IMG/VR virus record: IMGVR_UViG_3300045743_000019
Location: 1 to 30,244 of that record
From: a virus
Strand: one strand, 5' to 3'
Length of the DNA stretch: 30,244 nucleotides
The translations under genes and the position numbers were made by a program. The notes under the pieces were generated by a model. It saw only the letters and a program-made list of their open reading frames with translations, had not been told where the DNA came from and did no database searches. The stretch's first letter is position 1; every line of letters begins with the position of its first letter. This document shows positions 1 to 30,244 of the stretch, piece by piece.

Positions 1-653
1 CCATTCATCAAGAGACGTTCATCATCGTTATAAAGATTACGAACATAATCAAAAATAGCAAGCTCATCGGTTGCTAAGGCTTGCATATCCGAATGAGTTG
101 ATTCGAGGAATCGTGGAATAGTTTGTCTTGCTTTTCCATCGAATCCAAATATATTGTCTGAAACATCGCCCATAATGAACTGCCAGTAGAAGTTGAATGT
201 ACCTTCAATTGGGGAGATTGTTTTGAACTCTGACTTGACAAAGTTAAAGTGCTTACCGGGAACTTGAAGCAAGTCTTTGTCGATGGTACAGATGATTGTT
301 TCATCGGGTTGTTTTGTTTGTTCTATTGCCATCATATCGTCGGCTTCACAGCCGTCGCTTACTTGAGCATTCCAGTTAAGGACAAGATGCTCTTGTACTG
401 CTTGTAGCCATTCTGGTTTAGGCTTATCCTTACGGTTGGCTTTGTACTCAGGATTGTATGTGTACCTAAAGTTATTAGAACCTGTTAGGTATGGGTAGTA
501 GTGTTCAGCATTAGTCTCGTACAAGATGCGATTCATTAGTTCTTCTGTACGAAGAAGGGCGACTTCTACTGGTTCAACTGTAACACCTTGCTTTTGGCAG
601 GATGCTGCACATCGAAACGCCACTATGTCCGCATCAATTAAGGCAGTAGTCAA
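1..653 (-). CDS. 5'-3' exonuclease (FEN/T7 gp6-like), 3' end outside window
   Basis: The minus-strand frame read from a TTG codon gives about 217 residues before the window ends. Visible motifs in order are an N-terminal acidic metal site (ALIDADIVAFR), a YKANR-like segment, CEADDMMA, TIDKDLLQVPG, and the helix-hairpin-helix region MGDVSDNIFGFDGKA. This is the pattern of flap/5'-3' exonucleases such as T7 gp6 and the N-terminal domain of PolI, which remove primers or degrade host DNA. The TTG start is forced by an in-frame TAA just upstream. It overlaps the TGA of the preceding 79-residue gene (TTGA), so translation is probably coupled. An AGCAGG sequence lies upstream as a weak ribosome site. 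It is the last visible gene of the replication operon. Function is confident from the motifs; the C-terminus is not visible. Confidence 0.9.
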   Translation of the reverse strand, partial: MTTALIDADIVAFRCAASCQKQGVTVEPVEVALLRTEELMNRILYETNAEHYYPYLTGSNNFRYTYNPEYKANRKDKPKPEWLQAVQEHLVLNWNAQVSDGCEADDMMAIEQTKQPDETIICTIDKDLLQVPGKHFNFVKSEFKTISPIEGTFNFYWQFIMGDVSDNIFGFDGKARQTIPRFLESTHSDMQALATDELAIFDYVRNLYNDDERLLMN

Positions 654-889
654 TCTAAGTTACCTGCTTTTACTTTGTGAGGGAATTCTTTGTACTCTAG
701 GAAGCAACGAGCGTCACCATCTCTGTAAGCCACCCAAGCAATTTGTGTAGGTGTGTCGTGACATAGATCATGTGATTCTCGTGCTTTAAGTTCCTTGGCA
801 AACTCGGTTTGATAGACCTGACTTGTTACAGCCCAACTACCAAGGAGAAAGCCAAGGACACCTAGAACTTTACTTAATTTCAGCTTCAC
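650..889 (-). CDS. Small protein with N-terminal membrane segment, unknown function
   Basis: A 79-residue frame starts at GTG (889) and overlaps the end of the putative ssDNA-binding gene by 20 bases. It begins with basic residues (MKLKLSK) followed by a hydrophobic stretch of about 18 residues (VLGVLGFLLGSWAVTSQV), so it is either exported or anchored in the inner membrane with a small soluble tail. The tail holds two cysteines and a YRDGDARCFLEYKEF segment. I do not recognise a family. A longer TTG start at 940 is possible but would place charged residues before the hydrophobic segment and increase the overlap. Its TGA overlaps the exonuclease TTG start, so it belongs to the same transcript. 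Confidence 0.6.
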   Translation of the reverse strand: MKLKLSKVLGVLGFLLGSWAVTSQVYQTEFAKELKARESHDLCHDTPTQIAWVAYRDGDARCFLEYKEFPHKVKAGNLD

Positions 890-1418
890 CGAAATCTGGA
901 ATATCACCAAATCCTGTCGGACCCGGATCAACAATACCAAACACGTAAGCCTCGAATTCCTTAGCTACTGCAATTACTTCAGCAGGCTTAGAAGCGGACT
1001 TAGAGCCGATAGCAAGACTAGCGACAGCACTACTAAGACTAGATTGACGGACAATAAGGACTTGCCGCTGCGCTCGTTCTTCGGGGGTTTCATAGGTACT
1101 CCGTGGGGTAGCATTAGCCTTGGCAGCAACGGCTGCTGCAGGGGCATCTGAGTGGCTTGGTGAGCCTGTTGCTGGAGAGCAAGCTGTCCAGTCGTTGTAA
1201 CCCTTATCATTCTTTACTACAGTAACTTCCCAGACAGAACCACCAGAGGCAGTAGACAAGGTTGTAAAACTGGGAGCACCCGCTCCAAATGACATGATCT
1301 TCTTAGATTCAACCTTACCCTGAAATGTAAGGTTCTTGTAGACAACTTCCAGTTCCTGATAAGAACCTCGGGCAGTTGGCTTGGTAGTGGTTGTCGTAGT
1401 GACGATTTGTATTTGCAC
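870..1418 (-). CDS. Putative single-stranded DNA-binding protein
   Basis: A 182-residue frame from a GTG start (MQIQIVTT after start-codon conversion). It has an OB-fold-like N-terminal half with a KPTARGSYQ segment, VVYKNLTFQGKVESKKIMSFG and a VWEVTVVKNDKGYNDW segment. A low-complexity Ala/Ser/Pro linker follows, then a conserved-looking helical part (STYETPEERAQRQVLIVRQSS) and an acidic C-terminal tail (GDIPDFGEAEIK). From memory, proteins of this form sit beside polymerase and exonuclease in many podovirus replication operons and are annotated as ssDNA-binding proteins. That name is inference from form and context. An in-frame ATG at 1475 would add 19 residues; neither start has a strong Shine-Dalgarno. 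The sigma70-type promoter at 1544-1572 lies just upstream. Confidence 0.72.
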   Translation of the reverse strand: MQIQIVTTTTTTKPTARGSYQELEVVYKNLTFQGKVESKKIMSFGAGAPSFTTLSTASGGSVWEVTVVKNDKGYNDWTACSPATGSPSHSDAPAAAVAAKANATPRSTYETPEERAQRQVLIVRQSSLSSAVASLAIGSKSASKPAEVIAVAKEFEAYVFGIVDPGPTGFGDIPDFGEAEIK

Positions 1419-1543
1419 GTTTATTTTCTTTTGTTTAGTGTTAAAGGGGATTGACGTTAGGGTCCCTAAAGGCATAGATGATTTCTGCCTACAGCCGTCT
1501 CTTCCTCGCAGTCAATCAATGCGGAGCTAATTTCTTAACCTAT

Positions 1544-1572
1544 ATTATACCATACCTATAGAAATTATGCAA
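1544..1572 (-). promoter_or_regulatory. sigma70-type promoter, leftward
   Basis: On the minus strand there is TTGCAT, a 17-base spacer, then TATAAT preceded by TGG (extended -10). The -35 box overlaps the last codons of the HNH gene at 1565-1936. The promoter would drive the putative ssDNA-binding gene, the membrane-anchored gene and the exonuclease, leaving a leader of roughly 60-120 bases. The flanking sequence AGGTATGGTATAATATAGG closely matches the promoter at 6615-6643, so the two probably share an origin or a regulator. Confidence 0.75.
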
Positions 1573-1936
1573 GCATTTTGTGCATATTTCTTTCTTCTCT
1601 ACGTTTTAAACTCATGGGATTGTTTTCTCCACTGATCCTACCACGTAAAGATTTATGTTTCATGTTTTCTGCATGAGTTCCTAGAGATAAATGATCTGGA
1701 TTTATGCAACAGGGATTGTCACAAGAATGAAGTACATGCATCCCTTCTGGGATAGCACCCTTGAATACTGAGTAAGCTAGTGTATGAGCAGTATGGTTCT
1801 TACCTTCAAAATGAATACGACCATATCCACAGCCATCTTTACTTCCTGCATATTCCCAACAGTTATTTCTTGAAAATATAAAACGTTCCTGTAACTTTTC
1901 TTTTATCGATATTCCTCGCCGATATGGTAGTCTCAT
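1565..1936 (-). CDS. HNH homing endonuclease (HNH_3-like)
   Basis: The 123-residue protein has the usual form of small phage HNH homing enzymes: NCWEYAG, GYGRIHFEGKNHTAHTLAY, then the core MHVLHSCDNPCCINPDHLSLGTH and a basic C-terminal NUMOD-like tail (ENMKHKSLRGRISGENNPMS). The histidines and cysteines of the core are intact, so it could be active as a nicking or double-strand endonuclease. Its ATG overlaps the TGA of the polymerase C-terminal half (ATGA), placing it directly after the polymerase. It is probably free-standing and mobile rather than needed for replication. It belongs to a different subfamily from the HNH genes at 2638 and 6033. Confidence 0.88.
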   Translation of the reverse strand: MRLPYRRGISIKEKLQERFIFSRNNCWEYAGSKDGCGYGRIHFEGKNHTAHTLAYSVFKGAIPEGMHVLHSCDNPCCINPDHLSLGTHAENMKHKSLRGRISGENNPMSLKRREERNMHKMLA

Positions 1937-2625
1937 TTAAGTTTCTCCATCATTTTCATGTTAGGGCCATATTTAGATTCACAAGCCATTGGACACTTCC
2001 ATTCATATCCGAACATAGCCTTGATGTTCATCGGCAGATCGGCAAATACACTATCAAATATACCAGCCAACTGAGGAAGGTAAGCGACATGAGTGTCGAC
2101 AACGATAGAATCGTGTACAGTAGAAATGAAGTCACAGGGTATTCCAGCTTTCTTAATACGCTTGTATGCAGAGATACGAGCAATGGTCATAACATCAGCA
2201 CCAGTTCCCTGCACAGGGAGATTGACCAGTTGGTTCAAGGGCAGTTTTAATTCCCCCTTGTAGTCCCTTGCCATGTCCAAGTGCCAAGAACGTCCTAGCG
2301 GCCCTGTAATGTCCTTTCCTGAGGATACTAGAGCCATCCACTCCTTATGCTTCTTGTCTAAGGAGGCATACTTCTTGTAGAACTTTTCATTCAATGCATC
2401 CCAGAACTTCGCATCACTGCTAACATGCATAAAATCAGGATCATTAGCAAAAGCCCATCCACTCCCACGGAAGATTGTACGAAAAAGAAAAATCTTAGCG
2501 ATGAGTCGTGAAGGAAGGTCAAAAGCGTGTTGATTGTTTGCATGGGTGTCTTCACCTTTAATGATTTCGTTGATACCTACTTGGTCATTGGATAGCTCTA
2601 ATGCTACCCGCCATTCAAGCTGCAT
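1933..2625 (-). CDS. Family A DNA polymerase, C-terminal (palm/fingers) half of a split gene
   Basis: The open frame starts at ATG 2625 (MQLEWRV) and holds the second half of a PolI-type polymerase. Motif A remainder QLEWRVALELS is followed by the fingers helix (SRLIAKIFLFRTIFRGSG, motif B) and motif C (ISTVHDSIVVD) with its catalytic His-Asp. The motif A aspartate is not in this frame: the residues directly before QLEWR are CVPNM. The missing codons lie upstream from a GTG at 2654 with a strong ribosome site (2663-2669), reading MLLQCDASQ, but they are out of frame because of eight extra bases (2623-2630). The active protein may therefore begin at 2654 and need recoding; otherwise it lacks motif A. 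It pairs with the N-terminal half at 3304-4431. Confidence 0.88.
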   Translation of the reverse strand: MQLEWRVALELSNDQVGINEIIKGEDTHANNQHAFDLPSRLIAKIFLFRTIFRGSGWAFANDPDFMHVSSDAKFWDALNEKFYKKYASLDKKHKEWMALVSSGKDITGPLGRSWHLDMARDYKGELKLPLNQLVNLPVQGTGADVMTIARISAYKRIKKAGIPCDFISTVHDSIVVDTHVAYLPQLAGIFDSVFADLPMNIKAMFGYEWKCPMACESKYGPNMKMMEKLK

Positions 2626-2669
2626 ATTTGGGACGCATCACACTGTAGTAACACGTCCCAAACCTCCTT
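2620..2669 (-). other. Ribosome site, GTG start and displaced motif A codons of split polymerase
   Basis: On the minus strand AAGGAGG (2669-2663) is followed after eight bases by GTG (2654), reading M-L-L-Q-C-D-A-S-Q and ending with CAA (2630-2628). Five bases (ATATG) then precede CAG (2622-2620), where the main polymerase frame continues as Q-L-E-W-R. Reading straight on from CAA reaches a stop within a few codons. Skipping from CAA to the synonymous CAG gives DASQLEWR, the normal motif A. A perfect 8-base inverted repeat, TTGGGACG and CGTCCCAA, brackets the GTG and motif A codons with an 18-base loop. The stop codon of the HNH gene is also inside this loop. Confidence 0.7.
2635..2648 (-). 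repeat. 14-bp direct repeat, copy 2 (CTACAGTGTGATGC)
   Basis: This is identical to the copy at 3102-3115, and the pair flanks the HNH coding sequence. Both copies can be read as codons for L-Q-C-D-A, the heart of polymerase motif A. Similarity continues upstream at the protein level (KMLLQCDA against DVLLQCDA), which suggests a duplicated or rebuilt target site rather than chance. Confidence 0.85.
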
Positions 2670-3105
2670 GGTGTACTTCAAGTATACCTTTGGCAAAAGA
2701 GATAAGCTCTTGCTCTGTAGCATTGTTTTTCATGCGATTTGCTCGGTAAGAGACAACACGAATGTTATCTTTTGTATAACCCTTAGTAGAATCTATTCGA
2801 TCAAGGGACGCAGCAAGCTGCTTATCTCCCATAATAAATGGAGTCTTCATGTAGGGACAAACTTCTGGAATAACAATGTCTGTTAATTCCAAATCAAAGT
2901 CCATATTATCATTCTTTGCCCTAGCCTTAGCATATTTCCATAAATATAATTCAGGGGAGTTTTCTTTACGTTCTCGATGTTTCTTAGCTGCATGTTCAGC
3001 ACGATGTTCTTTATTAGAATCACGCCATGCTTTATTTTGCTCTAGGTAATAGTCTTTACGTTTAAGATAATACTCCCTACGTTTGAGTTGTGTTTCTGTT
3101 AGCAT
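2638..3105 (-). CDS. HNH-type homing endonuclease inserted between polymerase halves
   Basis: A 155-residue protein with a very basic helical N-terminus (KRREYYLKRKDYYLEQNKAW, AEHAAKKHRERKE), then VCPYMKTPFI, AASLDRIDSTKGYTKDNIRVVSYRANRMKNNAT. The SLDRID...KGY..DN..V.S.RAN..KN signature is shared with the gene at 6033-6593 and with other free-standing phage endonucleases. The start ATG overlaps the TGA of the 68-residue gene (TGATG). The stop TGA lies in the 14-bp repeat, and the last codons contain the ribosome site for the polymerase C-terminal half. The HNH frame and the polymerase C-terminal frame are the same, separated only by this TGA. It probably cuts the uninterrupted motif A codons in related phages. 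Confidence 0.85.
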   Translation of the reverse strand: MLTETQLKRREYYLKRKDYYLEQNKAWRDSNKEHRAEHAAKKHRERKENSPELYLWKYAKARAKNDNMDFDLELTDIVIPEVCPYMKTPFIMGDKQLAASLDRIDSTKGYTKDNIRVVSYRANRMKNNATEQELISFAKGILEVHQGGLGRVTTV

Positions 3106-3115
3106 CACACTGTAG
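3102..3115 (-). repeat. 14-bp direct repeat, copy 1 (CTACAGTGTGATGC)
   Basis: The copy lies at the junction of the 68-residue gene and the HNH gene. In the third frame it reads ATG CTC CTA CAG TGT GAT GCT, that is MLLQCDA, and could be a remnant of an earlier N-terminus of the polymerase C-terminal half before the HNH gene arrived. Confidence 0.8.
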
Positions 3116-3311
3116 GAGCATCTTTAGCTCGTAACAATGCAGCTACTGGTCGTTGATCTAGTCGATGGATTTGATCTTGAATCTCCTTGAAGTGTCCGGG
3201 GTAATTATCTCGAAAGTCTGACAAGAGTTTACGACAACCTGAAGTCTCCATAGCAGAGGCGAGGTCAGTGAGAACATCGTTGTATTGTAGTTGTTGTAGT
3301 TCTTTAGTCAT
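3105..3311 (-). CDS. Small hypothetical protein between polymerase halves
   Basis: A 68-residue frame whose ATG overlaps the end of the polymerase N-terminal half (ATGACTAA). Its TGA overlaps the ATG of the HNH gene. The composition is protein-like and helical, with TDLASAMETSGCRKLLSDFR and GHFKEIQDQIHRLDQR segments. No family is recognised. Because it separates two parts of one enzyme, it either arrived with the rearrangement or was the original downstream neighbour of a polymerase gene that has since been reorganised. A seven-base sequence, CTAAAGA, occurs at both ends of the insertion relative to the polymerase codons, which hints at an insertion event. Confidence 0.55.
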   Translation of the reverse strand: MTKELQQLQYNDVLTDLASAMETSGCRKLLSDFRDNYPGHFKEIQDQIHRLDQRPVAALLRAKDAPTV

Positions 3312-4431
3312 TGTATTTTGAGATGAAGATATCTTGCAAGTCAGAGGCAAAGTTCTGAAGGTTAGGTTTAGATGAACTCAACCGTCCAGAGATTGCAGTA
3401 GTCTGATTGAATTGTCCATGCAGTACATTAGGTTCCCAATTCATTTGTTTACGAAGTTTAACTAAGCCATTGTAGTAGGTTCCATTTAGTTTCTCTAGCT
3501 TACTGAGATGCAAGATTTTATCCAGCACACCCTTCTTACCCTTGAGCTTGCGTAAGGTTCCTTCATCTGTTGCATAGTTACCTTCCTTCGCCATCTCAGA
3601 GCCTTTTAAAGGGGCATACAAGCGGGGCAATTGATGTTCTATTACAATGTTCTTGTACTTGGGTTCGTTAGCCCTAGCACCCGTTTTGAAGTAACCAACA
3701 AACTCCTTACCATCCTCTTTAACAAGTCCACCATAAAGAAAGGCAGACAGGTGATCGTTAGACCCAAAATTAATAGGCACATTAGGATAGAAGGCTTTGA
3801 GTTCTGCCTTAAGGGATTCAATCTCACTGTCTAGTTCCTTTGATCGTGTTGTACACAATTCTTCGTCAAACGGTAATCCGTTTTGCTCCATTTCCATCAA
3901 GATCATTAAGTCCTCACACTGTATGCGACACAACTTAATCTCTGCGGGGGTCATCAGTTTGATCTGACTATCGTAACAAAGACGTGTAAGATGAGCATCG
4001 AAGGCAGCATAATCGCTAAGTATCTCCCAAGGTATCTTGTCAGTGTCAATTCCTTTAGACCAGAAATCTTCCTTGACAACATCTCGTTTTGTCGGATGAC
4101 CATATTTAATACACGTTTCATTTAGGCTGGGAAATCTGTTAGTTTGCCTTGAGAGTATGAACTCCGCAATTTGAACGTCCCAAATTTTCTTACCTTGAAA
4201 AGAAATTCCGTGTCGAGTAAGCCAGTGGGCATCGAACTTAAAATTAAACCCAAGAATAAGATCAGACCAAGAGATGAGATTAAGTAACTTAGTAGGAGTT
4301 CTATTTGTCCATTGTACTGCTCCGCAGTCATCGTCGCAATGATGAGAGTAGCATATGAGGCGATTAGCAGAGTCGTAGGGATTTCCCTTGTTTGATATGG
4401 TGGTTTCAACATCTAAGGATAGTAAGTTCAT
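3304..4431 (-). CDS. Family A DNA polymerase, N-terminal half (3'-5' exonuclease and thumb)
   Basis: The 375-residue protein starts MNLLSLDVETT (Exo I, DxE) and continues with LILGFNFKFDAHWL (Exo II) and LSDYAAFDAH (Exo III, YxxxD), so the proofreading domain is intact. The thumb follows, then the start of the palm with SGRLSSSKPNLQNF. The frame stops at ISKYND, just where other family A enzymes continue through a hydrophobic strand into motif A. The next expected residues (V/M-LLQCDAS) are found at 2654, after two other genes. ATG 4431 overlaps the stop of the 66-residue gene upstream (ATGA). With the C-terminal half the total is about 615 residues, a normal size for phage PolA. Confidence 0.92.
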   Translation of the reverse strand: MNLLSLDVETTISNKGNPYDSANRLICYSHHCDDDCGAVQWTNRTPTKLLNLISWSDLILGFNFKFDAHWLTRHGISFQGKKIWDVQIAEFILSRQTNRFPSLNETCIKYGHPTKRDVVKEDFWSKGIDTDKIPWEILSDYAAFDAHLTRLCYDSQIKLMTPAEIKLCRIQCEDLMILMEMEQNGLPFDEELCTTRSKELDSEIESLKAELKAFYPNVPINFGSNDHLSAFLYGGLVKEDGKEFVGYFKTGARANEPKYKNIVIEHQLPRLYAPLKGSEMAKEGNYATDEGTLRKLKGKKGVLDKILHLSKLEKLNGTYYNGLVKLRKQMNWEPNVLHGQFNQTTAISGRLSSSKPNLQNFASDLQDIFISKYND

Positions 4432-4628
4432 TCATTGTAAAAAGTTACATAGTGGGTTCGGAAGACGTAAGCATAAATACCTTTTTCTTTAAACTCCTGT
4501 TCACATGCACCAGCATAGTTGTCTGCTGATTCTTCAGTTAGCCATACAGCAATGGGTACACCTTCTGTTTCCCCATTTACGTGACGCTCAACAATAAATA
4601 CACCTGTCTTACTCTTTGGCAATTTCAT
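4428..4628 (-). CDS. Small hypothetical protein upstream of polymerase
   Basis: A 66-residue frame with ATG at 4628, overlapping the end of the 39-residue gene and overlapping the polymerase ATG at its own stop. The sequence reads like a compact alpha/beta protein (GVFIVERHVNG, PIAVWLTEESADNYAGACEQEF, IYAYVFRTHYVTFYNE) and resembles small phage proteins in which an ESAD..A helix sits between strands. No function is recognised. Position in the replication operon suggests an accessory role. Confidence 0.7.
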   Translation of the reverse strand: MKLPKSKTGVFIVERHVNGETEGVPIAVWLTEESADNYAGACEQEFKEKGIYAYVFRTHYVTFYNE

Positions 4629-4728
4629 TCATAATCCAATGTTGTAGTATGGAGATGGCAGCAATCTGCCCACCTCTTCGTAATCTCTCAATTATCGCAT
4701 CAAACAAAAGTGACTCTGATTCTGTCAC
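4609..4728 (-). CDS. Very small protein after helicase gene
   Basis: A 39-residue frame begins at a GTG that overlaps the helicase TGA (GTGA) and runs 20 bases into the next gene. It reads TESESLLFDAIIERLRRGG followed by IAAISILQHWIMNEIAKE: two amphipathic helices joined by a glycine turn. Tight overlaps on both sides and a protein-like composition support translation. There is no clear Shine-Dalgarno apart from coupling. Function is unknown. Confidence 0.5.
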   Translation of the reverse strand: MTESESLLFDAIIERLRRGGQIAAISILQHWIMNEIAKE

Positions 4729-5972
4729 ACAATGTCTTCGTAGCGTGCTACGTCAGCACGAATCAACACTTCACGCTTGCCATGTCGTAGAGTTGGATCA
4801 GTATCTTCATCTCCTGCCAATTTGTTTTTACTTGCGTTTAGGTAGCGAAGATTTTCATAACCAACATCTGCAACTTTTCCAATACCAACAATCCAATCCG
4901 CCTCTGCTTGCTTGGCTGTCTTAGCATTGGCTACATTACCCATCGTAAGCCACTTCTGGCCTTCTCCAGAGCCATCAGCTTGGCATACCCCTATGACAGC
5001 ACAATCATGCTCCTTAGCAAGCTCTCGTGCCCATTGGTACATAGCACCAAGCTTCAAGTCCTCACGGTCAGCTTCAAATCCCACAATCTTATCAATCTGA
5101 TCGAAGATCAACAAGCTGGGCTTATACTGCTTGCAGATACGTTCCACCATTGTTTTGCTGATAGACCCAGTAGGATTGAGTATCATGTGCTTACCCTTGG
5201 TCTTCTTCATGTAAGCATTACGTGCTGCCGTTGGATTGCTATTGATCGCCGCGAGGCTTGCTCCAAGCGATGCTTGATAACAGCGGATTTTAACCTTGGA
5301 ACCTTTCTCCTCGTTATTAAGCCAAACGATTGGACCCGACTCGTCTGTAAGTTGCTCAGCCATAAAGGTGGTTTCACTAGCCAGAAATGTTGTCTTCCCT
5401 GTTTCTGGACGGGCAAATATGAACCCAAAGTCACCCCCACGCAAAGACCCCAGCATTTGATTGAGAGTATTGAGACGCCAGCGTAGACCCGGTTTGCGAA
5501 ACGTCTCAACCAGAAGTTGCTCAATGTCGTCAGAAACAAACTCGAATTCCTCCTCATGTACCTTAGTACTTTTCTCTGCTGAGAAAGCGTTAAGCAACTC
5601 GTTAAACTTGTCCTTCGATAGTTTGCCCTCGGTAACATCATACGCTGCAAGAGAAATCTCCTTAAGAAGTTTATTCTCAACAAAGGATTGAAGCAAGATT
5701 GCTGTTGACTGTGTTGATACTTCCAACTTGTCAAGGGTTTCAATGACACCCTCGTAATACGCTACATCCTTATGCTTGTGAGCGAACAGGATGTTAGAGA
5801 GATCAGCAACAGTTAGGTCAATCTTGTCTATATTGCTTTGATGGAAGCTGTCAAGTACAGAATAGACAGCATGTAATTCCTTAGGTAAGTCTTTAACATT
5901 CAACTTATCTTTCCATCTATTCCATTCTTCATAAGACAAGAATGCCTTTATAATACTTAACTCGTATTTAAT
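4725..5972 (-). CDS. DnaB-like replicative helicase, probable AUU start
   Basis: The RecA-like ATPase carries Walker A (ARPETGKTTF, about residues 187-195), a WLNNEE segment, Walker B (SLLIFDQID, about 287-294) and a later GVCQADGSGEG element. This is the DnaB/T7 gp4 helicase fold, preceded by a helical N-terminal domain. The first conventional start in frame is TTG 5939, but the frame is open further upstream. An ATT at 5972 sits six bases after TAAGGAG (5985-5979) and gives MKYELSIIKAFLSYEEW, the kind of N-terminus I recall for phage DnaB proteins. TTG 5939 has only AAGG. I therefore favour AUU initiation. The gene follows an HNH insertion and a leader with competing hairpins. Confidence 0.88.
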   Translation of the reverse strand: MKYELSIIKAFLSYEEWNRWKDKLNVKDLPKELHAVYSVLDSFHQSNIDKIDLTVADLSNILFAHKHKDVAYYEGVIETLDKLEVSTQSTAILLQSFVENKLLKEISLAAYDVTEGKLSKDKFNELLNAFSAEKSTKVHEEEFEFVSDDIEQLLVETFRKPGLRWRLNTLNQMLGSLRGGDFGFIFARPETGKTTFLASETTFMAEQLTDESGPIVWLNNEEKGSKVKIRCYQASLGASLAAINSNPTAARNAYMKKTKGKHMILNPTGSISKTMVERICKQYKPSLLIFDQIDKIVGFEADREDLKLGAMYQWARELAKEHDCAVIGVCQADGSGEGQKWLTMGNVANAKTAKQAEADWIVGIGKVADVGYENLRYLNASKNKLAGDEDTDPTLRHGKREVLIRADVARYEDIV

Positions 5973-5978
5973 ATAATA

Positions 5979-6026
5979 CTCCTTATTTAACTATATACTT
6001 ATTGTTAATATATAGTTTAACAATAA
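5979..6026 (-). promoter_or_regulatory. Helicase leader with two competing hairpins and strong ribosome site
   Basis: On the minus strand TTATTGTTAA and TTAACAATAA form a perfect 10-base stem with loop ACTATATA. That loop is itself complementary to TATATAGT, which starts one base after the stem, so the two pairings exclude each other (AACTATATA with TATATAGTT, nine pairs). The second stem ends a few bases before TAAGGAG, the ribosome site for the AUU start. The hairpins lack a T-tract, so they are not an ordinary terminator. They could modulate translation or act as a processing site. Confidence 0.55.
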
Positions 6027-6032
6027 AAGACT

Positions 6033-6593
6033 TTACTTGTCAAGTTCAATAGTAACTAAGCTGTCAAGATAGTCAGCTATCTGTCTATGTTCTTGTGAAG
6101 TTCCATTGTTCTTAATCCTGTTTGCTCTCCATGAGATGATGTGTACATTGCCTTTAACATAACCAAGTCCAGCATCTATCTGGTCAAAGCTGGGACTATT
6201 TTCCTGTACACAATGAGCAAAATAATCTAGCTGTATTCCTAAGATTGGGCACACATCGTTCCAAACAAGATCAGAAAAATCTATGTCCCATGTATATCCA
6301 ATACGAATAGCATTCGCTTTCTTTGCACGAAACTTCTCACGTTTCTTTTCATACAACTCGGAGTCATCCTTATCTCCCCATTTCTTGTAATAGGCATCAG
6401 CTTTATTCTGCCTATTGACAATCAATCCACAGGTTGATCCCCATTCCGGAATGAATTTATCCACCACTTGTTTCATACGCTGACGAGAAATACCATATCT
6501 ACGGGCAAGTTCTGCCATAGTTATACCAGTTTCTCCGTATTGTTTGATGTGGATGATTTCATTTTCCCAAGTATAAGTCTTTTTAAACGGCAT
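6033..6593 (-). CDS. HNH-type homing endonuclease with N-terminal helix-turn-helix
   Basis: A 186-residue protein inserted between primase and helicase. It opens with a helix-turn-helix (TMAELARRYGISRQRMKQVV), has a basic middle (KKREKFRAKKANAIRIGY), and ends with VCPILGIQLDY, SPSFDQIDAGLGYVKGNV and SWRANRIKNNGTSQE. The last part is the same endonuclease domain as in the gene at 2638-3105. The start ATG follows AAGGA closely. It has its own near-consensus promoter at 6615-6643, so it can be expressed independently of the operon. It is likely a free-standing homing gene, and the HTH may contribute target binding. Confidence 0.85.
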   Translation of the reverse strand: MPFKKTYTWENEIIHIKQYGETGITMAELARRYGISRQRMKQVVDKFIPEWGSTCGLIVNRQNKADAYYKKWGDKDDSELYEKKREKFRAKKANAIRIGYTWDIDFSDLVWNDVCPILGIQLDYFAHCVQENSPSFDQIDAGLGYVKGNVHIISWRANRIKNNGTSQEHRQIADYLDSLVTIELDK

Positions 6594-6614
6594 ATATTCC
6601 TTTACAAAACACCT

Positions 6615-6643
6615 ATTATATCATACCTAGAACAGAATGTCAA
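6615..6643 (-). promoter_or_regulatory. Consensus sigma70 promoter, leftward
   Basis: The minus strand shows TTGACA, exactly 17 bases, then TATAAT preceded by TGA (extended -10). The -35 starts just after the primase stop codon. Transcription would start about 15 bases before the HNH ATG and could also feed the helicase and polymerase genes downstream. It is the best match to consensus in the window. Confidence 0.85.
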
Positions 6644-6644
6644 G

Positions 6645-7412
6645 CTATTTCTGCAAGAACATCTCAATTTCTTTGTCAGTGTAACACTTGGGGTCAAGTT
6701 CCGAGTAAACGGTGTTAGCTGACAAACCAACCCACTGACACTTCTCGGCTATCTCCCTTGCTTCACGCCATTTGTCACGATCTAGCCAAATGGTGATGAA
6801 CTCGTAAGGCTCCGTGCCGTCGCTCTGGCGGCCCTTCAGAGCGATTATTTTGTGAGCTGGTACGTTGGTGCCAAGTGCAGGCATTGCATCGCACTGAGAG
6901 GCTATACGGATGGCTGACAGGGCATCTTCAGTGATTACCAACCGCCTTCTATGCTGCCCAGTGGTACTTTTGTAGATCGGAGAAACTTCGCTGGTGGAAC
7001 CTTGGTTAAAGTACTTGGCTTTAGCTGCCCGGTCAGGGTCAAAGTTACGGGCTTGTATGCAACGGGTTTGGCCTTCCTTGTCTTTGTATTCATAGATGAG
7101 TTGGTTGAAGTATAGGGAGTACTGGAGGCCACGTTGTATAGCTGTTGGAATTGATACATCAAACTTTGCGAGGTACTCGACACAGGCTGCTGAAAAATCA
7201 TGTCCGCAGTCTCTTGGGGTGTGTAATGCTGGGTCGCTGCACTCTGTGTCGTCCAAGTGTTCATTGAGCCGTTCAGTGACGAATCCTGAAAGGCTACCTC
7301 TGCCTGACTTACGGCAACCGAAGCAGAACCACCCACCATCGGAGTAGTTGGCCCTGTTGTCTCTGGAACCACAGTAGTTGCAAGGCCCGTGGCCGACGAA
7401 TTTGTTGGCAAT
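6645..7412 (-). CDS. DNA primase (zinc finger plus TOPRIM), probable AUU start
   Basis: The frame encodes a four-cysteine zinc finger (C11-x2-C14 and C30-x2-C33, in GPCNYCGSRDNR and WFCFGCRKS), a linker, and a TOPRIM domain with LVITEDALSAIRIA (Glu 162) and IWLDRDKW (Asp 211, Asp 213). This is the order in T7 gp4 and DnaG primases; no helicase domain is attached. The first ATG/GTG/TTG in frame (TTG 7256) would remove the zinc finger. The only plausible start is ATT at 7412, seven bases after TAAGGAG (7426-7420), giving MANKFVGHGPC. The stop codon of the upstream zinc-ribbon gene forms the first bases of that ribosome site. Primase identity is firm; AUU use is a strong inference. Confidence 0.9.
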   Translation of the reverse strand: MANKFVGHGPCNYCGSRDNRANYSDGGWFCFGCRKSGRGSLSGFVTERLNEHLDDTECSDPALHTPRDCGHDFSAACVEYLAKFDVSIPTAIQRGLQYSLYFNQLIYEYKDKEGQTRCIQARNFDPDRAAKAKYFNQGSTSEVSPIYKSTTGQHRRRLVITEDALSAIRIASQCDAMPALGTNVPAHKIIALKGRQSDGTEPYEFITIWLDRDKWREAREIAEKCQWVGLSANTVYSELDPKCYTDKEIEMFLQK

Positions 7413-7423
7413 TTTAGTTCTCC

Positions 7424-7600
7424 TTAGTTTGATAGACCGTCTTCGTCGTCACCTTCTTCATACTCACTCTCGGTGTACTTCACATCATCAGCAATAGTGT
7501 TGAAGCATTTGTTACACAAGTCCACATAGGTATTGGAATTGGTAAACTTACGAGTGGATTCCTGAGTAGTCAAGATAACATTACAAGCATTACAGCGCAT
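7424..7600 (-). CDS. Small zinc-ribbon protein
   Basis: A 58-residue protein with two CxxC pairs (MRCNACNVIL and LCNKC) spaced as in a zinc ribbon, then an acidic C-terminal tail (ESEYEEGDDEDG). ATG 7600 lies inside the end of the preceding gene, with AAGGA about ten bases upstream. Its TAA is part of the primase ribosome site. Similar small zinc proteins occur next to phage replication genes, where they may bind nucleic acid or a partner enzyme; the exact role is not known. Confidence 0.8.
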   Translation of the reverse strand: MRCNACNVILTTQESTRKFTNSNTYVDLCNKCFNTIADDVKYTESEYEEGDDEDGLSN

Positions 7601-8285
7601 TTTCTTCTTCCTTTTGGTTAATTTGTTCAGCAGTCATATTCTCACACCACGCCATTACACCACAATTATGCACTGTAGTGCCACTATAGTTGTCCAACTC
7701 ACTGTTGTAACCTGCACTATAGTACGTCCAGTACTTCTGGAACTCCTCTGGTACATCAAACTTCCAGCTCTTAGCAAGAGTAAAGCCACGGTCATAGATC
7801 GCACGGTCTGCTTGAGCGTGTTTGCTAGTCAAAGCATCCTCAAAATTCTTGAACTTCTTGTCACCATTCGAGATACGGATGATGTAAGACACCAGAGAGA
7901 TGAGATATGTCTGGTTGAAGTAGTAACGTGGGACGAACATCAGGATGTTACCATCCACAACCTCCATTGTCAAGGGGAAGTCAGGCTTTTCAGCATTAAT
8001 ACAACATGCAATATTGTGCATAAACACATCAATGTCAGTGACATGGTACAAGCGTAGCCACACACCATCGTCATTTAGCTTCATGTCATGGTTGTTAAGA
8101 CCGTAAGCTATGACATGTTTACCATGATAACGTGCTACCACATCATTCAGGTAATCCTTACACATGAACCGTCCTGTCTGTGGCAGGAATGTATCACCAT
8201 CACGGTAGTACACTTGCCAACGCAGCGAGTTAGACTGAGGTGCTTCGCTGTAATGATACTGTGGGTCAGCTTCAAACTTATACAT
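7590..8285 (-). CDS. Hypothetical protein of the ligase cassette
   Basis: A 231-residue protein from ATG 8285, which overlaps the ATP-grasp stop by eight bases and has AAGGA upstream. Longer starts would read through the ATP-grasp gene in another frame and are rejected. The protein is rich in aromatic residues, with LRWQVYYRDGD, FLPQTGRFMCKDYLND, MKLNDDGVWLRLYHV and KYWTYYSAGYNSELDNYSG. Cysteines occur at INAEK-adjacent CC and near the C-terminus. I do not recognise the family. Its tight placement between the ATP-grasp ligase and the replication genes suggests a part in the same pathway or a virion/host target of it. Confidence 0.8.
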   Translation of the reverse strand: MYKFEADPQYHYSEAPQSNSLRWQVYYRDGDTFLPQTGRFMCKDYLNDVVARYHGKHVIAYGLNNHDMKLNDDGVWLRLYHVTDIDVFMHNIACCINAEKPDFPLTMEVVDGNILMFVPRYYFNQTYLISLVSYIIRISNGDKKFKNFEDALTSKHAQADRAIYDRGFTLAKSWKFDVPEEFQKYWTYYSAGYNSELDNYSGTTVHNCGVMAWCENMTAEQINQKEEENAL

Positions 8286-8973
8286 TTTGGGTGATTCCTT
8301 GGACGTATTTTTCAATGTTGCTACCAGTGATGCCGGGCGCACTGTTAACTTCAATGATGAAAAGGTCGTCGTTCCTCTCATTATATCCAATATCGACGCC
8401 ACGGAAGTCCGACGTGCTAACTTTTGCCGCTGCAAGAGCAAGTTCACGTAGTCCGGCTGGCTCGTTCTCCACCTGTTGACAGAATATGTAGCCATTTGCA
8501 AGGTTCCTTACTTTAGTATCACGTTGATCGGTCCAGCCTGTCTTCTTACGCTTCTCCACCACAGACACCACAGTGTCCTTGAATACATGCACACGAAACT
8601 CACGTTTCTTCTTCTTGTACATTGTGTACACAGGACAGGGCTGGAAATCTTCCATAGTTTCCATGATGACAATGCCCTTACCGCAACTGCTGTTCAGGTA
8701 CTTACGACCAAACACTGTCTTACCACTAGCAATCCACGCTTGGGCCATCTCAGGTGACTGTGTGAACTCCAAGGATGATAGACCTTGTGACGCGAACCAA
8801 ACATATTGAGCAATCTTATTCACAGAATGCCCATAGCGGTACTGAATACGGCGTGTAGACAGCTTTGTAGTGCGAAGCACCCTATGCCCTAGCCGTTGCG
8901 TTAACGCACCAGCAAGGAGCTTTAGAGAGGCAGAGAACCGTGTAGATTCAGTGCAGAGCAAGGACAGTTTCAT
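8278..8973 (-). CDS. ATP-grasp ligase (RimK-like)
   Basis: A 231-residue protein with the ATP-grasp core: TVFGRKYLNSSCGKGIVIM (about residues 86-104, the nucleotide-binding lysine and glycine-rich loop), REFRVHVF (124-131), and FIIEVNSAPGITGSN (205-219), whose Glu and Asn ligate magnesium. RimK and related enzymes form an amide bond from a carboxylate and an amine at the cost of ATP, through an acyl-phosphate. It overlaps the amidotransferase gene upstream by 26 bases and the next gene by eight. The protein is short for the superfamily, with a reduced N-terminal domain, as in other phage versions. The substrate cannot be read from sequence; a peptide or protein terminus is likely. Confidence 0.88.
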   Translation of the reverse strand: MKLSLLCTESTRFSASLKLLAGALTQRLGHRVLRTTKLSTRRIQYRYGHSVNKIAQYVWFASQGLSSLEFTQSPEMAQAWIASGKTVFGRKYLNSSCGKGIVIMETMEDFQPCPVYTMYKKKKREFRVHVFKDTVVSVVEKRKKTGWTDQRDTKVRNLANGYIFCQQVENEPAGLRELALAAAKVSTSDFRGVDIGYNERNDDLFIIEVNSAPGITGSNIEKYVQGITQNV

Positions 8974-10114
8974 GCTTAACTCGCTTAGATGGGGTTACTT
9001 TCTTTAGATCACCTAGCCGGATTGTAACCATGCCAGTAGCTTTGTCATATTCCATGTCCGTTACACGGCCATAATACAGACAATTCAAGAAGGATTCCTT
9101 AGGATGCAATTCATTCAGATCAAACTCTGCTTGAACCACATGGTCAAAGGTAAACTCTTCAATGTCTCCCATGAGGAGAACATCAGATGCACCTTGTGCT
9201 ATTGTTTTAGGAAAATCTTTCTCGATGAAGTCATCAGCCCAGAAGTCTGTTAACGCACCGAACCAACGCTTTTTTGCTGCTTTGAAAGCGTTCTTGCTCA
9301 TCCGATTAGTCCCACCACGTTTGCCCTGTCCAGCCACCGTGGAGGCGGTCTTCCAATTGCCAGTTACCGTATTGGTAACTGGAATAGCTTTTTTTGGCAT
9401 GTAACTGACAACCTCCACTTTGTTAGTGTCAAGATCAATCTTGTACAGAGTGTTCTCTTTCACAACAACAGGCTCGTGGCCTTTAAGTGTTACACCATTA
9501 CGCCCAAGTATCCAGTACAACAAGCCCATCTCAGATGCCCAGAAGAACCCTTCAGGAGTGTCTACAAAGCTCATAGGACGCTGATCGTTGCGGAGTAGAT
9601 AGACCTGATGGTTATTCTGACTATACGCAGCAATGGCGTATGCACCCTTGACCTTACCGATAGCTTCCTCAAAGGCAGCCAAGTCCCAATCACCATTGAG
9701 TACTGGCTCAAGGTGAATGGCAAGAGCTTCACTATCCACCACAGTATCAGCTAACTCCTTGTGATTGGTTAACGTACCATTATGTACCATAGCAAACTCA
9801 CCCTTGACGACGAATGGGTGAGCATTCTCGTCAGAGCCAATGCCAATAGTCTTCTTACGATTGTGTCCAATCAAAGCCTTACCGCGAGGGTACATAGCCT
9901 TACCAAGGTCAGACATTTGAATCTGATCTAGTACATAAGGAGCAGCATAGCCTTCCTTCATGATGCCGAAACCAGCAGTGTTCTCCACCATAATTACACC
10001 AGTGGAGTCATCTCCACGCAGCGTATCACAGAACAACATTTGATAGAAAGACTCCTCAGTCTTCTTATCAAACCCAAAGTTACCACGAGGTACAACCCCA
10101 ACAATTCCACACAT
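8948..10114 (-). CDS. Class II (Ntn) glutamine amidotransferase
   Basis: A 388-residue protein beginning MCGIVGVV; after Met removal Cys2 is the N-terminal nucleophile that releases ammonia from glutamine. Further family motifs are TLRGDDSTGV, ALIGHNRKKT and FAMVHNGTLTNHKEL, with the oxyanion Asn-Gly. The N-terminal 200 residues match the GlmS/PurF/AsnB-type glutaminase domain. The C-terminal 180 residues contain no sugar-isomerase or synthetase motifs and may bind a partner. ATG overlaps the preceding stop (TAATG) and follows GGTGATC, a good ribosome site. It probably supplies ammonia to a ligase of the same cassette, or cleaves a glutamine-like amide. Confidence 0.92.
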   Translation of the reverse strand: MCGIVGVVPRGNFGFDKKTEESFYQMLFCDTLRGDDSTGVIMVENTAGFGIMKEGYAAPYVLDQIQMSDLGKAMYPRGKALIGHNRKKTIGIGSDENAHPFVVKGEFAMVHNGTLTNHKELADTVVDSEALAIHLEPVLNGDWDLAAFEEAIGKVKGAYAIAAYSQNNHQVYLLRNDQRPMSFVDTPEGFFWASEMGLLYWILGRNGVTLKGHEPVVVKENTLYKIDLDTNKVEVVSYMPKKAIPVTNTVTGNWKTASTVAGQGKRGGTNRMSKNAFKAAKKRWFGALTDFWADDFIEKDFPKTIAQGASDVLLMGDIEEFTFDHVVQAEFDLNELHPKESFLNCLYYGRVTDMEYDKATGMVTIRLGDLKKVTPSKRVKHETVLALH

Positions 10115-10881
10115 TAGATCACCGCCAGTTTCAGGTCAAGGATTTGGTTGGTCATAAGACTGCGAACCAAGGTATAGTCATTGCTCAAACGAGAGCAGCC
10201 AAAAATCTTACCAAAGAGCATCTTGATGTTGTCCTCTTGTAAGAGGGTTGAATCAAGTGGAGCTTCCTTGGCAGTAGCCAACAAGTTACGGATGATGAGC
10301 AGCCATTCATCCATCAACACATCATCAGCATGACCATGCATATGACGGAACTCAATCGTACCCTGCTTGGTCAGGGGCTTGAGATTAAGTGCCGTGTACT
10401 TGTGCCAACGACTAATCATGTTGGATATACTACCACTATAAATACTAGGCAGATAAGTCTCTGTCAAGGGTGTGCAGTGAATGTTATCACGACGATCAGG
10501 AGCACACATCAAGAAGAAGGCTTCCTCAAACAAGGCATACAACCATACAGTATCCCGTACTTCCTTGAGCTTCATGTTAGCGCAGTTAGCATGGACATGA
10601 ATGGATGTACGCTGAGAGAACGGGTCGAATGTGCCTGTGCTGATAGTCCCATGCAACTTCTTGAACATAGTAGAAGCAACAGGGATGGACACAGGATTAC
10701 TGATGTACTCGTGTCCGTTGTTACGCAACGAACCATCAGTAGTTACGCGCCAGCCTAATTGCTCTGCTCGTCCATGATCGGTGATGGCCTCAATCTCACA
10801 CTCGATGCCAACGAATTGCCCAGCGGTAGGATCACGCAGTGCATCAATGTGTATCTCACAACCCAATTCATCCCAAATCAT
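10114..10881 (-). CDS. Amidoligase (glutamine synthetase-like fold)
   Basis: A 255-residue protein with FVGIECEIEAI (metal/ATP-binding glutamates), TTDGSLRNNGHEYISNP, RTSIHVHANCAN and GTIEFRHMHGHAD in the order found in the putative amidoligase family of Iyer and colleagues (amidoligase_2 type). These enzymes are predicted to activate a carboxylate with ATP and join it to an amine. ATGA overlap with the upstream gene and GAGGTG seven bases upstream support the start. Neighbouring amidotransferases and ATP-grasp enzyme fit a multi-step ligation pathway. Substrate unknown. Confidence 0.85.
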   Translation of the reverse strand: MIWDELGCEIHIDALRDPTAGQFVGIECEIEAITDHGRAEQLGWRVTTDGSLRNNGHEYISNPVSIPVASTMFKKLHGTISTGTFDPFSQRTSIHVHANCANMKLKEVRDTVWLYALFEEAFFLMCAPDRRDNIHCTPLTETYLPSIYSGSISNMISRWHKYTALNLKPLTKQGTIEFRHMHGHADDVLMDEWLLIIRNLLATAKEAPLDSTLLQEDNIKMLFGKIFGCSRLSNDYTLVRSLMTNQILDLKLAVI

Positions 10882-11474
10882 ACTAACACCTCATAATGTT
10901 CATTGTGGTCAACCATGTGCTGCATAATTTCCGGCAGGAAAATCTTATGCATCATACTGATACGCTTGGTAGTGTAATCAAACATAGCAATAGTTCGATT
11001 GTCAATCAGAATTTTACCTGACCGTAGATAAGACATACGTGGACTCAACGCAATGGCCTTGGTCTTAGCCTTGGTGTTGAACGCATTGCTGAACGATGAG
11101 TAGCTAGGCTTACCGACAAAAGCCTTGAGAGCAGGGAATCCAACATCAACTGCTGTACCTGTAGCTACATTGGTAATCATCGTGTTGTCAGAGCACAGAC
11201 CACGACGATACTGCCGAGCAGGAATACGCTGCAACAGATAGACAGAATCTTTCCACTGAAACGTTGCCTTGTGTGGCAGGATGAAGTTCACAGTGTAAGG
11301 AGCAGCATCACTGAGATACATCTCAAACGCTGTGTTGTCCTCGTCAACACCACTGATACCATCAGGACGTACCTGATGAATCATGAACAGCTTGTCACCA
11401 AACTCAGAGAACTTTACATAAGTACCCTCATAGTACTTCTGTATGTCTCGCCAATTGCTTGACGTAAAATCCAT
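10878..11474 (-). CDS. Hypothetical protein between two ligase genes
   Basis: A 198-residue protein starting MDFTSSNW, preceded by GGAGGTGATC, which matches the 16S 3' end over ten bases, the strongest ribosome site in the window. Its stop overlaps the amidoligase ATG. The N-terminal half looks beta-rich (GTYVKFSEFGDKLFMIHQV, FEMYLSDAAPYTVNF). The C-terminal half has a KTKAIALSPRMSYLRSGK segment and ends MQHMVDHNEHYEVLV. I recognise no catalytic motif. High predicted translation and its place between the two ligases suggest it could be the substrate or carrier of the modification, but this is inference. Confidence 0.82.
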   Translation of the reverse strand: MDFTSSNWRDIQKYYEGTYVKFSEFGDKLFMIHQVRPDGISGVDEDNTAFEMYLSDAAPYTVNFILPHKATFQWKDSVYLLQRIPARQYRRGLCSDNTMITNVATGTAVDVGFPALKAFVGKPSYSSFSNAFNTKAKTKAIALSPRMSYLRSGKILIDNRTIAMFDYTTKRISMMHKIFLPEIMQHMVDHNEHYEVLV

Positions 11475-12230
11475 TTAGATCACCTCCAAGTTAAACTCAT
11501 CGACCAACGAACGAGCAACAGATTTGTTGTTGTTGTTGATGGCTTCAAGAATGGACTCAGCATACACAGACACATCCCACGTACCAGCAGTAGCCTCAGC
11601 ACGAGTGGTGTTACGGAACACCCAATCAATCAAGCGATCTTCAAAAATCCAGAAGTTCGACAGAGTACGGTACTCCACACCATAACTCTTTACTCGGTGT
11701 GCTCCGGCTTTTCCATACAGTTGTTTACGATCTTCACCACTATCCATAAGTACACTAGCCACGCCAAGAAACAAATCACAGTTGCGTACCACATCGGTGG
11801 CATCTTTGGCAGTTTCGATGTGAATATGGCCGCCAGCACTACGCATAAAAGGATGCGGAGGCTGTGGTTTCTGGTTAGTTTTGTTAGTCCAAGCATCATA
11901 GTCAGGCTCACATCCAAATATATGGGCAGCAGGGTGCTGCATTTGATCTTCAGGGAAGACAATACAAGACAACTTACTGAATGACAAGTTTGGCAGATAC
12001 TCCAGACTCTTAGCCATCACAGCGTTGATAGACCCTATGAGTTCTTCACTGGTGGATGCTGGGGGAATGCCATACTCAAGGGATACGTTGTCCTCTTGCA
12101 GTGTATAGCCAGCAGGCATGTCAGGAATCTGCAAAGGATTCCACTTATCAGCCATGATGTAACCAATGGCGCTGATGGGTTTACCATTAACGTCAACCAA
12201 AAAAGTCTCGGGGTCGCTACCAATACGCAT
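11475..12230 (-). CDS. phiEco32-type COOH-NH2 ligase (amidoligase)
   Basis: A 251-residue protein opening MRIGSDPETFLVD, with LQEDNVSLEYGIPP (about 45-57), SAGGHIHIET (131-140) and YGVEYRTLSNFW (183-194). The GSDPE opening, EDN..E.. motif, GGHIH and EYRTLSNFW are the hallmarks of the phage COOH-NH2 ligase family with a glutamine synthetase-like fold, first noted in phage phiEco32. It is predicted to couple a carboxylate to an amine using ATP. AGGAG lies seven bases before ATG. Together with the gene at 10114 it gives two distinct amidoligases in one cassette. Confidence 0.88.
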   Translation of the reverse strand: MRIGSDPETFLVDVNGKPISAIGYIMADKWNPLQIPDMPAGYTLQEDNVSLEYGIPPASTSEELIGSINAVMAKSLEYLPNLSFSKLSCIVFPEDQMQHPAAHIFGCEPDYDAWTNKTNQKPQPPHPFMRSAGGHIHIETAKDATDVVRNCDLFLGVASVLMDSGEDRKQLYGKAGAHRVKSYGVEYRTLSNFWIFEDRLIDWVFRNTTRAEATAGTWDVSVYAESILEAINNNNKSVARSLVDEFNLEVI

Positions 12231-12243
12231 AATATTCTCCTAG

Positions 12244-12906
12244 TTAATAAGCAATGTCAACCAACTCAAGGATGTATTCACGAATCAAATCGTTGCAATA
12301 CAAGGCAAACTCATGGTCATTGTTAACCCATTCAGGATGACCCTGAATAGCAAGACCACGAATATCAGGGAACCAACATACCTCAACCTCAGGCTTACCT
12401 GTCATGTCCACCTCATTATCTGTACCATCCAAGTAAGTATCAGATAGGTGATGTGTAGCAGTAGCCAGCACCTTACAGTTCACATCATATGGGTACATCA
12501 ACTGATGGTGTGCTGATGTAGTGGTGATGAGTTCACCATGATGTGTAAGCATAGGATGTTGTCCCATGTTGTGTCCATGCATGTGCTGGATAAGCCAGCC
12601 ACCAGCAGCACAGCACATCATCTGAGCACCACGGCACACACCAATCATCGGTATCTTGTGTGCCTTGCAATACTTCATCGCTCCCCATTCAAATAAGTCT
12701 CGACCAGATGGACCATTTCCTGCTTGACTGCGACGACTAACACTATGAGAATACAGAGCAGGATGAATGTCTGTACCACCCCAGAAGACAACAGCATCGA
12801 CACCATCAAAGCCCACCTTAGATACGTCTTGTTGCAACGCAAACACATCGTCGAATGGCGACGCACTATGACCAACAGGGCAATAGCCCAACGTGAGTTT
12901 CTTCAT
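12244..12906 (-). CDS. Class I glutamine amidotransferase / gamma-glutamyl hydrolase-like (C26)
   Basis: The 220-residue protein contains VVFWGGTDIHPALY, the nucleophile elbow IGVCRGAQMM (Cys 91) and the histidine-glutamate pair in IQGHPEW (His 190, Glu 192). These form the Cys-His-Glu triad of class I amidotransferases. The GGTDI.P and HGH..GQ segments bring it close to PuuD-like gamma-glutamyl hydrolases rather than to synthase subunits. It could remove or trim a gamma-glutamyl unit, or supply ammonia. It heads the ligase cassette, 13 bases before the COOH-NH2 ligase. Confidence 0.9.
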   Translation of the reverse strand: MKKLTLGYCPVGHSASPFDDVFALQQDVSKVGFDGVDAVVFWGGTDIHPALYSHSVSRRSQAGNGPSGRDLFEWGAMKYCKAHKIPMIGVCRGAQMMCCAAGGWLIQHMHGHNMGQHPMLTHHGELITTTSAHHQLMYPYDVNCKVLATATHHLSDTYLDGTDNEVDMTGKPEVEVCWFPDIRGLAIQGHPEWVNNDHEFALYCNDLIREYILELVDIAY

Positions 12907-12907
12907 A

Positions 12908-13339
12908 CTAACATTCTCCCATAGATTCCAAGATAACAGGCTTGCACTTAACTACCCAATTGGTAGTAGTGTTGAGTATCTCTGTCCTATCACGAACAGA
13001 TTGGATACTCAGGATTAGCGGTGGCTCATTCCAATCCACTGTGCCATAGTCATTGTAATGACGACACACACCAATGACTTGACACAATCCATATGTAGCC
13101 AAATCCTTAGCATCAGCAGGCCATACAGTGTCACCTACTTGGAACTTGCAGTCCGATTGAGCACGACTTACCTCAGTCACACGATGCCGATAGACCTCAA
13201 CAGTTAGTCCCATCTTCTCAGCACGAGTAGTCTCGAAGGGAGAAGGCGCGCCAGTGTGGTGAGTGACTGCGTAGTTCTTTTGTGGTGGATGGATTGGTTT
13301 AGCAATCACACGCTTGGTTGCAAAGTATTGTTCAATCAT
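12908..13339 (-). CDS. Hypothetical protein
   Basis: A 143-residue protein with ATG 13339 and GGAG six bases upstream. The middle part has features of a small barrel: SDCKFQVGDTVWPADAKDL, LCQVIGVCRHYNDYG, LILSIQSVRDRT and NWVVKCKPVIL, with a KFQVGDTVW start typical of SH3/KOW-like domains. It ends one base before the class I amidotransferase region and probably shares its message. No function can be assigned. Confidence 0.75.
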   Translation of the reverse strand: MIEQYFATKRVIAKPIHPPQKNYAVTHHTGAPSPFETTRAEKMGLTVEVYRHRVTEVSRAQSDCKFQVGDTVWPADAKDLATYGLCQVIGVCRHYNDYGTVDWNEPPLILSIQSVRDRTEILNTTTNWVVKCKPVILESMGEC

Positions 13340-13357
13340 TTTTTGCTCCGAAAAAAC

Positions 13358-13747
13358 TCATGTTGTTGTATTCAATTCAGGAAACATCTCAGGGTCTTCG
13401 TAGAACATTGGCGCTGTGGAGATAGAGCCAAGAAGGCTCTTTTTACGCACAACTTGTGTTGATTTAGCAGCAGCATTGATAATGGTGCGCTTCTTCAAAT
13501 CATTCTCTGCATACTCATTGCGAATAACCTCTACAATACCATTGGCAGGGTCAAGATTGAGTACCAGCATAAAGAAACAACTGTATTCCTTCTGCTCAAA
13601 GTAATGCTTGAAATGCTTCTCATGTTCCAAGGCATTAGCCTCAGACGAGGGAGCATTGCTGTTATCACGCACCGTGATGGCCTTGAGGAGTTCCATTGGA
13701 CCCCTCTCGTATTTGTCAGAGCAACTATAAAAAAGATATTGTTTCAT
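13358..13747 (-). CDS. Hypothetical protein
   Basis: A 129-residue protein (MKQYLFYSCSDKYERG) with GGAG six bases before the ATG, and the start adjoining the stop of the preceding gene (TAAATG). An alpha/beta N-terminal part holds EHEKHFKHYF and YSCFFMLVLNLDPANGIVEVI. A basic segment (NDLKKRTIINAAAKSTQVVRKK) is followed by an acidic, proline-containing tail. I do not recognise it. Confidence 0.75.
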   Translation of the reverse strand: MKQYLFYSCSDKYERGPMELLKAITVRDNSNAPSSEANALEHEKHFKHYFEQKEYSCFFMLVLNLDPANGIVEVIRNEYAENDLKKRTIINAAAKSTQVVRKKSLLGSISTAPMFYEDPEMFPELNTTT

Positions 13748-14254
13748 TTAAAACTCCAAGAAGTAAAGGTCAATTGTGTGGTTAAAGGTATAGTCATCTC
13801 GTGGGCCACCACGTTTATTCTTAAACGAGTGTACCTTTTGGATGTTAGGATGATTGCGTAATGCCTTGTCAAATCCAGCAGTTTCAACAGACAACAGCAC
13901 ATAGAATCCAGAAACTACGAATATATGCTGTGCTCCACCATCCTTATCACGCATTAGTGCTTGTTCTTTCCATTGTTTGCGAAAGAACTTAACAAAAGAG
14001 TCTACCTTTTTGGTATTATTCCAAAAGCCATACATACTTAATGCACCAATAGTAGATGCAGCACAGCAATGCCCAATAGAAGATGTAACATGACACAAAC
14101 GGTGCCCTGTTTCATCATACATATTGAAGCCGCGTGTATACCCATCTTCACCTTTACCAAAGGTAAACACAGGAGCTTTGCGTACACGTTTAACGGTAGT
14201 AGCAACAGGTACTGGTATGCCCGGAGGATTAAGAGGATCAAAGGTATTAAGCAT
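13748..14254 (-). CDS. Hypothetical protein
   Basis: A 168-residue protein from ATG 14254, overlapping the stop of the upstream gene by eight bases. Longer frames would repeat that gene in another register and are rejected. It contains a basic stretch (TTVKRVRKAPVFTFGKGEDG), a Cys/His-containing segment (HRLCHVTSSIGHCCAAS), VKFFRKQWKEQALMRDKDGG, and a hydrophobic HIFVVSGFYVLLSVET. The C-terminus has KVHSFKNKRGGPRDDYTFNH. No known domain is apparent. Confidence 0.72.
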   Translation of the reverse strand: MLNTFDPLNPPGIPVPVATTVKRVRKAPVFTFGKGEDGYTRGFNMYDETGHRLCHVTSSIGHCCAASTIGALSMYGFWNNTKKVDSFVKFFRKQWKEQALMRDKDGGAQHIFVVSGFYVLLSVETAGFDKALRNHPNIQKVHSFKNKRGGPRDDYTFNHTIDLYFLEF

Positions 14255-14471
14255 AGCAGTCCTCACCAGAACCGATGTTGCTGATAGACCCGATGTACTT
14301 GGGCAACGAAGCATCAAAGGCTTGACCAACCATGTGGCCCTGCTCATTGAGGATGTATCCACGTTTCTTGGCAGCACGAGCACGAGCTACATTAAACGAT
14401 GGTGTCATAGCACCACTACGACGCGAGTATGTCTTACCATCCTCGGTATGGTCAACCATAGTGAAGTACAT
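14247..14471 (-). CDS. Hypothetical small basic protein
   Basis: A 74-residue protein (MYFTMVDHTEDGKTYSRRSG) with a strongly basic central helix (SFNVARARAAKKRGYILNEQ), suggesting nucleic-acid binding. The ribosome site AAGGAG sits seven bases before the ATG and lies inside an inverted repeat that could hide it (14474-14513). The gene overlaps its downstream neighbour by eight bases. Function unknown. Confidence 0.75.
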   Translation of the reverse strand: MYFTMVDHTEDGKTYSRRSGAMTPSFNVARARAAKKRGYILNEQGHMVGQAFDASLPKYIGSISNIGSGEDCYA

Positions 14472-14473
14472 TG

Positions 14474-14521
14474 CAATCTCCTTCTTACAGTTTAAGAATT
14501 CACAAGGAGATTGCGCTCCTT
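14474..14521 (-). promoter_or_regulatory. Inverted repeats able to mask a ribosome site
   Basis: On the minus strand CAATCTCCTT (14513-14504) is perfectly complementary to AAGGAGATTG (14483-14474), which is the ribosome site of the 74-residue gene at 14471. The CTCCTT part can instead pair with AAGGAG six bases upstream (14521-14516). The first two segments are codons of the preceding gene. A ribosome finishing that gene would cover CTCCTT and free the downstream site, so this is a plausible translational coupling switch. Confidence 0.55.
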
Positions 14522-14716
14522 AGTTGCGGGTTTGTAAATGCTATTCAAAGTCTCGAACACACCAGTCACTTCGTCATAAGACAAGACATTGCTGGTATGG
14601 CAGATACGACTGTTACTAACCAAATAACTGGTGTGATCTGTAGGATAGACACTAGCACTATGTCCCACCTTGATGAAGTCCACAGTTGTGGGCGTGTAAT
14701 GAACAGTTTGTTTCAT
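14492..14716 (-). CDS. Hypothetical small protein
   Basis: A 74-residue protein (MKQTVHYTPTTVDFIKVGHS) with AAGGAG seven bases before ATG; the TAA of the small lipoprotein gene is part of that ribosome site. It looks beta-rich, with YPTDHTSYLVSNSRICHTSN and EVTGVFETLNSIYKP. Its last codons contain AAGGAGCGCAATCTCCTT, the upstream arms of the inverted repeats. No family is recognised. Confidence 0.75.
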   Translation of the reverse strand: MKQTVHYTPTTVDFIKVGHSASVYPTDHTSYLVSNSRICHTSNVLSYDEVTGVFETLNSIYKPATKERNLLVNS

Positions 14717-14727
14717 GAAATACTCCT

Positions 14728-14841
14728 TTAGTTACAAGAAAAGATACTATCTAACATTTCGCAGGGAACTGGGGGCAAAGCATTGATGTTGGCACAGCCG
14801 CTACTTAGCACGATAAGGACGACACACATTAGTTGAGCCAT
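14728..14841 (-). CDS. Very small lipoprotein-like peptide
   Basis: A 37-residue frame with TGGAGG seven bases before its ATG. It has a hydrophobic leader (MAQLMCVVLIVL) running into SSGC, close to a lipobox, followed by a short proline-containing mature part with three cysteines in total. It overlaps the end of the 49-residue gene in another frame. Small outer-membrane lipoproteins of lysis systems (Rz1 type) look like this and are often nested in this way, but no Rz partner is recognised and the leader lacks basic residues. The spanin idea is therefore weak. Confidence 0.5.
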   Translation of the reverse strand: MAQLMCVVLIVLSSGCANINALPPVPCEMLDSIFSCN

Positions 14842-14950
14842 GAACTACCCTCCACTTGTAAGATACCATCAAACCACGAGACAAGCGTGACTGTGGAAAC
14901 CACGCATCACGCAAGTCCATGTCGAAAGCAACGTAGTTACCATGCTTCAT
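14801..14950 (-). CDS. Hypothetical small protein
   Basis: A 49-residue frame beginning MKHGNYVAFDMDLRDAWF, with ATGA overlap to the 48-residue gene before it. It ends in a basic stretch (YKWRVVHGSTNVCRPYRAK). The last 41 bases also encode the start of the small lipoprotein in another frame. Composition and coupling favour translation; function unknown. Confidence 0.55.
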   Translation of the reverse strand: MKHGNYVAFDMDLRDAWFPQSRLSRGLMVSYKWRVVHGSTNVCRPYRAK

Positions 14951-15093
14951 TTTGTTGCCTTACGCACAGTTACGTTATTCTTGTGCAATTCAGCACGACG
15001 AGCAGCAATAGCGTTCCACATAGACGCATGTTTGCTGGGTTTGTCTGCCCTATTGGTATGGGCAGGGACATTTCTTACAGTGTTAGTAGCCAT
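14947..15093 (-). CDS. Hypothetical small basic protein
   Basis: A 48-residue frame with GGAG five bases before ATG. It is highly basic and helical (NRADKPSKHASMWNAIAARR, ELHKNNVTVRKATK), as expected of a small nucleic-acid-binding or host-interacting phage peptide. The stop overlaps the next ATG. Confidence 0.6.
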   Translation of the reverse strand: MATNTVRNVPAHTNRADKPSKHASMWNAIAARRAELHKNNVTVRKATK

Positions 15094-15184
15094 GTTAGCT
15101 CCAGTTAAACCTAGTCAAAGCGACTAGCCAAAGCACACTCATAGAATGTGCAGTGGTTAGGTGCTGCTCAAAGATGTTGATAGA

Positions 15185-15200
15185 CCTTCGATGCCGAAGG
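15185..15200 (-). other. Short hairpin between small genes
   Basis: CCTTCG and CGAAGG form a perfect 6-base stem with a four-base loop. No T-tract follows on the minus strand, so it is more likely an RNA stability or processing element than a terminator. The remaining 15094-15229 gap shows no other gene. Confidence 0.4.
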
Positions 15201-15229
15201 CGAGACCTTTTATGCTCAAGGCTATACCC

Positions 15230-15313
15230 TTACATGAAGATGTACAGTATCCAAGGGATAGCTAATACAAACGCGATGATAAAACATTCAACTAACATAG
15301 TAAGAGATTTCAT
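15230..15313 (-). CDS. 27-residue single-pass membrane peptide
   Basis: The frame reads MKSLTMLVECFIIAFVLAIP and then WILYIFM. It is almost wholly hydrophobic after the first lysine, so it should span the membrane once. TTGGAG lies six bases before ATG, which makes translation credible despite the size. It could be a small regulator of a membrane protein or a holin-like peptide; nothing decides between these. Confidence 0.55.
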   Translation of the reverse strand: MKSLTMLVECFIIAFVLAIPWILYIFM

Positions 15314-15340
15314 ATAAACTCCAAGGGGGATAATGTATTT

Positions 15341-15353
15341 CTAATACTGTTAG
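15341..15353. repeat. CTAATACTGTTAG repeat, copy 1
   Basis: An exact copy of a 13-base sequence also at 15435-15447, with a one-mismatch copy at 16389-16401. It has CTAA/TTAG ends and is flanked by A/T runs. It lies between the terminator and the 27-residue membrane gene. Confidence 0.6.
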
Positions 15354-15378
15354 AAAACGTATAGAAAAAAGAAGAACG

Positions 15379-15400
15379 AAAAAAGGCCCCCGAAGGGGCC
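15379..15400 (-). terminator. Rho-independent terminator with UUCG loop, leftward
   Basis: On the minus strand GGCCCC, loop TTCG, GGGGCC is followed by six Ts. It is a textbook intrinsic terminator about 50 bases after the stop of the 282-residue gene, so most transcripts of that gene should end here unless antiterminated. Confidence 0.92.
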
Positions 15401-15434
15401 ACTTAATTAGATTAAATGATTTAAATCAGATTTT

Positions 15435-15447
15435 CTAATACTGTTAG
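15435..15447. repeat. CTAATACTGTTAG repeat, copy 2
   Basis: An exact second copy, immediately after the 282-residue gene and before the terminator. The repeats thus bracket this gene together with the copy at 16389. Confidence 0.6.
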
Positions 15448-15450
15448 TTT

Positions 15451-16299
15451 TTAGACAAGAGCAGTGTCATTGTGTGTAAGGTTAGCATGGCGTGCATGTT
15501 TAGTTGACAAGTATGCCTTGTCTGTAATTGCTTGGGCCTGTTCAGCAATAGACGGAGCAGGAGCACGTACCATAGCTGGCTTACTTGCTTCCGTTATCTC
15601 AACATTGCCGATAGCATCCGTCAATGCTTCAAGGGCTTGGGCATGTTGCAACTCATAAGTTGAAAGCATAGATTTTAGTGCCGCTATTGCAGTTGCAAAA
15701 TCACCCATTTTGTCAGCATCTGCCGTGGTCAATTCAGCCGCTATCTTGACAAGTTTACCTGCTATGCCTTCTTGTGTATGTGCTGGCTTCTCCACATTTT
15801 CAAGCAGCTTTTTGATAGCTGCAACAGTCAAGAGTTGACCATTCTCACACAATGGCAACTTGCCGCAGTATGCAAAATAACGGGTAACGAACGTCTTAGC
15901 TACAGCATAGCTTCCTGCTGCTTTCAAGTCTCCCGCCCACAGTTGCCACTGTTTTTCGATTGTCGCTGGCTTTGCGCCCTTGTCAGCATGGTATGCCGTA
16001 AACACTGGCTTGAAATACTCCACTTCTAGTTCACGAATAGCACTCTTAAGCTCATTTGGAATCGCTTCATTTACTGGCGTAACACCTTTGTAACCATCTA
16101 GCCGTGGACTGCTAAGAATGTCATTCAGTGCGCTGACTGCGCCTTCTGAAGCTGACTTGTCAGCTTTGAAAGCCTTGTCAAGTGCACGCAATGCATCTAC
16201 GGGTGACATAGATTCAAATGTGCTGACAGATTCAGCTTTACCCTTAGAATCTACAAATACAACTGCCGTAGCAGAAAACGAAATATCAAATTTAGACAT
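15451..16299 (-). CDS. Abundant-type early hypothetical protein, 282 residues
   Basis: The start ATG 16299 (MSKFDISFSATAVVFVDSKG) has TTGGAG eight bases upstream; an earlier possible start lacks a ribosome site. The protein is alanine-rich and mostly helical, with SMSPVDALRALDKAFKADKS, EKQWQLWAGDLKAAGS, LTVAAIKKLLENVEK and a C-terminal region rich in Ala/Thr. I see no catalytic motif. It is isolated by its own leader hairpin, flanking 13-base repeats and a strong terminator, which suggests separate, perhaps high, expression early in infection. Function unknown. Confidence 0.85.
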   Translation of the reverse strand: MSKFDISFSATAVVFVDSKGKAESVSTFESMSPVDALRALDKAFKADKSASEGAVSALNDILSSPRLDGYKGVTPVNEAIPNELKSAIRELEVEYFKPVFTAYHADKGAKPATIEKQWQLWAGDLKAAGSYAVAKTFVTRYFAYCGKLPLCENGQLLTVAAIKKLLENVEKPAHTQEGIAGKLVKIAAELTTADADKMGDFATAIAALKSMLSTYELQHAQALEALTDAIGNVEITEASKPAMVRAPAPSIAEQAQAITDKAYLSTKHARHANLTHNDTALV

Positions 16300-16357
16300 G
16301 ATAAAAACTCCAATGAGTGTAGTCACATTGCACACTATGCACAAGCATACTAACCCC

Positions 16358-16383
16358 ACAAGATCACTTAGCAGTGAGCTTGT
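16358..16383 (-). promoter_or_regulatory. Leader hairpin of the 282-residue gene
   Basis: ACAAG-A-TCACT, loop TAGC, AGTGA-G-CTTGT: ten base pairs with one symmetrical mismatch. It stands about 60 bases upstream of the ATG, next to the CTTATACTGTTAG repeat. There is no T-tract in the leftward direction, so it may act on RNA stability or as a binding site. Confidence 0.45.
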
Positions 16384-16388
16384 AAAAT

Positions 16389-16401
16389 CTTATACTGTTA
16401 G
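16389..16401. repeat. CTTATACTGTTAG, degenerate repeat copy 3
   Basis: Differs from the two exact copies by one base. It lies in the leader between the 46-residue gene and the 282-residue gene. Confidence 0.5.
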
Positions 16402-16429
16402 ATTCTCGCCCTTGAGGGCTTCGGTTAGA

Positions 16430-16570
16430 TTAATTAATCTTCTGATAATCCACGGTGAACGGAACATCGTTAGCAAGCAAGGCAGTAATCCACTTTAGGG
16501 CATCCCCTTGTGTCGTGTACTTTTGCACACGAGTACGTCCGAAAAACTCACATGTGATAACGATGGTCAT
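16430..16570 (-). CDS. Small hypothetical protein, first gene of the leftward arm
   Basis: A 46-residue protein (MTIVITCEFFGRTRVQKYTT) with AAGGGGGAAG just before its ATG. A strand-rich start, then a helix (GDALKWITALLANDV) and a FTVDYQKIN end give a compact beta-alpha-beta plan. It is the first credible gene left of the noncoding region, so it may be early. No family is recognised. Confidence 0.65.
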   Translation of the reverse strand: MTIVITCEFFGRTRVQKYTTQGDALKWITALLANDVPFTVDYQKIN

Positions 16571-16737
16571 ATCTTCCCCCTTAGTGGTCAACTCTAACTT
16601 TTAAACCTTGTGACGCGATGGTCACCCTAACTACTATGCAAGCGCCGTGCCAACTATCTCAAACTAACCAAAAAGGCACCAACTCGCACATATAGACATA
16701 AGCAAACCCCATGCCAACTATGTGTTTTGTCCTATAT

Positions 16738-16755
16738 GCGACGCTTTTACGTCGC
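16738..16755 (+). other. GCGACG/CGTCGC hairpin
   Basis: A perfect 6-base GC-rich stem with loop CTTTTA, followed on the plus strand by CTTTTA-like T-rich bases (TTTTA). It resembles a weak terminator for rightward transcripts although no rightward gene precedes it; it could stop spurious transcription into the leftward arm. Confidence 0.4.
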
Positions 16756-17088
16756 TTTTACAGTGATTTACCCCTATTTCCCTACACTTGACAACATGGC
16801 ATAGGACTTGCTAAGTGTGACATAAATGTTAGAACTATGACATAAAAGGCACAATGTGACACATCTTGTCAGGCACAATACTTGCTAGTGTGTTTATATG
16901 CTGCGCTTAGGCTTGCATAAGCACTATGCTGCATGTAAGCATGATGTATGCACTTTAATGCACATGGGTTGGATACTCCATGGGGTATAGCTCGCTCAAA
17001 TGGGGTGGGCCTGTCTACCTAGTCGCCTAACTCATTGATTTATTATAATAGGACACACATCAAATTATAACCCTATTACACACACAGA

Positions 17089-17101
17089 GGGGGGTGGGGG
17101 G
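17089..17101 (+). other. Double G6 tract
   Basis: Six Gs, one T, six Gs, an outlier in a genome of moderate GC content. It could form a G-quadruplex between strands or with sliding, or mark a processing point. Sequence alone does not tell which. Confidence 0.5.
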
Positions 17102-17244
17102 AAAACTTGGTGGAGCAGCATTTGACGTAATGCACTCTGTTACATTTTTTATGATTTTTTTATACTGGGGTGTTAGCCAATTGATTTAAAGGGTCTAGGA
17201 GCTCTTGAAAGAGGTTGTGGCTACATTGGTATACCCTACTGCGA

Positions 17245-17268
17245 TTAAACGCCGTACAGAGCGTTTAA
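17245..17268. repeat. Inverted repeat TTAAACGC / GCGTTTAA
   Basis: Perfect 8-base arms with an 8-base spacer. A symmetric protein-binding site or RNA hairpin; no adjacent T-tract. Confidence 0.45.
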
Positions 17269-17340
17269 GAGCCTTCTAGGGCTATTGCTTAATGCGCTCG
17301 ACCCTATGGGCCTCGCGTAACAGCTCACAACAAGGAGTGG

Positions 17341-17362
17341 GTAATACGCAGTGTAATACGCA
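17341..17362. repeat. Tandem direct repeat GTAATACGCA x2
   Basis: Two exact 10-base copies separated by GT, so their centres are 12 bases apart, close to one helical turn. This iteron-like arrangement beside AT-rich DNA suits binding of an initiator or regulator. Confidence 0.55.
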
Positions 17363-17383
17363 TACATAGAATACAACTTACTT

Positions 17384-17407
17384 ACAAGAATACCTTAGTA
17401 TTCTTGT
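17384..17407. repeat. Inverted repeat ACAAGAATAC / GTATTCTTGT
   Basis: Perfect 10-base arms with loop CTTA, followed by a perfect 14-base palindrome ATATACTAGTATAT (17417-17430). Both lie just downstream of the candidate leftward promoter, where a repressor or origin protein might bind. Confidence 0.6.
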
Positions 17408-17440
17408 TATATACTTATATACTAGTATATTACTTATATT

Positions 17441-17468
17441 AGGGTATCATACTTTTATAAAAAGTCAA
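17441..17468 (-). promoter_or_regulatory. Candidate leftward promoter
   Basis: On the minus strand TTGACT, 16 bases, then TACCCT preceded by TGA (extended -10). Only the key T, A and final T of the -10 match, but the -35, extended -10 and the shared GTATGATA context with the other leftward promoters support it. It would drive the leftward arm with a leader of about 870 bases. Confidence 0.4.
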
Positions 17469-17526
17469 GTGTTATTTTCACTTACGTTCAAATAACCATA
17501 ATTGACTATCTTGTTTACTACTACTA

Positions 17527-17557
17527 CTTGACTTGTCAAGAGTATTAATGATATAAT
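17527..17557 (+). promoter_or_regulatory. Rightward promoter with overlapping palindrome
   Basis: TTGACT (17528-17533), an 18-base spacer and TATAAT (17552-17557). The -35 is embedded in CTTGAC-TT-GTCAAG, a symmetric 14-base site that could serve as an operator. It would transcribe the secreted-peptide gene and terminase operon. Confidence 0.7.
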
Positions 17558-17601
17558 ATAGGTACTCGCAAACAACTACGTTGTCTTGCTCGAATAAAAC
17601 C

Positions 17602-17832
17602 ATGTTTAAGGAAACAATCTTGTCTAAACTCTTTGTCATTCTCGCAGTTACACTGCTCGGTCTAGGCTTCGCCATTGCTGGTGATTTGAAAGTGTTTTCT
17701 GGCACCTTCCAAGACGGTGCTGTGATGAAATGGGTATGCCCTCCGGGCGCTGCAGGTACAATTCCTTTCCAGTTTACAACACCTGAAGGTGGTCAATATT
17801 CTGCTCAAATATCTTGTGGTAACGGTGTCTAA
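17602..17832 (+). CDS. Small secreted protein with signal peptide
   Basis: A 76-residue frame from ATG 17602. The N-terminus is a clear signal sequence (KLFVILAVTLLGLGFAIA, likely cleaved before GDLKVF). The mature part of about 50 residues has two cysteines, in KWVCPPGAAG and ISCGNGV, that could form a disulfide. TTG at 17620 follows AAGGA by seven bases and would give MSKLFVILAV, which may be the real start since ATG 17602 lacks a ribosome site. It is the first rightward gene. Periplasmic phage peptides of this kind include superinfection-exclusion and lysis-timing factors, but the role here is unknown. Confidence 0.65.
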   Translation: MFKETILSKLFVILAVTLLGLGFAIAGDLKVFSGTFQDGAVMKWVCPPGAAGTIPFQFTTPEGGQYSAQISCGNGV

Positions 17833-17867
17833 TTTTGCTACAAATTAAAACCAAGGGGCAAAATTAA

Positions 17868-18428
17868 GTGGCTTATAAACCTGTAACAAAAGATCGTTCT
17901 ACCTTAGCTGAGACAAACTTGCGATGGTCGGAGAAGCAACGAATGGAAGCTGTGAACAGCTACCTCCTACTCGGTAACCTCGCGCTCACAGCGCGTATAC
18001 TGAACATCCCAGAGATTACTCTTCGTGTTTGGAAAGCTCAAACATGGTGGAAAGATGCTGTTCTGGAGATTAAGAGTTCTGAGAAGGTTCAACTGTCCAC
18101 TCGAATTCGTAAGCTTGTAGACGGAGCCTTGGCTGTAGTCGAAGATCGTTTGACCAACGGAGACTTTCAGTTTGACCAGAAAACTGGTGTAGTTGTACGC
18201 AAGCCGGTTAACATGAAAGATGCTCACAAGGTTGCCATTGACATGGCAGACAAGCATGAACAACTTGAACGCTCTGAACGTCCTGAACAGACAGAGGAAC
18301 ATGTAGAGGATAAACTCCTGAAGCTTGCTGAGAAGTTTGCTGACATGGCTACAAAGAAGATTGAACAAAACAATAATGCATCCCGTACTGTTGACGTTGA
18401 GGATGTAGAAGATAACACAGCTCGGTAG
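17868..18428 (+). CDS. Terminase small subunit
   Basis: A 186-residue protein starting at GTG after AAGGGG. It carries an N-terminal helix-turn-helix (LTARILNIPEITLRVWKAQTW), a helical oligomerisation region (LSTRIRKLVDGALAVVEDRL, KDAHKVAIDMADKHEQLER) and an acidic tail with a KLLKLAEKFADMATKKIEQN helix. This is the plan of small terminase subunits that recognise packaging sites and feed DNA to the large subunit. It is followed by a small HNH gene and the large subunit. Its last ten bases, including the TAG, are part of the tRNA-Trp gene. Confidence 0.85.
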   Translation: MAYKPVTKDRSTLAETNLRWSEKQRMEAVNSYLLLGNLALTARILNIPEITLRVWKAQTWWKDAVLEIKSSEKVQLSTRIRKLVDGALAVVEDRLTNGDFQFDQKTGVVVRKPVNMKDAHKVAIDMADKHEQLERSERPEQTEEHVEDKLLKLAEKFADMATKKIEQNNNASRTVDVEDVEDNTAR

Positions 18429-18493
18429 TGTAATGGGCAGCACAGCAGCCTCCAAATCTGCTTGTAGAGGTTCGAGTCCTTTCCGGGTTGCCA
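18419..18493 (+). tRNA. tRNA-Trp (CCA)
   Basis: The acceptor strand AGCTCGG pairs with CCGGGTT (two wobble pairs), discriminator G, and CCA is encoded. The D arm is GTG/CAC. The anticodon arm GCAGC-CTCCAAA-TCTGC has U33 and anticodon CCA, with one C-T mismatch at the bottom of the loop. The T arm is AGAGG-TTCGAGT-CCTTT with one wobble. The gene overlaps the last ten bases of the small terminase gene. The weak anticodon stem leaves some doubt about activity. Confidence 0.85.
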
Positions 18494-18502
18494 GATAACA
18501 TG

Positions 18503-18535
18503 GCTCACCTGATTTACTTCGGTAGACGGGTGGGT
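18503..18535 (+). terminator. UUCG hairpin after tRNA (terminator-like)
   Basis: GCTCACCTG-A-TTTAC, loop TTCG, GTAGA-CGGGTGGGT: about 14 pairs including wobbles, with one bulged A, then TCTTT. The T-tract is poor, so it may be a partial terminator or a boundary for tRNA 3' processing upstream of the HNH and large terminase genes. Confidence 0.5.
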
Positions 18536-18551
18536 TCTTTAAGGAGTACTC

Positions 18552-18839
18552 ATGCCATATATGACTGATGGTCACCGTGATTACAAAAAGGAATACAAGC
18601 TTTATGCTGGAAAGCCCGCAGCTATTCACGCCAGATCAGAACGGACTACTCTTCGTAGACAAGCTAATGCCAAAGGCATCACACACAAGGGTGACGGAAA
18701 AGACCTTGATCACATCCATCCCCTGTCAAAAGGTGGATCGAATACTCTCGCTAATACGAGAGTCGTTTCCCAACATCAAAACCGAAGTTTTAGTCGCAAT
18801 CACGACGGCTCTCTTAAGCGAAACGACGGTCATAAATAA
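18552..18839 (+). CDS. Small HNH endonuclease next to large terminase
   Basis: A 95-residue basic protein with RRQANAKGIT, KDLDHIHPLSKGGSNTLANTRVVSQHQNRSF. The DLDHIHPLSKGGSN..AN core holds the D-H metal site and the Asn of HNH nucleases; cysteines for a zinc knuckle are absent. Small HNH proteins beside large terminases are common in phages, and in some (such as HK97 gp74) they assist packaging cleavage. AAGGAG precedes ATG closely. A homing role is the alternative, but the position argues for packaging. Confidence 0.85.
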   Translation: MPYMTDGHRDYKKEYKLYAGKPAAIHARSERTTLRRQANAKGITHKGDGKDLDHIHPLSKGGSNTLANTRVVSQHQNRSFSRNHDGSLKRNDGHK

Positions 18840-18848
18840 GATTTAACA

Positions 18849-20366
18849 ATGGCTCTTTCAGCAGACGTCATAGCCGGTCTAGTCGGCTCAGTCCTTGGTA
18901 ACCGTTTCGATGGACGAAGTGCAACTCCCCCCTTCCACAAGGAGTGCTGGGAGTTGTGTACTAGTCCTGATAAGTTCGTAGCTATTGCAGCCCCACGGGG
19001 CCATGCTAAGTCTACTGCAGTGACACTAGGTTACGGATTGTCTACACTGCTGTTTCGTGAACGTAAGTTCATGCTTCTTGTTTCGGATACTGAATCCCAA
19101 GCGTCCTTGTTCTTAGGTACGTTTAAACAAGAGTTACAAGATAACGATGAGTTAATTGATTTGTTCCGTATAAAGCGGAGCGAGAATGGTTTAGTCAAGT
19201 TTGTGAAAGACTCAGAAACTGACATTATAGTTGAGTGTGAGGACGGACATAAGTTTCGGATCATTGCCAAGGGAGCAGAACAGAAGCTCCGTGGATTAAT
19301 CTGGAACGGGTCGCGTCCTGACATCATTATGTGCGATGACATGGAGAATGACGAGCTTGTGATGAACAAGGAACGTCGTGATAAGATGCGTAGATGGTTC
19401 AAGGGTGCTCTGCTACCCTGTCGATCTGACAATGGCATCATCCGTATTGTAGGCACCATCTTGCACAACGACTCTTTGCTTGAATCATTCATGCCGAATG
19501 ACTCTGACAAGATGACCCAACGGGTTGGTCTTAAAACTTTCACTACTCGCAAGTCGATGTGGAAAGCAGTTAAGTACCGAGCACACAATGAAGACTTCTC
19601 TGAGCTTCTCTGGCCTTCCAAGAAGAGTGCTGATGAGTTTAAGATGATGTATAACGAGGCTGTACGTGATGGTACAACAGATATTTACTCACAAGAGTAC
19701 TTGAATGTCCCTCTTGACGAGTCAGTTACCTTCTTCAAGAAGAGTGACTTCCTTGCAACTACGCAAGAAGATCGTCAAAACAAGATGCATCACTACATCA
19801 CTGCTGACTTAGCCATTTCAGAATCAGAAAAAGCTGACTATTCGGTGTTCATTCTTGCTGGAGTGGATGAAAACAAGATTATTCACATCAAAGACGTCAT
19901 ACGTGAGCGTCTAGATGGTCGTCAAATCGTTGACAATCTGCTGTTTATGAACCAAGTTTATGATCCTGAGGCCGTAGGCATCGAGGACATGCAGGTTTCT
20001 AAGTCAATTGGCCCCTTCCTACGGGAAGAGATGATTAAAAATAACAACTACCTTAGTCTTGTGCCCCTAAAGCATGGGGGTAAGGATAAAATTACACGTT
20101 CTCGCTCAATTCAGGCTCGTATGAGAGCCCACAGTGTTAAGTTTAACAAGGAAGCGGATTGGTATCCCATCTTTGAGAACGAATGTTTAACCTTTCCTCG
20201 TGGTAAGCATGATGACCAAGTAGATGCATTTGCTTATCTAGGTCTGATGCTTGACAAACTCATAGAGGCCCCTACTAAAGAAGAAATAGAGGAAGACGAA
20301 TATGATGCCGAACTCAGGAATGGCGAGTCAGCAAGCACCGGGCAGTCAGCAACAACAGGATACTAG
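18849..20366 (+). CDS. Terminase large subunit
   Basis: A 505-residue packaging motor. Walker A-like APRGHAKST (about 48-56), Walker B PDIIMCDDMENDE (157-169) with catalytic acid, and a coupling segment RIVGTILHNDSLLE form the ATPase. The C-terminal RNase H-type nuclease has HHYITADLAISESEKADYS, EAVGIEDMQVS and KHDDQVDAFAYLG with metal-binding Asp residues. It cuts concatemers and pumps DNA into the prohead through the portal. The last 65 bases overlap the portal gene, giving a low-complexity tail (NGESASTGQSATTGY). Confidence 0.95.
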   Translation: MALSADVIAGLVGSVLGNRFDGRSATPPFHKECWELCTSPDKFVAIAAPRGHAKSTAVTLGYGLSTLLFRERKFMLLVSDTESQASLFLGTFKQELQDNDELIDLFRIKRSENGLVKFVKDSETDIIVECEDGHKFRIIAKGAEQKLRGLIWNGSRPDIIMCDDMENDELVMNKERRDKMRRWFKGALLPCRSDNGIIRIVGTILHNDSLLESFMPNDSDKMTQRVGLKTFTTRKSMWKAVKYRAHNEDFSELLWPSKKSADEFKMMYNEAVRDGTTDIYSQEYLNVPLDESVTFFKKSDFLATTQEDRQNKMHHYITADLAISESEKADYSVFILAGVDENKIIHIKDVIRERLDGRQIVDNLLFMNQVYDPEAVGIEDMQVSKSIGPFLREEMIKNNNYLSLVPLKHGGKDKITRSRSIQARMRAHSVKFNKEADWYPIFENECLTFPRGKHDDQVDAFAYLGLMLDKLIEAPTKEEIEEDEYDAELRNGESASTGQSATTGY

Positions 20367-22503
20367 TCAACTGCCTAGTGCTCCTCAAGCTCTACCCAAT
20401 CAAATGGGTACACAGCCTCTTCAACCTCCTGTCCAACAGGAACCTACTGACGCTCTCCGTGGTATCATTGAATCTAAGAACATTGCTAAAGACTTGGATG
20501 ATGATAAACTGCATACCATTGGCTCTAATGCTCTTGAGGGATACCAGCAGGACGTTGAATCTCGCAAGGCTTGGGAACAAGCTATGGAAGAGTGGACGAA
20601 GTTGGCTACCCAGCATCGTGAGGACAAGACATATCCGTGGCCTAAGGCTTCCAATGTCAAATACCCTCTACTCACTACTGCTGCCATGCAATTTGCTGCT
20701 AGGTCTTATCCTAGCCTTATCCCTAGCGATGGTAAACTTGTTAAGTCTACTGTAATTGGTAAAGACCCAGATGGTTTAAAATATGCTCAGGCTGATCGTG
20801 TCTCCATGTACATGTCTTACCAGATTATGCATGAGATGGTTGGTTGGGAAGAAGGAATGGACAAGCTTCTCATCATGCTTCCTGTCGTAGGAACTGTGTT
20901 CAAGAAGACCTACTGGGATTCGATTACAAAGAAGGTTAAGTCTGACGTTATCCTGCCAAAGAACTTGGTGGTTAACTACTGGGCTAAAAGCCTCAAAGAA
21001 GCTGAACGTATCTCTCAAGTGATTGAGATGAGTCCTCGGATTTTGAAAGAGCGTCAACTGGCTGGAGTATTCCTAGACGTTGATTTGGGTACTGCTCCAA
21101 CTCCTGAAAATAGACGAAGTGAGAACATCCCTCCAAATGATAAGACTACTCCTTACACTATCATTGAGCAGCATACTTATCTGGACTTGGATGATGACGA
21201 ATATCCAGAACCTTACATTGTAACCTTTCACCTTGAAACTGGTAAGGTACTTCGCATCGCCGCAAGGTTTGATGAGAATACCATTACTCAGGATGATGAG
21301 GGAAAGAAGATCATTAAGATTGAACCAATTGAGTACTTCACCAAATTCGGATTCATTCCCAATCCCGATGGTAGTTTCTATGATTTGGGATTCGGTGTTC
21401 TCCTCGGACCTATTAACGAGGCAGTTAACTCTCTTATCAACCAACTTATCGACAGCGGCACACTTAACAACCTGCAGTCTGGATTCCTTGGAAAAGGTCT
21501 TAAAGTCCGACTTGGTGAAACTAAGTTCATGCCCGGAGAATGGAAAGCTGTAAACTCCACTGGCTCTGATCTGAAGCAACAGATTGTTCCTTTGCCTAGC
21601 AAAGAGCCTTCTACTACTTTATTTCAATTGATGGGTTCAATGATTTCATCTGGTAAGGAATTGGCCTCCGTCGCAGAGATTTTCGTAGGTAAGATGCCCG
21701 GTCAGAATACTCCTGCTACCACGACAATGGCTACCATTGATCAAGGTATGAAGGTGTTTACGGCTGTGTACAAACGCATCTACCGATCCCTCGCCGAAGA
21801 ATTCCAGAAGTTGTTTGAGTTGAATGCAGCTTACCTGAATCCAAACACATACCAAGATGTGATTAACATCACTATTGGTCCTGCTGACTTCTCTCAGAAG
21901 CAGTATAAGATTTGTCCCGGTGCGGACCCTTCAGCAATCAGTCAAACTGAGAAGCTAATCAAAGCACAAGGGCTTCAGGAGATGCTCCCTATGGGAGTCC
22001 TAGACCCAGTCAAGGTAGCAATGCGTATGTTGGAAGCTCAAGAGCAACACAACATTCAAGACTTGCTAAACCCTCAAGTTGCCCAGACAGGTCAACTGCC
22101 ACAACGTGCTGACCCTAAACTCTTAGAGAGTCAGGCTAAAGTACAAGCTATCCAGCAAGTGTCTCAGATTAAACAGCAGGAAGCTGCTAGTAAATCGGAG
22201 ATGAACCAACGGGATGCTCAGTTTAAACAAGCTATGGCAGCGCAACAAGCTGACCAAGACATGCGCCACAAGGCGATGATGGCTAAGCTTGAGGAAGCAA
22301 TTCAAATCCACTCTGCCAATATGAAGACCGCTACGGATCAACAGGCAGCTAACCAGACATTGATGCAGAATCATTCGGCACATCAGCAGGACATTGTACA
22401 GAAGCACGTAGGACATGTGCAGAAGGTACGACAAACCGAGCAGATGGGGCACGTCCAACGGCAACAGGCTGCCAAACAAAAGCCACCTTCCAAAGGGAAA
22501 TAA
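20302..22503 (+). CDS. Portal protein
   Basis: A 733-residue protein starting inside the terminase gene with GAGGAAG before ATG. The first 45 residues are Gln/Pro-rich and look disordered. The core has EDKTYPWPKASNVKYPLLTTAA, TVFKKTYWDS, VNYWAKSLKEAERISQ, IPNPDGSFYDLGFGVLLGPINEAVNSLINQLIDS and MPGQNTPATTTMATIDQGMKV, typical of the large podovirus portals. The C-terminal 170 residues are a Gln/Ala/Lys-rich helix like the portal barrel. It forms the dodecameric DNA gate at one capsid vertex. Confidence 0.92.
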   Translation: MMPNSGMASQQAPGSQQQQDTSQLPSAPQALPNQMGTQPLQPPVQQEPTDALRGIIESKNIAKDLDDDKLHTIGSNALEGYQQDVESRKAWEQAMEEWTKLATQHREDKTYPWPKASNVKYPLLTTAAMQFAARSYPSLIPSDGKLVKSTVIGKDPDGLKYAQADRVSMYMSYQIMHEMVGWEEGMDKLLIMLPVVGTVFKKTYWDSITKKVKSDVILPKNLVVNYWAKSLKEAERISQVIEMSPRILKERQLAGVFLDVDLGTAPTPENRRSENIPPNDKTTPYTIIEQHTYLDLDDDEYPEPYIVTFHLETGKVLRIAARFDENTITQDDEGKKIIKIEPIEYFTKFGFIPNPDGSFYDLGFGVLLGPINEAVNSLINQLIDSGTLNNLQSGFLGKGLKVRLGETKFMPGEWKAVNSTGSDLKQQIVPLPSKEPSTTLFQLMGSMISSGKELASVAEIFVGKMPGQNTPATTTMATIDQGMKVFTAVYKRIYRSLAEEFQKLFELNAAYLNPNTYQDVINITIGPADFSQKQYKICPGADPSAISQTEKLIKAQGLQEMLPMGVLDPVKVAMRMLEAQEQHNIQDLLNPQVAQTGQLPQRADPKLLESQAKVQAIQQVSQIKQQEAASKSEMNQRDAQFKQAMAAQQADQDMRHKAMMAKLEEAIQIHSANMKTATDQQAANQTLMQNHSAHQQDIVQKHVGHVQKVRQTEQMGHVQRQQAAKQKPPSKGK

Positions 22504-22509
22504 AGTAAA

Positions 22510-22716
22510 ATGAATCGTCAGGATTTTAAAGATTGGCAATCACAACCAATCACTAAAGCCTACTTTCTAGCCATTACCAATCGTATTGAGCTATTGAAAG
22601 AGGAGCTTGCACAGAGTGCTGCAGATGATCCCAAATGGGACGCTGTTAAACGCGGTGCTATAGCAGCTTTACGTGATATTACGGATGTTGATTGGTTTGA
22701 GGAAACACAAGTATGA
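22510..22716 (+). CDS. Small hypothetical protein after portal
   Basis: A 68-residue helical protein (MNRQDFKDWQSQPITKAYFL, NRIELLKEELAQSA, KRGAIAALRDITDVDWFEE). Proteins like this, with an F..W..HP/QPITK.. start, commonly lie between portal and capsid genes of podoviruses. Function unknown. Its TGA overlaps the next ATG (ATGA). Confidence 0.75.
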   Translation: MNRQDFKDWQSQPITKAYFLAITNRIELLKEELAQSAADDPKWDAVKRGAIAALRDITDVDWFEETQV

Positions 22717-23039
22717 TTGCACCACTCCTACATCGCATCATCGTCAAGCAACACAAGCTTGCCGAGGTAAATAAGGACTACAAACGTGCTGAAGCAATTG
22801 GCTTATACATCCCAGAACATGAGGATACTAAGCGCGCTCAAGCAGGTGTAGACAAAGGAATTGTTGTCTCTATTGGCCCTACGGCTTACCGAGATTTTAA
22901 TGTGCCTTGCCCTATTAGCATTGGAGATACTGTAGCTTTCGCTAGGTTTAGCGGTAAGGTTATTGTTGACCCCACAGATGAAGAAGAATACGTCGCTCTT
23001 AATGATGAAGACGTTGTTGCAATACTGACTAAGGAATAA
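22713..23039 (+). CDS. GroES-like co-chaperonin (phage Cpn10)
   Basis: The 108-residue protein follows the GroES plan: PLLHRIIVKQ, a mobile-loop region with LYIPEHEDTKRAQ, DKGIVVSIGPTA, ISIGDTVAFARFSGKVI and EEYVALNDEDVVAIL at the end. Phage examples such as T4 gp31 replace GroES on host GroEL to fold the capsid protein. Placement just before the scaffold and capsid genes fits this role. The mobile loop with its hydrophobic LYIP resembles GroES IVL. Confidence 0.85.
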   Translation: MIAPLLHRIIVKQHKLAEVNKDYKRAEAIGLYIPEHEDTKRAQAGVDKGIVVSIGPTAYRDFNVPCPISIGDTVAFARFSGKVIVDPTDEEEYVALNDEDVVAILTKE

Positions 23040-23040
23040 A

Positions 23041-23808
23041 ATGGCTGATGAACTAATCCCTGAAGGCGAAGCGCCTATTGTTGAACATTCCCCTACGGAA
23101 CTTAAAGCCATTGAATCTGGCTGGGTTCCGAAGGAAGACTTTCAAGGTGACGAACACAAATGGGTTGAAGCAGGAGAATTCTTGCGCCGTGGTGAACTCT
23201 TCAAGAAGATTGAGGACCAAGGTAAACAACTCAAGGATGTACGCTCTGCCTTGAATGAGATGAAAAAACTCAACGGACAAATCCAAGAAGTTGAGTATAA
23301 GCGCGCCCTAGACACTCTAAAAGCACAAAAGAAAGCTGCTCTTGAGGACGGCGACGCCGACGCAGTTATTGCTGCAGATGATCGAATCGACATGGTTAAG
23401 GAACAGCAAAAGGAGATGCAACGACAAGCTCCTTCTGTCCAATCTGATGAAGGTTCTGAACATCCTGAATTCGTTGCATGGACGGAACAGAATAACTGGT
23501 ATAAATCCTCTACTCCCATGAAAGCATTCGCTGATGCTTTGGGACAAGAGTTAGCTAGGGCAGGGAATAGCCCTTCAGAAGTGCTTAAGAAAGTAGCTGC
23601 TGAAGTACGCAAAGAGTTCCCTAATAAATTCCGCAATCCTAATCAGGATAAAGCAGGAGCCGTGGAAGGTGGTACTGGCCGTGGTGTTAACACTACTGGC
23701 AAGTTCTCTCTCTCAGATGAAGAACGCTCTGTTATGAATAAGTTTGTCCGCCAAGGCGTGATGACTGAAAAAGAATATGTAGAGCAACTTAAGAAAGTTC
23801 GAGGATAA
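23041..23808 (+). CDS. Capsid scaffolding protein
   Basis: A 255-residue, charged, mostly helical protein without cysteine: an acidic N-terminus (MADELIPEGEAPIVEHSPTE), a WVPKEDF..DEHKWVEAGEFLRRGE motif, a long coiled coil (FKKIEDQGKQLKDVRSALNE, ALDTLKAQKKAALEDGDADA) and a basic C-terminus (MTEKEYVEQLKKVRG) for capsid contact. The W.P...F....KW..A.EF.RR segment is typical of podovirus scaffolds. Located directly upstream of the head genes. Confidence 0.85.
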   Translation: MADELIPEGEAPIVEHSPTELKAIESGWVPKEDFQGDEHKWVEAGEFLRRGELFKKIEDQGKQLKDVRSALNEMKKLNGQIQEVEYKRALDTLKAQKKAALEDGDADAVIAADDRIDMVKEQQKEMQRQAPSVQSDEGSEHPEFVAWTEQNNWYKSSTPMKAFADALGQELARAGNSPSEVLKKVAAEVRKEFPNKFRNPNQDKAGAVEGGTGRGVNTTGKFSLSDEERSVMNKFVRQGVMTEKEYVEQLKKVRG

Positions 23809-23812
23809 CATA

Positions 23813-24220
23813 ATGTCTGAAAAAGAAGCAATTTCTAAGGCTCCAGTGAGCCGCGTTACGCGAGTGCCCGTAAGCCAGCGTAACATTCTTACGGTAAAGG
23901 GTAAAGACCCAAACTATGAATACCGAGTCGTGAACGATACAGAAGATCGCATCGCGCAATTCCTTGATGGCGGGTATGAACTCGTTGACAAGGCTTCTGT
24001 TGATGTGGGTGACAAGCGTGTATCTCAAGGTACAAGTGTTGGTTCCAAGAAAGTGTTTTCTGTAGGTCAAGGCATTAAAGGCCATCTCATGCGAATCCCT
24101 CGGGAATTGTATGAAGAAGATCAACGTAATAAACAAGCTTTTGTGAACCTTCAAGAAGCCTCCATCAAAGAAAAAGCTCTTGATGGTAATTATGGAACTC
24201 TCGATATTAAGCGAGACTGA
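23813..24220 (+). CDS. Head-associated hypothetical protein
   Basis: A 135-residue protein with a basic N-terminus (SRVTRVPVSQRNILTVKGKD) and DPNYEYRVVNDTEDRIAQFLDGGYELV, followed by a KGHLMRIPRELYEEDQRNKQ helix. The NYEYR.VND..DRI..F...GYE..D pattern recurs, from memory, in proteins encoded just before phage capsid genes. It may be a capsid-assembly cofactor or minor head protein; the role is not established. Confidence 0.75.
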   Translation: MSEKEAISKAPVSRVTRVPVSQRNILTVKGKDPNYEYRVVNDTEDRIAQFLDGGYELVDKASVDVGDKRVSQGTSVGSKKVFSVGQGIKGHLMRIPRELYEEDQRNKQAFVNLQEASIKEKALDGNYGTLDIKRD

Positions 24221-24274
24221 TCTATTCTATTGCCATTAGGAATCCCACAAATTTGACTATTTGGAGTATTACTA

Positions 24275-24898
24275 ATGTCAAGTGTTTCTCGTCTTAACGG
24301 GTTTCGTCCCGTTAAAACTATCACTGGTGCCCCCTATAACGGCCAAGGTGAAGTTGCGTTTCTTCCCGCCTCCGACTCCACAGTTGTGATGGTTGGTGAT
24401 GCTGTGAAGCTGCTGGGCGATGCCCGTAGCCCCACTGGCGCCCCTACTGTTACTCGTGTATCTGCTGGTACAGATATCCCGTTTGGTATTGTTGTTGGTA
24501 TTCTTTTCACTGGTGTAGGCGACATTCAAAACGTTCCTCCTGTCACCGATCTGAATACCCCTATGTATCGTCGTGCATCTACTGACCGTTATGTGTTGGT
24601 GTGTACTGATCCTAGCGTTGTGTATGAAGCTCAGTATCTGACAACCTCAGTTGCTGGTGCTACCATTACAGCTAACGTCGGTTTGAACGGTAGCTTCGAT
24701 GTGACCGCTGGTTCCACCACTTCTGGTAGTTCTGGTATGTCTATTGCTGCTCTGTCTGCTACTACGGCTACATTGCCCCTTAAAGTGGTTGGCTTCCCCA
24801 ATCGTCCTGATAACGTTCCCGGCGACACCTATTTCAGTTACTATGTTAAGCTCAACAGCTCGACCAATAGTACTGGCACTGGTCAGACTGGCGTTTAA
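24275..24898 (+). CDS. Putative head decoration/structural protein
   Basis: A 207-residue, Gly/Ser/Thr/Val-rich beta protein with GGAG nine bases before ATG. It opens SSVSRLNGFRPVKTITGAPYNG, has VGDAVKLLGDA, GIVVGILFTGV, RYVLVCTDPSVVYEAQ and a C-terminal Ser/Thr/Gly tail. The VGD.V...G....G...V...TAGT...GIV.G segments are like decoration or head-stabilising proteins that sit on major capsid proteins. Assignment rests on fold-like features and position. Confidence 0.65.
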   Translation: MSSVSRLNGFRPVKTITGAPYNGQGEVAFLPASDSTVVMVGDAVKLLGDARSPTGAPTVTRVSAGTDIPFGIVVGILFTGVGDIQNVPPVTDLNTPMYRRASTDRYVLVCTDPSVVYEAQYLTTSVAGATITANVGLNGSFDVTAGSTTSGSSGMSIAALSATTATLPLKVVGFPNRPDNVPGDTYFSYYVKLNSSTNSTGTGQTGV

Positions 24899-24916
24899 TC
24901 AATAAAGGAGCAATAA

Positions 24917-25825
24917 ATGTCCGTAATCAATAGTGGCTCATTTGCCAAGGCCCTCTGGCCCGGTGTCAACGCATGGTATGGCCGTGCCTATGACTCATAT
25001 CCTGAAGAGTACACAAAACTCTTCGACAAGCAAACTTCTACCAAAGCGTTTGAAGAAGACGTCGGTGTAAGCTCGTTTGGTCTTGCAGTGCAGAAATCTG
25101 AAGGCGCACCTATCAGTTATGATAGCGAACGTCAAGGTTTCATCACTCGTTACCAACACGCAGTGTATGCCCTCGGTTTCATCATCACTCGTGAAATGAT
25201 GGAAGATGATCAGTATGATATCATTGGTAAGCGTAAAGCTGAAGGTCTTGCCTTCTCTATGCGTCAAACCAAGGAAGTTATCGCTGCTAACGTGTATAAC
25301 CGTGCTTTCAACAGCGCTTACACTGGTGGTGATGGTGTTGCTTTGATTAGTGCTTCCCACCCCAATATTAAGGGTGGTACTTGGTCTAATCAGATTGCTA
25401 CTCTGGCTGACTTGTCCGAAGCTTCTCTTGAGCAAGCATGTATCGACATTGCTGGTTTCACCAATGATGCTGGTCTGCTCATCGCTGTGCGTCCTGAAAC
25501 TCTGGTGATTCCTCGCCAGTTGATTTTTGAAGCAAAGCGTATTTTGGGTACTGAAGGTCGCGTTGGTACTGATAACAACGATCTGAATGCAATCCGTACT
25601 CTGGGTTCTATTCCTACCGTGGTTACTAACCACTTCCTGACCGACACTGATGCATGGTTTATCAAGACCAATGTTCAGAATGGTATGAAGTATATGGAAC
25701 GTCGTGGTGATTCTTTCGACATGGATAACGATTGGGATACTGAGAACGCTAAGTTCAAGGCTACCGCCCGTTACTCGTTCGGCTGGACTGATCCTCGTGC
25801 CCTGTACGGCTCTGCTGGCGCTTAA
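24917..25825 (+). CDS. Major capsid protein
   Basis: A 302-residue protein with the HK97-fold features of the Mu gpT-like head subunit family: ALWPGVNAWYGRAYDSYPEEY, an E-loop-like stretch, GFIITREMMEDDQYDIIGKR, AEGLAFSMRQTKEVIAANVY, SASHPNIKGGTWSNQ, LIAVRPETLVIPRQLIFEAK and FGWTDPRALYGS. AAGGAG precedes ATG closely, indicating strong translation, and a hairpin follows the stop. Codon choice is biased to C-ending codons relative to neighbours, as in highly expressed genes. Confidence 0.92.
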   Translation: MSVINSGSFAKALWPGVNAWYGRAYDSYPEEYTKLFDKQTSTKAFEEDVGVSSFGLAVQKSEGAPISYDSERQGFITRYQHAVYALGFIITREMMEDDQYDIIGKRKAEGLAFSMRQTKEVIAANVYNRAFNSAYTGGDGVALISASHPNIKGGTWSNQIATLADLSEASLEQACIDIAGFTNDAGLLIAVRPETLVIPRQLIFEAKRILGTEGRVGTDNNDLNAIRTLGSIPTVVTNHFLTDTDAWFIKTNVQNGMKYMERRGDSFDMDNDWDTENAKFKATARYSFGWTDPRALYGSAGA

Positions 25826-25835
25826 TTGACCATCA

Positions 25836-25861
25836 CAATCCCCTCGTAAAACAGGGGGTTG
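25836..25861 (+). terminator. Hairpin after major capsid gene
   Basis: CAATCCCCT and AGGGGGTTG form nine pairs (one wobble) around an eight-base loop. The following bases TCTCTAAAGG are only weakly T-rich, so termination would be partial; it may mainly stabilise the capsid mRNA. Confidence 0.6.
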
Positions 25862-25877
25862 TCTCTAAAGGAATAAA

Positions 25878-26339
25878 ATGGCAATTCTTGTCACTCCCGG
25901 TCAGGTCGCTGTATCTGATCCCGCTGCTGGCACAGGTCCAAGTACAACCAGTAACATTAAAGACATTGTAGTTAAGGCGGTTAAACTTACGTCTGCTAAC
26001 TTCTCTACAACGGCTATTAATACAATGGTTGCACGGCTTCCTGCCGACGCAACGATCTTGTGTCTGAAACTCTGGGTTAAAACTCAGTTGGCTGGTGGTG
26101 GTATTACTGCTGCCACGTTGAGCATTGGTTCTGCTTCTGCTGGTACACAGTTTGTTAGTGCTTCTGCACTGGCTTTCGGTACTGCTGGTACGTACACTAC
26201 AATGCCTGCTGTAACTAACATCTTCCAAAACTATAACATTCCTTATGGGTCTGATATTGATATTTGGGTGTCTGGTTTGGCAACCACAGGTATCCCCACT
26301 TCTGGTGAGTTGTATCTGGCAATCGAATACGTTCGATAA
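25878..26339 (+). CDS. Hypothetical virion-type protein
   Basis: A 153-residue beta-rich protein (MAILVTPGQVAVSDPAAGTG) with Ala/Gly/Thr/Ser enrichment, TILCLKLWVKTQLAGGGITA and YGSDIDIWVSGLATTGIPTS near the end. AAGGAATAAA precedes ATG. Composition resembles capsid fibers or stabilisers. It sits between two terminators, so its level is probably set apart from the genes that follow. No family is recognised with certainty. Confidence 0.7.
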   Translation: MAILVTPGQVAVSDPAAGTGPSTTSNIKDIVVKAVKLTSANFSTTAINTMVARLPADATILCLKLWVKTQLAGGGITAATLSIGSASAGTQFVSASALAFGTAGTYTTMPAVTNIFQNYNIPYGSDIDIWVSGLATTGIPTSGELYLAIEYVR

Positions 26340-26356
26340 CTTACCCGATTGGGTAG

Positions 26357-26393
26357 AAAAGGGGATTATCTTAATAGATGTCCCCTTTTTTTT
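26357..26393 (+). terminator. Rho-independent terminator
   Basis: AAAAGGGGA and TCCCCTTTT form a perfect nine-base stem with a 15-base loop, and the T run continues to eight Ts. A clear intrinsic terminator after the 153-residue virion gene. Confidence 0.9.
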
Positions 26394-26407
26394 CTAAGGA
26401 ATTTCTA

Positions 26408-26722
26408 ATGCGCGCAAAGAAAATTACAGTCACTGGAACAGGCACCTCTGCGTGGATTCCTATGGACAACAAGCAAGCCCCGTTCAATGTTGGTATCGGT
26501 TGTGTTATTGTCTCGGGTACAGCTACTTACTCAGTAGAACATACCTTTGATGACATTTTTGACTCGACGGTAACCCCAGTGGCTTTCGCTAACGCAACAA
26601 TTGCTGCAGTTACAACAAACAAAGACGGCAACTACGCTGCTCCCATTAAAGCTCTACGTCTTAACGTAACGGCTGGTGTAGCTCCTGTTGTTGCTATGAC
26701 TATTATTCAAGGACTACGTTAA
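26408..26722 (+). CDS. Small hypothetical virion-type protein
   Basis: A 104-residue protein from ATG 26408, eight bases after AAGGA. An upstream in-frame ATG at 26378 lies in the terminator stem and is rejected. Strand-rich with KKITVTGTGTSAWIPMDNKQ, VIVSGTATYSVEHTFDDIFD and LRLNVTAGVAPVVAMTIIQG; the TYSVEHTFD... and ...I..LRL.VTA pattern is common among phage virion-associated proteins. Its stop overlaps the next ATG (TAATG). Confidence 0.75.
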   Translation: MRAKKITVTGTGTSAWIPMDNKQAPFNVGIGCVIVSGTATYSVEHTFDDIFDSTVTPVAFANATIAAVTTNKDGNYAAPIKALRLNVTAGVAPVVAMTIIQGLR

Positions 26723-27195
26723 TGCAATTCGATGACTTCCTGAAGGTAGTTGACCTTCTCAAAGACCCCGCCCAGTATGAGGCTAAGGTTGCTGAATTGC
26801 AAGCTCGTGAAGATGCAATTAACGCAGCTATCAAACAAATGGGTTTGGGTGATGATGTATTTAAAGCTAAAGCTAAAGCAGATGCTCTTGTAGCTAAAGC
26901 TGAACAAGCTGTTAGTAATGCTACTGCCCAAGCCCAAACAATCATCATAGGCGCTCAAGCAGCTTTTGATAAACGACACACTGAGCTTCAAGCTCGTGAA
27001 GTTGTAGCCGATCAAGCTCTTGCTGACTACAACACCATTAAGAATCAACTTGTTTTTCGTTCTAATGAATTGAGTCAAGGTGAGAAAACTCTTAATGCGG
27101 CCCGAGTGCAACTCCAAGCTGATCTTGCTGATCTAGCTAGTAAACAACAAGAAGTTGATGCTCGTCTTGCTAAACTCCGTGAGGCAATGGGTTAA
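26722..27195 (+). CDS. Coiled-coil protein
   Basis: A 157-residue protein composed almost wholly of charged, alanine-rich heptads (YEAKVAELQAREDAINAAIK, KADALVAKAEQAVSNATAQA, DKRHTELQAREVVADQALAD, ARVQLQADLADLASKQQEVD). It begins with DDFLKVVDLLKDPAQYEAKV. Such proteins occur in phage virion modules as assembly or ejection helpers. No enzymatic motif. Function unknown. Confidence 0.75.
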   Translation: MQFDDFLKVVDLLKDPAQYEAKVAELQAREDAINAAIKQMGLGDDVFKAKAKADALVAKAEQAVSNATAQAQTIIIGAQAAFDKRHTELQAREVVADQALADYNTIKNQLVFRSNELSQGEKTLNAARVQLQADLADLASKQQEVDARLAKLREAMG

Positions 27196-27197
27196 CC

Positions 27198-27440
27198 ATG
27201 AGTATCTCCAATGTTTCGTATCTAGCCAATGGCTATGCACAACCTTCTGCACAAAGGATTGATAATCTTACAACTACTGTGTACGTGGCAACTGCTCCCT
27301 TTGGAACATTGGACTCTGATCCCACATGGAGTATTAAACGTCTCACATTCTCTGGAACGTTGGTGATAACTGAGTGGGCAAATGGAAATGATTCCAATGC
27401 TAACATCTGGACCAATCGTGCTTCTCTCAGTTACTCTTAA
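27198..27440 (+). CDS. Small hypothetical virion-type protein
   Basis: An 80-residue protein with SNVSYLANGYAQPSAQRIDN, TTVYVATAPFGTLDSDPTWS and IKRLTFSGTLVITEWANGND. The DP.W.I.R....G....TEWANG pattern often appears in small phage virion proteins. It follows the coiled-coil gene by two bases. Function not known. Confidence 0.7.
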   Translation: MSISNVSYLANGYAQPSAQRIDNLTTTVYVATAPFGTLDSDPTWSIKRLTFSGTLVITEWANGNDSNANIWTNRASLSYS

Positions 27441-27449
27441 GGAATACAA

Positions 27450-27845
27450 ATGGCATTAGGTTATGTAACAACCCTACGCAATGCTCAACTGGATGCCATC
27501 ACAACGGCAGTAGGTTCAGCAGGAAAACTTCAAATCTATGACGGTACGCGGCCTGCTACTGGCGGTACGGCAACTAATAAGCTTGCGGAATTTACTCTGG
27601 GTAGTCCTTTTGCTGCCGCTGCTAGTGCTGGAAGCCTTTCTCCGACTCTTCCTTCTAATGTCACTGCTCTCCTTAGTGGCACTGCTACTTGGTATCGCAT
27701 TACTACGAGCGCGGCTGCATTTGTAATGGATGGTTCAGCTAGTGCTACAGGTGGTGGTGGTGATTTACAACTCAATAGTGCTGTCATCTCTAGTGGTGCA
27801 ACAGTGTCTATTACAGCACACACAATTTCAGCAGGTAATGCATAA
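27450..27845 (+). CDS. Hypothetical virion-type protein
   Basis: A 131-residue Ala/Thr/Ser/Gly-rich protein: LRNAQLDAITTAVGSAGKLQ IYDG, GTATNKLAEFTLGSPFA, ATWYRITTSAAAFVMDGSAS, and GGGGDLQLNSAVISSGATVS. The R...LD.I......G.L.IY.G..P segment recurs in small phage virion proteins. Its stop overlaps the next ATG (TAATG). Role unknown. Confidence 0.7.
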   Translation: MALGYVTTLRNAQLDAITTAVGSAGKLQIYDGTRPATGGTATNKLAEFTLGSPFAAAASAGSLSPTLPSNVTALLSGTATWYRITTSAAAFVMDGSASATGGGGDLQLNSAVISSGATVSITAHTISAGNA

Positions 27846-28516
27846 TGGCAGCTAAAACCGACCAAGTTATTATCCTACCTACCGACTCAGGTAATACGGG
27901 TAAAAAGATTCGTACTAAAGAATCTGTAATAGGTGCTAATACAGTGGAGGAGTATTTTTTCATTCCTTCGTCTGAACGAAATACCACTGGGCAGTATAAG
28001 TTCGTCATTCCTGCTCAAGCAGTACCAACGGCTGTGCATACTGGAACTACAACAGGTTTCTTGTTTCTTATCAACCCACTCTCCAGCACAGTGAACATTG
28101 CAGTAGACCGTATGTCATTTCGGCAAAACTTTTCTACGACACTTGCTGTGGATTTGATTGCCCCACTGATTCACACTTCACGCATCACGTTCACAGGCAC
28201 GTTGTCAGCGGCAACTACTACACCTGCCAAACGCAAGACAGCAGATGCAGCCGCACAAGGACTTATTGCAATTGCTTCTACTGGCTTGACCGTCACCAAG
28301 TTGGGTGATGTTTACGGCTTCGTTGGACAGACAATGGACTTAGTTACCGGTGGCGCAGGCCACTGGAATGCGATGGTCGATGAATGGAATCCGCAAGACG
28401 AAGATGACGAGTTGATCTTAGTCCCCGGTGAAGGTATTGTTGTCTGGTCTACTTTCGCTGTGACCACGGCCAACCGAAAACTACTTATTACTGGAGCTTG
28501 GTTCGAGTTCAACTAA
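27845..28516 (+). CDS. Hypothetical virion-type protein
   Basis: A 223-residue protein, largely beta, with TDQVIILPTDSGNTGKKIRT, EYFFIPSSERNTTGQYKFVI, GFLFLINPLSSTVNIAVDRM, HWNAMVDEWNPQDEDDELIL and a C-terminal VVWSTFAVTTANRKLLITGA. It ends in aromatic residues (WFEFN), as do several virion subunits. No identifiable family; probably part of the tail or head-tail connector. Confidence 0.72.
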   Translation: MAAKTDQVIILPTDSGNTGKKIRTKESVIGANTVEEYFFIPSSERNTTGQYKFVIPAQAVPTAVHTGTTTGFLFLINPLSSTVNIAVDRMSFRQNFSTTLAVDLIAPLIHTSRITFTGTLSAATTTPAKRKTADAAAQGLIAIASTGLTVTKLGDVYGFVGQTMDLVTGGAGHWNAMVDEWNPQDEDDELILVPGEGIVVWSTFAVTTANRKLLITGAWFEFN

Positions 28517-28525
28517 AGGGATAAC

Positions 28526-29428
28526 ATGGCATTTATACTCATTGACGGTGTTATCGCCAATGACACCTTTGCCACTCCAGCTAGTGCTAGAACCTTTGTT
28601 TTACTAGATGGTTTAACCCATTCTCAGTTTAGTTCTGCAGCTTCTGCTACAGCACAGCCAGTAGACGCTATACTAGGTTTAACTACTTGGGCAGTTACTG
28701 GTGGTACTATATCTGGCACTATTTCCGCTACCCAAGCAGGAAATACTGCAGTAGTCACCGGTACAGTTACAGCATTAGCTATTACTGGAACCATTGCAGC
28801 AACGCAAGGAAACAACACAGCAGTAGTTACTGGAGTGTTGTCCTTTGCTGGTTCTGTTACAGCCACTCAAGCAGCTAATACAAGTTCCTTGACAGGGGCT
28901 TTACTATTCAGCGGAACCATTAGTGCTACGCAGAATAGTAACACAGCAGTACTTACAGGTACAGTTTCGGGTGCGGGTACTACAGGAACCATCTCTGCTA
29001 CGCAGGATGCTAATACCAGTGCATTAACTGGAGTAGAAACCTTTGTTGGTACGTTGTCTGTAACCCAAGCTGGTAATATAGCTAGTGTAACTGGTACAGA
29101 GACGTACTCCATTGTTATTGTAGCTACACAAGCAGATAACCAAGCTTCTATAACGGCTTCAGAGACGTTTAATGGCTTCATAGGGGCTACCCAAGCAGCT
29201 AACACTGTAAGCGTCTCTGGGACCGTTTTAAACAGTGTTACGGGGATTATCAATGCTACTCAGGCTGGTAACACTGCTCACTTAACTGGAACCAATGGAA
29301 CTGTAACTGATTTAACATGGGGTCCAACAGGAATAGAATACTACTTCCTACAACCTCCCTATAGCTTAGAACTAGCTACAGGTTCTCTCGTCCTTCCTTT
29401 AGGACTCAATCTTGTCATGGTGCTATAA
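28526..29428 (+). CDS. Repeat-containing virion protein (nine ATQxxN repeats)
   Basis: A 300-residue protein made mainly of about 20-residue units of the type G-x-I-x-A-T-Q-x-x-N-T-A-x-L-T-G. Nine units are visible from residue 65 to 265 (ISATQAGN, IAATQGNN, VTATQAAN, ISATQNSN, ISATQDAN, LSVTQAGN, IVATQADN, IGATQAAN, INATQAGN). There are almost no charged residues. The C-terminus is a different, hydrophobic domain (TGIEYYFLQPPYSLELATGS). Each unit looks like two beta strands, suggesting a solenoid or stacked fiber. Likely an exposed fiber or host-contact protein. Confidence 0.8.
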   Translation: MAFILIDGVIANDTFATPASARTFVLLDGLTHSQFSSAASATAQPVDAILGLTTWAVTGGTISGTISATQAGNTAVVTGTVTALAITGTIAATQGNNTAVVTGVLSFAGSVTATQAANTSSLTGALLFSGTISATQNSNTAVLTGTVSGAGTTGTISATQDANTSALTGVETFVGTLSVTQAGNIASVTGTETYSIVIVATQADNQASITASETFNGFIGATQAANTVSVSGTVLNSVTGIINATQAGNTAHLTGTNGTVTDLTWGPTGIEYYFLQPPYSLELATGSLVLPLGLNLVMVL

Positions 29429-29808
29429 TGCAAAACTGGCTTAAACTTGGTGATTACAACGTCATATGTGATTCGTGTGGACGTAAGTATAAAGCCTCTA
29501 CCATGCGTAAGAGGTGGGATGGATTACTAGTCTGTAAAGAAGACTACGAAATTAAACATCCTCAGTTGTCTATGAAGGTACGTGGGGATAAACAAACAGT
29601 TCCAATCCCTCGTCCTGAGGCAGCAGATCAATTCCTAGAGTTCTGTGACTTGTGGAAATCTTCCCCTATGGCAGGCTTCGGTACTGCTGACTGTGCGACA
29701 GTTGGAGGTAATACTTCCATCGCCATCTTAATTGACGTTTTTTCACCTAACGCCATTGCAGGTTATGCAATTGCTGGTAGGTCTATATCTGGAGTGTTAC
29801 ATACATGA
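29428..29808 (+). CDS. Zinc-binding phage virion-module protein
   Basis: A 126-residue protein with an N-terminal zinc-ribbon-like part (VICDSCGRKYKASTMRKRWD, LLVCKEDYEIKHPQ) containing CxxC plus a later Cys and His, then a PIPRPEAADQF linker and a hydrophobic C-terminal half. The DSCGRKYKAS..R.RWDG..VC..DYE.RHPQ pattern is common in phage proteins encoded near tail fiber genes. ATG overlaps the preceding stop and its own TGA overlaps the next ATG. Confidence 0.75.
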   Translation: MQNWLKLGDYNVICDSCGRKYKASTMRKRWDGLLVCKEDYEIKHPQLSMKVRGDKQTVPIPRPEAADQFLEFCDLWKSSPMAGFGTADCATVGGNTSIAILIDVFSPNAIAGYAIAGRSISGVLHT

Positions 29809-30244
29809 CTACAACAACCTTTGTTGATTACCAAACCCCCATTACTGCAGCTTGGCTTAATGATGTTAATGCTGCTGTTTACAGTGGTATTCTTCCTTCT
29901 GGTGGTGTAACCTCTGAGATTAAAACAGCTACGGCTGGACAGACAGTGTTTACTCTGGCTAATTCCTATGGTCCGGGTACACGTAACCTTTCTGTTTACA
30001 TCAATGGTATTAAGATTAATTCAACCGACTATACTGAAACCAATAGTGTAACAGTCACTTTACATACTGGTGCTACTGTTGGAGATGAACTTGAGTTTGT
30101 TGTTCTTTCTGCTGTATCTCTTGGATCGACTTCTGCAAATAATGTATCTTATGCTCCTGCTGGTACGGGTGTAACCACTACAGTACAAAGTAAACTACGT
30201 GAGTCTGTTTCAGTGAAAGATTTTGGGGCAGTGGGTGATGGGGT
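29805..30244 (+). CDS. Tailspike/tail fiber protein, N-terminal part, runs off window
   Basis: The frame from ATG 29805 (MTTTTFVDYQTPITAAWLND) stays open to the window edge for about 146 residues. It has an AWLNDVNAAVY head typical of podovirus tail adaptors, then a beta domain (GQTVFTLANSYGPGTRNLSV, YINGIKINSTDYTE) and reaches VSVKDFGAVGDG, the usual opening of right-handed beta-helix pectate-lyase-like tailspikes. It probably binds or degrades a host surface polysaccharide. The enzymatic part is outside the window. Confidence 0.85.
   Translation, partial: MTTTTFVDYQTPITAAWLNDVNAAVYSGILPSGGVTSEIKTATAGQTVFTLANSYGPGTRNLSVYINGIKINSTDYTETNSVTVTLHTGATVGDELEFVVLSAVSLGSTSANNVSYAPAGTGVTTTVQSKLRESVSVKDFGAVGDG

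Follow-up and report, generated by a model that had tools for sequence, protein, structure and literature searches.

A split phage DNA polymerase gene interrupted in motif A at a candidate recoding site beside an endonuclease gene

Results

Organisation of the polymerase locus

The window, by which we mean the whole 30,244-nucleotide stretch analysed, is phage DNA in which a family A DNA polymerase is encoded by two genes, polN and polC. Both are on the minus strand, where polN is followed by a small ORF, an endonuclease gene, the start of polC and the body of polC (Table 1). The PF00476 domain is present in both polymerase halves. The small ORF had no PHROG match up to an E value of 0.01, and the endonuclease matched no Pfam family up to 0.1. 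The Shine-Dalgarno (SD) site and the 5' hairpin arm at the polC start are encoded within the 3' end of the endonuclease gene.

Table 1. Coordinates of features at the split polymerase locus of the window.
Feature	Position	Strand	Basis
polN, family A polymerase, N-terminal half with the 3'-5' exonuclease and the beginning of the polymerase domain	3304..4431	-	PF00476 1.5e-18, PF01612 1.8e-6; phrog_9556, phrog_17
Small ORF between polN and polC, putative	3105..3314	-	tblastn homologues at the same place in many relatives
5' remnant of original polC start, ATGCTCCTACAGTGTGATGC = MLLQCDA, severed by endonuclease insertion	3102..3121	-	sequence
Free-standing HNH / Endo VII-type endonuclease gene	2638..3108	-	phrog_3322 endonuclease 7.5e-36; phrog_1035 endonuclease VII 1.8e-18
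Strong Shine-Dalgarno site AAGGAGG	2663..2669	-	sequence
Hairpin around start codon: 5' arm 2663-2648, loop, 3' arm 2641-2626; 16 pairs, 4 G-U	2626..2663	-	predicted fold
Re-made polC start, GTG..GATGCGTCCCAA = MLLQCDASQ; proposed take-off codon CAA 2630-2628	2628..2654	-	
8-base displacement: gap ATATG 2627-2623 and proposed landing codon CAG 2622-2620	2620..2627	-	
Remainder of polC, downstream motifs intact; CTT GAA TGG from 2619	1933..2625	-	PF00476 9.5e-16; alignment

The polymerase is in two pieces across the whole clade: polN and polC are separate genes in relatives, often with the small ORF between them. The split is old in the clade and the break in motif A is not. In intact relatives polC typically begins M-L-x-Q-x-D-A-S-Q-L-E-W-R, often overlapping the stop codon of the small ORF. 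The polymerase is annotated as a single gene in HTVC115P and HTVC033P. Of the four closest named phage records compared, three (QDWS535, MW202796, MEP401) are intact; the fourth, MW202697 (L003), has a +1 change in an A run. A near-DNA search of phages with window positions 1-12000 gave no match.

Other genes of the window were also recorded. A second HNH gene (1565-1936, minus strand; PF13392, 7.9e-13) directly follows polC and overlaps its stop codon; homologues are found just after polC in several relatives. A third endonuclease-like gene (6033-6593, minus strand) is located between primase-like and helicase genes. It has weak HTH matches under Pfam cut-offs, and its nuclease part is 35% identical to the polC-side endonuclease. 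A phage tRNA-Trp (CCA) gene is at 18419-18493 on the plus strand, and one also occurs in the L037 record. Between 8278 and 12906 (minus strand) a run of genes resembles, by eye, ATP-grasp, class II glutamine amidotransferase, amidoligase-like and class I glutamine amidotransferase genes.

Interruption of motif A

A preliminary description of this DNA had placed a strong ribosome binding site, a GTG start and the first codons of polC ahead of a break in motif A. All are present: AAGGAGG is followed by GTG TTA CTA CAG TGT GAT GCG TCC CAA. The interruption is also confirmed, in that GTG..GAT GCG TCC CAA is separated by ATATG from CAG CTT GAA TGG. Unshifted reading stops early (MLLQCDASQICSLNGG-stop) and joining CAA to CAG yields the motif exactly (MLLQCDASQLEWR / MLLQCDASQLEWRV). 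The motif A Asp was identified by aligning cdasqlewrv, from the intact relative L007, with ldysqielrv of a Taq Pol I structure. Judged from sequence, the window polymerase would have this Asp only if recoded. The stem reported around the site exists, although it is not the 8 bp described; it has 16 pairs with a 9-bp Watson-Crick core. The codon that would occupy the A-site after CAA is AUA, not a stop. Since AUA accounts for 51 of the 348 Ile codons in 20 window ORFs it is not rare, and an argument from codon rarity is weak.

The hairpin could instead bridge the SD site to a later start, an arrangement described for T4 genes 25 and 38, such that polC begins MQLEWRV and either lacks the Asp or obtains it elsewhere. 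A polC-frame ATG does follow the window hairpin directly (2625-2623), and an excerpt of PMC3014915 describes hairpins that improve initiation in T4. However, initiation at this ATG gives a product without the catalytic Asp, and only in the window, of the 19 broken loci described below, does the gap contain a possible start (ATG, GTG or TTG) in frame with polC. We regard such bridging as highly unlikely, and a start at MQLEWRV was rejected because the Asp is lost.

Another IMG/VR record, 52,603 bases long, contains the same sequence and mismatches the window at 1 of its 30,244 bases; the two samples are perhaps not independent. An assembly error, offered earlier as an alternative, is contradicted by repetition of the same break across records; a one-off error was rejected on the second record and on this repetition. 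At its end the 52.6 kb record (that of L006) carries a second copy of 127 bases from its own interior (window 1-127; L371 12477-12603), perhaps an assembly overlap or a repeat.

Recurrence of the break in relatives

Among the matches listed, 162 loci were examined, from which copies with the same 300 nt of polC (such as L085 and L086) had been removed. They comprise 130 intact loci, 19 broken loci, with the window record counted once, and 13 unclassified loci. The last were set aside with motif A absent from, or beyond the reach of, the classifier; four of them (L038, L040, L041 and L043) read as intact in separate inspection. At 95% identity there are 110 intact and 19 broken clusters. The proportion broken, 19 of 149 classifiable loci among the matches listed, is not a natural frequency.

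In the 19 broken loci the indels, from -1 to +10 nt, all fall within the same few codons and make up 15 alleles. With the take-off codon before the oblique, these are CAA/AUAUGCAG (window), CUU/U, CUU/UA, CUC/UA, CUU/UAGCCC, CUU/UAGCUU, CUU/UAGACCC, CUU/UCUU, CUG/UAACUG, CAG/UAGCGG, GAA/AUACGAC, GAA/UAGCUACGUA, GAA/UAGCUACGAU, AAA/A and a one-base deletion after AAG. In all 19 one defined jump restores motif A with no residue gained or lost. Breakage of 19 loci at one place, each restorable by one jump, is more than chance. The length of the hop varies among relatives. A pattern scan returned 13 stretches, of which three were polymerases already in the set (L272, L279, L283) and ten were one unrelated repeated sequence. 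A scan of genome contigs for such sites found none, and the five stretches from a further scan were all on contigs already in the set.

A stop codon directly follows the take-off codon at 14 of the 19 loci, the exceptions being the window, L034, L310, L322 and L003. Five loci (L025, L035, L078, L081, L314) are in frame (+6) with one stop and the other 14 are out of frame; an in-frame insertion without a stop was found in none of the 149 classified loci. Stop-codon readthrough, or a variant genetic code, might account for the five in-frame cases. Readthrough would, however, add two residues in motif A and leave the 14 out-of-frame loci unexplained. The scanned stretches of seven broken records contain only tRNA-Trp(CCA) and tRNA-Leu(UAA), with no suppressor tRNA among them, and an explanation by suppressor tRNA was rejected for those stretches. 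In addition, polN of L035 itself ends at TAG. We consider readthrough or a variant code scarcely credible.

The stop that closes the segment at 14 of the 19 loci, together with the two-piece nature of the polymerase in the clade, would also suit a short ORF (e.g. MLIQCDASQL-stop) whose product is either a separate peptide completing a polymerase of three pieces or a leader peptide that regulates polC. Against this, the gap provides no start codon for the second piece at 18 of the 19 loci, and five loci lack the junction stop. Stable binding of a 10-residue piece carrying the central strand and the catalytic Asp is also unlikely. We therefore give the separate peptide very little weight.

The take-off and landing codons are synonymous, not identical, in the window (CAA/CAG) and identical in L003, L081, L314 and L322. 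The match is poor for CUU to CCC in L035, L078 and L109, CUU to UUA in L014, L048 and L084, and GAA to GUA in L029. The close relatives L314 and L322 have CUG-UAA-CUG and CUU-U-CUU, respectively; thus, take-off and landing codons change together. Like codons at the two positions could also be produced by simple tandem duplication. The changes in L003 and L310 are of one base in A runs and may be sequencing errors; both loci have a strong SD site and L310 also has the endonuclease.

Ribosome binding site and hairpin

A strong SD site is present at 16 of 19 broken loci compared with 3 of 127 intact loci. The mean minimum free energy around the start codon is -15.6 kcal/mol for 15 broken loci and -7.9 kcal/mol for 50 intact loci. 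In synonymous-codon shuffles, 8 of the 15 broken loci gave p<0.05 singly. We also permuted hairpin arms between loci. For 15 loci the summed duplex energy was -221.7 against a permuted mean of -153.4, and none of 20,000 permutations was as low, which was likewise so for a thinned set of 12 loci. With all 19 broken loci z was -6.8, and no permutation in 20,000 was as good as each arm with its own partner. Intact controls, in 40 draws of 19 loci, gave a mean z of +0.5 (lowest -1.3). These hairpin tests are to be read with shared ancestry in mind, the loci not being independent, and the tests and windows were framed after the first ten loci.

Hairpins are weak in four loci (L081, L310, L314 and L322, the last three among the four loci added last). 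These loci jump between like codons: CUU/CUU in L081, AAG/AAA in L310, CUG/CUG in L314 and CUU/CUU in L322. A trade-off between hairpin strength and codon likeness is only a suggestion because the window combines a strong hairpin with synonymous codons. Around position 3980 of L007, the window's nearest relative among the matches listed, motif A is intact, yet a strong SD site (AAAGGAGGAGG) precedes a GTG start, as in broken loci. L007 is perhaps in a reverted or pre-cassette state.

Endonuclease association and signs of mobility

An endonuclease gene is directly upstream in 9 of the 19 broken loci (a remnant in L025) and in 0 of 130 intact loci. The queries for this count were taken from broken loci; a motif scan independent of them found the endonuclease in 7 of 19 broken and 0 of 130 intact loci. 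Of four endonucleases scanned against PHROG, those of the window, L078 and L314 matched phrog_3322 and endonuclease VII, and that of L034 a different HNH family. Six were scanned against Pfam with no nuclease match. At the remaining ten broken loci no endonuclease gene is adjacent. Related genes are found elsewhere in the L037, L086 and L109 records, which have none adjacent, and none was found in the L027 record.

A remnant of the old polC start is present in seven of the nine endonuclease-bearing loci (the window record, L034, L035, L266, L310, L314 and L322). It was found in none of the other ten broken loci, bar unlike chance strings in L029 and L048. These remnants, in the window MLLQCDA just before the endonuclease, indicate that an endonuclease gene landed in the motif A codons together with a replacement start.

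Near-identical cassettes occur in diverged surroundings. In L027 and L031 a 49-nt cassette is 96% identical; ungapped identity is only 20% in the next 40 nt upstream, and 65% of third positions agree downstream. L014 and L048 are 94% identical over 50 nt; downstream of these, identity is 93% for the first 60 nt and then drops. L029 and L037 are 85% identical over 61 nt. A quick polC tree was built from 147 proteins, of which 105 were kept (L048 and thinned intact rows were left out). Its 18 broken rows need 17 changes, 12 of them forced by starred branches, and shuffled labels need 16.9 on average. Broken copies are scattered over the tree, no more clustered than shuffled labels. The polC proteins of L321 and L314 are very similar, without and with the cassette respectively, and this sequence contrast suggests recent gain or loss of the cassette.

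Further insertions are present in polN near residue 356 (L007, L008, L009, L029) and in polC near residues 55 (L038, L040, L041, L043) and 148 (L042, L048). Several have group I intron-like 3' ends by eye, and one in L029 holds an HNH-like ORF.

Removal of the eight bases from RNA had been raised as an alternative to bypass. No Rfam intron match was obtained in the window, nor in positions 1500-4500 at a lax threshold. Furthermore, no second copy of the start segment was found upstream of the ten broken loci that lack a neighbouring endonuclease, or of L025 and L078 (1500 nt searched; 314 nt in L031 and 866 nt in L025). An intron at these loci could therefore be no longer than the 1-10 nt gap, and we know of no intron of 1-10 nt. 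A group I intron was rejected on the lack of an Rfam match and on the gap (10 nt or less), too short for a catalytic core. In favour of splicing by a group I or other intron are the intron-like 3' ends, seen by eye, at other polymerase sites (L038, L040, L041, L043 and polN of L029). In addition, an excerpt of PMC10580990 has the MEP401 authors suggesting an intron for their split gene. We judge splicing at the break very improbable.

Selection on the broken polymerase

The indels sit where such an endonuclease is expected to cut, and nick repair could leave small insertions. The breaks might hence be end-joining scars in a dead gene, with host or other polymerases used instead. The inactive polymerase proposed earlier is, however, contradicted by dN/dS values of 0.10-0.13 in broken-broken pairs with measurable dS (4 of 9 pairs; the rest were saturated), and a dead gene was rejected on this basis. 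Two pairs have a common break and dS near 1.2: L014/L048, with dN/dS of 0.11 over 141 codons, and L027/L031, with dN/dS of 0.13. Values were 0.09-0.14 in three of four broken-intact pairs and 0.05-0.25 in five of seven intact-intact pairs, dS being saturated in the rest. Codons for D-A-S/A/K-Q-L upstream of the gap vary synonymously with residues largely kept, including in the 14 loci where the two parts are out of frame. The VHD residues of motif C do not vary in three alignments, which between them cover ten broken rows. The lack of stop-free in-frame insertions among the 149 classified loci, and the enrichment of stops, SD sites and hairpins in broken loci, also argue against a dead gene.

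A second replicative polymerase was looked for. PF00136 (DNA_pol_B) and PF07733 (DNA_pol3_alpha) were found in 0 of 8 broken records, and PF00476 detected only pieces of the split polymerase in the records searched, which are possibly incomplete. On this search a second polymerase was rejected. Overall, a dead gene appears unlikely.

Discussion

We consider it probable that the broken loci carry a mobile homing-endonuclease cassette in which an indel disrupts the enzyme's target and is compensated by programmed frameshifting or hopping, with a logic like that of T4 gene 60. The short programmed bypass proposed for the window in the preliminary description gains support from comparative data: 18 other loci have indels at the same codons, each restorable by one jump, the polymerase is under purifying selection, and hairpin arms match their own partners. 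The proposed tie to the neighbouring endonuclease is supported likewise, as endonuclease and break co-occur across loci. Here, we infer homing, recoding and its efficiency, and immunity to the endonuclease.

In the mechanism that we propose, a free-standing Endo VII/HNH homing endonuclease gene would insert at the polC start, in the motif A codons. Its 3' end would bring a replacement start consisting of a strong SD site, a hairpin and the codons M-L-x-x-x-D-A-S-Q-(L)-(E). At the junction with the rest of polC an indel of -1 to +10 nt would probably spoil the enzyme's target in the donor genome. Homing endonucleases commonly tolerate silent target changes; if this one does, an indel rather than silent changes would be needed. 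The ribosome would load at the strong SD site, open the hairpin and make 8-11 residues, a peptide too short for a nascent-peptide signal of the gene 60 type. It would then halt at the take-off codon, usually with a stop in the A-site, and slip or hop into the polC frame. The motor in most loci may be the hairpin, re-forming behind the ribosome to draw the mRNA back and the ribosome forward, as proposed for gene 60; in other loci, the P-site tRNA may act as the guide by pairing again with a like codon. Landing might be set by codon likeness where present (L314, L322, L081 and the window), and elsewhere perhaps by the hairpin and SD distance. The step in the window would be a hop from CAA over ATATG to CAG.

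The chances seem about even that these loci represent a family of mobile recoding cassettes in phage polymerases, in which the motif indel blocks the nuclease, an SD-hairpin-stop device hops -1 to +10 nt, and hairpin and SD site, rather than codon matching alone, set the point of resumption. There is a fair chance that this is a distinct class of mobile recoding cassette. We found no report of such sites in DNA polymerases, as judged by titles and abstract openings. To our knowledge, hardly any programmed bypass in phages other than that of T4 gene 60 is well documented, so the rules of bypass rest on one example. The polC loci offer 15 natural alleles that differ in length within a single gene, and intact relatives serve as controls; the close pair L314 and L322 shows the hop changing between near relatives. 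If our reading is correct, a selfish nuclease can make an essential catalytic site dependent on recoding, and a phage polymerase gene that looks broken should not be written off as an error. A device familiar chiefly from phage T4 would then probably be recurrent, and spreading, in uncultured phages.

By family similarity and position, the window endonuclease appears to be of the free-standing HNH/Endo VII homing type, with cutting putative. F-CphI, whose target is psbA, and related phage homing endonucleases with the Endo VII motif are likewise small and free-standing, a likeness that is by PHROG matches and description only. According to an excerpt of PMC10580990, the split polymerase of OM43 phages MEP401/402 has the same arrangement of polN, small ORF and polC. 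Unlike the window, MEP401 keeps motif A whole, and its annotation shows no endonuclease between the two polymerase genes.

Some polC sites resemble other recoding signals. L027 and L031 share CUU UGA, and the needed +1 outcome, with the frameshift site of RF2 (prfB). However, the RF2 SD site is 3 nt from the shift site, whereas in L027 and L031 it is ~30 nt upstream, before the hairpin, and UGA is followed by G; the two loci are without the RF2-type SD spacing. Synthetic stop-hops in E. coli, with matched codons around a stop, have the same layout as L314 (CUG UAA CUG) and L081 (CUU UAG CUU), although those are constructs and the polC sites are natural. An excerpt of a 2016 review (PMC5009743) states that no natural occurrences of in-frame stop-hopping were known.

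The closest parallel in logic is T4 gene 60. A mobA/bypass cassette was reportedly described by Bonocora and colleagues in 2011. As excerpts of PMC5009743 and PMC3014915 set out, gene 60, beside mobA (topoisomerase genes 39/60), is likewise a case of a homing endonuclease splitting a conserved replication gene, and nuclease protection is the proposed reason for the bypass, as we suggest for polC. In both systems two parts of one conserved protein are set apart, with homology on either side of the gap in polC, extra bases lie near the junction and a 5' stem-loop lies behind the take-off site (in the window, the predicted 16-pair hairpin). Re-formation of the hairpin behind the ribosome is proposed to push the gene 60 ribosome forward, and a 5' stem-loop is reported to stimulate +1 shifts in constructs (both from excerpts of PMC5009743). 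A stop follows take-off in gene 60 and in 14 of 19 polC loci, but not in the window (AUA). The gene 60 gap is 50 nt, compared with shifts of -1 to +10 nt. The excerpted PMC5009743 places a nascent-peptide signal 25-30 residues before take-off, whereas only 9 residues precede the gap in the window. The polC cassettes also differ in having the start codon inside the hairpin, and in the gene and the nuclease involved. The polC system would thus work like gene 60, but we do not class it as a member, since it has no nascent-peptide signal and, in the window, no stop after take-off. Finally, whereas gene 60 is described as apparently unique in an excerpt of PMC3014915, polC presents many alleles over a broad clade.
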